Shown here: in pieces, positions 1 to 64,000 of the stretch | How positions within the stretch are numbered: position 1 is the stretch's first letter | Layout: each line of letters starts with the position of its first letter | NCBI RefSeq assembly: GCF_965363235.1 | Contig: NC_134848.1 | Coordinates: 61,900,181-61,964,180 of the forward strand | Source: Mytilus galloprovincialis | Lineage: Eukaryota; Mollusca; Bivalvia; Mytilida; Mytilidae | Direction: 5' to 3' | Length of the DNA stretch: 64,000 nucleotides | Position numbers and translations under genes: made by a program | Notes under the pieces: generated by a model | Databases searched by the model: none | Told to the model about the DNA's origin: nothing | Seen by the model: the letters and a program-made list of their open reading frames with translations, nothing else

Positions 1-245
1 AATTTCGAGTACAAAACCATAAGAGTCCCATTCGGCGCCCCGTAGACCCAGGATGATATGTTTTCATGTGGACTGTGGAGCAGGATTCGCTTACCCTTTC
101 CGGTATTTTGGTAGGAACCGTGTTGCTTTGTCGTGAGTTTTCTATGTTGTGTTCTGTCTACTGTTGATCTTGTTTGTTTTTGTCATGGCATTGTACGTTT
201 GGATTTATGGGTTTGAATATTCCTTTTGTATCTTTTCCCCCTCCT
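1..245 (+). repeat. Retroelement 3'-tail fragment (dispersed family)
   Basis: Non-coding tail of a dispersed retroelement, cut by the left edge of the window. The order of short motifs (TGTGGAGCAGGATTCGCTTA, then TTTTGGTAGG, then TTTCTATGTTGTGTT) recurs in the opposite strand at 37,390-37,570, which is direct in-window support for a repeat family. I recognise the pattern as common in mussel genomic DNA. The ORFs over it are not genes. Confidence 0.6.
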
Positions 246-299
246 TTACAATTTCCCATCCTGCTTTGTATGAGATAGTTGCCACTGAGCAGACATACC

Positions 300-385
300 A
301 AATCATCACTATCGTCGTCATCATCACCATCATCATCGTCGTCGTCGTCATCATTTATATCATCATTATTATAATCGTCATAGAT
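300..385. repeat. ATC/GTC trinucleotide microsatellite
   Basis: Interrupted (ATC)n/(GTC)n run. It produces an Ile/Val-rich reading frame on one strand and an Asp-rich one on the other. Neither has coding character outside the repeat, so the overlapping ORFs are rejected. Confidence 0.85.
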
Positions 386-420
386 ATTTATCTGACATAT
401 ACCCATACAGTTCGTTCATA

Positions 421-2330
421 GAGTGGCAGAATCAGGGGGAATTAACTTAATATATTAAAAGACCTTTGAATTGACAAAAGAAAAAGGGTAACACAAGCGA
501 CTTTACGAACGCAAGATCTACAGTGAAAAAGGGGATAAATTCTTTGAAGTACTGTTTCGAACTTTTAGCTTGCATTCATTATTGCAATTGTTTAAAAATG
601 GATAGAAATGCGAGACGAATTATTGCAATTTCAGGAAATGTTGCATGTTATACATTTATTTCCCGTGTCTGATGGAGATATTGATTACACTACCAATATG
701 TATAAACAAAGGTACAAAAATAATAATTGTAGCCGTTGTGAAGATATACCATCAAAATAGTCAACAAACCAGACCGAAACAACTAACAAAACCAAGATGC
801 AGCCTACCAAAATGGCGTCCTGCACCTGTCCCTGACACACTGTAGTAATATTCAAACGCTCACCAAACGCCTTCGGGTCGATCGTGCGAGGGCTGTATTA
901 ATAGCCATTCAATGTCGTTAAAAACTTCCATTTGATGAACTTTTATCACTTTTATCAATAACCTGGGACGATAATCCTGATGTGTCATTTTGGTTATAAT
1001 GGTAAAAATGACACTAACCGATCAATCTCTGTTCGTGAAATATCATATTTCAGGAGTTTCACATTCAAAACAGTGCTAATAAAGTTTAACTCAATTTATT
1101 TAATCTCATGGTATATATTCTAATTTATGCATTGATAAATGGCAAAGTTTGATATTTCAATTAATTGTTTGATGCTTCGGATGAATAGTGCATTTAGGCA
1201 ATATTATATGAGGGTTTACAGAACAGCAAATTCTGAGTAAAACAAGTTTTGAAAAAGGGCGAAACCATAAATATTAGCGTAACGAAATTATAAAGAATAG
1301 GGAAAAGTAATATAAAAAAATAGAGAATAATGGGGTGCTGACTTATAAAGAAAAGAGAACAATTGTCAAAATATATAAGGTATGAAGAAAGAGTTGTCGA
1401 AAATATTAGAGAATAAAAACTTAAGGACCGCATTCAAATCCTCGTATATGGTTCTTAGTCCACATCATTTTTCGACAATTTCTTTCACGAACTTCATATT
1501 GTGTGTACTTTTTAATACCACGATCTACAGCGGTGACCAACAAAGTTACATGAATGATAGACGAGTATTCTTTAGAATTTTTCAAGAAATGTCGTATACT
1601 AGGATTTTCATATATATCACATAATTATTTCTAGAAAGTAAAACATTCGGCACAAAATATCACAAAATTGTTCCTAGAAATGTCAATATTCATCACAAAA
1701 TATCACAAAATTTATGCCATGGCTTTGATTCTTTCATGTTTCCTTTCAATGCTTTAGACGTTCCTCTCTGAAATATACAACAACATTATGACGAAAGTGT
1801 ACTTCTTATTATTGCTTCAGATGTAATAACATTAATGTACCAGTTTTACTGGACTAGATGCGCTTTCGACTATTTATGTCTCTTCAGTGATGCCCGCGGC
1901 CAAAATATATGTAAGCACCAACCTTATAAAAACATTAAAGAGCTTATAAAAGAAAGCAGGTCACATTAGAAATGTTAGGGCTTGTTCAAACCCTACCCAA
2001 ATTGGCAATGGTCAAGACAATAGGTTCATAATTAGGCATTTTTAAAAAAGAAAATGCAAATAGAAAAGTGACAGATCTTTTTTTAGCCTTCAAGCGTATC
2101 TGATTAAAAAAAATCAAATCAGGACAATAAAAGGTTTTGAGTAGGTAGCTATTTTCTGGGTAGGTAGGGTTTGGGCAAACACACATATTTTTTATATGTG
2201 GCCCAAAGTATAGCCAAACCCAGAAAAAGGAATCAGAGTTATCCATGGGGGAGATATATTTCTGAATTTAAAGTTTTTTTGAAATCTTATAAGAACAGAT
2301 TTAAAAGAAGAACAGCCGTATCTCGATAAA
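421..2330. other. No gene recognised
   Basis: AT-rich sequence with only short, unrelated ORFs. A weak inverted pair (TTCAAACCCTACCCA at about 1,987 against TGGGTAGGTAGGGTTTGGG at about 2,158) may mark an old MITE. The missing last exon of the GTPase gene could lie here, but I could not place it. Confidence 0.4.
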
Positions 2331-2334
2331 TAAA

Positions 2335-2425
2335 CTATAATAATTTCGTATATACGCCAGACGCGCGTTTCGTCTACAAAGACTCATCAGTGACGCTCGA
2401 ATCGGTTAACTATTTCACTCCACAA
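2335..2425 (+). repeat. Dispersed repeat family A, fragment
   Basis: Left end of family A: AAATAAACT, then ACGCCAGACGCGCGTTTCG, then GACTCATCAGTGACGCTC. The same motif order occurs at 2,692, 8,590 (minus), 16,420 (minus) and 36,290. This copy stops after about 90 bp. Confidence 0.7.
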
Positions 2426-2468
2426 AGACTTAATTCAATATTCATATTTTAAAAATATAAACCTCTAG

Positions 2469-2657
2469 ATGATGCTTATGTATCTTTTCCACATTCTATT
2501 GCTGACTATCGGATCTGCAGATGCAGCAGATAAGGCGAATCATAAATTACTGTGTATGATTGGAAACTGCTTAAATGATAGCAGAAATCAAATATATCTA
2601 AATGGCAATTTGAATAGTATGCTTAAAGCTGCCGTAGAAAACGATAGCAAAAATTGA
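2469..2657 (+). CDS. Possible small secreted peptide (hypothetical)
   Basis: A 62-residue ORF whose first 19 residues look like a signal peptide: a hydrophobic core HILLLTI and a small-residue site SADA|AD. The mature part has two Cys (LLCMIGNC) and ends in a polar segment LNGNLNSMLKAAVENDSKN. No family is recognised. The last ~20 codons are repeated in decayed form right after the stop and again at 3,955-4,160, so the segment has undergone tandem duplication. The ORF lies on the strand opposite the GTPase gene, 3' of its last visible exon. No promoter or splice sites were identified. It may be a chance ORF, but the signal peptide plus duplicated C-terminus make it worth listing. Confidence 0.3.
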   Translation: MMLMYLFHILLLTIGSADAADKANHKLLCMIGNCLNDSRNQIYLNGNLNSMLKAAVENDSKN

Positions 2658-2700
2658 ACGTATTTTGATGGCAATCTTAACAATATGCTATATAGTTATC
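2600..2700 (+). repeat. Two tandem units of a ~65-bp peptide-end repeat
   Basis: The end of the small ORF (…NGNLNSMLKAAVENDSKN-stop) is followed directly by a second unit that still reads YFDGNLNNMLY in one frame before it breaks off at a family A insertion. Further units lie at 3,955-4,160. Confidence 0.6.
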
Positions 2701-3060
2701 AAAAGTACCAGGATTATAATTTAGTACGCCAAACGCGCGTTTCGTCTACATAAGACTCATCAGTGACGCTCATATCAAAATATTTATAAAGCCAAACAAG
2801 TACAAAGTTGAAGAGCATTGAACACCTAAAATTCCAAAGAGTTGTGCCAAATACGGCTAAGGTGATCTATAATTCTTGGGATAAGAAAATCCTTAGTTTT
2901 TCGAGAAAAAAAAATAAAGTTATGTAACAGAACATTTATAAAAATGACCATATTATTGATATTGATGTCAACACCGAAGAGCTGACTACTGGGCTAGTTA
3001 TACCCTCGGGGACGAAACGTCCACCAGCAGTGGCATTAACCCAGTGGTGTAAATAGTTAT
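2692..3060 (+). repeat. Dispersed repeat family A, full-length copy
   Basis: About 370 bp. It starts CAAAAGTACCAGGATTATAA, has the core CGCGCGTTTCGTCTAC and GACTCATCAGTGACGCTC, then a middle with GAAGAGCATTGA and AAATACGGCTAAGGT, and ends ACGAAACGTCCACCAGCAG … CCCAGTGGTGTAA. ATAGTTAT lies at both edges. It is non-coding. The same layout is complete at 36,283-36,665. Confidence 0.75.
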
Positions 3061-3498
3061 ATGGGGACGGAGTCCCCTATTACAGTAGAAAATTCAATTA
3101 AAAAAAAAAAAAATCGGGAAAATTTCCCGAATTTTTCATTGTACTAATGAACTCAAAATCGTTCAATTTTTTTTTGTCGCGTTTTTGAATTTCCGGATCT
3201 GCGCAGAAATCTACTTCCGTTTCCGGTCTTGTTTACATGAGACTTTGAATAAAATGTATATTTATCAGTCTAAGAAAGGAACTAATACTAATTCATTTAA
3301 AAAAAAAAATGTTTGTTTTTAAACAAACGTTACCTGATGACAGCGTTTCTTTGTTTACATTGAATATGACGTCATAACTTAAATAACGTCACAACTAAAA
3401 TCCCTAACAACAGAACCAAAATCGGAAACGTTACGGTATTTCCGTTTCTCTTTTTAACATTGTTGATTTAAAAAAAATCTCATAGACTTCGTCCCCAT
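3061..3498. mobile_element. MITE-like element with TIR ATGGGGACGGAGTC
   Basis: The ends are inverted: ATGGGGACGGAGTC at the left and GACTTCGTCCCCAT at the right. The interior is non-coding, with an A-run and a short palindrome CGGGAAAATTTCCCG. It sits directly against the right end of the family A copy. No clear target duplication. Confidence 0.55.
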
Positions 3499-3529
3499 TC
3501 ACAGGTAATGCCTGCCTCATATTAATTTA

Positions 3530-3923
3530 AGGTGGTACCTAACACTACAGGGAGATAACTCTGTAAAATAGGCAGAACGTTTTAATGACGTCGTGTTGTA
3601 AAGGGCATACGATACAGTTTAGATCATGTATTTAAATTTTGATGAAAATTTGCACGTAGGCTCTTTTTTACCAGAGTAAATCAAATATGTAATAAAAAAT
3701 ATACCTTCATGTGCTTTTTTGAGTAAATTGAGGTTCTCAATGATCAAAATATTTTTTTTGTCAAACTGCTATATAACCAGTGTATTTTTACTGATTAAAC
3801 ACTTGGTTCAATTTTTTTGAAATTTCTATATTTTTGTCAAAGGTTCAAAGTACATACTTTGTCAAAGTTTTAAGAAAATTAAACGAGCCAAATTAATTTT
3901 AATTCAGGTGTTGGGTACCACCT
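3530..3923. mobile_element. MITE with TIR AGGTGGTACC (copy 1)
   Basis: Inverted ends AGGTGGTACCTAACACT and GGTGTTGGGTACCACCT. A second, shorter copy in the opposite orientation (35,079-35,323) shares the ends and the interior motifs CAGGGAGATAACTCTGTAAA and GTTTGACAAA. No ORF; non-autonomous. Confidence 0.75.
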
Positions 3924-3954
3924 TTTAAAATACGCCAGACACGCGTTTTAAAGC

Positions 3955-4160
3955 GACAGCAAAAATTGAACGTATTTTGATGGCAATCTGAACAGTATGC
4001 TATAATCTGCTGTAGAACACGATAGCAAAAATTGAACGTACATGTATTTTGATGGCAATCTTAACAGTATGCTATAATCTGCTGTAGAACACGATATAAA
4101 AAATTAAACTAAAGAACACGATAGCAAAAATCGATCTTTTTTGATGACAATTAAAGCAGG
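3955..4160 (+). repeat. Decayed tandem copies of the small-peptide end unit
   Basis: Three or more ~65-bp units containing TTTTGATGGCAATCT…AACAGTATGCTATAATCTGC and ACACGATAGCAAAAATTGA. Read in the matching frame they give YFDGNLNSML-stop-SAVEHDSKN-stop, clearly related to the end of the ORF at 2,469-2,657. The units before and after 2,700-3,950 look like one array split by the family A and MITE insertions. Confidence 0.65.
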
Positions 4161-4385
4161 AGGCTTAAATCTGCTATAGTACACGATTTTTATTGTCAAT
4201 ATCATGAAAACAGATCACATTGCACGGTAGCAAACTCATGTGTTTTAATGACAACCAGCAACACACATGAATATTGTATTGTCCAGAGTCATAGCCGGCT
4301 GTATCGTCCTACATAAGAAATTATAACTTATAATCTTTAACAAAATTGCAAAAAAGGTAAAGTGTTTTTTGCTTTGAATACTTAC

Positions 4386-4490
4386 CAGTTCTATAAGTTT
4401 TTCCACCACTGATTTAAATGTCAGATCTATGTTTATATCAGCCTTAGCACTGACTTCCTTGTACATACTTATGTTGTTGGCAGCTGCTGT
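4386..4490 (-). CDS. GTPase exon 7 (G5 SAK)
   Basis: 105 nt, 35 codons: TAAANNISMYKEVSAKADIN and so on to FKSVVEKLIEL. The SAK box and helix 5 are clear. Acceptor TACTTTATAG, donor GTAAGTA. The donor shows that at least one more exon follows; reading through gives no prenylation motif. Confidence 0.85.
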
Positions 4491-7400
4491 CTATAAAGTA
4501 AAGCACAGTTGGTATATAAAATTGAGAATGGAAATGGGGAATGGTATATACCATGTAAAAAAATATATATAAAGACGTAGTATCCAATCTATTAGGCATA
4601 GCAACGGTGTACTGGATATTGTTAAATTATTTTTCTGTTCTTTATTGGTATATACCATGTAAAAATATATATATAAAGACGTAGTATCCAATCTATTAGG
4701 CATAGCAACGGTGTACTGGATATTGTTAAATTATTTTTCTGTTCTTTATTGGATCCATCATTTCAGTTTCTATCATATCACTGTTTGTGCTCATTGAGAA
4801 TTAGATTTCATTGCGGGTTTATCTGTGCTTTTGTTTTATTCCACTTTTTGTTTGAATATTTTGTTTTTTGTTTTGATTTTTATCTATAAAAAAAAATATG
4901 ACTTGCACATCTTCAATATTTGTCCAGAATCACCAAAAACTACTTTCTTAACCTACATGTATGTAAAGAATGTTGTAAATTTTACTTTGATATAAACTTG
5001 CGCAGAAAAGGTTGAAACCTAACCCCTAAACAAAAAGGGATTATTATAAACGCATTTTGTCTGCTGGTGGACTTTCAGTCCCCGAGGGTTTCATTAGCTC
5101 AGTAGTCAGTACTTCGGTACTGACATGTTTTATAACAAACATTTCTATAAATTGTCCATTTATAAATTTTGAAATCATACAATAACTAAGGTTTCAACTC
5201 CCTCAGGCAAAGTTGACCTTAGATGAATTTGGCTATTTGTTTTAGGTATTTTTGTAATATAGCTCTTCAACTGTTTCGGTACTTATACATCCCTCGTATT
5301 TCAAATGTTTGGCTTTGAGCGTTCCTGATGAAGGTAAATCCAGAAAAGCGCTTCGGAAGCATGAAATTATTAAACGTCTTGCTTTCAATTTTGTAAGAGT
5401 TATTGATATGTAAATGAGCCGTTGACTCATGAACTTTACACAGAAGATGTTTGGACTTTTATCGGTGAGTGAGTAAATCTGACTCAATTTACAAATCAAT
5501 GACCTCCAAAATCATCATATTATAAAATTACTTATTTCGCTAGTAATAACGCGATCATTCTATCGTTCTTTACCAATGTCGATATAAACACATGTTTATA
5601 CTGTAACATACCTTTCTAAGTTGATTTTTTATATAGCGTTTAATTTCTTGAACACATGTTTAGACTATAACATACCGTTCTAAGTTGATTTTTTACGGTA
5701 TGTTAAATTTTAAAAACACATGTTTAGACTTTAACATACCCTTTAAAGTTGATGTTGTGTTACAGAACGTTAAATTTCTTAAACACATGTTTAGACTATA
5801 ACACACCTTTCTAATTTGATTGTTTTTTAGAACGTTTAATTTCTTAAACACATGTTTAAACTATAACCATGATTACATACCTTTCTAAGTTGATTTTCTT
5901 TTACAGAACGTTTAATTTCTTTGGGTTCGTCGTTGTCAGACGTCTGCAAAGAAGCAATATAATAACAAATGCTATAAAATCTTTATATTTCAAAATTTTA
6001 GTAAAATATCCAGTATCAGGTATAAGTACCTACAATTCTGTAATGAGGTTCTGGATGGATGCTCCTTCACTTCTGTATTAATTAATGTTTAAGGACATTT
6101 TTCTATTCTATTGATATAGTTTGCTTATTATTCTCTATTATTTTTTTTCCAGCACCTCATTATTCTCTGTTCTTTATTTTTCAAGAATATAATCCCATTT
6201 GTTAAAACTAAAAAGTTTTAAAGTAGAGGGTTTACCCGATACAATCATTAGGATTGTGCAAAGGCATGTCATATGATCTTAAATATACGCAAAGGCAAAT
6301 CTAAAAGGCAAAGGCAAATGATATTTACTTATATTAAGGCAAATAGTTGCCAACATGTAAATGCGTTACTAGATATTTAGTCATTCATATATAGATTGGA
6401 CCATTGGTTTTCCTGTTTGAATGGATTTACATTACTAATTTTGGAGGCCCTTTATAGCTTTCTGTTCGGTGTGCGCTAAAGCTTCGTGTAGCAGGCCGTA
6501 CCTTGAATTATAATAGTTTACTTTTATAAATTGTTATTTGGATGGAGAGTTGTCTCCTTGGCACTCATACCACATCTTCCTTTATCTATATAACTTACCT
6601 CACTGCTCCATCTAACATCAGTTGCTGAAAGGTCTGTTTTATTTCCTATTATCATCAGGAGAGGGTCATCATCCTGTTTAATAAAAACACACACCTATGC
6701 ATCTTAATTGATATTTTATAGTATGTTTTTCTATGCTGTGATGTTATGCTATTATTTCAGGTTAGGGTAAAGGTTGGTGCTTGTTTAAACGTTCAAACAC
6801 GCTGTATTTGATTTTCCCTGTCTTAATTCACGAACATGTTGTTCATTGATTGTCGTTTGTTGAAGTGGTTCATAAGTATTTCTAGTCCGTACTTAGACCT
6901 AAAATGGTTTACTCCGCAGGCCACACCTGATTGTTTGGTAGTAATGTTTACTGTATATTATTTTGTTATTGTTATTAGTCTTTGCATTTGTTTTTATTTT
7001 GACCATGCTGTCTAATCACCACCCCAGTAGTCAGCACGTCATTGTTGACATGAATTATCATTTTCATAATTATACATTATCTGTTTACAAAACATTGAAT
7101 GTTTTCGAAATACTACTTATGATCTAGATAAAGGCAGTAGTAGTATACAGATGTTCAATAGTGACAGTCGTAATTCGATTCAACTGAAACAAATCCGGGT
7201 CATAAATCGAAACCGAGAGAAACACAGTACATCAACTACAAAAGGAAAACAACGGAACAACAGAAACACTGAACTGCTACAAAAACAAAAGCCAACATAC
7301 AAAAAACGAACTACTTGACAAAAACTTCCAGATACCTGACTTGGTACAGGACATTTAAGAAAGAAAATGGTGAGTTGAACCTGGTTTAATGGTTAGCCAG

Positions 7401-10400
7401 TGACAAGCCAAACATCCCGCTTATATGACAATGTTGAAAATACAGCTAAAATGACAACATCATCTGAAAGGAATACACTCAGTACAAATAAATGCAAGCC
7501 TATTCAGTACAAAGAAACACACAAATAAACAACTTAATAGTACATTTCAACTTGTCAATCTCTGAATTACGCCAGGAACAGATTAACATAAATCTGTCAG
7601 GTAAACCTTTTTGGTCATCAATGCTCTTCAGCTTCGTACTTTATTTGCCTGTTTAACTTTAATTATAGCGTCACTGATGAGACATTTGTAGACGAATCAT
7701 GTTAGTATGGTCAAAGGTAATATATTTTTTTATTGCTTCAGGATAATTCGCCTTTTCAGAATCAGAAGAATCATGGTTAGTTTCATTGGTCGTACCCAAA
7801 AATGAAAATAACGTCACGTCATTGGTTGAATTTTCATTGTTGATGCCATTTTTAACCAATCACGACGTTTTGGTGTAAACTTTTGAAAATATTACCCAGG
7901 ATACATTAAATTCTGAAAGGCAAATTCTACTGTTGCGAGAACGAAATGAATTAAGTCTTACCTCTGGTGAGGAACCAATCGCCGAATTTTCATTGACATC
8001 CTGAAGCTTCTGTAGAAAAAAAATACCAGATTTTATAACTCAAAACAACAAAAGTTTATAAAATATGAAAGATATAATTTTAAACCAAAAACTGAATTGG
8101 AAAATGTTCTATTTATATGGATAAAATTTAAAATAATTATTTTAAAACAGTTTGTATTTCACTTGTTTCATTTTTATTTTAAGTTTTTATATTTTTTTTA
8201 ACTTGCCTTGGAGTTCAGTATTTATTGTTATAGATATGTTTTGCTATCATCTGAAACAACTCGTGTTTCATCATAAATAGATCATTATTACTGATTATAT
8301 TATTCTCTGTTTACAATGTGCAATCGAATGTGGATGGATATTGTTATTAAGGCGTAAGTGGAAGTATCTATTTCTTAAATTTGAGTTTTTTGAAATACTA
8401 AGGCTTTTCTACCTCAGGCATAGATCATCTCAGCTGTATTTGGCAAAACTTTTAGTAATTGTGGGTCTCAATGCCCGTCAACTTCGTACTTTTTTTGGCC
8501 TTTTTAACTTTTTTGGATTTGAGCGTCACTAATGAGTCTTTTGTAGACGAGACGCGTGTCTGGCGTATATACTAAATTTAGTCCGGGTATCTATGATGAG
8601 TTTATTTAAACTATTAAAACGCCAATCTAGTGTAACATGTGTAATGTATTGAATGGATATGGAGGAAAGACTTTAAGACACTGTTTTAAGGATGTTCTCT
8701 ACTCCGTTTAAAAATAACAAGCTTTTAAAATGGCTGTTATGAATTGATAGTATATAAATAAAGAAACTAAAAAAGCAACAAAAAAATGGAGGGTCCATGT
8801 GCTTGTTTTCGAGATGTAAGCCTTTGAAAAATTGGCGGGAAATAATTCTCTCGAGATTTTTCATATATTTAACATTGGCACCTTTTTTGTTTCAAAAACT
8901 ATGAAAAAATAATAAGGATTTTATAACACTTTGAAATATGTCTTTTTACACTTTATGTAATAAAATTATAAAAAGAAAAGTAAGGGTTAGTGGGCAAAAT
9001 TTGTTAATAGCAATACATGGATAAAACCAGAGGATTCTGAAAATCTGGCAAAAATTAAAAAAAATAGAGGAGTAAACATCCTTAATCTAATAAATGTGCA
9101 GTTAAGCAAGTTTAAAACCCCAGACCGTCATATTTTTCTTTTTTGACAACAACGCAAACAAAAACTCATTCTCATTATACTACATTTCATCGTCATTAAA
9201 ACTTTCAAGATTCTTTGTTTAGATTCTAGCGCCATTGATTAATCGTGTGTATACGTAACAAATGACTTGCGTACCAAATCATAAATTAAGCCTGGTATTT
9301 GTGATTAGTATGTTCTGTAAAGGTTCAATTTCGGACCTGAGCAGGTTAAAAATTGTAACAATGCTGCAAAGGTGGCAATGTGGTCTCTAAAGTTTTGGAG
9401 GGAGTTACAGAACTATATATAGAACTATGTGGATAAAAGCAAAAAGGGGAATTTTTTTTTAAATTCAGAAAAAAAGGCAAACAAACTAAAAAAAACGAGA
9501 ATAATGGTCATAGTAAATAAAGAACAGGGGGATAAATTATGAAAAGTCAAAGAAGCAAGAACCCCTCCCCCTAAAAAATTCCTATAATTCAACAATATAT
9601 TGCATGTAGGAAATGTGACGTTGACACCTTTCGAGTACTACATTGTAAAATGAAATTGAAAAATTTATCCATATTTACTATATTCCAAAGGTGACAAACT
9701 AAAAATGTTGTCAACATTGTGAAACCGTTAACATGTCTACTGCAGTAAAAATGTACATATATGATATATACCCTCTTCTTTGTCATTTGGATCCACTCTG
9801 GAATCTTTCTGAAAGACTTTTCCTTTGAAATATCATAGACAATTATGACAGCCTGTAATATTGAAAAATAAAACATTAATCATGTTCACTATTCGACATT
9901 TTCTCAACTTTCTTCTCCGATTTACAAAATAAATACAATGAATGTTAACATTAAATTATAACAGTCTCAAATCTGTTTAACTCGATAAATAAGAAGCTGA
10001 TAAATATAAGACAGGTCAGGACAAATATTATCTCTTGTAAACGTACAAATCAAAATCAACAACACATCTTTGAGCGAATTGTAACAATATAATGAACTAC
10101 GCCTTATATACACACACCACCCGTCATGCATAACCACAGTAAAAATGCAACAAAAGGACCCTATATCGAAACATTAACATAGCAGACGACTATATTGTGG
10201 TATCATTAGTTACAAAAAAAACTGTCAGTCAATATAAGAAGACGTGATACACCAAAAAGTAATTTATTCACAATTAGATACACAAGAATTTAACATATTT
10301 TGTAATTTTTTAAAAATATTTCTATCAATACAGTCATTTATCTCAAAGTTTCAGATTTTAATCAGAATGTATCTAATTACATGGACTATGAGTTTAAACA

Positions 10401-13400
10401 AATGATAAACTTACATCTGCAGCATCTATAAACTTATGAATAATACCCCTTTGTATGTGATGTCCGCCCGTGTCACTACAAAAGAAAAATTATAATAATT
10501 TAAAAAGATTAATGAAAGTATGACAATTTTCTAAAAATTATAAAATACATAAAGAAGCTAAGGTTACAACTTCCTCAGGTAAAATTTACCTTAATCAGAT
10601 TTGACTATTTTTGTAGTAACTTTTTGTTGTACAGCTCGCAAGCTGTTTGGGGTCTTATACATCTTTGGGTTTCAAATATTTTGATTTGAGCGTGTAGTTT
10701 ACTCCGGAAAAGCGCTCCGGATGCATCAAATGTATAACGTGATGTTTTCATTTTTTTTTAAATAGCCATAAATACGACAGGCATATCAAAGAGAGAGCAG
10801 TCTAAGGAGTTTATCCGATAGTACAGTTATTACAAGTCTGTCAGCTCTGTCGTTGTGATTTTTCACTGACACCGAAATGTTTTAATCGACACTGTTATAT
10901 TTTATGTTATTTGAAACCCATGTATTGTCTGATAAACAACTACAAGAAGTATGATAAATCATCAGATTGTTCTGCAGAGCTGGATCAAACCAGTTTTAAA
11001 AGAGGGCTAACAACCCAGGATAAACAATGGGGGTAACAGCCATATTTCCCTATTCAAAAGAATTGATCGTAAACAAAAGTGCATTGAAACCCCCATAAAC
11101 ACAACATGGATCCGGCACTGTTCTTTTTCTATTTGGTTATAGTAGTTTATCAACTAATGAATATAATACCGGTCTTCGACAGAAAGACATGTCACGGTAC
11201 CCGGTCAATTTATGTCCAAGCTGTACGTATAAGCTTCTAAATATACCGTCTTTTTACAAAGGAGTAGCAAACATCAATCTATAAGTCTGGCTAAGTTCAA
11301 TCGACGCCCAACCCCACGACCTTGTATTCGAGGCAAACAGTTACCATAAAGCTACGGAGACAAGTCTCTGAAATTGACTGATTACTCAAGAGAATGGTTC
11401 CCTGTACCACTTGTATTGTTTTTTTCTTCATTTTATAGATATAATCAAAGTTAAAGAATGTACTTACAAAATTAATAAACTAACTGTGTCGTTTCCAACT
11501 TTGAAGTTAGGTATTCTAACTTTATCAGCCCCTGTAAGAAAAGGAGAACATCAATATATATATATAAGTAAAAATATATTTTAGTCTTTTTTGCATATTT
11601 AGTTTCGCATGTATTAAATTAGTTTTACAAGCTTGGTTTTCAAAGTTTGTTGCTCAAGGTATGTAGATATGAGACATTAGTGCAGAAGACACGACACAGT
11701 TATTTAATATTATGTTAATTTTGATGTCATTAATTCGGCGATTGTTTATTCTACATTCATAAATTTAATTTTGGATGTAACGCGTCTTCTGATTGGCTGA
11801 TGTTGTTTTGTTTATCAGCTTATAGACATAATTTAGTCATGTGACCGTGACGTCATCAACGTTTTTTCACGGGTTTCACTGTTTTTAAATGGACTTTATA
11901 TTTAATTATAAGAAATAACTGTAATATTTTTTCTGTCTATTCGAAATAACATAAAAAATGTGTTGAACACTAAATAACCCGCGTAGCCAGTTATTTTAAA
12001 GTATTCACCACAATTTTTATGTTATTTCGAATAGACAGAAAAAAGATTACAGCTATTTCTTACAATTTAATTCTAAATTCCATTTTAAACCATAGACAGA
12101 AAAAATATTACAGTCATTCCTTAAATAATTTCAGATGCGTTATATGTATCAGGAAACGTAAGAAATTACGAGACGAAATTGTCCTAAATAATGATTTTTT
12201 ATTTTGTTTTTCTTACATGTTTTTCAAACAACTAGACACTATTCATTTTTATTTATCTTAATATCAAGAATGATATTAAAGCTTGGATACTGCGTATAAT
12301 ATATAAAATGGAATTGTGAAATATATATTTATGACTTTGTTTAATTTTATTTTGGGTCAATAAATAAGACTCAATATTACATGTATAATGTAGATAAATG
12401 TTATGATTATGTACTTATTGAACCATATAATCTAGTACAATTGTACCAGATATTATTAAAGGATGATACCCCTTAGTTTCCTTTTGTAACAAAATGACAA
12501 GCAATATTCCAATATCATTTAATAATTTCATTGTTCTTTTTATTCTTTTTACTTTTTTTTATTTTTTTCGTTTCATCGATGATTGGTTTATATATGCGCG
12601 AATAGTAGGGTTACGTGTTTTTGTTAATTTGAATTGAGTAGTGCATTTAAAAGTTTCATCGAAATTTTTCAAATTTACAATGTTGATTTTTTTTGTAAAT
12701 GAATATCACATACTTAAAATTTATAGTCATATATTTTTTTATATCATTAACTTGGTCGTTATTATTTCTATCTGTATTTGTTCTAACCCCCTCCCCCCTT
12801 TCATCAAAATCTAAATAATATGCAAAGTTGAAATCTATTGTGATGATGAACGAAAAATGCTAATGTAATTAGTGGAGTCAAAGTTTTAATCCTATTGACC
12901 TGACGGATATTTTGAATCTGAGGAAGATGGTAAACTGATTTTTGCTATTATTTTTAACGTATATTACTTATCAATCTAACCGAAAATGTCTTTTGCGTAC
13001 TGTAAAGGAAGAATAATATCTACCTGTACTATTTATGATACTAGTATAAGAAATGAATTATTTATTTTTTTAAATAGAATTTTTTTCCGATCCCTTGTAA
13101 TTCTCTCACTAAATTTATCTGTGTAAAGAGGTTGTGTGATTAAAAAAAAACTATATTGATGAATTCGCATATAAACATTATACGTTAAATATTATTATTA
13201 TATTAAAAGTTTGATATATTTTTTTTTTAGTAGTCCTTCTGTCATCGATTAAACATACTTTAATTATATCTATCCTACAATGAGGACAGTCTGTCACTAT
13301 CCAAGTACTATCTTTATGCTAATGCAGGTTATCTATTATCATAAGAGTGTACTAGGAGAGTGTTCAGATCATATCTTCTAGAATATTGCTGTTTGTATTT

Positions 13401-16400
13401 GAAAACCGATGACAAATATTTAATACCCCCTATTCTTTAACAATAAAATAGCAAAACTTCTTTATACTTTGGTACTGCCATAAAAATACGGATTTTTTTG
13501 TTTGTTTATTAAATTATTCAAATTTCTGTAATTTATCTCATTCATGCACAGCTCTGATTACTTCCCCGGCTTTGACTATACGTTTTGATCCATTTTTTGC
13601 GTATAGCTCTTCATATTTTGAATACTTTGGTACTGGCATGAACATACTGATTTCATGCTATTAAAAGTGGCGAAATTACTTTAAATTAAGGAATGTATCT
13701 GCCTCATGCAAAGTTCTGATTGCTTGCTCGGCTTTTGCTAAACGTTGTGGTCTTTTTTTGTGTATAGTTCTTCATATTTTTAAAATTTTGTCTAATTGGT
13801 GGTTAGAGTCATTCACAAAACTTCCCAACACATAGTTTTTGGCTAGCAATGGAACCAAGTTCAAACTAACATGTTTTTTTTCTTAAAATGTCATTTACTA
13901 AGTCAGAAATATTGCATTCGTTATTGAATAGTTCGTCTCGTTGTATGTTAACGTTTTTTGTTTGTTCAGTGTTTCTCTTGTCCGTTCTTTTATTTTTATA
14001 GTTGATGTGTTCCCCTTGGTTTTACTTTTTAAGCCTGATCATTTTTCTATTAACCGATTTATGTCTATTGAACAGCGATATACTGTTGTTGTCTTTGTTT
14101 ATTTTATGTATGAGTGTTAATCTTCTATCGTTCCAGCTTTTGATTTTTGAATCTAATTAATATACTCTTTAATGAAATGTTTGGCGCAGTCACACTTGTC
14201 AAGTTTTCTTTAGACACTGCTGCATCAGCCTCATAACCAATTTTAGACAGCACGTTGATAAACATTTGGTAACTGATTTAATTATTGATAGTTTGAAGAA
14301 CATAAATGACTTCCAAAACATTTGAGAAAAATTGTGTACCATACCTAAGGTCTAATCTTTAACGTAATACCTACACATCCAGTTGTGTTTCAATGTTTAG
14401 ATATAACAAATCGATAAAGAAAACAAAATTAAAGTAGCAAATAAGACTGATGAAATCGCATAAAGTCCAAAATCATGAACTCGATATCCAATGTTTCGAG
14501 CTATGAGAAGTAAACAACCAATGGGGACTAACTGTGCACCACTTATTGCGGACCTGTTTTTGTATTGTTATGAGTTACAATTTATGACTAAAATTAGCAA
14601 AGACCCATCAAAACAACATTTGATACAAAAATTTAACAATACTTTTAGATATTTGGATGATATATTGGCTCTAAATAATGACGACTTCAGTATGTATACT
14701 AAAGAAATTTATCCTGTAGAACTTACTTTAAATAAAGCTAATGATAACAATGACCACTGCCCTTTCCTCGATCTTGATATCTATATCATAAACGGGAAGC
14801 TTAATACAAAAATTTATGATAAAAGAGATGATTTTTCATTTCCTATTGTTAATTATCCATTTTTAGATGGTGACGTTCCCTTGTCACCATCTTATGGTGT
14901 TTATATATCTCAACTTGTACGATTCGCTCGTGTATGTAACAATGTATTAGATTTTAGCGAGAGAAATTTATGTATTACTGAAAAATTATTACACCAGGGT
15001 TTTCGATATCACAAACTGGTCAAAACATTTACTAAATTTTATCACCGGTATAAGGAAATAATTCGTAAATATAACTCAACATGCAGACATCTTATACGTT
15101 CAGGTATTTCACATCCAAAATTTTATGGAAATATTCTTTATAAAGCACAAAAATGTCAGTATTCTCCTCAGAAACTAACAAAACCTTTAAATAGACTTAT
15201 TAAAAGGGGATATAGTTACGATACTGTTGTCAGGTCATTAAAGATTGCATATTTTGGCTTTAACATTGATTCACTGATAGGGTCTTTGCATCGGAACTAA
15301 ACACATTTATTTCTTAAAAAAAACAGTTGTTGGCATGACACGGGTTATGTTCTTCTCATATATTTTATGATAGTATGATACTAAACCCCTAACGGGAGGG
15401 ATTGTACCTGATATTCATATGATGAAGACATAATCTTTCAATCAGTTTAATTGAGGTCTGGAGCTGGCATGTCAGTTAACTGCTAGTAGTCTGTTGTTAT
15501 TTATGTATTATTGTCATTTTATTTATTTTCTTTTGTTACATCTTTTGACATCAGACTCGGACTTCTCTTGAACTGAATTTTAATGTCCGTATTGTTATTC
15601 TTTTACTTTTCTACATTGGCTAGAGGTATAGGGGGAGGGTTGAGATCTCATAAACATGTTTAACCCCGCCGCAATTTTGCGCCTGTCCCAAGTCAGGAGC
15701 CTCTGGCCTTTGTTAGTCTTGTATGATTTTAATTTTTAGTTTCTTGTGTATAATTCGGAGTTTAGTATGACGTCCATTATCACTGTACTATTATGCATAT
15801 TTTAGGGGCCAGCTGAAGGACACCTACGGGTGCGGGAATTCTCGCTACATTGAAGACCCATTGGTTGCCTTCGGCTGTTGTTTGCTCTATGGTCGGGTGG
15901 TTGTCGCTTTGACATATTCACCATTTCCTTTCTCAATTTTAACTATGTTTTATGTCTGATCATTACCTGACGATTTTGCCAAATTTACCATGTGGGTTTA
16001 TTAAACTTTTGACACAAGAGATATGGTATTTGATCATGTATATATCAAGAGGTATTGGTGTTGATATTCTGGTTAGTTTGATCTACACACACAGACGTTT
16101 CCCCAAAGTGAATGAGAAGAAAATACATTTATGTCCCATGTATATTGTGTAAAGTTGACAATTTGATAGTTTATAATATATAGAGGTTTCCTCTATCGTT
16201 ATGAAGTAGAACAAATTTTTATAACTTACTCTTTTAGCAGAGGCAGTTAATTTGATAAGTTGTTCACAATATATGCTTTACCAACTCTAAATGAGTATAA
16301 TATCAATTAATCATTTACTGGCTTAATAAATATTTTGATATGAGCGTCACTGATGAGTCTTATGTAGACGAAACGCGCGTCTGGCGTACTAAATTATAAT

Positions 16401-17883
16401 CCTGGTACCTTTGATAACTATTTACCCTGTATATAGATTAAGTACCATATTTGCATCCTTTATTGGATGGAGTAGAATAAACATATATAACTTATCAATA
16501 TAGAGAGGCGTTGAGGTTAATAATTTTCATATTTTGAACTGCTTGCAATAAATGTATGCCTAGTAGGACATGGTATCCAATACAGGTTTGCCCCATTGTA
16601 ATACAGTATAAAATACCTTTATAATTTATCTGTACAAAGAGGCGTTGTTGTTGATAAGTTCAAACGTTTGAACTGCTTGAAAAAAATTGATTTACTGGTG
16701 GGATAGAGTTTGCAACAGAGGTTTACTCCAGTATGATACAGTAGGAACTAATTTTATAACTTTATCTGTATACAGAGGCGGCAAGAAAGATAAGTTTTCG
16801 ATCTATCTACAAAAGATGTTTCTCTAGCGTGATAGATTAGAAAAAAGAGGTAGTGAGATAGGTAGTCCCATAAGTTCTATATCTGGATCTTTTCCAATAG
16901 ATGTTTCTCAACACATTGAGTAGAACATAAATGTATATCTAATTTTTGGTTAGAGGCAGGGAAATTGTTAGTCCCATACTTTAATATACTAGTACCAGTA
17001 TTCACAATTATAGTGATTAACTCCAATGTGACACAGTAGTAAAGACAGTTACAGCTTACCCTGTGTATATGAGAAGTCTCAAATTTTAGTATGTTTACAA
17101 TTGTCTTTGGTATTTCGAAGCGTCAATTAGTGTTTAATTATTTGGGGTTTCTGTAGAATATTTTGGAAACTTGAGGTAAAAGGGTTACTAAAGCTGTACA
17201 CAGATCAAAAACAGAGGTGACAATGTGATTGGTTATCTTCCTACGATGGTTGTTTTCCTTTTTTTGTAATGAAATGTTATGTGAAATTTTGAGTATAGTA
17301 CTGGACAGGATAAAATTTTACCCATGCCAAGTATTTCATCATTGGAAACGAAGATAAACCTGCACATTTTTTTAAAGTGCTAATTTAAAATAAACTAATA
17401 GGGGAAAATAAATAGTGGTATTACACCTTTTAAGGTAAATGCGTTCCCTTCTATGTTTGAGTATAAAGGCATTTATAACTCCTCCTGTGTATTGAGGTAG
17501 TGAGGTTGATATGTGTCATATCTTATTTCTGTTTACAATGGATGTGTTGCCATGTGGAGGAGAAAAAATAACATACATTTCTATTTTATCCGGGGTGTAG
17601 AGGTAATTAGGTTGATATTTCCCATATCTGAGTCTGTTAACTATAGGTGTTTTTTCCTGTGATTGTGAAGTATTATAAAACATTTATAACATATCCTGAG
17701 TGAAGAGGTACTAGGGTTTATATGTTCCATATTCTAATATGTATACAATATATACAATTTTAACTCACCCTGTGTATAGATATAGTGAGGTTGATAAGTT
17801 CCATATCGTAATCTGTTCACTATAGAGGTTTTTCCGACTGTGTCATTTCCAATTAATGTTATTACAAATTCCGGTAATGCCAT
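4386..17883 (-). CDS. Rab-like small GTPase gene, seven exons visible, C-terminus missing
   Basis: Seven exons (17883-17769, 11531-11468, 10475-10415, 9852-9772, 8009-7962, 6673-6599, 4490-4386) join with GT/AG borders and consistent phase into 183 residues starting MALPEFVITLIGNDTVGKTS. Visible motifs: G1 GNDTVGKT; switch I YTQGAD with the conserved Thr; G3 DTGG; G4 NKTD; G5 EVSAK. This order and spacing is that of Rab/Ras-superfamily GTPases, which bind GTP/GDP and direct vesicle traffic. Odd points: DTAGQ is replaced by DTGGHH, so the catalytic Gln is His, and exon 5 inserts about 16 residues before G4. The usual variable tail with prenylated Cys is not seen; its exon is unrecognised or outside the window. 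All introns are full of dispersed repeats. The G-box set makes the superfamily call firm; the exact Rab/Ras-like subfamily is uncertain. Confidence 0.85.
4543..4751. repeat. 104-bp direct tandem duplication
   Basis: Two almost identical units, each running from GGTATATACCATGTAAAA to TTTTTCTGTTCTTTATTGG. The two overlapping ORFs in it are products of the duplication, not genes. Confidence 0.85.
5040..5415 (-). repeat. Dispersed repeat family B (related to A)
   Basis: It has CTGCTGGTGGACTTTCAGTC and CCCCGAGGG like the right end of family A, but a different core (CTTCAACTGTTTCGG, TTTGAGCGTTCCTGATGAAG, AAAAGCGCTTCGGAAGCAT). A second diverged copy is at 10,545-10,765. Confidence 0.6.
5585..5930. 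repeat. Tandem array, ~65-bp unit, 5-6 copies
   Basis: Units of AACACATGTTTAGACTATAAC…TTCTAAGTTGATTTT…ACGTTTAATTTCTT in the last intron of the GTPase gene. On the gene's strand each unit ends with a donor-like AAAGGTATGT, but exons 6 and 7 join directly without it, so I treat it as a plain minisatellite. Confidence 0.75.
6390..6583 (+). repeat. Retroelement 3'-tail fragment
   Basis: Contains CCTTTATAGCTTTCTGTTCG … GGCCGTACCTTGA … GGAGAGTTGTCTCCTTGGCA … CATACCACATCTTCC. The ending is the same as the tails at 49,146 (minus), 45,351 (minus) and 57,925-58,240 (plus). Confidence 0.65.
6599..6673 (-). CDS. GTPase exon 6 (G4 NKTD)
   Basis: 75 nt, 25 codons: DDDPLLMIIGNKTDLSATDV followed by RWSSE. 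Beta-5 and the guanine-specificity motif NKTD are plain. Acceptor TATTAAACAG, donor GTAAGTT. A retroelement tail ends only about 15 bp beyond the donor. Confidence 0.85.
7015..7700 (-). repeat. Family A copy split by a retroelement tail
   Basis: The outer parts (7,015-7,112 and 7,600-7,700) are the two halves of a family A copy in minus orientation (CCAGTAGTCAGCAC … GAAATACTA and CAATGCTCTTCAGCTTCG … CGTCACTGATGA). The middle, about 7,115-7,595, is a minus-strand retroelement tail that interrupts it. Confidence 0.6.
7962..8009 (-). CDS. GTPase exon 5 (short acidic insert)
   Basis: 48 nt, 16 codons: KLQDVNENSAIGSSPE. Acceptor TTTCTACAG, donor GTAAGAC, phase 0 on both sides, so its inclusion or skipping leaves the frame intact. 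It lengthens the loop before beta-5 compared with ordinary Rabs and could be an alternative cassette. Confidence 0.75.
8391..8610 (-). repeat. Family A copy, 5' part
   Basis: Minus-strand family A from CTAAGGCTTTTCTACCTCAG through GAGCGTCACTAATGAGTC to the end ATCTATGATGAGTTTATTT. The ORF at 8,341-8,532 lies inside it. Confidence 0.7.
8611..9771. other. Intronic, no feature recognised
   Basis: AT-rich GTPase intron 4 sequence with a few homopolymer runs. No coding, RNA or clear repeat signal was seen. Confidence 0.5.
9772..9852 (-). CDS. GTPase exon 4
   Basis: 81 nt, 27 codons: AVIIVYDISKEKSFRKIPEW followed by IQMTKKR. This is the beta-4/helix-3 region typical of Rabs (…VYDIT…SF…W). The acceptor is ATATTACAG and the donor GTATAT. 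Confidence 0.85.
10415..10475 (-). CDS. GTPase exon 3 (G3 / switch II)
   Basis: 61 nt encoding (F)DTGGHHIQRGIIHKFIDAAD. The acceptor is TTTTGTAG and the donor GTAAGTT. DxxG is present. The position after it, normally Gln in active GTPases, is His, which predicts low intrinsic hydrolysis or an atypical mechanism. Confidence 0.85.
10545..10765 (-). repeat. Dispersed repeat family B, diverged copy
   Basis: Parallels 5,185-5,410: AACTTCCTCAGG, TACAGCTCGCAAGCTGTTTGG, TTTGATTTGAGCGT, AAAAGCGCTCCGGATGCATC. Confidence 0.55.
11468..11531 (-). CDS. GTPase exon 2 (switch I to beta-3)
   Basis: 64 nt encoding GADKVRIPNFKVGNDTVSLLI. The acceptor is TTTTCTTACAG and the donor GTAAGTA. Joined to exon 1 it gives YTQGAD, equivalent to the Rab TIGVDF switch-I segment. 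It carries two bases of a Phe codon over to exon 3. Confidence 0.85.
11775..12130. mobile_element. Foldback/MITE-like element with CRE and CCAAT motifs (copy 1)
   Basis: About 43-bp inverted arms (11,909-11,951 and 12,018-12,061), sharing ATGTTATTTCGAATAGACAG, enclose a ~66-bp loop. To the left lie ATTGG at 11,792 and TGACGTCA at 11,848. A one-armed copy in the opposite orientation is at 40,128-40,386, with both motifs at the same ~51-bp spacing. No protein is coded; the ORF at 12,019 is inside the arm. Confidence 0.65.
12131..13934. other. No feature recognised
   Basis: Very AT-rich intronic DNA of the GTPase gene. CTCCTCATATTTT-like phrases repeat loosely near 13,590-13,780 (GCTCTTCATATTTT, GTTCTTCATATTTT), suggesting an old duplication of about 150 bp. 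Confidence 0.4.
13935..14105 (+). repeat. Retroelement 3'-tail fragment
   Basis: Plus-strand phrases TTGTTCAGTGTTTCTCTTGT, GTTGATGTGTTCCCCTTGGT, and AACAGCGATATACTG. The reverse complement of the same order appears at 7,130-7,330 (minus). Confidence 0.6.
14491..15300 (+). mobile_element. Reverse-transcriptase fragment (Penelope-like or related), 5'-truncated
   Basis: A 269-residue open frame. Near the N-terminus is PMGTNCAPLIADLFLYCYE, followed by the catalytic FRYLDDI, then FLDLDI and a C-terminal region FPIVNYPFLDGDVPL … YGVYISQLVRFARVC. RTs with this order (PMGT…A, Y-x-DD, FLD) are typical of Penelope-like elements and relatives; I call the class from memory. The N-terminal RT motifs are absent, so this is a 5'-truncated copy and the first Met is not a natural start. 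It sits in intron 1 of the GTPase gene on the opposite strand and is followed within 30 bp by the 612-bp tail that is duplicated at 22,875, which I take to be its 3' end. Confidence 0.75.
15330..15941 (+). repeat. 612-bp retroelement 3' tail (copy 1)
   Basis: Starts TTGGCATGACACGGGTTATG and ends CATTTCCTTTCTCAATTTTA. It matches 22,875-23,486 along its whole length with only a few differences by eye. It directly follows the RT fragment, so it is probably that element's 3' untranslated end. Confidence 0.85.
16170..17765 (-). pseudogene. Array of ~12 decayed tandem copies of GTPase exon 1
   Basis: Between exon 1 and exon 2 lie about a dozen units of 90-130 bp. On the plus strand each reads like TATAACT-TATCCTGTGTATAGAGG, GTAGTGAGGTTGATAAG, TTCCATAT…CTGTT, ACAATAGATGTTT-TCC…TGTGA. 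These align to exon 1 from the P-loop to the donor. On the gene's strand pieces such as GGAAAAAACACCTATAGTTAAC (two blocks: P-loop GK plus helix 1) are still visible, but stops and indels break all the copies I checked. One unit is split by a family A insertion at about 16,330-16,425. The array lies downstream of the working exon in transcription order, as in arrays of alternative first or mutually exclusive exons, here largely decayed. Confidence 0.75.
16330..16425 (-). repeat. Family A fragment inside the exon-copy array
   Basis: TTGATATGAGCGTCACTGAT … GACGAAACGCGCGTCTGGCG … GGTACCTTTGATAACTATTTA, minus orientation. Array sequence continues on both sides, so this is a later insertion. Confidence 0.75.
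17769..17883 (-). CDS. GTPase exon 1 (start codon and P-loop)
   Basis: 115 nt: the ATG plus 38 codons and one base. It encodes a beta-1 strand (FVITLIG), the P-loop GNDTVGKTS and helix 1 (IVNRLRYGTY). The donor is AGG|GTGAGT. The start is chosen because the P-loop lies about 11 residues after it, as usual in the family. About a dozen degenerate copies of this exon plus its donor follow in intron 1. Confidence 0.85.
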
Positions 17884-20520
17884 TATTGTTTTATGAATTA
17901 GTTGACAGTTGCAATACTAATTTACAAAACATATTAGTTTTCATGTAAATAAACTGTATTCAATTCATCAAGAATTTATTTGTGATTATTTATTTTTTCT
18001 GTATTCCACAAATATTTGACTTGATGTTCTGAACTGCTCGTCTTAACAAATTATCCTCTATCTATTCCAATCAGAAACTATATGCAACACTGCCGAAACA
18101 CCCCAAAGCACTGTATAATGTAGGTGTGTTATTTTAAATCCACATGTAATTTTGAACTGGCAAAGTATCTTTTGAAACAATATGATTACTTTCTATTTTC
18201 AATTCAATAATAAACAATTAATAGACGTGTAGAAATTTTCATTGATTACATATTTAACCTTCAGCTGATTATTTGCACGTCACAATCATATGACACCGGG
18301 TAATATACATACATGTACATGTATGTACTCTGCATGCAATCTCTATATAATGTAGATTAAATGTGTACTCACAATAAGATAAAAATATAGATGTAATAAT
18401 GATTGAATGATATTAACTTTGACGTTATTTATAGTAGTAAGAATGGACGCTTTCACGAAAATAAGATTGTTGGTTTATAGCACATCCCAATATCAGAAAG
18501 ATAACAACTTTTGTCCTTTATTAGGGTGCAATCAACAGTTTTTTTCTATGACGTCATATTTTGAGGGACCATGTAAAAGTGACCCTTAGTGGTGGACTGA
18601 TTAATAAAGATACCTGTATAAAACTAGATATCATGGGAATCAGAGTTTATAATGGAATAAAAAAAAAGTGTACTTTTAATAGTATAAAAAAGTTTTATCC
18701 AGAGAAACTGGGAAAAACATTGCCTAATTTAAGCTTAAAAAACCTGAAATCAGGTCATGTGCACACCTCTGAAGACATGATACCTGCACATTTTTCATAA
18801 TCAAATTTGTATGAATTTCATAGATTTTTACCTGGTCTTTCAAAAAATTCATGCTTCAGGGTACGTTCGCCTACTCCGAAAAGAGCTACAGTGGCTGCAA
18901 ATAAGTTTTGAATTTTCACTGCCAAAAAAACAGACTGTTTACAGTGTTGTCTCCCCTCAAAACATGAATATTTAATCTAATTTTTTAAATTATTTTAATC
19001 ATTCAACCTGTTTTAATTGAAGTTAATTAACATATCTTTACAACCAAATACAAAAAACATGATACTTTTTCACCAATTATGTTGATAAAAAGGGACTTCC
19101 CTCCATGTCTATTTTTAGTTGGGGAATAAACCCTAGTTGTTTTATACGAAACTGTTTATAGCACCCTTAATAGTAGGAATCGAATACAATGCGGATGTTT
19201 CAAGATTGTCCGTATCCGATGTTATTTTACATACACAACTCACGTGATAATGTCATAAAGTAAGGCCTTTGCAGGGGAAAAGGTACTATTTTCCCAGCAT
19301 TAGGTTGGCCTTTTGTGTACCCAAGGCAGGTGTAGGTAGTCATATTAGGAGCGCTGGGATTAGATATAAGGGTACACTATGTTTGTTTTATTTATCTATA
19401 AATAACTGCAGTATGTATATTTACAATATGAATTTTGAAACCCATTGAAATATTTTCTAGAGAATTATTTGAAAAGACTTCCAAAATTTCATAAATTTGG
19501 TGGACAATGACGGTGGGCATAGCTAATATAAACAAGCTCCGTTTGAAGTAGGTCATGCAACTATTTGGCTTTAATTTTTAAAACAGAATAATAAAGTACT
19601 CAACACCACACATAACTGTTTCATCCAGTTTTTTCTTTAAATTTAGAAAATGTACGTATTGTCGCCTATGGCAGAATCAATAGTACGGTTTTCTCTTCAA
19701 GGATCAAAAAAATGTTGTCTGCATGAAATCTTAACTCATCGTACGTTTTCAGCAGTTTTAGGTGATGTAAATAGAAAAGTGTACTCAATTTGTTTAATTG
19801 AAAATCAGTCTTTAACATTTGAAAACATAAACAAATGTGACAATAAAAATGTCAACATCATCTTTAAACAACCACTATCATAGAACTGTCATGTCTAAGC
19901 GGCCAGTGGACTGAATATATATTTTTCCAAGCACGGAATGTTTTATAGTTTAAAAAAATCTAAAATCTACTTCATACACTTCATATTGAATAACATTAAC
20001 GGTACCAATTTTCTTGCACCAGATGCACATTTCGACAATACATGTCTCTAGAAATTATCAAACTTAATCGTCCTAATATCATCGTTGCATTTTTGTGAAG
20101 TTAATCAGATTGAGTACTAGTATCTGTTATGATATATTTCCACAAATCAATGGGAAAACTTCCAAATAGAGCAAAGTGAACCATGTACTATGTTTTTACT
20201 TTAAATTCTTTGTAATATATGTATCGCTTTAGAGTAGTAACTATTAGATGGGCATGACTAAGATAATTTTTATATTTAAATAAATCACTAAAATCATTTC
20301 CAAATTACACATTGACTCAAAGTGTTGCCGTACTAGATTGTATATTTAGCATTTGGGTTTTTGAAAATGAGATATTTATAGTTTGTTATCTAGTTGTATA
20401 TGTAGTGGGGTATTTCATACATCGTTTACCTTAACAAGCAGAGCCTTTTTTGTTTACTTTATCTGATGAAAACGATCACATTTCATATTAAATAATCAAT
20501 AAGGAAGAAAAACGGAGAAA
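17884..20520. other. Upstream of GTPase exon 1; no gene recognised
   Basis: Should hold the GTPase promoter and 5' UTR, but I see no convincing promoter motif. ORFs at 18,407-18,800 and 19,650-19,883 have no recognised domains and no splice context. CATGTACATG palindromes occur at about 18,310. Confidence 0.45.
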
Positions 20521-20524
20521 CCAA

Positions 20525-20640
20525 CGAACATTCGACATTCAAACGCCAAAGGGAACTGTGGAAAGAACAATGACAAAACACTACATCGACACTCAGCTAC
20601 ACGAATCTCACCAAAAACTAGAGGTTCTATTGGGTGTTTT
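20525..20640 (-). repeat. Retroelement 3'-tail fragment
   Basis: Minus-strand piece with CGAACATTCGACATTCAAAC and CTCACCAAAAACTAGAGG, resembling the tails at 37,390 and at the window start. Short and diverged. Confidence 0.5.
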
Positions 20641-20739
20641 TAAAAGATAAGTAAATCCTTCCCCATTTGATGATAAGTGTACGAAATATGTGATGAATCT
20701 CCTGTAATGAGAATATCAAAATCAAGATAGTTGTTACGA

Positions 20740-21280
20740 CGCATACTAACAGGGACAGCAACACTAGTAGATGAAACAACGGCTACTGACATTGTTTTGA
20801 ATACACTTTTTATAAACTTAGGGAGCTACCATTTGATTTTTATTGGGGAGGCGGGGGGCTAGGATGAAATTTGAAAAAAATAGGCAGGACAGGAGTCTTA
20901 AGTAAAAAAAAAAGGCAAGATGAGCAACTTCATACAAAAAAGGCAGGATGACAATTGTTTCATCCTAGCCCCCCCCCCCCCCCCCCCCCCATTAAAATCA
21001 AATGGTAGCTCCCTTATTGTACATAGACATAAATTGACTCAAACAGGCGATACAACGGTTATTAACATAATCTTAAGTAGACAGAAAGACATTGTTAATA
21101 CGACCACAAAAAGTACGACGACGTTTCCTAAAACGCTTTTTATAACAAGGAAAAACAACTACTAATTCGAACTGAAATACACAGAACCATGGGGTCAAAC
21201 ACAAATGTATACATACAGAACAACAGTTATGAGTTCGATTTTCACAGACAGAACGGCGGCTTAGAACTATTGCTTCTAAC
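20740..21280. repeat. Diverged tandem array with ACAGAACAACGG…TTA unit, carrying a MITE
   Basis: Short units (about 40-50 bp) like ACAGAACGGCGGCTTAGAAC and AGACAGAAAGACATTGTTAA. The same kind of unit forms the array at 27,380-28,030. The MITE at 20,821-21,013 sits inside it. Confidence 0.5.
20821..21013. mobile_element. MITE, TIR GGGAGCTACCATTTGATTTT, TSD TTA (PIF/Harbinger-like)
   Basis: 193 bp. Inverted ends GGGAGCTACCATTTGATTTT and AAATCAAATGGTAGCTCCC, flanked on both sides by TTA (20,818-20,820 and 21,014-21,016). A 3-bp TWA-type duplication is usual for PIF/Harbinger elements. The arms also include GGCTAGGATGAAA / TTTCATCCTAGCC. Contains an A-run and a ~24-bp C-run. Confidence 0.8.
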
Positions 21281-21285
21281 ACATA

Positions 21286-21374
21286 TTATTAGTTACACAG
21301 TGTGTAAATGTCCCAATACGAGAATTTTATTGACCCGATAAATTCCGTATTAGGACAATTGAACACTGTGTAAC
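21286..21374. repeat. Inverted repeat with GTTACACAGTGT ends
   Basis: GTTACACAGTGTG … GTCCCAATACG at the left and CGTATTAGGAC … ACACTGTGTAAC at the right form a ~30-bp-arm hairpin. Related ends (GTTACATAGTGTACTAGTGA, then TAATACGGTATATATGGGG) occur at 21,627-21,670 and, inverted, at about 26,900-26,950, suggesting one MITE family. Confidence 0.6.
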
Positions 21375-22078
21375 GAATTTATCCTGATTTTGTTATATTA
21401 CATATTATTATATTTAAATTCAATATAAGGACAATATCAACCAAATATATTTTAGATATTTAATCTAAAACTGTGAAAATTCAAATATTAGGACTATGAA
21501 ACAACTATTCGATCAGGGAGATAATTTTATTGATAAAATTTAATAATAAAACATTGTACTGAAATTTATTATGACAATATCAGCCAATCAAATTGCGAGA
21601 AATTACTCTAAATCAGGATAATATTAGTTACATAGTGTACTAGTGACCTAATACGGTATATATGGGGTTGTTTTTTTTTTTGTAATTATTTTATTTTTGA
21701 TGATGAAACATGTGAAATTACATACTACAGTATTTGATACACATTATAAAAAATAAAGTAATACTTGATAGATCAATTAAGTCATAAGGATATAATAAGA
21801 TATAAATATAAATATTACAAATGATTTTGTTAATTAATCAAATAAACTAAATAAAAGCTGCTTCTAACAAATGCTATTTCTGATCCATTTTTACTTTTTG
21901 TACAGGGGTTAAGAAACATACAGAGTATTTTTCTATATTAATCCAATATTTTAAATATTCTACCCCACCATATTTTGTAGGGGATATGTTCTTACATCTA
22001 CATTTGTATATATATACTATTTGAGTAACGACAATATATTATAAACTGATTTACTGTTAACATATATATATATATACA

Positions 22079-22240
22079 ACTCGTCTAAACATCAACCCAA
22101 CAATGTTAGATCTGTAAATTTGCTTTCGCAAATTTTTGGTTCTTCCCTCGCCGGGATTCGAACCCATGCTACTGTGATATCGTGACACCAAATCGCCTGC
22201 ACTGCAGCCGTCCCGCTAGACCACACGACCACCTGGGCTC
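22079..22240 (-). repeat. tRNA-headed SINE, head portion
   Basis: On the minus strand it starts GCCCAGGTGGTCGTGTGGTC, with the Pol III A box TGGTCTAGCGG and B box GGTTCGAATCC (22,154-22,164). A body AAATTTGCGAAAGCAAATTT and AACATTGTTGGGTTGATG follow. It is a SINE, not a working tRNA: it has no proper acceptor stem, and the head runs on into the body. The body ends in a TA run at 22,060. Confidence 0.8.
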
Positions 22241-22429
22241 TTAAAAAAAAGAGCTTTCGCTGGCCGTGTGTTACCTTTCCACGTCAGTTTTAATCTAGCG
22301 GCGTACTGCAGTACATGATATATAAGGCATGAAGATGTTATTGTTACAGATCAGCTAAATTATCTATAGTAAAGGATCCTACAAATTAATGTAAGATACA
22401 GTCACAGAAAATAATTATATTTATAAGTA

Positions 22430-22512
22430 CGTCTGAGTCAGTGACAACCCTACAACAGATGTATCCATCGGATCGCCATCAATGATGGTGATACATGGCT
22501 GTGTACATAATG
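22430..22512 (-). repeat. Same SINE family, tail portion (minus)
   Basis: TACGTCTGAGTCAGTGACAA … ATGTATCCATCGGATCGCCA … GGCTGTGTACATAATGTA. The same segment is present in plus orientation at 26,690-26,788. Confidence 0.8.
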
Positions 22513-22652
22513 TAAATTTGCTTTCGCAAATACAGTGCAGGCGATTTGGTGTCACGATATCACAGTAGCATGGGTTCGAATCCCGGCGAGGGAAGAACCA
22601 AAAATTTGCGAAAGCAAATTTACAGATCTAACATTGTTGGGTTCATTGTCAA
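22513..22652 (+). repeat. Same SINE family, head portion in opposite orientation
   Basis: AGTGCAGGCGATTTGGTGTC … GGTTCGAATCCCGGCGAGG … TTGCGAAAGCAAATTTACAG, the exact reverse of the piece at 22,079-22,200, lacking the first ~40 bases of the head. It directly abuts the minus-strand tail piece. Confidence 0.8.
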
Positions 22653-22874
22653 GAATCAGTCCGGTCCGTAATGCGCATGCGTCACTGGTCATAGATTTTA
22701 TCTATGAATTCGATATATAGAAGTCAACGGGAAATATGTTTCAATTGACGATTTAAACATTTTCTTATAAAAAATTGGTTTCACCTTTGTTTGCATTATG
22801 TTCTTCAATATTTTAGCAAACAGGTAATATTTTTATTTATTTTTTCGGATTTTTCTTTCTTGATACCAATTTAA

Positions 22875-23486
22875 TTGGCATGACACGGGTTATGTTCTTC
22901 TCATATATTTTATGATAGTATGATACTAAACCCCTAACGGGAGGGATTGTACCTGATATTCATATGATGAAGACATAATCTTTCAATCAGTTTAATTGAG
23001 GTCTGGAGCTGGCATGTCAGTTAACTGCTAGTAGTCTGTTGTTATTTATGTATTATTGTCATTTTATTTATTTTCTTTTGTTACATCTTTTGACATCAGA
23101 CTCGGACTTCTCTTGAACTGAATTTTAATGTGCGTATTGTTATTCTTTTACTTTTCTACATTGGCTAGAGGTATAGGGGGAGGGTTGAGATCTCATAAAC
23201 ATGTTTAACCCCGCCGCAATTTTGCGCCTGTCCCAAGTCAGGAGCCTCTGGCCTTTGTTAGTCTTGTATGATTTTAAATTTTAGTTTCTTGTGTATAATT
23301 CGGAGTTTAGTATGACGTCCATTATCACTGTACTATTATGCATATTTTAGGGGCCAGCTGAAGGACACCTACGGGTGCGGGAATTCTCGCTACATTGAAG
23401 ACCCATTGGTTGCCTTCGGCTGTTGTTTGCTCTATGGTCGGGTGGTTGTCGCTTTGACATATTCACCATTTCCTTTCTCAATTTTA
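22875..23486 (+). repeat. 612-bp retroelement 3' tail (copy 2)
   Basis: Same start, end and length as 15,330-15,941, differing by a handful of bases (e.g. TGTGCG for TGTCCG). It has no RT frame in front, so it is a 5'-truncated retrocopy. Confidence 0.85.
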
Positions 23487-23489
23487 TTT

Positions 23490-26400
23490 AGTAACAGTCA
23501 TTGTTATAAATACTTACATGGTAAAAAGTAATTGATAACCAATAAGGGCACATCTTTAAAAAATATTTTAAAATACTAAATCAAAGTACATTTATTTGAC
23601 CTTGTTATCATTTAAAAGTAGAAAGATTGCAGAATCTTTTGATATAAGTTTCGACACTTAAAAATATATTACTCTTGATACCATCTTTAATATAAAAATG
23701 AACATTTTACCAATATTCAATAACGAGCGTCACGATTAATGTAAAATGGTATACACGAGAACTAAGATGTCATGCGGCGCTGTATATATCATTATACATC
23801 ACAAAATAGATTTTTCGTATTTAAAATTAGTAATTTATTAATGTTTTAATTGGTATATGTTTAAAATTTTTTACTGTACACGTTATCTTTGTTACAACTT
23901 AAATTATATACACATGTATAAATCTATTTGTCGTATCAAACATAAATAAAATATTTAAAAAACATTGGTTTAAAATTAATCGTGCACTATTATTTTCAAA
24001 TTAAAAAAAAAACAACTTGAAATACATTATAGTCAATGTGTTTTATAAGTATTATCAGCTTACTATACAGATATTCAAAATTAGGTAATAGTATAATCTC
24101 TATGAGAAGGTCACACACAAAACCAATAAAGTTAAGATAAGGTTAATTAAAAAGATGTAAAAGAGAGCTGCAGGTACATGAGGATATACTAAACAAGAGT
24201 TGGTGGTCGACTCTGGTATAAGGTTGTATCAATGGCAATCATTCATCATCATATATTTATATATGGCCAAGAGATTCAGTGTACGAAACAATGAAACAAG
24301 AATAACTATATTTTTATCGATATGATGGCAAAACAGTACTGTAAATTGTTATAATAATAACGAACGTAGAGCTTCTCTGTATCGGTTATACAATATATAA
24401 CGTTTCCTTCAAAGATATGAGAGTTTAGTAAAAACAAACGAATATTTCGTGATAGAATAATAAAGGATATCGGGTATCAACCCATGACAGAAATATATAG
24501 TTTTTAATTGATGACAAATTATTTCTTGAAAGAGAAAAAAAAATAAATACAGCATTACTCGTCACAAAAGAAGAATGACCAGTGTCGTATCCTTTCTTTC
24601 AAATTAAACACAGAATATAGTGCGTGTGTCATTTATTACTTTGAAGCATGTTTAAGAGAACACTTTTGGGTGGTGCTTTAGATGAAATGGTTGACCAGTT
24701 TAGAATAACACTGATCTGAACATGGAAGTGAAATGTCAATATAACACTTCCATGATCTGTACATATAGTATGCGGTAGTTGCATTGTCCACTTGGAATAT
24801 TGTAAAGTAAGATGTTTGATAACCTCCCGCGGAGTACATGTATGATAGGAGATAAATTAAACAACTTGTAAATAGTCGATCGATACAATATTGATACTTT
24901 TTGCTAGAATATTTTTCTCTAAGAACCGCATCTCATATTTGTGCAATGATTAATGTGAGTTTGGTTTATTTCGTTCTCTACTAATTAAAACTGTTTGGTG
25001 TCGAGACATAGCGAGTTTATTTCATAAAGAGTTGTTTATTATGCCAATATTTTTATAAAGAAAATTTCAGATAACAATTCTCATATTGGAGCTTTTGGCA
25101 AAGACCCCCCTTTTTCTCGATTTTTATTCCATATGTCAACTAATTAACGCCTTATTTGCCATGCATGGCCTTGTTAGTATTTTTAAGTTGGTTTTTTTCG
25201 ACTTGTTAGTCATGAGTGTCCCCTTGGTGTTTGCAGCCTTTGTTTTGAAAGATTAACCCGACGGACTAAGCCATCAAAAATAAGAATATAAAATATGATA
25301 ATCATTTTATGTCAATCAACAAAGAATCTGGGCTATTCTTATGACCAACACTAGGCTTCTTTGTATGTCATGATCTATAGGAGTATTGGTAGTTCAAAAC
25401 GTATTGTTCCAACTTCTCTTGTATCCCACAACTCTTTTAAGTATATTTTGCGCACTAGTATTCACAACTTGAGTTCATAGGCTTACCAGTTATTAAAGTT
25501 TGAAATTTGTATTAAGTATTGTACTTTTATGGTTATAGGACCTGAATAACTTCAGTTTGCGTTCATGTCAGAAAAAACGAGCCGCGTCTGTACGGTCACA
25601 AGACAACCATTTCTGGTCGTAAGCATTACTTTCTTTACGTGTATAGACATTTTATTGATAACTATTCATACTATTACAATGGGATTGAACTGTAATATAG
25701 CCTAACGTCCTATGTTTCCTTCGTTAACATATAGTATTGGATTGGGTCAATATAATTGTTGTAGAGATAAACACACTTATTTCTTTAAATGCAACTTATG
25801 TTTATGTACGAATAATATGACCGAATTCTATGATTATATATATATTCGTACCAAACCAGGACCATGTAGAGTATTGCCATATCTAGGCGTTATTTGGTTA
25901 TTTCTGTCATTTGGTTGCCGTCTCATTGCCGTTAACATCATCTTTAATTATAACTCAATTAAAACACATTTATGTTATGCTTGTGACGTGACGACTTTCA
26001 AATTGATGAATGTTGCTCGAGTAAACGATTGCCGATTTATCGAATGAGCAAAAGAATGGAGAGCTATAAACTATTTATCTGGCAAACTTTTATATCAAAG
26101 ATTCAAATTAAGAAAAGAAAAAAAAAAGGACAAAAACCGACCTACAATTATTACAAGCGAAATTTTAAGTGGTATTAACACACACCCATATTTTTTAAAC
26201 ATCCCCATCATTCCTCGAAAAAAAAAATGATAAAAAAAATCTAATTAAAAAAATAATATAAAACTTAAAACAAAAGACACGTTGTTAATTGTAACAAACA
26301 GCTAACGTATCAAAACTGAAATAAAATAGAGAATGGAAACAGGGAATGTGTCAGGGACAGCAGCTTGTTATAGATGCGTTCATAAGAATGGGTTTTACGA

Positions 26401-26680
26401 AAAATTTTAGAAAACTATATCCAAAATGTTAACAGAGTCGGTTCTTGATATATTATCAATTTCCATGATATAATCAGAAAATTTATTATGTATGTTTATA
26501 ACATGAATTTTAAGATAAGAGACAAAAAGTACAAGGTGCTAATTGCCAGACCTCGATATTTAACCACACATGCTGGGATGGATTGATAACAATGTATGCT
26601 AGAGTTATCAGTCCTTGAAATAAATTTATTGACAAGATTGGATTACCTCCCTTAAACCGGACTAATTCTTGGCAATGTGA
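23490..26680. other. No gene recognised
   Basis: AT-rich intergenic DNA. A 111-residue ORF at 25,712-26,047 has Cys but no recognised domain or splice context. A phrase CCATGCATGGCCTTGTTAGT … CATGAGTGTCCCCTTGGTGT (25,160-25,235) looks like another retroelement tail piece. Confidence 0.4.
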
Positions 26681-26689
26681 TGTTTAGAC

Positions 26690-26783
26690 GAGTTGTATGT
26701 ACATTATGTACACAGCCATGTATCACCATCATTGATGGCGATCCGATGGATACATCTGTTGTAGGGTTGTCACTGACTCAGAC

Positions 26784-26846
<63 letters not shown>
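26690..26846 (+). repeat. SINE tail with (TA)n microsatellite
   Basis: GATGTTTAGACGAGTTGTAT … TGATGGCGATCCGATGGATA … GACTCAGACGTACT followed by about 58 bp of TA (26,789-26,846). It is the plus-oriented counterpart of 22,430-22,512. A TA tail at the 3' end fits the other copy's TA run. Confidence 0.8.
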
Positions 26847-26848
<2 letters not shown>

Positions 26849-26955
26849 GGTTAGTAAATTCCATATGGGGTGAGAGCGAATTTCGAATCCCCATATGGAG
26901 TTTACTGACCCCATATATACCGTATTACGTCACTTGCACACTATGTAACAAATGT
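26841..26955. repeat. Hairpin beside the TA run
   Basis: ATATATGGGGTTAGTAAATT…CCATATGGGG and CCCCATATGGAG…TTTACTGACCCCATATAT are inverted around a ~18-bp spacer. The end then runs TACCGTATTACGTCACTTGC…ACTATGTAAC, like 21,627-21,670 inverted. Confidence 0.65.
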
Positions 26956-27379
26956 ATCTTACCGAACATCTAACGTGTGAAATTTAGACTAGTATCCTAT
27001 CAAAATGAGCAAGTCTTCAATACTTGCAGCATTAATAAACTACTTTCATTGATCCTACAAAAACAGATGCTAACAATAACAACTTATTAGATTTAAATGT
27101 GTTTTATGAATTAAATCATCGATTTCTTCGTCTGTTGAAACCTCAAGATGTTTTCTCAGTGTCGTTTTGTTTTTATAAAGGGACGTAAAACCACTTCTAA
27201 CCTAATATGGAATATAAAGGGACGTAACACCACTACTAACCGTGTATGAAATGAGCCCCTCCTCCCTTCTAACCTTATATGAAATATACACATGCTGACG
27301 CTAATAACCAATCATATTCATAGAAATGTATAGGAGGTAAGATAATTAATTGGCAGACAGTTGGTTACAGCTGGTACGG

Positions 27380-28030
27380 ATTTAGATAAAAAAAAAAATC
27401 ACAAGGACACGGACACGAAATTAGACAAAGCGACCGCATCTAACACGGTCTTAAATATGCTCATCGACTGATTCTAACACGGATTAACATTCACAGAATG
27501 GCAGTTACTAACACGAAATTAATAGACAGAATGACGGCTTTGACATGGACTTGAATACTAACAACCAAGGCAACGAAAACGGACGTAAATATGAAGAACG
27601 AAGGATACGTTCATGTAGAACCGTGGCTACTAACACGGCCGTACACAGACAATAAGGCTTAGAACACGGACTTAGATAGACAGAACCATGGTCGTGAAGG
27701 TTACTAGCACGGACTGCTATAGACATAACAAAAGATCCTGACAAGGAATTAAATTTTTATGAACAAGGCCATGAACACGGACTTCTATATACATAAAGAG
27801 GACTACTTAAACGAAATTAAATGTACAGAAAGACTACTTAGGGAGCGACCATTTAACTTCAAAAAGGGGTGAGGATTTTTTTTCTGAACAAAATATTCTA
27901 ATCACCAATTTGATGAATAAATATTCTGGTGAAGTAGATGACTAAGAAAAAAAACCATAACCCCCTTGCCCTTCAAGTTAAATGGTTGCTCCCACGGACT
28001 TTCACAGAAAGAATGTTGTTTATTGGTACT
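27380..28030. repeat. Tandem array of ~45-bp units (…CTAACACGGACTTA…)
   Basis: Ten or more diverged units built on ACAGAACnATGGCTACTAA and CACGGACTTA. A GGGAGC-ended MITE interrupts it at 27,841-27,993, and the array unit resumes after it. Confidence 0.65.
27841..27993. mobile_element. MITE, TIR GGGAGCGACCATTTAACTT
   Basis: 153 bp, inverted ends GGGAGCGACCATTTAACTT and AAGTTAAATGGTTGCTCCC. Same family as 20,821-21,013. TTA stands at the left edge; the right edge is not an exact match. Confidence 0.75.
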
Positions 28031-28193
28031 GACTCGAATAGTCAGAATTATTTTACCTCAGTATGTTTTTTCTATATAAAAAATAATGAAACAGACTATA
28101 TATGCCAGTCAATAGTTTCAAAGACTATTACCCCGGTTAATAGTTACATAATAATCTTTCCCGTACTTTTTCATGCTTATTGTTCATTGGACA

Positions 28194-28218
28194 TTAACAC
28201 ATGACAGAGGCAAAATCC
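28194..28218 (+). repeat. 25-bp direct repeat, left copy
   Basis: Begins TTAACACATGACAGAGGC and is identical to 30,546-30,570. The pair brackets the C-terminal and middle exons of the Crypton gene. Confidence 0.8.
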
Positions 28219-30545
28219 CTTTGATCTTACTGTGGCATAATCTGGATAATGCACGGGTCAGGTGTGCATTAACTACTTCATTTATTGCACAGGACACGTG
28301 ACAATGTACTTCACGTCCTTGACATATGTTTATTGTACAGTAATTTACGTTTGTTGATTCCATTGCTACTACAGATATTTGTTTTTCTCCATTTTGTAAG
28401 AAATATCAAGTGGATACATTTATCTATACTCGGACATACAAATCAGTCACTTGATAAACATCAGAATAGAAAACTTACAAAACAAATGTAGTAGCATTAC
28501 AATCAACAAAATAAAAATCTAAACAAGATAAAGAACACAGGTTATTATAATACTAAAATTATTTTTCCATCAATATAAAATAATTGTCATTAAAAAAATG
28601 AAAATAAATAATCATCGACATCTTCCTATTAAAGTCTTGATATGTAAGTCAAAAGTTACCAGTGTCACAACCTGACACAGTGAAAACTAAGAAAAAACGC
28701 TTTTTCATACATTTCTATGTACGGCTTTAAAACAACTTAAAATAACGATTCAGTGTCAACAATTGAAAAAAAAATCTGTGAGGTTCACATCTTCGTTACA
28801 AAATTGAACACGCAGTTTTGAAAAGAGCTGTTACTTGGTAGTCCCCGATATTTTCCTTCTGGTTTTGAAACATTAAATGCATTTTCTGTATTTTCAATAT
28901 TAACTTGTTCAGGTAGGATTGCACGAGTATCCGATTCGGTTAATGGTTTGGGATCCTCAAGTTTTATCTGCTTATTAGAAGGATTCAAAATGTTAGAGAC
29001 ATCTTTTAGCATAGAATCCGCAGGTCTTTTGTAGGTACGAACAGCCTTTTCACTCCTGTGACCTGTTCTATCCATTATCATCTGCTCACTGACTCCTGCT
29101 TGGTACAATTTAGTTGCAAGTGTTCTTTTTCCAGAGTGGTTACTAAAATTCCCCTTTAGTTCTACCTTTTGGCAAATTGTCTTCATGAGTGACCCTAATC
29201 TATTAGCATCCAGTATGTGGTCAAACTTAACAGAACCATCTGATAAAACAGGTCTACGATAAAAAAAAAAAAAAGGACTGCTTATAAATCTGATAAGATT
29301 CAAGTATCTGACAATCCTTCTCTAAATATTGTCTCACAGATTTTAGTGCAATATAGCGATGGCGTAGCCCTCCATTATACGTTTTATTATCCTTACCCCG
29401 GAATTCAATATAGTTTCCGTTATCATCTTCTCCTAACTGTATTTGAGACATTTGCAGATTACGGTGCTCGTCATGTCCACGTAGACCAAAATATTTACAG
29501 TTGTAGAAAAAACAGTATGCAATAGACTTTCGGATACATGATTACCAAACACAGACTTGTCCCACAATATTTCTTCCTGTTCAACTGAAATCGGACCTGC
29601 TTGTTTAACATTTATACCATACCCATCTGATGTTATTTTTTTCATCTGTGCGTCAAGTATTTGTCTAAACCTAAGAAATCTGTCACCAGACTGGTTCAAA
29701 AAGTTAAGATTAGAAACACCTTGTGACCGCATTCCTCTTAGAATTCCAGTTACAAGAAGATAAAGTGTTTTCGCTGGATATTTTTCTCCATTCTTTTTCC
29801 GAACTTCTACTACAAATTTTCCTAAAATGCTGTTAATATCTTGAACAGACAAATCCTTCAGGTTTGGTATAATTAAACCACTACCAATTTTAGAATTCTT
29901 CCAGTCTTCATAGACATTAACTGCTCATTTTGTGGCTTTCTTTGTGTTTTTGTTCTCAGCATCTTCAATAAATTTATTTCTATTCCGTTATATTTGGGGT
30001 TTTCCCTTATCTATTTCTATCTTTAGTAACTGTGGCTTGTAGAACAAGTTTGTAAAACAAGTTTGAAGAACTGGTTGGATAGTATCTATATATAAGTCTT
30101 TAGTGAGTACTGCACGAGCATTTCATAGGCGGGAATACGGGTGGGGTATATAAGTCCGATACTTGGATAATTTGTATCGAGGTTCTCACAGTAACTTCAA
30201 AGTAACAACACGTTCTGTATAGTATATTATTTTTATTTATTTATAATGATTTAGTTTAGAATAACTAGATGTGTATTTGCTGGGATATATTTGTAATGTT
30301 TTATTATCATAATTAAATGTTGTATCGCACAGAAAATAAGTTACTGCGAGCAAACCAAACCTACATTTTGACCTGCCTCTTATTTCGCCATGTAGACAGA
30401 TTAGAAATGTTTTAAATTCGGACGAATTTATGAGGGAGAATTTAAGTGTATCAATTTCATTGTCTGTCATTTCTGCAAACCTTGATTCGACTCCTTGTCC
30501 CTGTTCTTTAGGTTTTACATCCTGAAATAGATAATATCACATAAT

Positions 30546-30570
30546 TTAACACATGACAGAGGCAAAATCC
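30546..30570 (+). repeat. 25-bp direct repeat, right copy
   Basis: Identical to 28,194-28,218. It lies in the first intron region of the Crypton gene, just left of a short SINE-end fragment (30,575-30,640). Confidence 0.8.
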
Positions 30571-30574
30571 GGCA

Positions 30575-30640
30575 GTGGCAAATATTTCATGAATATTCCG
30601 GATGAGAACAATTAAACGATAAATCTAGTCGGAAGTTTCC
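30575..30640 (-). repeat. Fragment of the CAATC-tailed SINE-like repeat
   Basis: CAGTGGCAAATATTTCATGA and ATTCCGGATGAGAAC are the reverse complement of the end of the element at 42,790-43,158. Confidence 0.6.
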
Positions 30641-30654
30641 GCAAATGATTATAT

Positions 30655-30835
30655 CTAAGGTTCAAGTAGCGGATCCAGAACTTTTTATTAAAGGGGGAGG
30701 GCTAACTGACCTAAAAAGGGGGGGCGCTCGTCATGTTCCAGTGATTCCCAATATAATTAACCAAATTTTCCTACAAAAGAGGGACCCAGGACCTCATCCC
30801 TTGGGTCCGTCTAACGTTCAGCACCTCAAATTATG
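30655..30835 (+). repeat. GCGGATCCA-type repeat fragment
   Basis: AGCGGATCCAGAA, then a G-rich stretch and GGGACCCAGGACC. Its start resembles the GTGGCGGATCCA end of the MITE at 47,572; the right end is not recognisable. Confidence 0.4.
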
Positions 30836-31182
30836 CAATAATGGGTCTGCGCGTGGCAGATAATTCTAAAACAAAGACGTACCTTGACGTTTTTATCTTT
30901 CCGTTTTCCGAAGGAACTTGCAACCATAGATCTAAGTCTAGTCCAAGGTCAAATGAAACAGCTGATGTGTCGATTAAATCTCCAGATGCATTCTCATCCA
31001 TCACATTATTAGGAAACTCTCCAAAAAAGTCCTCTATATTTACATTTCTCAGTTCCATTTCATTCTCCAATGTTTCTAATACTTGTGATAAAATCATATC
31101 GTCCTCCGATAATTCATGATGAAATCCGTCCATATCAGCTTCTTGTTGAGCGGATGTGATGTGATTTATGCGAGAAAACAGT

Positions 31183-31215
31183 TGACGTCATGTGTTAAAA
31201 CAGTTATTGACCAAT
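31183..31215 (-). promoter_or_regulatory. CRE and CCAAT motifs upstream of Crypton exon 1
   Basis: A palindromic TGACGTCA (31,183-31,190) lies 50 bp before the ATG, and a CCAAT box (31,211-31,215) lies about 20 bp beyond it. Both are standard animal promoter motifs (CREB/ATF and NF-Y sites). Their position fits a short promoter for the recombinase gene; function is inferred. Confidence 0.5.
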
Positions 31216-31228
31216 CAAATCGGTATAT

Positions 31229-31296
31229 GGAATTTAATTTGCACAGCACAAGATGACCCAATAAACAGGGTCACTCGAGCTGTGCAGATTAAATCC
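31229..31296. repeat. Stem-loop with ~30-bp arms upstream of the Crypton gene
   Basis: Left arm GGAATTTAATTTGCACAGC…GATGACCC (31,229-31,259), right arm GGGTCACTCGAGCTGTGC…ATTAAATCC (31,268-31,296), with an 8-base loop AATAAACA. A few mismatches. It may be a small MITE, a recombinase site or a regulatory hairpin. Confidence 0.75.
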
Positions 31297-31299
31297 TAA

Positions 31300-32950
31300 A
31301 CTACACAAAGATGTAGAGAAAATGAATGGTTAGCTTTAAAAAATAAATATACTCTCTCTATATTAAATCTATATTCGATTGCAATGAATATGCTCCTTTA
31401 GGATAAGGGGGGCTGCCCCACTCATTGCAATTATTCTCTTTCTTACAATATTAAATATACCCAAACTGTGTGGCCTGTGTGAATTCAATTAAAACATTTC
31501 CTTAGGAGCTATGCTGCCAATTTTTTTATGCATTAAAAACATTTCAGTACAGACCATTTACTTTTAATGGGGTGCTATGGATTTCACCCCAAACTTTAGA
31601 TTTCTTTGGTTTTCATTAAAGCCTGGCAAAAATATAACCTTATCACATATAATTAAATATTGTTAGAAATATGAAAACAGTCGAATACGTAGTCTTAATA
31701 CTTTTTTTTTCAAGTTGCCTTTTTCTCAATTGAGGAAGATTTAATGGTTATTTTTTTTTTTATTAAAAATACACTCTTTAATACATTGTCTTATAAATCT
31801 TTAATATCTACATTTTTCTGAGGAAAATACTCTACTCATGAAAACATTCTAGTCAAGAAGCATACATGTCTGAATATATTTCTTTAAAACAGTTCTAGTC
31901 ATAATGACATTCCTTGTTTATAAGTGTTCCAGTATTTAATAATTATACCATATTTTATGTCATAAATTGGATAATGACACTATGTTAAAGTTTCAGTTTT
32001 GGTTAAAAAGTTTTTTATCTGAAAATGCCTGTTCATTTGATGTTGATTTTCAGCATGTCCAGTGTTTGTTGTTTTAAAATGTTTTTTTTTTTTTCTTCAC
32101 AAGAAACTTGGTTTAGTGTAACTGCTTGTTTAAACTGTATTTTGGCTGATCAAATAAAATATTTTTCCTACCTACCGACCCTTCAGTCTGAAGGTACAGT
32201 CGGAAAACTGCAAACAAACATATTTTTAAGGTTGGCCCCATATACTGACTTGCTTGTTCAATAACTATAACATAATGATGTCATTGACTATTTTGCTTGG
32301 CAACGTCAAACTCTAATATTGTAAACGGTATAATCTGTTTGTGTTGATTGTCATGTCTAATTTCACTTACAAGAAGCAATAATATAAGAGAGAGAAAATC
32401 TTCGCGCGCAATTTTAAAGATCTAAAATATAGTACCTTATTCGCAATATGGGTTCGGCCGTCGTATTCTAAAAGTGAATTTGCGTTTGGCGTACTTAAGC
32501 TTAAATTTATCATATACACGGAAAATTTAACACAAGTATTTCTAGTCTTTATTGCAATTAATGAAATATTTACAAATACAAGAAGAACTAAAAAAAAACC
32601 GTATAGTTCATCTTGTGCATGCCAAGTCATGTGACATTTTTTTTGTTTTCTTTCAAATGATCTATGTACACTTTTAGAAAATTAGTTAATTTGGTATATA
32701 AAAACACTTTTCGATGCCTTTACACACTGGATGTGAGACCTGATACCTGTTTTCTTTAAGTTGTCACCGAATATCAAAACCAATTAACTTTTTCAATTTT
32801 ATTTTAAGTTGAAGAAAAATATTAACATTACAAATGATCAAAATATCATATTTACTATTTTATACGACTATATATATCATGTTATGTTGATGGAGGTTTA
32901 CGTTTACCAAGTCAAGATGTAGGACATTGTAATGATAATACCAAGATCTT
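31300..32950. other. No gene recognised
   Basis: AT-rich. A minus-strand 87-residue ORF at 32,367-32,630 starts with a hydrophobic stretch (LYGFFLVLLVFVNISLIAI), which could be a membrane segment, but nothing else supports a gene. Confidence 0.4.
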
Positions 32951-32954
32951 TTAT

Positions 32955-33195
32955 GAGGCTCCCACAAGGTACCCCCTCAGGTCGCAAGGTCGCTTTTAAA
33001 TTCGTCGAGAGGTCGTTTTTAAGGGAAATGTACAGGTCGCAGGTCGTTTTTTCCAACACAAGAGGACGGAAGTCGGTCGGAGGTAGTTTTTTCCAAATTT
33101 TACAGGTCGCAGGTCGTTTTAGAAAGCCCTCGGGTCGGAAGTCGCCTCTAAAAAGCCCAGAGGTCGCAGGTCGTTTTTGACCCTGCGGGAGCCTC
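32955..33195. mobile_element. Small TIR element with internal GGTCGCAGGTCG repeats, TSD TTTTAT
   Basis: 241 bp. Ends GAGGCTCCCACAAGGT and ACCCTGCGGGAGCCTC are inverted, and TTTTAT is repeated on both sides (32,949-32,954 and 33,196-33,201). The inside is about six loose copies of AGGTCGCAGGTCGTTTTT. GC-richer than its surroundings. The ORF over it is not a gene. Confidence 0.85.
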
Positions 33196-33265
33196 TTTTA
33201 TCTGTGTTATGATGTTGTCATGTTATCAGGTTGTCGTTAAGTCTATATATATATATATATATATA

Positions 33266-33521
33266 TCAGTTTAAAAATTTGCACAACGGTACTGATATAA
33301 GATGTTATAATACGAAAATGTTGTTATTAAATCGTGTTGACAAATATTTCGACTCAACATTCACAAGTTTTAAAAACTTGTGACAACAAGTTTTAAAAAC
33401 TTGTGACACTTGAAGAAGGCCATTTGTTGAGCCGAAATATTTGTCAACACGATTTAATAACAACATTTTCGTATTATAACATCTTATATCAGTACCGTTG
33501 TGCAAATTTTTAGACTGATAT
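33266..33521. mobile_element. Foldback element with ~95-bp arms
   Basis: Left arm ATCAGTTTAAAAATTTGCAC … TTCGACTCAACA (33,266-33,361), right arm TGTTGAGCCGAAATATTTG … TTTTTAGACTGATAT (about 33,426-33,521), almost perfect. The loop holds two direct copies of ACAAGTTTTAAAAACTTGTG, each itself a palindrome. Non-coding. A TA run lies at the left edge. Confidence 0.9.
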
Positions 33522-33604
33522 AATTTTTTTCTTATCTGCATAGTATCGCCTATTCTAGACGATCCGGTACGTAGTAAATTTGCTAGTTGGTCCTTTCTAT
33601 AGAC

Positions 33605-33606
33605 TT

Positions 33607-33641
<35 letters not shown>

Positions 33642-33760
33642 TATGTAGAATAAAACAATAAGTCTGTATATATATATATACACACACATATATATGTAGA
33701 ATAAAACAATAAGTCTGTATATATATATATATACACACATATATATGTAGAATAAAACAA
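33605..33760. repeat. 51-bp minisatellite with TA/CA core, 3 copies
   Basis: (TA)n ACACACATATATATG followed by TAGAATAAAACAATAAGTCT, three times (period 51). It creates Tyr/Ile-rich ORFs on the minus strand that are repeat artefacts. Confidence 0.9.
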
Positions 33761-34063
33761 AGTACCTGCATATATGCCTTGTGAAACAATTTTTCTTTTC
33801 TTTTATATTGCTGTACATATTTAAATCGAATTGGCCCGAGAACACAGTTATTTCCTAGTGCATTTCTTTTAGACAATAAATTCAAATTAAAAAAATCGCA
33901 CCTGCTTTCTTTTTACAGTGTAGTTTACTGCTAGTGGGACACATAATATCAAAAGGATAGAAGCTTCTACCAGCTCTAACTTAAAATATTGACAAAAAGT
34001 CCCGAATCCAATTATTTATTACGCTAGCTCGTGAAACAGTCTCGAATCTGTACACGTAGTAAG

Positions 34064-34651
34064 CTATGCATACAAATCTTGATATCCCATAAGTAAAGTT
34101 CGTTTATAAACGTACAGGTTACGTTTCAGATGTTTGAATGAGCAAGAATTTTGTAAAAGTTGAGAAGAACTTTTGTCTAATTGAAATCCGCTGCTATTCA
34201 TAACCTTAATTACGTATGAAATTGGTCTATTATTTACATGGTTTAAACCTCCTTGTCCTGGAACGGCCCAACTTAAAATGACACCTTCTTTAGCATGTCT
34301 GAATATATTGTCCAAAAATATACTCTCATATTGCTTTGGTATATGCTCGGCTACTTCAATTGACATAACCCAATCCCACACTGGTAGTCCATATTGAGGA
34401 ATTGTAAGGTCCATATATTTGACATTTCCTTTGCTCTCTTCCTCGGAAAATGGTCCCCCGTCGTATGAATCGTATGATTTTATCTTTTTTAATTTTAAAA
34501 GCTCGTTTTTATACTGCCCAGTTCCGTCTCCGAAGCTTGCAACAGTTTTTCCTTGTAAAAAGTCGGACAATGCAGGAATAAGTGATGTATCTGCTCCATT
34601 ATGATTACCTCGTTTACAATATCCCCCTCCTTCAACTGTTGGCTTTCGTCT
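34064..34651 (-). CDS. Methyltransferase A, catalytic exon
   Basis: 588 nt, phase 0, starting RRKPTVEGGGYCKRG and ending YQDLYA-stop. It holds all recognisable methyltransferase motifs. Exactly the same length as the catalytic exon of the paralogue, and most residues are the same. Confidence 0.85.
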   Translation of the reverse strand, partial: RRKPTVEGGGYCKRGNHNGADTSLIPALSDFLQGKTVASFGDGTGQYKNELLKLKKIKSYDSYDGGPFSEEESKGNVKYMDLTIPQYGLPVWDWVMSIEVAEHIPKQYESIFLDNIFRHAKEGVILSWAVPGQGGLNHVNNRPISYVIKVMNSSGFQLDKSSSQLLQNSCSFKHLKRNLYVYKRTLLMGYQDLYA

Positions 34652-36040
34652 CTGAAAAATGATAAAATAGAAAATAACAATAAAAAAAAAAAAAAAATTA
34701 TTCCAAAAAATAGAAATTTAAAATCTGATGAGATACAATTTAAAAAAGAATGAATGTCCGGTAACGCTGGCTTAAACGATGAAAATGTCCTCAAAAAAAT
34801 TTACAGCGAGCCAAACTTTCCACTTGTAATACAGTAATTTCAAGTTGTCAACAGAACTAATATTCCGGCTGTCGTGTGAAGTTTTATACAGTTTTGATAA
34901 TAATGCTCCAAAATGATCTATGTACATTTTATTTGGTTTTCAATATTCAAGTTTGGTTCTAAACTATGGGCATATTCGGTTACCCGCCATCTTGTCAGAT
35001 CTATCTAGGTGTGCCGAACGGACCTGCATTTTTTGGACCTGTACATCGAACAAAAAAAGCGCATGCCGTACACACTTAAGGTGGTACCCAACACTTTCAT
35101 TTAAATTAATTTGGCTATTTACTTTGACCCTTTGACAAAAATATAAGTATTTCAAAAAATTTGAACCAAGCATTTTATCAGAAAAATTACACTGTTTATA
35201 TAGCAGTTTGACAAACACTAATTTTGATCATTGAGAAGCTTAATATTCCCTTAACAACACAACGTCATGAAAACATTTAGGTGATTTTACAGAGTTATCT
35301 CCCTGTAGTGTTAGGTACCATCTTAAATACCTAACAAACGTTTGAATGGGATATGTAATGATATTAAAACTTTTCCCATATAAAACATACATGATGTTTA
35401 CAGTGTACGTTGCGCACCTAAGGGTTGACTGGAATTCGAAAATATCATCACCTGGATTTCTCAGTAAAGTAGTAAAAACAGTAAAACTCATTGGCAAGCT
35501 AATAAGGCACCAAGTTGGCTTTGTGTGTAAAAAACGCAGTAAAGCCGGATGATTCGTGTAGAAAGAATAATCGACTCTCTGTACATTACAGAACTCTCGT
35601 AACAACAATTTGATTGGTCCTTATATCTCTGCTCCGTTCTAACATGACGTGTTCTATTTTCAGTGGCAGTTCAAATTCCTCAGAGGTCCATCATCGCGAT
35701 TAACCTACTGACTCTACAGAACCTAATATAATTAAATGTTATGTTAATTCGCGTTTATGTCCTAACCCCCCCCCCCCCCCGTTTTTGGTATGTTTTCTAT
35801 TAAAAATAACGTTAAACACACAATATTTTTTTGTAGTACCTCACACTGCAGCTTCCCCATCTTTTTGCTCAGTTTATTCAGCATCTCTGAGACAGTATTA
35901 CGTTGATTGCGTACATTGACAATGTTAGAATCATTCTGTCCTATGTCGTCTCTATTTCTCAAGGTTGCATAGTATAAACCAAGTATTATGTTCACAGAGA
36001 GTAATAATAACAGTATATTATTGGCATTGTTGTTCATCAT
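34064..36040 (-). CDS. Membrane-anchored SAM-methyltransferase-like protein A (2 exons)
   Basis: Exon 1 36,040-35,840 (67 codons) and exon 2 34,651-34,064 (195 codons plus stop) join in phase 0 with GAG|GTACTA and TTTTTCAG|AGA, giving 262 residues. Exon 1 encodes a hydrophobic anchor (ILLLLLSVNIILGLYY) and a helical heptad-like NTVSEMLNKLSKKMGKLQCE, suggesting a type II membrane protein. Exon 2 carries the class I methyltransferase pattern: motif I VASFGDGTGQY (residues ~107-117), an acidic stretch YDSYDGGPFSEEES, WDWVMSIEVAEHIP as motif II-like, and GVILSWAVPGQGG. This fold binds S-adenosylmethionine; the substrate is unknown. It has a same-structure paralogue at 44,694-47,414. A MITE (35,079-35,323) lies in the intron. 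Acceptor-like TTTTTTAG precedes exon 1, so a 5' UTR exon is likely. Confidence 0.8.
35079..35323. mobile_element. MITE with TIR AGGTGGTACC (copy 2)
   Basis: 245 bp, ends AGGTGGTACCCAACACT and AGTGTTAGGTACCATCT, in the intron of methyltransferase A. TA abuts both ends (TTA| and |TAA). Shorter than copy 1 at 3,530 and in the opposite orientation. Confidence 0.8.
35330..35760. other. Intron of methyltransferase A; unassigned
   Basis: Overlapping ORFs on both strands (35,346-35,552 plus; 35,240-35,608 minus) have no recognised motif, and the minus one runs into the MITE. A run of C lies at 35,766-35,780. Confidence 0.4.
35840..36040 (-). CDS. Methyltransferase A, anchor exon
   Basis: 201 nt: MMNNNANN, then the hydrophobic segment, then …NQRNTVSEMLNKLSKKMGKL and QCE. 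The last ~25 codons match the paralogue exon (QRNTVSGMLNRLSQKMGKMQ), while the first part has diverged. The donor GAG|GTAC is conserved with the paralogue's GAG|GTAA. Confidence 0.8.
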
Positions 36041-36282
36041 ATTTGAACTGTCGTGGACATCTAAAAAAGTTTTAAAAAAGCAATTTAAATTAAAACTTTT
36101 TTTGCCTATTTTTCTCTATTCTCTTATCGAAGCACCCTTTTATTTTCTGATCTTTTCTTTTTGTTGACCCATTTACTGTCTGCATGTGGCCTTAGACAAG
36201 TGCAACCTGTATGATATAGTAAGCTGTATAGGATGTCACGGTATGACTTGACTCTGGACAATTAAAAAGAGAAAACACCGGA

Positions 36283-36665
36283 CTAAATAAACTCATCATA
36301 GATACCAGGACTAAATTTTGTATATACGCCAGACGCGTGTTTCGTCTTCAAAAGACTCACCAGTGACGCTCGAATCCAAAAAAGTTAAAAAGGCCAAATA
36401 AAGTACGAAGTTGAAGAGCATTGAGGACCAAAATTCCTAAAAGTTTTGCCAAATACAGCTAAGGTAATATATGCCTGAGGTAGAAAAGCCTTAGTATTTC
36501 AAAAAAAATCAAAATTTAGTAAACAGTTAATTTATTGATAACCATATCAATGATAATTCATGTCAGCACAAAAAGTGCTGACTATACTGGGGTGGTGATA
36601 CCCTCGGGGAAATAAATCTCCACCAGCAGTGGCATCGACCCAGTAGTAGTAAATAAACTCATAAT
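36283..36665 (+). repeat. Dispersed repeat family A, full-length copy
   Basis: Starts CATAGATACCAGGACTAAAT, with core GACGCGTGTTTCGTC and GACTCACCAGTGACGCTCG, a middle GAAGTTGAAGAGCATTGAGG, and end CTCCACCAGCAGTGGCATCG…CCCAGTAGTAGT. AAATAAACTCAT lies at both edges. Confidence 0.8.
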
Positions 36666-37389
36666 TTATTCTACATAAATTGAAAATAGATGAATAATGG
36701 CAAGAAAGCAACTGTTGGTTCTCGCTCTTGACTACAACTTAAAGGTTGGGGACGTGATAAATATAAAATTGGCGGGTTTCGATATGTTTAAATATACCGA
36801 ACTTTAGTGGATGTTGTTTCACTGGCAATCATACCATATCTCCTTATTTGTAATGCAACGTAAATTAGAATGATTGATATTTTCTAAAATAAAATCAAAA
36901 GACACACAATTATATAGTTACTTACCTTTTCCTAATTTTGTTTACGTAATGCCATCTTATTACTGAGTAGAATCTATTAATTGTGTTCTTAGTTGTGTCT
37001 TTATTTTGTATTTACCTCAGACAAACAGTGTCATTGAACAACGAAAGAAAATATACCATATACTGTGTTTTAAATGGTGTCCTGTTAAAATCGATGTTTA
37101 AATCTACAATATAACTCAAACAGTTTTTATAAATAGAAGTGCTAGACACGCAACTGTCATAACTGTAATGGTGATTTAAAATATTCTATAAAACGCCAAT
37201 CGGTCCCAAATCTGATATCTGGTTCAAACTATACTGAACAAGTAAAAAAAAGCACCAAATATCGGCATTTATATTAAATGTTGTTTATTTTTTTAATTAT
37301 TCAAACATAATATTAATAATTATACCACTAGTGGTTCATCTTAAACTCATAAATCGATAAAGATCTGACAATGCCATGGGGAAAAAAAC

Positions 37390-37815
37390 GACAATACAAA
37401 AATTAAACAATCACATTATGGTCTAAAACACAACAGAAAAACTAAAAACTGAACAGCATGATCCCACCAAAAAGTCGGGGTGGTTGTGTGTGCCTCGGAA
37501 GGATATGCAGATCCTACTCAACATGTGGTACCGGTCGTGATACTTATGTAGGTTAAAACCTGATATTAAGTCTAATTTGGTAAAAAGTAAAATAACCAAA
37601 ATACTGAAATCTGAGGAAAATTCAAAACGGAAATCTCTAATCAAATGGCAAAATCAAATGATAAAATACATCAAACGAATGGACAACAACTGTCATATTC
37701 TGGTAGACATTCTCAAATGTAAAAAATGGTGGATTGAACCTGGTTTTAATAGCGCTAAACCTCTCGCTTGTATGACAGTCGCATCAAATTCCATCATTTT
37801 ATTTATAAGGATGCG
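37390..37815 (-). repeat. Retroelement 3' tail (minus)
   Basis: Reverse complement of the tail at 62,340-62,590 in its right half (TTTTACATTTGAGAATGTC, CAGAATATGACAGTTGTTG) and of the window-start tail in its left half. This shows that those two fragments belong to one family. The ORF at 37,577-37,822 is antisense to it and not a gene. Confidence 0.7.
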
Positions 37816-37819
37816 TGAA

Positions 37820-39270
37820 TAAAACAGACATGATAGGTAATATTGTCAAAATAGGGATACAGCCATCGGTAGGTCACATTCGAAGAAAAACAGCATTGTG
37901 GTTATGACAATATTGAGACATATCCGTTATAATCTGTCAAATAGATATAACAATGTATTGAATCATGGTCAATCACATTGAAATTGCGTTCGTAAATTTA
38001 TCGAAGAAACAACCTCAACTTTAACAGTTAATAAACATTATCCTAAATGGGCAATTAATTTAACTTGAAAAGGAACTAGTCTTAAAATGTTGGCTTTCCG
38101 GATAAAATTTTTCTTGTCTGAGCCTCTCTTTTAAAATGGTGAAGATATTAGATGATTATAACTTGCATTCCATGATCCTTAATTTCTTTTCCGCGCTTTT
38201 TGGGGAGTGGGGGTGGGGCTGTATCCTCAGGTATAGTTTACAACTAAAATCTAGACACTTTGGGGATCAACACTGGGTGTTTAGCAAGCGGTGAATGATC
38301 AATCAATTTTGAGATTGATAATTTATTTAATTTGGGATTTAAATATACATATTTGAACTCAAATTCGAAAGGAAAAATAAAATACAGTTTTCGTATGGTC
38401 TATAATGTTTAAAAAGATGCAGTCCAAAAATTGTCACTTTTTTTAATTTAAAATCGTTAGGGTAAATTTCTTATTTTTAGAAAGGACCTTTTCAAACAAA
38501 CTTCCAATCTTTTGATTTTCACAGTATAACATCTTCATGTTCTAATACATTGAGGTTGTAATAACACTAATGGCTTATTATCATAGAAGTATTATAATAT
38601 TTCCTTGATAGATTGCTGCAGTTTTGAATTATAATGGGCTCGCAACGAACAGTCTTAACAAAATATTACTATTTGATTTTTAAGGATAAACAGTTGTGAC
38701 GCTTTTGTTGTTGTTTAGTATATAAAACAGAAAATATTCTCAATGTGAAATCTCAATATTCTATTGATTATCTATAGAATAACTTGAAGAAAGGATAATT
38801 GCCATACTGTAAAGAATATGAACTTAAATCTACATTTTCGGGTAAAAAAATTGTATAATATTGTATTATAATGTAAAACAACATAACGTCTACTTATTGA
38901 CCTGTTTTACCTGATTATTAATGACAAAGGTCGCTATTGTGTGTTGCTTTTGAAAGGAAAACGTAATGATTTTATTGCATAATTTTACAAAGATTATTTC
39001 AATTTGATAGAAATATGATTCCAAGTGTTCATGACTCTCCCAATATCTCTTTAACAAAATATCCCCTTTTTTCTACCACCACCAACATGCATACACATGT
39101 GATTAATCATAGCCGATTATACCGATAAGTTGTAAATGGATAAAATATCGAACTGGCCTATAATGGAAGGCAGACACATGTCGTTCGTTCTTAGAAGACA
39201 GGTGAATTTTTCTCTTATTTCGTTATAATGGAAGTATATTCTTTTACTGTACTGGGGTCGGTTTTAAAAA
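37820..39270. other. No feature recognised
   Basis: AT-rich intergenic DNA without supported ORFs or repeats. Confidence 0.5.
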
Positions 39271-39276
39271 AAAAAA

Positions 39277-39352
39277 AACTTACGACTAAGATTGGTCTTA
39301 AGTCATGAACAAATCAGTATACTTACGATTAATCTTAGTCGTAAGTTTTTTT
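39277..39352. repeat. Hairpin with ACTTACGACTAAGATT arms
   Basis: AAACTTACGACTAAGATTGG and AATCTTAGTCGTAAGTTT are inverted around a ~32-bp loop. Probably a small MITE end pair or a remnant of one. Confidence 0.75.
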
Positions 39353-40127
39353 GGTGAAATCTACTTCTGATATTTATTGTACATCCTTTTATGTACCTTC
39401 ACTTCCGTTCGAGTTTACACTGAATTAGAAGATTATGGTAATTTTTTTCCCGCTAACTTATAATGAGCAATTCCCCAAAACAGAAACCTCGGTAATGTTC
39501 AACTTTTGTTATATTTGGTGGTCATGGTTTCTGTTCAATTGTTTATACATGTAAACTTGTGCAGGTTCGGGGGGCAAGAACATTTAGAAAATAAATATGG
39601 AAGGCTGATTAGGGCTAAATATAAAAAAAAATCCTGTTAAAAAAAGAGAGCGAACGTTTTACTCATAAAATTGCAGGATTTGAAACCAGCGAGTTAAAAT
39701 GTAGCATAAAAGGTGAACATAAAGTATTCAACCGTTAAAATTCCCCCCTAATTCCCCCCTATAATATCAAAATAATTATTTCTTTAGCTCAACTACAATA
39801 TTTTCATATTACATGTAAGATGTTTAGAAACGCCCTTTCACTTATTAATATAACGGTAACATGACCATGAGATCAAAATCAAATAATTTATCTTATTTCA
39901 TGGTCTTTTTAGCTATTCAAATAAAAATATTTTAAATATTTAAAACACGCAATTAAAGAAAAAAATACTTTGATATTGATGATATTTTTAAAAGACACGC
40001 ACATTGTACCAATGGTATATATTGGTATATATTGGCAACACAAAGAGAAGGAAGGAAAATTATAAAAAAACAAAAAACAAAACAAGACTTTTACATACTG
40101 ATGTCTGGTTTCAAGTACATGTATCTA

Positions 40128-40386
40128 TATAGATTATTATACAAGATATTTTAAAAGGAATGACTGCAATATTTTTTCTATCTATGAAGAAATAAAATAA
40201 AAATGTGCTGAACACTCGCGTAGCGGGTAATTTTAAAGTGTGCTCCACATTCTTGATGTTATTTCGTAAGGACCAAAGTAAATGCTGAAAAAACGTTGTT
40301 GACGTCACTGTCACATGTTAAAATTATGTTTATGAGCTGATAGACAAGACACTGTCAGCCAATCAGAAAACTCGTTACATCCAAAA
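40128..40386 (-). mobile_element. Foldback/MITE-like element with CRE and CCAAT motifs (copy 2)
   Basis: Reverse-oriented relative of 11,775-12,130: GAATGACTGCAATATTTTTT, AACACTCGCGTAGCGGGTAA, TGACGTCA at 40,300-40,307, CCAAT at 40,359 and ACTCGTTACATCCAAAATTA at the end. Only one of the two inverted arms is well preserved. Confidence 0.65.
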
Positions 40387-40717
40387 TTATTTTTTTTTAA
40401 CAATATTTTTCAAAAATTAGACATAAATACACAAATGATGTACCTATAACGTATTATTACCTTGTTAAGAGTGTAACTACTGACCATTCATCTTCTGTTA
40501 ATCGATATGGGGCGAGTTTTTAATCGATTATCAAAAATGTTTCTTGATTTTGTTGTTGATGCTAAGTTATATTGAATATATAAGGGGACTGAGGGTGGCG
40601 GATTCGATATCGAGATCAATACAAAATCTTTTTCCTGTAAGATATTGAAAACATAAATAAATATTTTTTTTAGTTTCAGAAAAATGATTTGCCCAATGAA
40701 AAAAACCTAGCCACTAC

Positions 40718-41816
40718 AAAACAAGAGTGCACACGCTGAAATGTCTCGCCTTCTATACTAATCATTGATATTATGTTGATAGTCCTAAGTATAAAGCTAA
40801 GCTTTATTACAACTGTCACATAAACTTAACATTAACCAAGATAACTAAACAAAGACCAATAAATCTTGAAAATGAGGTCAAGGTCAGATGAACCATACCA
40901 GGCAGACAAGTACAGCTAACAATGCTTCTATACAACATATATAGTTGACCCATTACTGATAGTTTAAGAAAAATAGACCAAAACACAAAAACTTAACACT
41001 GTGCAATGAACCGTGAAAATGAGGTCACGGTCAAATTAAACCTGCGCGACTGACATAAAGATCATAAAATATTTCCATACACCAAATATAGTTGACCTAT
41101 GGCATATAGTATTAGATAAAAAGACCAAAACTCAAAACTGAACTTTGACCACTGAACCATGAAAATGAGGTCAAGGTCACATGACATCTGCCCGCTAGAC
41201 ATGTATAGGTTACAATCATTCAATACAACAAATATAGTAGACCAATTGCATATAATATGAGAAAAACAGATCAAAACACAAAAATTTAACTATAACCACT
41301 GAACCATGAAAATGAGGTCAAGGTCAGATGATACCTGCCAGTTGGACATGTACACCTTACAGTCCTTCCATAGACTGAATATGCTAGCCCTATTGCTTAT
41401 AGTATCCGAGATATGGACTTGACCACCAAAACTTAACCTTGTTCACTGATCCATGAAATGAGGTCGAGGTCAAGTGAAAACTGTCTGACAGACATGAGGA
41501 CCTTGCAAGGTACGCACTTATCAAATATAGTTATCCTATTACTTATAATAAGAGAGAATTCAACATTACAAAAAATTTGAACTTTTTTTTCAAGTAGTCA
41601 CTGAACCATGAAAATGAGGTCAAGGTGATTGACGGAAACTTTGTAACATGAGCATCTATATACAAAGTATGAAGCATCCAGGTCTTCCACCTTCTAAAAT
41701 ATAAAGCTTTTAAGAAGTGAGCTAACACCGCCGCCGTAGCCGCCGTAGCCGCCGCCGCCACCGGATCACTATCCCTATGTCGAGCTTTCTGCAACAAAAG
41801 TTGCAGGCTCGACAAA
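40718..41816 (+). mobile_element. Tandem-unit element with terminal hairpin (Helentron/pearl-like), copy 1
   Basis: A leader GAGTGCACACGCTGAAATGT, then six units of ~146-147 bp (AAATGAGGTCAAGGTCAGATG… at 40,871, 41,018, 41,164, 41,311, 41,457, 41,613), then a GCCGCCGTAGCC microsatellite, CCGGATCACTATCCCTATG and a 3' hairpin TGTCGAGCTTTCTGCAAC / GTTGCAGGCTCGACA. Leader, tandem units, microsatellite and 3' hairpin is the layout of pearl/Helentron-associated non-autonomous elements known from bivalves. No coding capacity. Confidence 0.75.
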
Positions 41817-42449
41817 AAAATGAAACATAATTGAATATGCCCAAGTCAGTTATAATTCAATTTGGCACTGAATAGACAATATTCGAGTTCGATGCATTTC
41901 CGTCAAAAACTTATAGTGAACATCATTCGTGCGTTTAGGAGCATCGTCACTTTCGTTCCCATGTGAAGCAAGTGGTTGGAAAACTATGATTCTATATAGT
42001 GCATGAATTATTCGGAAAATTTAATTCTCATAATCTGAGACTACTATTAGTAGTCTCAGTCATAATTGACAATCAGCACTACTGTCATTAGGGAATTGTG
42101 ATTGAGTACCTATAGAACAAACAATATTTCTAGTTTATCCTGCACAATGACGATCACTTAGACGCTTGATAACCATTAATAGTGCAGGGACATATGTGAT
42201 TCTCTCTATCGGATAAAATACGTCATAAAGGTTCGCATAATTGACGAGTTATGTTTTATCGGTGAAGGACAAACTCGAAAGTGGTTTATAACAAGTCTCT
42301 TTTTCGTCCTCTTTATAGGGCCGTGTTCCTTTTTAACCAAATTTTCTCATTCATCACACATGGATTGTTCACAGTCGAATTGTTCTAAAGGGTTTCTGTC
42401 TTCATGAACTATTTTACGATATTAATACACAAAAGCCCTGATAAGCTGC

Positions 42450-42641
42450 TTATCGCACTATATCTGATCTTTTACCTCTCTTAGATAGTTTTATGTTTGA
42501 CGCAGTAATATTTTGTCGTTGCTGATAGTTTTCCAACGGGCACTGTGACATTACCGATACGTTCTGGTGATGCCTACGTCTCGAAACCTTGATATTATCG
42601 GAACAACTGAGCACGATGATATATAGCCGAGGAGAATACAT
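42450..42641 (-). CDS. Unrecognised short ORF, possible exon
   Basis: 63 residues, including KVSRRRHHQNVSVMSQCPLE and SNIKLSKRGKRSD. Codon choice looks more balanced than in the surrounding AT-rich frames, and a GTAAAAGA donor-like site lies after KLSKR. No domain recognised and no partner exon found; it could be chance. Confidence 0.2.
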   Translation of the reverse strand: MYSPRLYIIVLSCSDNIKVSRRRHHQNVSVMSQCPLENYQQRQNITASNIKLSKRGKRSDIVR

Positions 42642-42789
42642 ATTTCCCTCTGTATGTTAATCTTACATACATATCTACCGATTGTCTTCAATAAAAGTTG
42701 TTGAAAATATTTTGGATTTTGCTCGTAAGCCTTTGGTGACTGGGGAATAGAAATATGGTCACTTGGTCTTCTCCCGACTGGCAGTAAAA

Positions 42790-43158
42790 CGCTTGCCGAA
42801 GTGGGGCGTCCGTTTGGCTGTGCGGGATGTATTAAGTTCGCAGTCACGTCCGGTTAGAATGGGGACGTTAAATCCGATGTCTCGTGTAAAGAGAGTGCCA
42901 CACTCTATGCACGTTAAGAACCCTTACAACAACTCTTTGAGGGCCCGTAGATGGCCTGTTGTAAGGCAAAATTTCTGGCCCTATCCAATATACCCTAATT
43001 TTCCAGTGGCAGTCGAAAATTCCCCGACCATCATCACTTATGGCCTCTATTATGACAAGACCTACCTATTGTATTTATTGTGAACGTGTTCTCGTCCTGA
43101 ATATGCATGAAATATTTGACACTGGATGTTAAGCAACCAACAATCAATCAATCAATCG
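42790..43158 (+). repeat. SINE-like dispersed repeat ending in (CAAT)n
   Basis: GTCCGGTTAGAATGGGGACG, GTGCCACACTCTATGCACGT, AAGAACCCTTACAACAACTC, TGGCCTGTTGTAAGGCAAAA, ATATGCATGAAATATTTGAC, GGATGTTAAGCAACCAACAA, then (TCAA)n. Fragments of its end recur on the minus strand at 30,575 and 46,300. The 106-residue ORF across it is not a gene. A tetranucleotide tail is typical of retroposed SINE/LINE ends. Confidence 0.65.
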
Positions 43159-43283
43159 CGTAAGCCTTTGAGATTGTCAAATTAGTAACAGACATATACA
43201 AGAACACACAGCTTCCTAATTTGAACGATTTAATCGGTTAAGACCAAAAACCGTTTTAAAGAACTAGTTTTCCTGGAATGCCC

Positions 43284-43320
43284 ACCCCCCCCCCCCCCCC
43301 CCCTTCCCAAAAAAAAAAAG
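43284..43320. repeat. Poly-C / poly-A run
   Basis: About 18 C followed by TTCC and 10 A. Similar long C-runs occur at 20,970, 35,766 and 47,668. Confidence 0.9.
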
Positions 43321-43465
43321 GAAAGGAGTCAATCTAAAATGTATTAAAAAAATAACGCTAATTCCAAAGTATATTTATTCAGAACTGTCTTTTGAACATC
43401 TGACAAATACATGTAAAATATATTTTTATTTTTCAATTCCTTGTGCCCAATACTATAAACACTTA

Positions 43466-44672
43466 CAGCAGATTTCAACGAGTATGAAGCTAAATGTACA
43501 TTATTTGGTTAGCTTCCTTGCTAGCTCAACCATGAAATCATTATTAGGTAACTTAAAGGTACACAAGCCTTTGGGTGGAGTCAATAGTTAAACAGAGAAC
43601 CAATCAGAACTAGTGACAGAATATAAACATTGTAAAACTTGTTTTACAAGTCAGTTTAAAAATAAGTTTTCAATCTAAATTTAAAATTTATTGATAGTAT
43701 AAGATCATTAACAAGCATGTTGTAGGTGTGTTTGATTTGCCAATTTTATTTCAATCAATTACTCTGTTCATTTATAAATCCAGTTATGTGTATGTATAAG
43801 GTTAATGACCCCTTCTGTAGCCTTTGAATTACGAATGTTTCAAACTGCAATAATATAAAAACAGCAAAGATAATTAATAGTAGAGATGGGCCATTTTGTA
43901 CATTTACAATGAGGAAACTTCGATCAAGCATTATTATTTGTAGTTTTATTGCATTTAAAAGTTAAACGGGATTTTGTGGCAAATAAACCAAGATGTTTTG
44001 TAGAAAATCCACAGATATTTTTGTTATAAAATTTTAAGCATAGATTACTCACTGGATTTTCTATGATGTGCTAGCGTTTATTGTTTACAAAAAGTCCTAG
44101 ACAACCGTTAATGTAAATTAAAAAAATTCGTCCAAAGTCACGAAATTCGAGCGCACCCTAGAAGGTGTACTTGAATTGGTCCATATATATATATTTGTTT
44201 AAACCAATATCTAAATTTATAAACTTGTTTTAATGAAATCATTGCTAGCACTGCTTGCAAAAAATCCTCCATATGTCAAGTACTAAATTGCCAACTATGA
44301 AAGTGCAAGGGGAAATGCTGTGGATTTTCTATAGAGTTTCCATTTGTTTAGCATTGAATCAACACAAGGGTACATCATCCTTGAACAAAACATAAACCGT
44401 AACTCCGCTTCTAATTTATTGTAATACATAGAATTTTTTAATTCAATCAAAAACTATAAGAAATGAAATTTAATTTGCAAATTTGTTTAGGGAAACCTGT
44501 TTGTATAAAACATACATATTATAAACAGGCCATTGGTATGAGTGTTTTCATTGGATGATGAATTGGTGCTATACTCCTCCCAATTTTGAGGTAATAATCA
44601 TTTCATGGTTGAGCTAACAAGGAAGCTAACCAAAGAATCTACCTATAGCTTCATACTCGTTGGAATCTGCTG
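43466..44672. mobile_element. 1.2-kb TIR element, ends CAGCAGATT, TA at both edges
   Basis: Roughly 100-bp inverted ends (CAGCAGATTTCAACGAGTAT…GGTTAGCTTCCTTG…CTCAACCATGAAAT and the reverse complement at 44,572-44,672). TA flanks both sides, a pattern of Tc1/mariner-type insertion. The interior has no ORF of note, so it is non-autonomous. Its right end lies about 20 bp from the stop codon of methyltransferase B. Confidence 0.8.
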
Positions 44673-44693
44673 TAACATACCTTCTTTTTAAAG

Positions 44694-45281
44694 CTATACA
44701 TACAAATTTTGATTATCAAATGGTAATATTCTAGTATAAACATAGAGGTTACGTTTCAGATGCGGAAAGGTGCAAGACTGTTGTAAAAGTTTTGACGAAT
44801 TTTCATCAAGCTGAAATCCGTTTTTATTCATAACTTGCGTGACGTATTGAACCGATTTATTGTTAACATGCATGAATCCACCTTGTCCAGGAACGGCCCA
44901 ACTTAAAATAATTCCATCTTTAGCATGTCTGAATATATTATCTAAAAATATTCTCTCGTATTGCTTTGGTATATGCTCGGCTACTTCAATTGACATAACC
45001 CAATCATACACGTGTAGTCCATATTGAGGAATAGTAAGGTCCATATATTTAACATTCCCCTTACTCTCTTCTTCAGAAAAAGGTCCACCATCATATGAAT
45101 CATATGACTTTATCTTGCCTAATTTTAAAAGCTCGTTTTTATACTGTCCAGTTCCGTCTCCGAAGCTTGCAACAGTTTTTCCTTGTAAAAAGTTGGACAA
45201 TGCAGGAAGAAGTGTTTTATCTGCTCCCAAATGCACACCACGTTTACAATAACCCCCTCTTTCAGCTGTTCCTTTGCTTCT
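44694..45281 (-). CDS. Methyltransferase B, catalytic exon
   Basis: 588 nt, starting RSKGTAERGGYCKRGVHLGA and ending NQNLYV-stop. Intact frame and the same intron position as A. The glycine-rich SAM loop FGDGTGQ and the AEHIPKQYERIF helix are unchanged from A. Confidence 0.85.
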   Translation of the reverse strand, partial: RSKGTAERGGYCKRGVHLGADKTLLPALSNFLQGKTVASFGDGTGQYKNELLKLGKIKSYDSYDGGPFSEEESKGNVKYMDLTIPQYGLHVYDWVMSIEVAEHIPKQYERIFLDNIFRHAKDGIILSWAVPGQGGFMHVNNKSVQYVTQVMNKNGFQLDENSSKLLQQSCTFPHLKRNLYVYTRILPFDNQNLYV

Positions 45282-47414
45282 CTGAAATGGAATGAACACA
45301 ATTAATATGCTCGACATATTTAATTTCTCACATGTCTATGGTTAAATATAAAAGAGAAGATGTGGTATGCTTGCCAATGATACAACTCTCCACAAGAGAC
45401 CAAAATGACACAGAAATTAACAACTATATGTCATCGTACGACCTTTAACAATGAAAAAATCCCATACCGCATAGTTAGCTATAAAAGGCCCCGAAATGAC
45501 AATGTAAAACAATTCAAACGAGAAAACTAACGGACTCCCTTTTTTGGTTCTTTGATTGTTTGCATAGACGTATGTATATACCTTACTTCATTTGTATGCC
45601 CCACCTACGATAGTAGAGGGGCATTATGTTTTCTGGTCTGTGCCTCCGTTCGTCCGTCCGTCCGTCTGTGCCTCCGTTCGTCCGTCCGCTTCAGGTTAAA
45701 GTTTTTGGTCAAGGTAGTTTTTGAAGAAGTTGAAGTCCAATCAACTTGAAACTTATTACACTTGTTCCCCATGATATGATCTTTCTAATTTTAATGCCAA
45801 ATTATAGTTTTGACCCCCAATTTCATGGTCCACTGAACATAGAAAATGATAGTGCGAAGTTCAGGTTAAAGTTTTTGGTCAAGGTAGGTTTTGATGAAGT
45901 TAAAGTTACATCAACTTGAAACTTAGTACACATGTTTCCTATGTTATGATCTTTTTAAATTAGATGCCAAATTAAAATTTTGACCACAATTTCACGGTCC
46001 ACTGAACATAGAAAATGATAGTGCGAGTGGGGCATTTGTGTACTATGGACACTTTCTTGTTATTCATAGTTTATGGTTTGTTTACAGCATGTTCACATGT
46101 TTGTGCTGGTTCTGTTTCAGTGCAGTATACGTTTTCTGAGTCAACCTTGTTAATAGAGTAAACTAGATTAAGGACAGGGAATCAGTTTACAGGGAAAGCC
46201 AAAAAGACACAAATAAATTGTTGAAAAATTGAGTATCCCTTACATGTTTGTAATGCATCATTATATGGTCTACCGAGCAGGTTGGTTAATGGTTGGTTAG
46301 TCGGTTGATTGATTTATTGCTTGCCTTATGTCAGTCGCGAATAATTCATGCATGTTCAAGACGAACAATCGAAATTAAATACATTAAAAAAAGAATCAGT
46401 TTCTGAAACAATCAATCTAAAATATGAAAATACGAAAACGTGGTATGATTGCCTATGAGACAACTCTATGCAAGAGACAAAGTGACAGAAATTAATAAAC
46501 TGTTGTCACAGAGATATGTCTCACCTTTTTGCAATTTTGATAATGCAAACCATTTAAAGTCAATAGACCATGACTGAGGGGACAGAGCCAAATAATCTCC
46601 ATGGCAATGAGATGTGGAAATGCTTTTACATCTGTATACCAATTATCATTGACAAACCACAAATGGATCCCCATAAACTGACCTAATCACAAACTAATAC
46701 ATGTAAAGTAAGCAAACCATTTAAAGTCAATAGACCATAACTGACGGGGCGGAGTCAAAAAATCTCCTTGACAATGAGATGTGGCAATGCTAATACATCT
46801 GCATACTAATTATCATTTACCTACCACCAGTGGATCCCCATAAACTGACCTAATCACAAACTAATACATGTAAAGTAAGCAAACCATTTAAAGTCAATAG
46901 ACCATGACTGAGGGGGCGGAGCCAAATAATCTCCATGGCAATGCGGTCTGGCAATGGTAATACATCTGCATACTAATTATCATTGATCTACCACTAGTGA
47001 TTCCCCATAAAACTGACCTAATCACAAACTAATACATTGTTGGCGCCATGGCCGTCGTCGCCGCCGACGCCGGAAACAGCATGCCTATGTCTCGCTTTTT
47101 GACTCCATTAAGGCGAGAAAAAACTATATAGGTCACCGTACGGCCTTCAACAATGAATCGTTTTGATTCTCTATATTACTCTGCTTTATGTTTACCTCAC
47201 ACTGCATTTTCCCCATCTTTTGACTCAGTCTATTCAGCATCCCTGATACAGTATTTCGTTGCTTGCATATACTATCTAGACGTAAATCACACTGAACACC
47301 CTGAACCGGAAATGGATTGTCAACTTTTTTTGATGACGTCATATAATATAAACTGACTAGCGTGTAACCAGAAAACAATAATAACAACAAATCTTTTACA
47401 TTTAGGTCCGGCAT
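44694..47414 (-). CDS. Membrane-anchored SAM-methyltransferase-like protein B (2 exons)
   Basis: Paralogue of the gene at 34,064-36,040. Exon 1 47,414-47,196 (73 codons) and exon 2 45,281-44,694 (195 codons plus stop) join in phase 0 through GAG|GTAAAC and CATTTCAG|AGA, giving 268 residues. N-terminus MPDLNVKDLLLLLFSGYTLV is a short head plus hydrophobic anchor; QRNTVSGMLNRLSQKMGKMQ follows. The catalytic part repeats VASFGDGTGQY, YDSYDGGPFSEEESKG, YDWVMSIEVAEHIP and ILSWAVPGQGG; where A has PVWDWV, B has HVYDWV. The binding motifs are all kept, so both copies look functional. The 1.9-kb intron is packed with retroelement tails and two tandem-unit elements. An acceptor-like TTTTTTTTCCAG lies just upstream of the ATG, pointing to a 5' UTR exon. 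Substrate unknown. Confidence 0.8.
45351..45533 (-). repeat. Retroelement 3'-tail fragment
   Basis: GAAGATGTGGTATGCTTGCC … AACTCTCCACAAGAGACCAA … ATAAAAGGCCCCGAAATGAC. Same as 49,146-49,480 (minus) and 57,925-58,240 (plus). It sits in the intron of methyltransferase B. Confidence 0.75.
45592..46065 (-). mobile_element. Tandem-unit element with terminal hairpin, second type
   Basis: Left end is a hairpin ATGCCCC…GGGGCAT, followed by a (TCCG)n-rich microsatellite (CCTCCGTTCGTCCGTCCG), then two ~171-bp units (CAGGTTAAAGTTTTTGGTCA at 45,690 and 45,861), ending GTGGGGCATTTGTGTACTAT. Read on the minus strand, the order is tandem units, microsatellite, terminal hairpin, as in the 146-bp-unit family. 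Confidence 0.7.
46300..46375 (-). repeat. End fragment of the CAATC-tailed SINE-like repeat
   Basis: GATTGATTTATTGCTTGCC…GTCAGTCGCGAATAATTC…ATGCATGTTCAAGACGAAC is a diverged reverse complement of the element end at about 43,080-43,158. Confidence 0.55.
46432..47155 (-). repeat. Retroelement tail interrupted by a tandem-unit element
   Basis: 46,432-46,501 (ACGTGGTATGATTGCCTATG … GACAGAAATTAATAAACT) and 47,126-47,155 (ATAGGTCACCGTACGGCCTT) are adjoining parts of the tail family seen whole at 45,351 and 49,146. The 46,502-47,125 element lies between them. Confidence 0.7.
46502..47125 (+). mobile_element. Tandem-unit element with terminal hairpin, third type
   Basis: Leader CAGAGATATGTCTCACCTTT, three ~167-bp units (AAACCATTTAAAGTCAATAG at 46,547, 46,714, 46,881), a (GCCGTCGTC) microsatellite, CATGCCTATGTCTCGC and a hairpin CTCGCTTTTT / AAGGCGAG. 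The unit sequence is unrelated to the other two types, but the end layout (CCTATGTC + hairpin) is shared. The insertion into a known repeat fixes its limits. Confidence 0.75.
47196..47414 (-). CDS. Methyltransferase B, anchor exon
   Basis: 219 nt. A hydrophobic segment (LLLLLFSGYTLVSLYYM) about ten residues from the Met predicts a signal anchor with a lumenal catalytic domain. Two Cys (QCDLRLDSICKQ) precede the conserved heptad segment; paralogue A lacks these. Confidence 0.8.
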
Positions 47415-47571
47415 TTGGTTTCGGTTGATACTCTGGAAAAAAAATGAGAAAAATTCATTGCTAAGAAACTTAGACTCGGCAGTGACAAATTGAGAAACAG
47501 AATTGCTTTGAAATATACAATGATTATCGGTAGTAAAAAAAAGAGAGAACAGCTATGACCTATAGACCACA

Positions 47572-47758
47572 CCAGTGGCGGATCCAAAGGGGGGAGGTGG
47601 GTTCCGGGTTGGAATCCCCCCTTTTTTGGACGATCAATGTATTTGAATGGGGACATGTGGTTGGACCCCCCCCCCCCCCCCACACACACACACACACAGT
47701 CACACACTATTTGTCCTGTGTTACGATCCCCCTTTTAAAATGGCTGGATCCGCCCCTG
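47572..47758. mobile_element. MITE, ends CAGTGGCGGATCCA / TGGATCCGCCCCTG
   Basis: About 187 bp with inverted ends; contains a C-run, a (CA)n run and CGATCAATGTATTTGAATGG. CAC stands on both sides (3-bp duplication possible). A second start CAGTGGCGTATCC follows at 47,766. Confidence 0.75.
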
Positions 47759-48014
47759 CACAATGCAGTGGCGTATCCCAAAAAGAGAAGAAGAGAGGGT
47801 CTGGGGTTTTTGACCTTTTGTTTTACAATGCGTTTCAAGGGAAACATACAATGTTAGTTCGTTCTTCTACAATAATAATACATTATGAAACACTTGGATA
47901 GTCATTATTTTTTATATACTCATAATCTGAAGACGAACGAATTGATGGGTCAAACAGTTTCATTATAATACGTTTCGCAGAAGAACAATGGATTGATAAT
48001 GGGCGTCAAGTTGG

Positions 48015-48268
48015 TTACCTATTCCCTATTCCCTATTCGTTACCTATTCCCTATTCCCTATTCGTTGCCTATTCGTTACCTATTCCCTATTCCCTATTCG
48101 TTACCTATTCGTTACCTATTCCCTATTCCCTATTCGTTGCCTATTCGTTACCTATTCCCTATTCCCTATTCGTTGCCTATTCGTTACCTATTCCCTATTC
48201 CCTATTCGTTGCCTATTCGTTACCTATTCCCTATTCCCTATTCGTTACCTATTCGTTACTTATTTGAT
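48015..48268 (+). repeat. 36-bp minisatellite, left arm
   Basis: About six units of CGTTGCCTATTCGTTACC plus TATTCCCTATTCCCTATT. 36 is a multiple of 3 and the unit has no stop, which yields a false repetitive ORF. Mirror copy at 59,113-59,370. Confidence 0.95.
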
Positions 48269-48294
48269 TTTTAATATCCTTCCCCCTTTTTAAT

Positions 48295-48900
48295 TATGGC
48301 ATGGAATAGTTTAATATGGTTGCCGTTACCATGGAAACGGCACAATTGTGAAAAAAATCAGTTTTTGGTTTTTGGTAAACTGTTTGGATATGCTTCAACT
48401 CAGAATCATCATATTTTAAAACAATGTAGGTGCCCACTATATACAGGTGTTGGATGATTTTGGCGATCATTGGAACTACTATGTTGCCATGGAAACTACA
48501 CCAAAATTTTCAAAATTCTAAAAATGCTCAAAACTTCATGAAACTTCACAGTAATGATGAGCAACATTGGAGTTGGAATTTCCAAAATAGGTCTTGTTAC
48601 CATGGAAACAATGCAAAAAGGTCAAAAATTTCAAAAATAAGAATTTTCAGCAAACTGGATGAAACTTTACAGGAATGGTAACTGGCATAGGCAGAGTTGG
48701 ATTTTGAAGTTAGAATTTCAAAATGGCTGCCGTAACCATGGAAACAGCAAAAATATCAAAAATTCAAAATGTTCAAACTTAATGAAACTTTGCAAAAATG
48801 TTACTAGACATCTGTAGATTCTCTCTTTGACTTTGGAATTGTCAAAATGGCTGCCGCTCACCTGGTAATAGGGGGAAGGGGTGCCTTCCGTTATTGCTAG
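48295..48900. repeat. Diverged ~120-bp repeats with CCATGGAAAC (left arm)
   Basis: Four to five units like GGTTGCCGTTACCATGGAAA … TCAAAAATTTCAAAA … CTTCATGAAACTTTACAG. The mirror set is at 58,490-59,075. The two 83-residue ORFs here and at 58,702 are the same sequence on the two arms, not genes. Confidence 0.8.
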
Positions 48901-49145
48901 CAATTACAAATCTAGTTGTTAATAGTCTTACATATGGTAATAGTTCTGAATTGGTTGAGGTAAAATGATCTTTTTATGACCTATTTATATGTGTTTGTGC
49001 TCAACCGATCCTTTTACTTCATGTTCGATACGCATTTGTTCCTTACTTGTTTTTTATACGTTCTACCTTTTAACTGCTTTATGTCCGTATGTTTGAAGAT
49101 GGATCTTGGTTCGACGGGATGAAATCACCGTGTTAGCGCTTGCGT

Positions 49146-49480
49146 AAAAACGAAGATGTGGTATGATTGCCAATGAGACAACACTCCACAATAGACCAAA
49201 ATGACACAGAAATTATCAACTATAGTTCACTGTACGGCCTTCAACAATGAGCATAGCCCAAACCGTGTAGTCACCTATAAAAGGCCCAGACATGACAACC
49301 TCATACAATTCAAACAACAAAACTGACGGCCGTATTTCATATACAAAAAAATAATTGGAAATATGTAACACAAAAACAAACGATAACTACTTAATTTCAG
49401 GCTCTTGTCTAGGGACAGGCACATACTTACATAATGTGGTAGAGTTAAACATGTAAGCAGGGTGTACATCGTTTCGGAGC
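49146..49480 (-). repeat. Retroelement 3' tail captured in left arm
   Basis: GAAGATGTGGTATGATTGCC … GTAGTCACCTATAAAAGGCC … CTTGTCTAGGGACAGGCACA … GTTAAACATGTAAGCAGGG. The inverted copy in the right arm (57,925-58,240) shows it was part of the element when the arms were last made alike. Confidence 0.8.
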
Positions 49481-49499
49481 ATGCTATTACCTTGTTTAA

Positions 49500-51357
49500 T
49501 TCGTTCCATCACTCGCTTATAATTCGCTTATAATACGTGTATCTTACGTTGCACCTTTTAAAACATGATTTTCAATTGTTTTGTTGTCTCTGGTGGAAGA
49601 TTTGGGCACTTGGAGGTGATATAACTCTATAAGTGCATTTGTATCCGTTCCAGCGGTCGGATAATACCCTGTTAAATATTCGTTACTAGTTCGCTTTTAA
49701 AAAGTTTGTTGTACGTTGCACCTTTTAGAAAAGGATTTCCAATTGTGTTCATATCTCTGGTGGTAATAATGTGTTCTTATAGATGAAATACCCCTATAAG
49801 CGCATATGTACTCGTTCCAGCGCTCGATAAATACCCTGTTACCTATGCGTTACCTATTCACTTATAATACGTTTGTTGTACGTTGCACCTTTTAGAAAAG
49901 GATTTCCAATTGTGTTCATATCTCTGGTGGTAACAATGTGTTCTTAGAGATGAAATGACCCCATTAGAGCGCATGTACCCGTTCCAGCGCTCGGTAAATA
50001 ACCTGTTACCTATTCGTTACTTATTCGCTTTTAATGTGCGGGGTGTACGGTGCACCTTGAAATAAATCGTTTTTTAATTGTGTTCAGGTCTCTGGTGGTA
50101 AGAATGTGTTCTTAGAGATGAAATTACCCTATTAGCGCGCATGTACCCGTTCCAGCGCTCGGTTAATACCCTGTTACCTATTCGTTACCTATTCGTTACC
50201 TATTCGCTTATAATACATTTTTTTATACGTTGCACCTGTTAGAAAAGGATTTTCAATTATGTCCAGGTCTCAGGTGGTAACAATGTGTTCTTAGAGATGA
50301 AATGACCCTATAAGAGCGCATGTACCCGTTCCAGCGCTCGGTAAATAACCTGTTACCTATTCGTTACTTATTCGCTTTTAATGCGCGGGGTATACGGTGC
50401 ACCTTGAAATAAATCGTTTTTTAATTGTGTTCAGGTCTCTGGTGGTAAGAATGTGTTCTTAGAGATGAAATTACCCTATTAACGCGCATGTACCCGTTCC
50501 AGCGCTCGGTTAATACCCTGTTACCTATTCGTTACCTATTCGCTTATAATACATTTTTTTTTACGTTGCACCTGTTAGAAAAGGATTTTCAATTATGTCC
50601 AGGTCTCAGGTGGTAACAATGTGTTCTTAGAGATGAAATGACCCCATTAGAGTGCATGTACCCGTTCCAGCGCTCGGTAAATAACCTGTTACCTATTCGT
50701 TACCTATTCGCTTTTAATGCGCGGGGTATACGGTGCACCTTGAAATAAATCGTTTTTTAATTGTGTTCAGGTCTGTGGTGGTAAGAATGTGTTCTTAGAG
50801 ATGAAATGACCCTATTAGCGCGCATGAACCCGTTCCAGCGCTCGGTTAATACCCTGTTACCTATTCGTTACCTATTCGTTACCTATTCGCTTATAATACA
50901 TTTTTTTATACGTTGCACCTGTTAGAAAAGGATTTTCAATTATGTCCATGTCTCTGGTGGTAAGAATGTGTTCTTAGAGATGAAATGACCCTATTAGCGC
51001 GCATGTACCCGTTCCAGCGATCGGTTAATACCCTGTTACCTATTCGTTACCTATTCGTTACCTATTCACTTATAGTACGTTTGTTGTACGTTGCACCTTT
51101 TAGAAAAGGATTTTCAATTAAATTCATATCTCTGGTGGTAACAATGTGTTCTTAGAGATGAAATGACCCTATTAGAGCGCATGTACCCGTTCCAGCGCTC
51201 GGTAAATAACCTGTTACCTATTCGTTACTTATTCGCTTTTAATGCGCGGGGTATACGGTGCACCTTGAAATAAATCGTTTTTTAATTGTGTTCAGGTCTC
51301 TGGTGGTAAGAATGTGTTCTTAGAGATGAAATTACCCTATTAGAGCGCATGAACCCG
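49500..51357 (+). repeat. ~167-bp satellite, left block (about 10-11 units)
   Basis: The anchor CCAGCG recurs at 49,651, 49,818, 49,985, 50,153 and 50,332 (steps 167, 167, 168, 179). Each unit holds CGTTCCAGCGCTCGG, TACCCTGTTACCTATTCGTT, ACGTTGCACC and GTGTTCTTAGAGATGAAAT. Length steps of 11 bp come from one more or one fewer GTTACCTATTC. Confidence 0.95.
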
Positions 51358-54300
51358 TATACCCCGCACATTAAAAGCGAATAAGTAACGAATAGGTAAC
51401 CTCGTGCATTAAAAACAAATAAGGAACGAATAAGAAGCAGGGTATTAACTGAGCGCTGGAACGAGTACATACGCGTTAATAGGGGTATTTCATCTAAAAG
51501 AACACATTATTACCACCAGAGATATGAACTGAATTAAAAATCCTTTTCTAAAAGATGCAACGTACAACAAACGTAATACAAGTGAATAGGTAACGAATAG
51601 GTAACAGGGTATTTATCGAGCGCTGGAACGGGTACATGCACGCTAATAGGGTCATTTCATCTCTAAGAACACATTGTTACCACCAGAGACACGGACACAA
51701 TTGAAAATCCTTTTCTGAAAGGTGCAACGTACAACAAACGTATTATAAGTGAATAGGTAACGAATAGGTAACAGGGTATTTACCGAGCGCTGGAACGGGT
51801 ACATACGCGCTAATAGGGTAATTTCATCTTTAAGAACACATTGTTACCACAAGAGACATGGAGACAATTAAAAATCCTTTTCTAAAAGGTGCAACATACA
51901 ACAAACGTATTATAAGTGAATAGGTAACGAATAGGTAACGAATAGGTAACAGGGTATTAAACGAGCGCTGGAACGGGTTCATGCGCTCTAATAGGGTCAT
52001 TTCATCTCTAAGAACACATTGTTAACACCAGAGACATGAACACAATTAAAAAACGATTTATTTCAAGGTGCAACGTATACCTCGTGCATTAAAAGCAAAT
52101 AAGGAACGAATAAGAAGCAGGGTATTAACTGAGCGCTGGAACGAGTACATACGCGCTAATAGCGGTATTTCATCTAAAAGAACACATTATTATCACCAGA
52201 GATATGAACTGAATTAAAAATCCTTTTCTAAAAGATGCAACGTACAACAAACGTAATATAAGTGAATAGGTAACGAATAGGTAACAGGGTATTTATCGAG
52301 CGCTGGAACGGTAACATGCACGCTAATAGGGTCATTTCATCTCTAAGAACACATTGTTACCACCAGAGACACGGACACAATTGAAAATCCTTTTCTAAAA
52401 GGTGCAACGTACAACAAACGTATTATAAGTGAATAGGTAACGAATAGGTAACAGGGTATTTACCGAGCGCTGGAACGGGTACATGCGCGCTAATAGGGTA
52501 ATTTCATCTCTAAGAACACATTGTTACCACAAGGGACATGGAGACAATTAAAAATCCTTTTCTTAAAGGTGCAACATACAACAAACGTATTATAAGTGAA
52601 TAGGTAACGAATAGGTAACGAATAGGTAACAGGGTATTTACCGACCGCTGGAACGGGTACATGCGCGCTAATAGGGTAATTTCATCTCTAAGAACACATT
52701 GTTACCACAAGAGACACGGACACCATTGAAAATCCTTTTCTGAAAGGTGCAACGTTCAACAAACGTTATATGAGTGAATAGGTAACGAATAGGTAACAGG
52801 GTATTTATCGAGCGCTGGAACGGGTACATGCGCGCTTATAGGGTCATTTCATCTCTAAGAACACATTGTTACCACCAGAGACACGGACACCATTGAAAAT
52901 CCTTTTCTGCAAGGTGCAACGTACAACAAACGTATTATAAGTGAATAGGTAACGAATAGGTAACGAATAGGTAACAGGGTATTTACCGAGCGCTGGAACG
53001 GGTACATGCGCGCTAATAGGGTAATTTCATCTCTAAGAACACATTGTTACCACAAAAGACATGGAGACAATTAAAAATCCTTTTCTAAAAGGTGCAACAT
53101 ACAACAAACGTATTATAAGTGAATAGGTAACGAATAGGTAACAGGGTATTAAGCGAGCGCTGGAATGGGTTCATGCGCTCTAATAGGGTCATTTCATCTC
53201 TAAGAACACATTGTTACCACCAGAGACACGGACACAATTGAAAATCCTTTTCTGAAAGGTGCAACGTACAACAAACGTATTATAAGTGAATAGGTAACGA
53301 ATAGGTAACAGGGTATTTACCGAGTGCTGGAACGGGTACATGCGCGCTAATAGGGTAATTTCATCTCTAAGAACACATTGTTACCACAAGAGACATGGAG
53401 ACAATTGAAAATTCTTTTCTAAAAGGTGCAACGTACAACAAACGTATTATAAGTGAATAGGTAACGAAAAGGTAACAGGGTATTTACCGAGCGCTGGAAC
53501 GGGTACATGCGCGCTAATAGGGTAATTTCATCTCTAAGAACACATTGTTACCACAAGAGACATGGAGACAATTAAAAATCCTTTTCTAAAAGGTGCAACA
53601 TACAACAAACGTATTATAGCTGAATAGGTAACGAATAGGTAACGAATATGTAACAGGGTATTTACCGAGCGCTGGAACGGGTACATGCGCGCTAATAGGG
53701 TAATTTCATCTCTAAGAACACATTGTTACCACCAGAGACACGGACACCATTGAAAATCCTTTCTGAAAGGTGCAACGTACAACAAACGTATTATAAGTGA
53801 ATAGGTAACGAATAGGTAACAGGGTATTTACCGAGCGCTGGAACGGGTACATGCGCGCTAATAGGGTAATTTCATCTCTAAGAACACATTGTTACCACAA
53901 GAGACATGGAAACAATTAAAAATCCTTTTCTAAAAGGTGCAACATACAACAAACGTATTATAGCTGAATAGGTAACGAATAGGTAACAGGGTATTAAACT
54001 AGCGCTGGAACGGGTTCATGCGCTCTAATAGGGTCATTTCATCTCTAAGAACACATTGTTACCACCAGAGACATGAACACAATTAAAAAACGATTTATTT
54101 CAAGGTGCAACGTATACCTCGTGCATTAAAAGCAAATAAGGAACGAATAAGAAGCAGGGTATTAACTGAGCGCTGGAACGAGTACATACGCGCTAATAGC
54201 GGTATTTCATCTAAAAGAACTATTTATTATCACCAGAGATATGAACTGAATTAAAAATCCTTTTCTAAAAGATGCAACGTACAACAAACGTAATATAAGT

Positions 54301-57300
54301 GAATAGGTAACGAATAGGTAACAGGGTATTTATCGAGCGCTGGAACGGGTACATGCACGCTAATAGGGTCATTTCATCTCTAAGAACACATTGTTACCAC
54401 CAGAGACACGGACACAATTGAAAATCCTTTTCTAAAAGGTGCAACGTACAACAAACGTATTATAAGTGAATAGGTAACGAATAGGTAACAGGGTATTTAC
54501 CGAGCGCTGGAACGGGTACATGCGCGCTAATAGGGTAATTTCATCTCTAAGAACACATTGTTACCACAAGAGACATGGAGACAATTAAAAATCCTTTTCT
54601 AAAAGGTGCAACATACAACAAACGTATTATAAGTGAATAGGTAACGAATAGGTAACGAATAGGTAACAGGGTATTTACCGAGCGCTGGAACGGGTACATG
54701 CGCGCTAATAGGGTAATTTCATCTCTAAGAACACATTGTTACCACAAGAGACACGGACACCATTGAAAATCCTTTTCTGAAAGGTGCAACGTACAACAAG
54801 CGTTATATAAGTGAATAGGTAACGAATAGGTAACAGGGTATTTATCGTGCGCTGGAACGGGTACATGCGCGCTTATAGGGTCATTTCATCTCTAAGAACA
54901 CATTGTTACCACCAGAGACACGGACACCATTGAAAATCCTTTTCTGAAAGGTGCAACGTACAACAAACGTATTATAAGTGAATAGGTAACGAATAGGTAA
55001 CAGGGTATTTACCAAGCGCTGGAACGGGTACATGCGCGCTAATAGAGTAATTTCATCTCTAAGAACACATTGTTACCACAAAAGACATGGAGACAATTAA
55101 AAATCCTTTTCTAAAAGGTGCAACATACAACAAACGTATTATAAGTGAATAGGTAACGAATAGGTAACAGGGTATTAAGCGAGCGCTGGAACGGGTTCAT
55201 GCGCTCTAATAGGGTCATTTCATCTCTAAGAACACATTGTTACCACCAGAGACACGGACACAATTGAAAATCCTTTTCTGAAAGGTGCAACGTACAACAA
55301 ACGTATTATAAGTGAATAGGTAACGAATAGGTAACAGGGTATTTACCGAGTGCTGGAACGGGTACATGCGCGCTAATAGGGTAATTTCATCTCTAAGAAC
55401 ACATTGTTACCACAAGAGACATGGAGACAATTGAAAATCCTTTTCTAAAAGGTGCAACGTACAACAAACGTATTATAAGTGAATAGGTAACGAATAGGTA
55501 ACAGGGTATTTACCGAGCGCTGGAACGGGTACATGCGCGCTAATAGGGTAATTTCATCTCTAAGAACACATTGTTACCACAGGAGACATGGAGACAATTA
55601 AAAATCCTTTTCTAAAAGGTGCAACATACAACAAACGTATTATAAGTGAATAGGTAACGAATAGGTAACGAATATGTAACAGGGTATTTACCGAGCGCTG
55701 GAACGGGTACATGCGCGCTAATAGGGTAATTTCATCTCTAAGAACACATTGTTACCACCAGAGACACGGACACCATTGAAAATCCTTTTCTGAAAGGTGC
55801 AACGTACAACAAACGTTATATGAGTGAATAGGTAACGAATAGGTAACAGGGTATTTATCGAGCGCTGGAACGGGTACATGCGCGCTTATAGGGTCATTTC
55901 ATCTCTAAGAACACATTGTTACCACCAGAGACACGGACACCATTGAAAATCCTTTTCTGAAAGGTGCAACGTACAACAAACGTATAATAAGTGAATAGGT
56001 AACGAATAGGTAACGAATAGGTAACAGGGTATTTACCGAGCGCTGGAACGGGTACATGCGCGCTAATAGGGTAATTTCATCTCTAAGAACACATTGTTAC
56101 CACAAAAGACATGGAGACAATTAAAAATCCTTTTCTAAAAGGTGCAACATACAACAAACGTATTATAAGTGAATAGGTAACGAATAGGTAACAGGGTATT
56201 AAGCGAGCACTGGAACGGGTTCATGCGCTCTAATAGGGTCATTTCATCTCTAAGAACACATTGTTACCACCAGAGACATGAACACAATTAAAAAAACGAT
56301 TTATTTCAAGGTGCAACGTATACCTCGTGCATTAAAAGCAAATAAGGAACGAATAAGTAGCAGGGTATTAACTGAGCGCTGGAACGAGTACATACGCGCT
56401 AATAGGGGTATTTCATCTAAAAGAACACATTATTACCACCAGAGATATGAACTGAATTAAAAATCCTTTTCTAAAAGTTGCAACGTACAACAAACGTATT
56501 ATAAGTGAATAGGTAACGCATAGGTAACAGGGTATTTATCGAGCGCTGGAACGGGTACATACGCGCAAATAGGGTCATTTCATCTCTAAGAACACATTGT
56601 TACCACCAGAGACACGGACACAATTGAAAATCCTTTTCTAAAAGGTGCAACGTACAACAAACGTATTATAAGTGAATAGGTAACGAATAGGTAACAGGGT
56701 ATTAAGCGAGCGCTGGAACGGGTACATGCGTGCTAATAGAGTCATTTCATCTCTAAGAACACATTGTTACCACCAGAGACATGGGCACAATTGAAAAACG
56801 ATTTATTTCAAGGTGCAGCGTATAACCCGCGCATTAAAAGCGAATAGGGAACGAATAAGTAACAGGGTATTATCCGAGCGCTGGAACGAGTACATACGCG
56901 CTAATAGGGGTATTTCATCTAAAAGAACACATTATTACCACCAGAGATATGAACTGAATTAAAAATCCTTTTCTAAAAGTTGCAACGTACAACAAACGTA
57001 TTATAAGTGAATAGGTAACGCATAGGTAACAGGGTATTTATCGAGCGCTGGAACGGGTACATACGCGCAAATAGGGTCATTTCATCTCTAAGAACACATT
57101 GTTACCACCAGAGACACGGACACAATTGAAAATCCTTTTCTAAAAGGTGCAACGTACAACAAACGTATTATAAGTGAATAGGTAACGAATAGGTAACAGG
57201 GTATTAAGCGAGCGCTGGAACGGGTACATGCGTGCTAATAGAGTCATTTCATCTCTAAGAACACATTGTTACCACCAGAGACATGGGCACAATTGAAAAA

Positions 57301-57882
57301 CGATTTATTTCAAGGTGCAGCGTATAACCCGCGCATTAAAAGCGAATAGGGAACGAATAAGTAACAGGGTATTATCCGAGCGCTGGAACGAGTACATACG
57401 CGCTAATAGGGGTATTTCATCTAAAAGAACACATTATTACCACCAGAGATATGAACTTAATTAAAAATCCTTTTCTAAAAGGTGCAACGTACAACAAACG
57501 TATTATAAGTGAATAGGTAACGAATAGGTAACGAATAGGTAACAGGGTATTAACCGAGCGCTGGAACGGGTACATGCGTGCTAATAGGGTCATTTCATCT
57601 CTAAGAACACATTTTACCACCAGAGACATAAACACAATTAAAAAACGATTTATTTCAATGTGCAACGTATACCCCGCGCATTAAAAGCGAATCAGGAACG
57701 AATAAGTAACAGGGTATTATCCGAGCGCTGGAACGGGTACAAATGCGCTTATAGGGTTATATCACCTTTAAGAACCAAAATCTACCACCAGAGACAACAA
57801 AACAATTAAAAATCATATTTTAAAAGATGCAACGTATGATACACGTATTACAAGCGAATTATAAGCGAGTTATGGAACGAAT
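51358..57882 (-). repeat. ~167-bp satellite, right block (about 37 units), with higher-order repeats
   Basis: Same unit in the opposite orientation (GAGCGCTGGAACGGGTACAT, TAATTTCATCTCTAAGAACA, GGTGCAACGTACAACAAACG, GTGAATAGGTAACGAATAGG). A variant unit beginning CTCGTGCATTAAAA marks higher-order blocks at 51,401, 52,081, 54,118 and 56,324 (steps 680, 2,037, 2,206; the last two differ by one unit). A three-unit, 501-bp duplication lies at 56,478/56,979. Confidence 0.95.
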
Positions 57883-57924
57883 TCAACAAGGTAATAGCAT
57901 GCTCCGAAACGATGTAGACCCTGC

Positions 57925-58240
57925 TTACATGTTTAACCCCACCACATTATGTTAGTATGTGCCTGTCCCTAGACAAGAGCCTGAAATTAAGTAGTTATCG
58001 TTTGTTTTTGTGTTACATATTTCCGTTTATTTTTTGGTATATGAAATACGGCCGTCAGTTTTGTTGTTTGAATTGTGTGAGGTTGTCATGTCTGGGCCTT
58101 TTATAGGTGACTACACGGTTTAGGCTATGCTCATTGTGGAAGGCCGTACAGTGACCTATAGTTGATAATTTCTGTGTCATGTTGGTCTATTGTGGAGTGT
58201 TGTCTCATTGGCAATCATACCACATCTTCTTTTTTTTGCA
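57925..58240 (+). repeat. Retroelement 3' tail captured in right arm
   Basis: Reverse complement of 49,146-49,480, ending GCAATCATACCACATCTTC. Confidence 0.8.
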
Positions 58241-58489
58241 AGCGCTAACACGGTGATTTCATCCCGTCGAACCAAGATCCATCTTCAAACATACGGACAT
58301 AAAGCAGTTAAAAGGTAGAACGTATAAAAAAACAAATAAGGAACAAATGCGTATCGAACATGAAGTAAAAGGATCGGTTGAGCACAAACACATATAAATA
58401 GGTCATAAGAAATCCATTTTACCTCAACAAATTTAGAACTATTACCAGATATAAGTGTATTAACAACTAGATTGGTAATTGCTAGCAAT

Positions 58490-59075
58490 AACGGATGGCA
58501 CCCTTCCCCCTATTGCCAGGTGAGCGGCAGCCATTTTGACAATTCCAAAGTCAAAGAGAGCATCTACAGATGTCTAGTAACATTTTTGTAAAGTTTCATT
58601 AAGTTTGAACATTTTAAAAATTTTGATATTTTTGCTGTTTCCATGGTTAGGGCGGCCATTTTGAAAATTCCAACTTCAAAATCCAACTCTGCCTATGCCA
58701 GTTACCATTCCTGTAAAGTTTCATCCAGTTTGCTGAAAATTCTTATTTTTGAAATTTTTGACCTTTTTGCATTGTTTCCATGGTAACAAGACCTATTTTG
58801 GAAATTCCAACTCCAATGTTGCTCATCATTACTGTGAAGTTTCATGAAGTTTTGAGCATTTTTAGAATTTTGAAAATTTTGGTGTAGTTTCCATGGCAAC
58901 ATAGTAGTTCCAATGATCGCCAAAATCATCCAACACCTGTATATAGTGAGCACCTACATTGTTTTAAAATATGATGATTCTGAGTTGAAGCATATCCAAA
59001 CAGTTTACCAGAAACCAAAAACTGATTTTTTTCACAATTGTGCCGTTTCCATGGTAACGGCAGCCATATTAAACT
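58490..59075. repeat. Diverged ~120-bp repeats with GTTTCCATGG (right arm)
   Basis: Mirror of 48,295-48,900, with a few point differences (for example GCAGCCATATT here against GCAACCATATT expected from the left arm). Confidence 0.8.
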
Positions 59076-59112
59076 ATTCCATGCCATAATTAAAAAGGGG
59101 GAAGGATATTAA

Positions 59113-59370
59113 AAATCAAATAAGTAACGAATAGGTAACGAATAGGGAATAGGGAATAGGTAACGAATAGGCAACGAATAGGGAATAGGGAATAGGTAAC
59201 GAATAGGCAACGAATAGGGAATAGGGAATAGGTAACGAATAGGCAACGAATAGGGAATAGGGAATAGGTAACGAATAGGCAACGAATAGGGAATAGGGAA
59301 TAGGTAACGAATAGGCAACGAATAGGGAATAGGGAATAGGTAACGAATAGGGAATAGGGAATAGGTAACC
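59113..59370 (-). repeat. 36-bp minisatellite, right arm
   Basis: Units of GAATAGGTAACGAATAGGCA plus ACGAATAGGGAATAGG, mirror of 48,015-48,268 with the same or nearly the same copy number. Confidence 0.95.
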
Positions 59371-59389
59371 AACTTGACGCCCATGGATT

Positions 59390-60340
59390 ATGATAAAATT
59401 AACGTATGTAACGTTTCGAAGATGAATAACGTACGGAGTGGACAAAATAATGAAATATTTCAACAAAAAAGCAAAGAAAAAAGTATGAAAAGATGGCCGC
59501 TTTGTCAATGAACTATTTCAGAGGGAAAGAAATGAAATTTTATACAATCACGAAATCAATGGATGGACCCTAATGTTAAAGTGCGTAATCTTACGACGAA
59601 GATCAAACTTGAAGGCTTGTGATATAGAATTAAGGTCGTGTATGGTCGTTCCCAACTATTACAAAACTATCTATAGAAATAGGAGGCACACAACATCTTT
59701 GGAGCATATTATAGTTCTACAAAGCTTGAACGATCTTAAAATATAAGTTCACGTCGTTGTGTCATTGTTTGTTTACGTTGGTTTCAAGCGCCTGACGTGA
59801 TTCAAACGCCAGATTAATCACCTATGGAACAACAACGCCACCTGATGCGTAAAATTTGTAAGGTGATTCCTATTGAATTTTGTTGATCATAATGTAAGAT
59901 ATAGTAAAAGTTCTATAAATCTCTAAAAGAAAATCTAAGATCTGATATTTGTAGAAAATATTTTATTGTATGAAAATAAACAAAGGGATATAAAAAAAAT
60001 TCCATTTCCCGCAAATAATTTAAAATTTGATATTAAAAATTAAAAATAGATATCGATATATATAGATAAGAGGTATGTATAGAGAATACAATCGGCAATG
60101 ACACTTAGTTAGATGTTTTATTCTCAAATAATTACATTAGATGTATGTTTCACTATAATGCGTTATATAATTCTGGTTGGCTAACTACACATCACGTGTT
60201 ATTCCTTAAGCAAGTGCATTACTCGATAAAACTTTTCATTCATGATAACACACGAGGTCCCAAAATAAAGTGCACAAGTAAATTAAATAAAAAATTGATA
60301 AAATTCGTGTTTTCATGATCTTTATAGCTAAAAATATATT
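59390..60340. other. No gene recognised
   Basis: Flank of the foldback element, AT-rich. Nothing supported beyond short chance ORFs. Confidence 0.5.
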
Positions 60341-60344
60341 TAAA

Positions 60345-60503
60345 AGTATTGAATGCTTCTTTTTATAACTTCATATATAGGGTTGTTGTAAAAACGTTGA
60401 CCGTGCGCACATTTTTAGACTGAAGCGCTTCCGCGCTTCATACAAAATGTACTTCGGTCAACGATTTTACACCCCAATGAAGTAACAAAAAGAAGCATTC
60501 AAT
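60345..60503. mobile_element. Small foldback element with ~50-bp arms
   Basis: ATTGAATGCTTCTTTTTATA … AAAACGTTGACCG on the left and CGGTCAACGATTTTACACCC … AAAAGAAGCATTCAAT on the right; between them is a second hairpin GAAGCGCTTCCGCGCTTC. Weaker pairing continues outward for another ~25 bp. Confidence 0.8.
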
Positions 60504-61142
60504 TCTTAAATGTATATATGAAAGGATTTTATTCTAATTTTTTGTGACATGACCCAATCTTTAACATTTGAATAGCTGTTTAAATAATATATTAAATATA
60601 CATCCCTTATTTAGAAGAAATTATGAATTAAATATGTTCTATAGAGATTTTTTTCTATAAAAGCTGACCGTGCTCATTAGAGGCAAAAGTTAGGTTGTTA
60701 AACGTTACGAATGCGAATTAAACTAATTCGAATTAGTTAATGCGAATCGAATTAACTCAGCATTAGAATGATTTAAGTGTCTTACCTTTATTTTGTCTTG
60801 TTAAAACTGTCGAAGATTTCTCAATACATGTTCAATGTGAAATAGGTATTAGTTGGTTAAAAGAAAAATGCAAAAGGCTACAGAAGAAAATCGTCTTTCC
60901 TACGTAAAATCTGCCTGATTAAAATTCTATTGAATTTCGTTCCGATAAATGTACATGTAATACACATGAAAATCGGTATCAAACGTGTGTATTTATGTTT
61001 AAATGTCCAATGCGGATATATAAGACAGACCAATCAATATTGTAAAAAACTTTGTAAAGGGCACAACGAATCAATATATGAATAAGCCATGGATTATCTA
61101 AAAGAATAATATTTTATACAACTTTAAATAAAAGTACCAAAA

Positions 61143-62190
61143 AGAGTGCACACACTGAAATGTCTTGCCTTCTTTACTAATCATGGATATTATGTTGACA
61201 ATCCAAAATATAAATCTTTATTAAAACTGTCACATAAACCTAACATTAACCAATGAAACATGAAAATGATGCCAAGGTCAGATAAACCATGCCCGGCAGA
61301 CATGTACAACTAACAATTCTTCCATACAACAAATATAGTTGACCTATTGTTTATAGTTTAAGAAAAACAGGCCAAAACACAAAAACTTAACACTGAGCAA
61401 TAAACCGTAAAAATGAGGTTAAGGTCAAACAAAACCTGCGTGACTGACATATAGATCATAAAATATTTCCATACACCAAATATAGTTGACCTATTGCATA
61501 TAGTATTTGAAAAAAAAGACCAAAACTAAAAAAACTTAACTTTGACCACTAAACCATGAACATGAGGTCAAGGTCAGATGACACCTAGCGGATACACATG
61601 TACACCTAACACTCATTGCATACACCAATTATAGTAGACCTATGTCATACAGTATAAGAAAAACAGACCAAAACGCAAAAACTTAAATATAACCATTGAA
61701 CCATGAAAATAAGGTCAAGGTCAGTCAACACCTGACAGTTGGACATGTACACCTTATAGCCCATCCATACACCGAATAAACTTGACCTATTGTTTATATC
61801 TGAGATATGGATTTGACCACCAAAACTTTACCTTGTTCACTGATCCATGAAATGAGGTTGAGGTCAAGTGAAAACTGTCTGACAGTCATGAGGACCTTGC
61901 AAGGTACGCACATACCAAATATAGTTATCCTATTACTTATAATAAGAGAGAATTTAACATTACAAACAATCTTTTTTCAAGTAGTCACTGAACCATGAAA
62001 ATGAGGTCAAGGACATTGGACATGTGACTGACGGAAATTTGTACCATGAGGCATCTATAAACAAAGTATGAAGCATCAAGGTCTTCCACCTTCTAAAATA
62101 TAAAGCTTTTCAGAAGTTATCTAACGCCGCCGCCGGATCACTATCCCTATGTCGAGCTTTCTGCAACAAAAGTCGCAGGCTCGACAAAAA
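61143..62190 (+). mobile_element. Tandem-unit element with terminal hairpin (Helentron/pearl-like), copy 2
   Basis: Same orientation and order as 40,718-41,816: GAGTGCACACACTGAAATGT, six ~146-bp units with AAATGAGGTCAAGG, a short GCCGCCGCC, GGATCACTATCCCTATGTCG and the hairpin CGAGCTTTCTGCAACAAAAG / TCGCAGGCTCG. The microsatellite is shorter than in copy 1. Confidence 0.75.
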
Positions 62191-62334
62191 AGTACTACCC
62201 TTATCGCATTATTGTAGTTCAGAACCACAGTTTTATCTCTTTGACCTATGATACCTTATAGTGATATTAAGATGATAACACAATATTGACTGCTGTACCC
62301 CTATTTTTGACATTTTTTACTCTTTGAGTATGTT

Positions 62335-62645
62335 TGTTTTGTTCGTGCATCGTTGACAATGTAATGGAATTTGATATGACTGTCATACAAGTGAGAGGTT
62401 TAGCTAGCTATAAAACCAGGTTCAATCCACCATTTTCTACATTAGAGAATGCCTGTGCCAAGTCAGGAATATGACAGTTGTTATCCATTCGTTTGATGTG
62501 TTTGGACTTTTGATTTTGCCTTTTGATTTTGGATTTTCCTTTTTGAATTTTCCTCGGAGTTCACTATTTTTGTGTTTTTGGGATACGATTGCTTTCAAGC
62601 AATCTGTAGAATTATACCGGTGTCTCGGAGCAATTTCCCTCACGT
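62335..62645 (+). repeat. Retroelement 3'-tail fragment
   Basis: GACTGTCATACAAGTGAGAGG, GGTTCAATCCACCATTTTCT, AGTCAGGAATATGACAGTTG, TTTTCCTCGGAGTTCACTAT. The reverse complement of this order is at 37,590-37,800. The ORFs on both strands here are not genes. Confidence 0.75.
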
Positions 62646-62885
62646 CAATCGTTTTATTCTAAACACTAAGGAACATCTCAGATTCTTATGATTGTCTTGC
62701 TTTAAAAGGTAAAAACAAACAAAGGGATTAAACTTAATCAACTTCCCTATAATGTTCTTTTCATAATCTTTATGTTTGATAACATATGCAACTATTCCAG
62801 TCATAATTAGGTTCGATAACTCTGTATGTGACTGGTTTAATTAGGATTATGTAAAATGTACTGGTTACCCGTGTAATGATTTAAA

Positions 62886-62916
<31 letters not shown>

Positions 62917-64000
62917 TATTTCATCTTTGTTACCATCCATCCGTGGTTTCCTTTTGTTAATATAAAATATTATCATTGAAATGATTTCATAAACAATCGT
63001 ATAATACTAATATATATATTAAGTCTTGTCAAAACTTACATCGTGATTAGGCCACGTTGCCATGTTTGTTTTCTTTGATCACGTTGATGACTTAATTAAT
63101 ATCTCCACAATCTAGCTTTATCCTTAATTATCATACGAGTTACAATAAACGTGTCATATTTAATTGCAATACAAACAGTTAAATCTAATTGAAATATTTG
63201 CATGTGCAAAATAAGTGTCGAACATCGTCTACTTTTGAAAATTATTTGGTCGCCATTTTGTTTTATGTAACTTCGAAATTTTATCAAAACAAATAACATG
63301 TATCCACTTTAACAGAGGGAAACAATGTTTAATTTTATGCTGCATTAAGGTAAGACAATTATTGAAAAGACATGCATCTAACAATTTTTCGATTTTCATC
63401 GTTTAAATCTTCAAAAATATATATTCCCATGTCGCCCCACGCTATCAATGTACATGTAAACTGCATGGTTGGTGCATGCAAATCTTTTTTTGTAGTGTGA
63501 GATACTGTTTCTAATAAATATATTGAAGAAGATGTGAAAACAGAAATTTCTTAAGTACAAAAAGACACACTTTGATAAATATTTGAAATATTACTTTTTG
63601 ATTTATAACTACATGAATACCGGCATGTCGTGTCGTTGTGAACCTCCAACAGTGACCGCCATTTTGAAAATATTGCTGAAGACTGCAAAAATAAGAACTT
63701 TTCAACCAAATTTCGAAGCAAAAAGTTTAATACCTGAACTGATATGGTTTGCGATTTCATTTAAATGACGATCTTTTTAGGGGTTGGGAGGATATAAGTT
63801 ACAATAAATTAGTTGAGAAAATTGATTTTACAAAAAGGTCCCATTACAATTTTATCGAGAATTAACGAAGATGTCAACGGAGGCTGTGTGGCTATGTCAC
63901 CTCAATTTTCAAACTTATTTCGAAGCACGAAATCATATTTCTGAACTGAAACTTAAAACATATTTAATTGTAAAAAATTATTAACTGTAAAAGGCGGGGT
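62646..64000. other. No gene recognised; one TA microsatellite
   Basis: A (TA)12-type run at about 62,886-62,911. The rest is AT-rich with short overlapping ORFs on both strands near 63,500-63,770 that show no domain. CCGCCATTTTG phrases recur at 63,250 and 63,657. Confidence 0.5.

Follow-up and report, generated by a model that had tools for sequence, protein, structure and literature searches.

The locus described here raises a simple question: is an 11.4-kb sequence that folds back on itself a mobile element with a satellite in its arms, or a satellite array that was inverted where it stands? The sequence lies within a 64,000-nucleotide stretch of DNA (the window) and forms one imperfect palindrome, from 47999 to 59384, without a unique centre.

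Inverted arms and their termini

Inverted identity is lost abruptly at 47999 and 59384, and the end motif GGGCGTC is found at 48001 and 59382. Coordinates of 47998-59383 given in an earlier note on this DNA were off by one base; its position sums of about 107,380 agree with the 107,383 computed at the element ends. The left terminus, ATGGGCGTCAAGTTGGTTACC (47999-48019, plus strand), recurs in inverted form, without a single difference, at the right end. Both ends are perfect, as the earlier note had claimed, but over 104 bases each (first mismatch at 48103) rather than 19. With up to 3 mismatches allowed, each strand of the window has one copy of the terminal 19-mer, two in all, against a mean of 0.00 in 100 shuffles.

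The right arm (57862-59384, minus strand) is an inverted copy of 47999-49521, with its parts arranged as in the left arm. Global alignment of these two 1,523-base arms gave 97.2% identity over 1,520 aligned columns, with 42 substitutions (21 transitions and 21 transversions) and 6 gap columns, in keeping with the description of inverted arms of about 1.5 kb with almost no indels. Minus-strand BLAST of the arms scored 2,527 bits, compared with at most 88.7 bits in 29 random segment pairs of the same length drawn from approximately the first 46 kb of the window. The arms are a mosaic: 47999-48723 and 58660-59384 are 99% complementary and 49050-49724 and 57657-58331 are 93% complementary, with differences of 0.7% in the outer part and 4.6% in the inner part (5/714 versus 37/806, Fisher p 2e-6; 4/448 versus 37/806, p 2e-4, when the 36-bp array described below is left out). 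Including satellite, the whole arms measure 3.4 kb on the left and 8.0 kb on the right.

Each arm carries a subterminal array of 7.0 copies of a 36-bp unit, at 48018-48264 on the plus strand (TRF, 96% matches) and at 59119-59365 on the minus strand (TRF, 97% matches). By eye, the unit can be read as 11+7+7+11 nt (GTTACCTATTC CCTATTC CCTATTC GTTGCCTATTC). The module GTTRCCTATTC is the building block both of these end arrays and of most satellite linkers. It is present in 109 copies in the element, all pointing inward, and in none in the rest of the window; the 30 plus-strand modules all start at or before 51213, those of the left arm beginning at 48014, and the 79 minus-strand modules all lie at or to the right of 51390. 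The middle of the left arm (48265-48871, plus strand) consists of diverged repeats around GTTRCCATGGAAAC-like palindromes whose cores lie 113-158 bp apart, with four core copies at 48325, 48483, 48596 and 48732, the last being the variant GTAACC. The sequence CCATGGAAAC is found in four copies per arm and nowhere outside the element.

Further inward, at 49020-49143 (plus strand) of the left arm, pairwise alignment and a weak profile match (49020-49139, E 0.0011) pick out the 5' portion of an outermost, degenerate satellite monomer, with a mirror copy at 58358-58242 (E 0.0059). Inside this monomer sits a copy of a dispersed repeat (49144-49460, plus strand), delimited by sequence matches with an approximate inner border placed by eye, and the repeat occupies the equivalent place in both arms. 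Its segment 49145-49329 matches 45349-45533 at 83%, and shorter matches lie at 6446-6583, 46428-46494, 36807-36849 and 47127-47156. This dispersed repeat would be in keeping with the mussel origin assumed in the earlier note.

Satellite interior and orientation switch

The interior is made of a 167-bp satellite in inverted orientation, with about 11 monomers on the left and about 38 on the right. TRF places 10.8 copies in the left array (49522-51358, plus strand), from which 10 monomers were cut and aligned; most are 167 or 168 bp long, those with an extra 11-nt module reach 178 or 179 bp, and the outermost one cut is 144 bp. The right array (51401-57893, minus strand), defined by TRF, exact repeats and profile matches, holds 38.0 copies, of which 37 were cut. 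Between 1 and 3 copies of GTTRCCTATTC are present in 39 of the 47 monomers, and 8 have none. The two arrays differ in size (about 1.8 kb versus about 6.4 kb) and in monomer types, and each shows later amplification of its own, the right one with recent duplications that span several monomers (582 bp exact at a lag of 502).

Over the 8,338 bases from 49522 to 57859, satellite profile matches (E <=0.1) leave only 2 bases uncovered; the matches are all on the plus strand left of 51357 and all on the minus strand right of it. This agrees with the single change of orientation at about 51,358, away from the centre, that had been reported for the satellite. The off-centre position of the switch reflects the greater length of the right array. 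Based on profile matches and sequence comparison, the joint itself consists of a reversed piece of a left-type monomer, 43 nt long (51358-51400, minus strand), which differs by 1 mismatch from 50005-50047, as against 4 from the best match in the right array. The tetranucleotide CCGT, seen by eye, is common to both sides of the joint.

All 37 right monomers have their nearest neighbour in the right array, and 7 of the 10 left monomers have theirs in the left array; for each of L04-L09 the two nearest relatives are both left monomers. The remaining three, L01-L03, are nearest to right-array monomers, and the mean distance between left monomers (0.165) exceeds that between left and right ones (0.147), a figure that the degenerate L01 inflates at least partly. 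The arrays are therefore not two clean families.

Coding content, flanks and further copies

Stop-to-stop ORFs of at least 60 aa that overlap the element number 36, the longest (133 aa) lying in end array and flank. A Pfam scan of 10 of these 36 gave 0 matches at E 0.1, and no recognisable coding sequence, including transposase, was seen among them. Rfam (gathering scores) and ARAGORN detected nothing in the whole window, and a PDB search with a neighbouring ORF returned nothing useful. The ORF survey and the Pfam, Rfam and ARAGORN scans fit the earlier description of the element as non-coding.

The flanks carry a candidate target-site duplication, for which alignment pairs ATGGATTGATAA on the left (47988-47999, plus strand) with ATGGATTATGATAA on the right (59383-59396, plus strand). 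The left copy shares its last base with the start of inverted identity, and a single T (48000) separates it from GGGCGTC; the first two bases of the right copy likewise fall inside the inverted identity. The repeat is imperfect, at 12/14 bp, with 12 of 12 letters matching and one 2-nt gap. Comparable likeness arose by chance in 8 of 20,000 random 16-nt pairs, in 49 of 40,000 AT-matched pairs and in 4,234 of 20,000 pairs at 10 nt. Chance odds thus run from 0.0004 to 0.2 depending on the length compared, and the repeat is therefore suggestive only. Flank likeness is also cheap here, because a second, unrelated similarity between 47970 and 59411 (14/16) outscores the candidate duplication, and 803 of 20,000 random 70-nt pairs score as high as this second similarity. 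Allowing the ends to move by as many as 4 bases gave no exact target-site duplication longer than 4 nt, and the 4-nt ATGG overlaps the left end. The 12-mer ATGGATTGATAA also occurs alone at 26578; as an empty site this position was rejected, as its resemblance to the left flank does not extend beyond the 12-mer and that to the right flank is loose and gapped. Read from the sequence, the imperfect flank repeat would lean, weakly, to insertion over a local palindrome.

Searches for further copies gave 0 exact matches in viral_contigs to the end 19-mer, the satellite linker, the junction patterns or a 23-base word of the dispersed repeat; this collection gave no sign of the organism's DNA, and its zero matches are therefore uninformative. 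The single match to the end 19-mer in genome_contigs lies in a Bacteroidales MAG, where the sequence continues without the array, as expected by chance. No match to the left arm was returned by blastn against phage and plasmid sequences. Words from the element appeared in three papers, dealing with a poplar chloroplast genome and pig diarrhoea viruses; from the excerpts available we took these to be unrelated, and words from the dispersed repeat gave 0 hits in open-access paper texts. Within the open-access literature searched, as far as its texts were available, we found no description of a bivalve foldback transposon and no paper on a fold-back transposable element in Mytilus.

Origin of the palindrome

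The element has a foldback-type anatomy, a description well supported by its sharply defined, identical ends, its long terminal inverted repeats, the nesting of tandem repeats within these arms and a centre without recognisable coding sequence. The number of tandem repeats also varies from one arm to the other. We read the element as, most probably, a non-autonomous foldback-type DNA transposon of the cut-and-paste kind, whose transposase would be supplied by another locus. Such a reading had been put forward in the earlier note; its anatomical part (ends, arms, nested repeats) has held up, while the flank repeat adds weak evidence. The single known copy counts against a transposon, as do the 2-nt gap, the one spare left base and the length of the flank repeat, the failure to see a transposase in the element, and arrays that are not two clean families.

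Foldback arms of nested short tandem repeats, as seen here, also characterise Drosophila FB and sea urchin TU, a likeness of anatomy; neither is known to have satellite-length monomers. Foldbacks of fly and sea urchin are named in the Tetris paper (PMC4079207). By analogy of anatomy, the closest systems appear to be Tetris and Galileo of Drosophila. In Tetris of Drosophila virilis, as described (PMC4079207), TIRs of up to 1,735 bp likewise pair a flanking domain with tandem repeats of roughly 200 bp (220-bp repeats) on the inner side, which have a 37-bp stretch in common with the flanking domain; there is no conserved ORF, and the repeats expand within the element and grow into satellites. A satellite growing inside a foldback is, in this way, already described in fruit flies. 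By description, the present element departs from Tetris in its additional 36-bp subterminal array, in lacking a middle domain, in combining arrays of 11 and of 38 copies within a single element and in a flank repeat that is imperfect at 12/14 bp, where Tetris has 8-10 bp (PMC4079207).

Galileo, of the P superfamily, resembles the element, again by description (PMC3573991, PMC3688188), in its long, internally repetitive TIRs, in tandem repeat numbers that differ between the two TIRs of one copy, and in having copies of two TIRs only. It differs in TIR length (about 0.3-1.2 kb, against arms of 3.4 and 8.0 kb here) and in its 7-bp target duplications, and no P transposase is known here. The Tm1 Mutator/Foldback elements of root-knot nematodes share composite TIRs with a short subterminal tandem repeat of variable copy number, on the level of description, but have mostly 9-bp target duplications, repeats of 13-15 bp and other end motifs, and the accessible text notes no satellite-length arm repeats (PMC3169594). 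Target duplications across Galileo, Tetris and Tm1 are given in these sources as 7-10 bp (PMC3573991, PMC3688188, PMC4079207, PMC3169594), and the 12/14 repeat here is longer.

In the transposon model, the ends and module arrays would serve as recognition sites for the transposase, and the repeated modules may provide many binding sites, by analogy with Galileo, whose TIR tandem repeats hold transposase-binding sites (PMC3573991, PMC3688188). The satellite may have been born by duplication of arm sequence that included the GTTRCCTATTC module, and would then have expanded through unequal exchange within each arm, the right one gaining far more. Occasional annealing or exchange between arms could keep the outer 0.7 kb near identical while the arrays and the sequence further in diverge. 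A fold-back template switch within a monomer would fit the inverted 43-nt piece and the shared 4-nt CCGT. We suggest, tentatively and with more doubt than confidence, that a mobile foldback of this kind could act as a self-contained satellite factory, passing from end module to end array to 167-bp linker, in which growing arrays come to make up most of the mobile unit and each jump seeds multi-kb arrays of two orientations across a bivalve genome. The locus would then display candidate stages of satellite birth and spread side by side: end module, end array, degenerate monomer, short array and long array.

The main rival is a non-mobile satellite palindrome, in which a fold-back error during replication copied an array and its border in inverted orientation at the site itself, and the two sides then evolved further. 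We regard this as unlikely, but as deserving serious weight. The single copy seen, the microhomology and flipped piece at the switch, the weak flank evidence and the failure to find an exact target-site duplication all suit it, and a plain inverted duplication would equally leave a dispersed repeat at matching places in the two arms. Such an event alone leaves unexplained the end arrays of the satellite's own module, which stop at the equal base on both sides, as well as the abrupt end of inverted identity at 47999 and 59384 and the direct repeat beside both ends.

Assembly and library artefacts are known to take the form of palindromes this large, and a chimeric fold-back read built into the contig has to be considered. 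This appears very improbable given the excess of substitutions over gap columns and their inward clustering, which uphold the earlier view that the point differences set the locus apart from a simple assembly fold-back, together with arrays of such different size and monomer type and flanks with no match to each other at E 1e-3.

In pearl elements, the central repeats run one way between differing flanks. The monomer length and presumed bivalve setting do resemble MgE and CvE, and Pearl and Cg_HINE are mobile bivalve elements with satellite-like repeats of about 160 bp (PMC7492417), but those are rolling-circle elements that are not known to have long inverted arms, and here we found long inverted arms and an inverted array in place of a one-orientation array, which makes a satellite-carrying pearl/Helentron-type element the least probable origin. 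As a foldback transposon, the element would give bivalves a parallel to Tetris, on a path separate from the Helentron one reported in oysters.

Structure of the palindrome

One large imperfect palindrome of 11,386 bp lies in the window (47999-59384, or 48001-59382 without the AT shared by its ends). At its ends the sequence is repeated in inverted form, without a mismatch for 104 bases where the earlier note had claimed 19. Alignment of the 1.52-kb outer arms gave 42 substitutions and 6 gap columns in 1,520 columns, bearing out the claim that they are inverted and nearly indel-free, with point differences. The arm-versus-arm minus-strand score was 2,527 bits, whereas none of 29 random pairs, drawn from roughly the window's first 46 kb, exceeded 88.7. 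Inverted similarity ceases immediately outside both ends, and the 2-kb flanks did not match each other at E 1e-3.

Outermost in each arm is the terminus, ATGGGCGTCAAGTTGG, followed by seven 36-bp repeats (TRF), GTTACCTATTC CCTATTC CCTATTC GTTGCCTATTC, which were divided into modules by eye. The third part, ~0.6 kb long, consists of diverged repeats built around GTTRCCATGGAAAC-like palindromes; the spacing of their cores is 113-158 bp. Each arm has three palindromes of the GTTRCCATGGAAAC form and one variant (48325, 48483, 48596, 48732 and the mirror positions). The CCATGGAAAC core of these motifs does not occur anywhere else in the window, and we take the motifs to resemble RFX X-boxes. Further in, weak profile hits (E 0.0011 and 0.0059) mark a degenerate satellite monomer, which is split by a dispersed repeat with further copies elsewhere in the window; then comes the satellite itself, with monomers mostly of 167/168 bp, or 178/179 bp where an extra 11-nt module is present.

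TRF counted 10.8 satellite copies on the left and 38.0 on the right, from which 10 (numbered from L01) and 37 (numbered from R01) monomers were cut and aligned. Profile hits at E up to 0.1 are all on the plus strand left of 51357 and all on the minus strand to its right, in agreement with the single orientation change proposed at ~51,358, and leave only 2 of the 8,338 bases of 49522-57859 uncovered; three more hits at E 1.2-5.8, including one plus-strand hit at 52737, were treated as noise. The palindrome lacks a centre of its own: the arrays join through a flipped 43-nt piece of left-type monomer, with one mismatch to 50005-50047, and by eye CCGT is common to both sides of the joint at which this piece is entered. 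The satellite lacks CpG depletion, with an observed/expected ratio of 1.27 in both arrays (49522-51358, 51401-57860) against 0.76-0.79 in the arms, 0.82 in 1-47000 and 0.89 in 60000-64000.

The module GTTRCCTATTC has 30 plus-strand occurrences, all of them in the left part, and 79 minus-strand occurrences, all in the right part; none lies outside the element. It is present in 39 of the 47 monomers (all except L01, L02, R01, R03, R06, R09, R22 and R34). One unit is therefore common to the end arrays and to most linkers of the satellite, and it runs in the same direction within each arm. This is similar to Tetris, in which a 37-bp stretch of the flanking domain recurs in the tandem repeat (PMC4079207).

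History of the arms and arrays

The dispersed repeat sits within the same degenerate monomer in both arms, so the present arms either derive from one ancestor arm already carrying it or have been homogenised since. Differences between the arms number 5/714 in the outer and 37/806 in the inner portion (p 2e-6), or 4/448 and 37/806 without the end array (p 2e-4), although these p-values are optimistic because the split point, 48712, was picked after the profile was seen.

Satellite identity is 81-92% across ten mirrored windows. L04-L09 are nearest to other left monomers (distance 0.018-0.042; best right monomer 0.060-0.084), L01-L03 are nearest to right monomers, and all 37 right monomers have their nearest neighbour in the right array. 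The mean left-left distance (0.165), raised at least partly by L01, exceeds the left-right mean (0.147). Exact duplications of up to 582 bp occur within the right array; the 582-bp repeat at 56374-57457 (lag 502), in which R03-R05 equal R06-R08, is a very recent three-monomer duplication. These distances and duplications indicate that both arrays amplified further after parting, from a common stock. The outer arms meanwhile remained alike, or became alike secondarily.

Flanks and possible mobility

The main rival to a mobile foldback is that the element is a non-mobile inverted duplication. Adjoining the ends, the left flank ATGGATTGATAA (47988-47999) and right flank ATGGATTATGATAA (59383-59396) match with one 2-nt gap, and one spare base is left over on the left side. 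At comparison lengths picked after the match was seen, its score was reached in 8/20,000 random 16-nt pairs (in another run, a fraction of 0.000575 of 40,000), 49/40,000 AT-matched pairs, and 4,234/20,000, 167/20,000, 36/20,000 and 225/20,000 random pairs of 10, 12, 20 and 30 nt, respectively. The longest ungapped word common to the flanks has a chance of 0.008-0.021. A second flank likeness, ACGTTTCG- (ACGTTTCGCAGAAGAA / ACGTTTCGAAGATGAA; 47970-47985 and 59411-59426), matches at 14/16 in direct orientation ~30 bases from each end; its local score was reached by 803/20,000 random 70-nt pairs and its 16-mer match by 2/400. No target duplication accounts for it. The flank repeat is possibly a target-site duplication that has decayed, and it exceeds in length the duplications known from other foldbacks, but this reading is weakened because the flank 12-mer also occurs alone at 26578 and the second likeness scores higher.

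FB and TU are elements of this anatomy. It is also described for the foldback Tetris (PMC4079207), Galileo (PMC3573991, PMC3688188) and Tm1 (PMC3169594). The present element is best regarded as one of this known kind, a large one whose satellite arms are long and differ in length. We found no bivalve foldback of this kind in the open-access literature searched; for oyster satellite-carrying elements, the route described is Helentron-like (PMC7492417).

Sharp ends, arms, modules and further amplification within each arm are established for the element. As a mobile foldback, the more probable reading, it would be moved in trans by a transposase binding the end and modules, by analogy with the TIR repeats of Galileo, for which transposase binding has been shown (PMC3573991, PMC3688188). 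The satellite would grow through unequal exchange, and the arms may occasionally exchange sequence.

Other features of the window

Sequence related to a 147-bp tandem repeat lies in the same orientation on either side of the element (40867-41496 and 61231-61792). Two similar ORFs of ~215 aa (34064-34717 and 44694-45335 (-)), paralogues by eye, are possibly methyltransferase-like, again by eye; neither had a Pfam match, and the 44694-45335 ORF had no useful PDB match. Neighbouring ORFs at 28785-29924 (-) carry QRICH1 and Phage_integrase domains, which we take to resemble a Crypton-like tyrosine recombinase. Short inverted-repeat pairs at 22091-22646 (114 nt at 99%) and 33262-33522 (98 nt at 98%) are shaped like miniature inverted-repeat elements.
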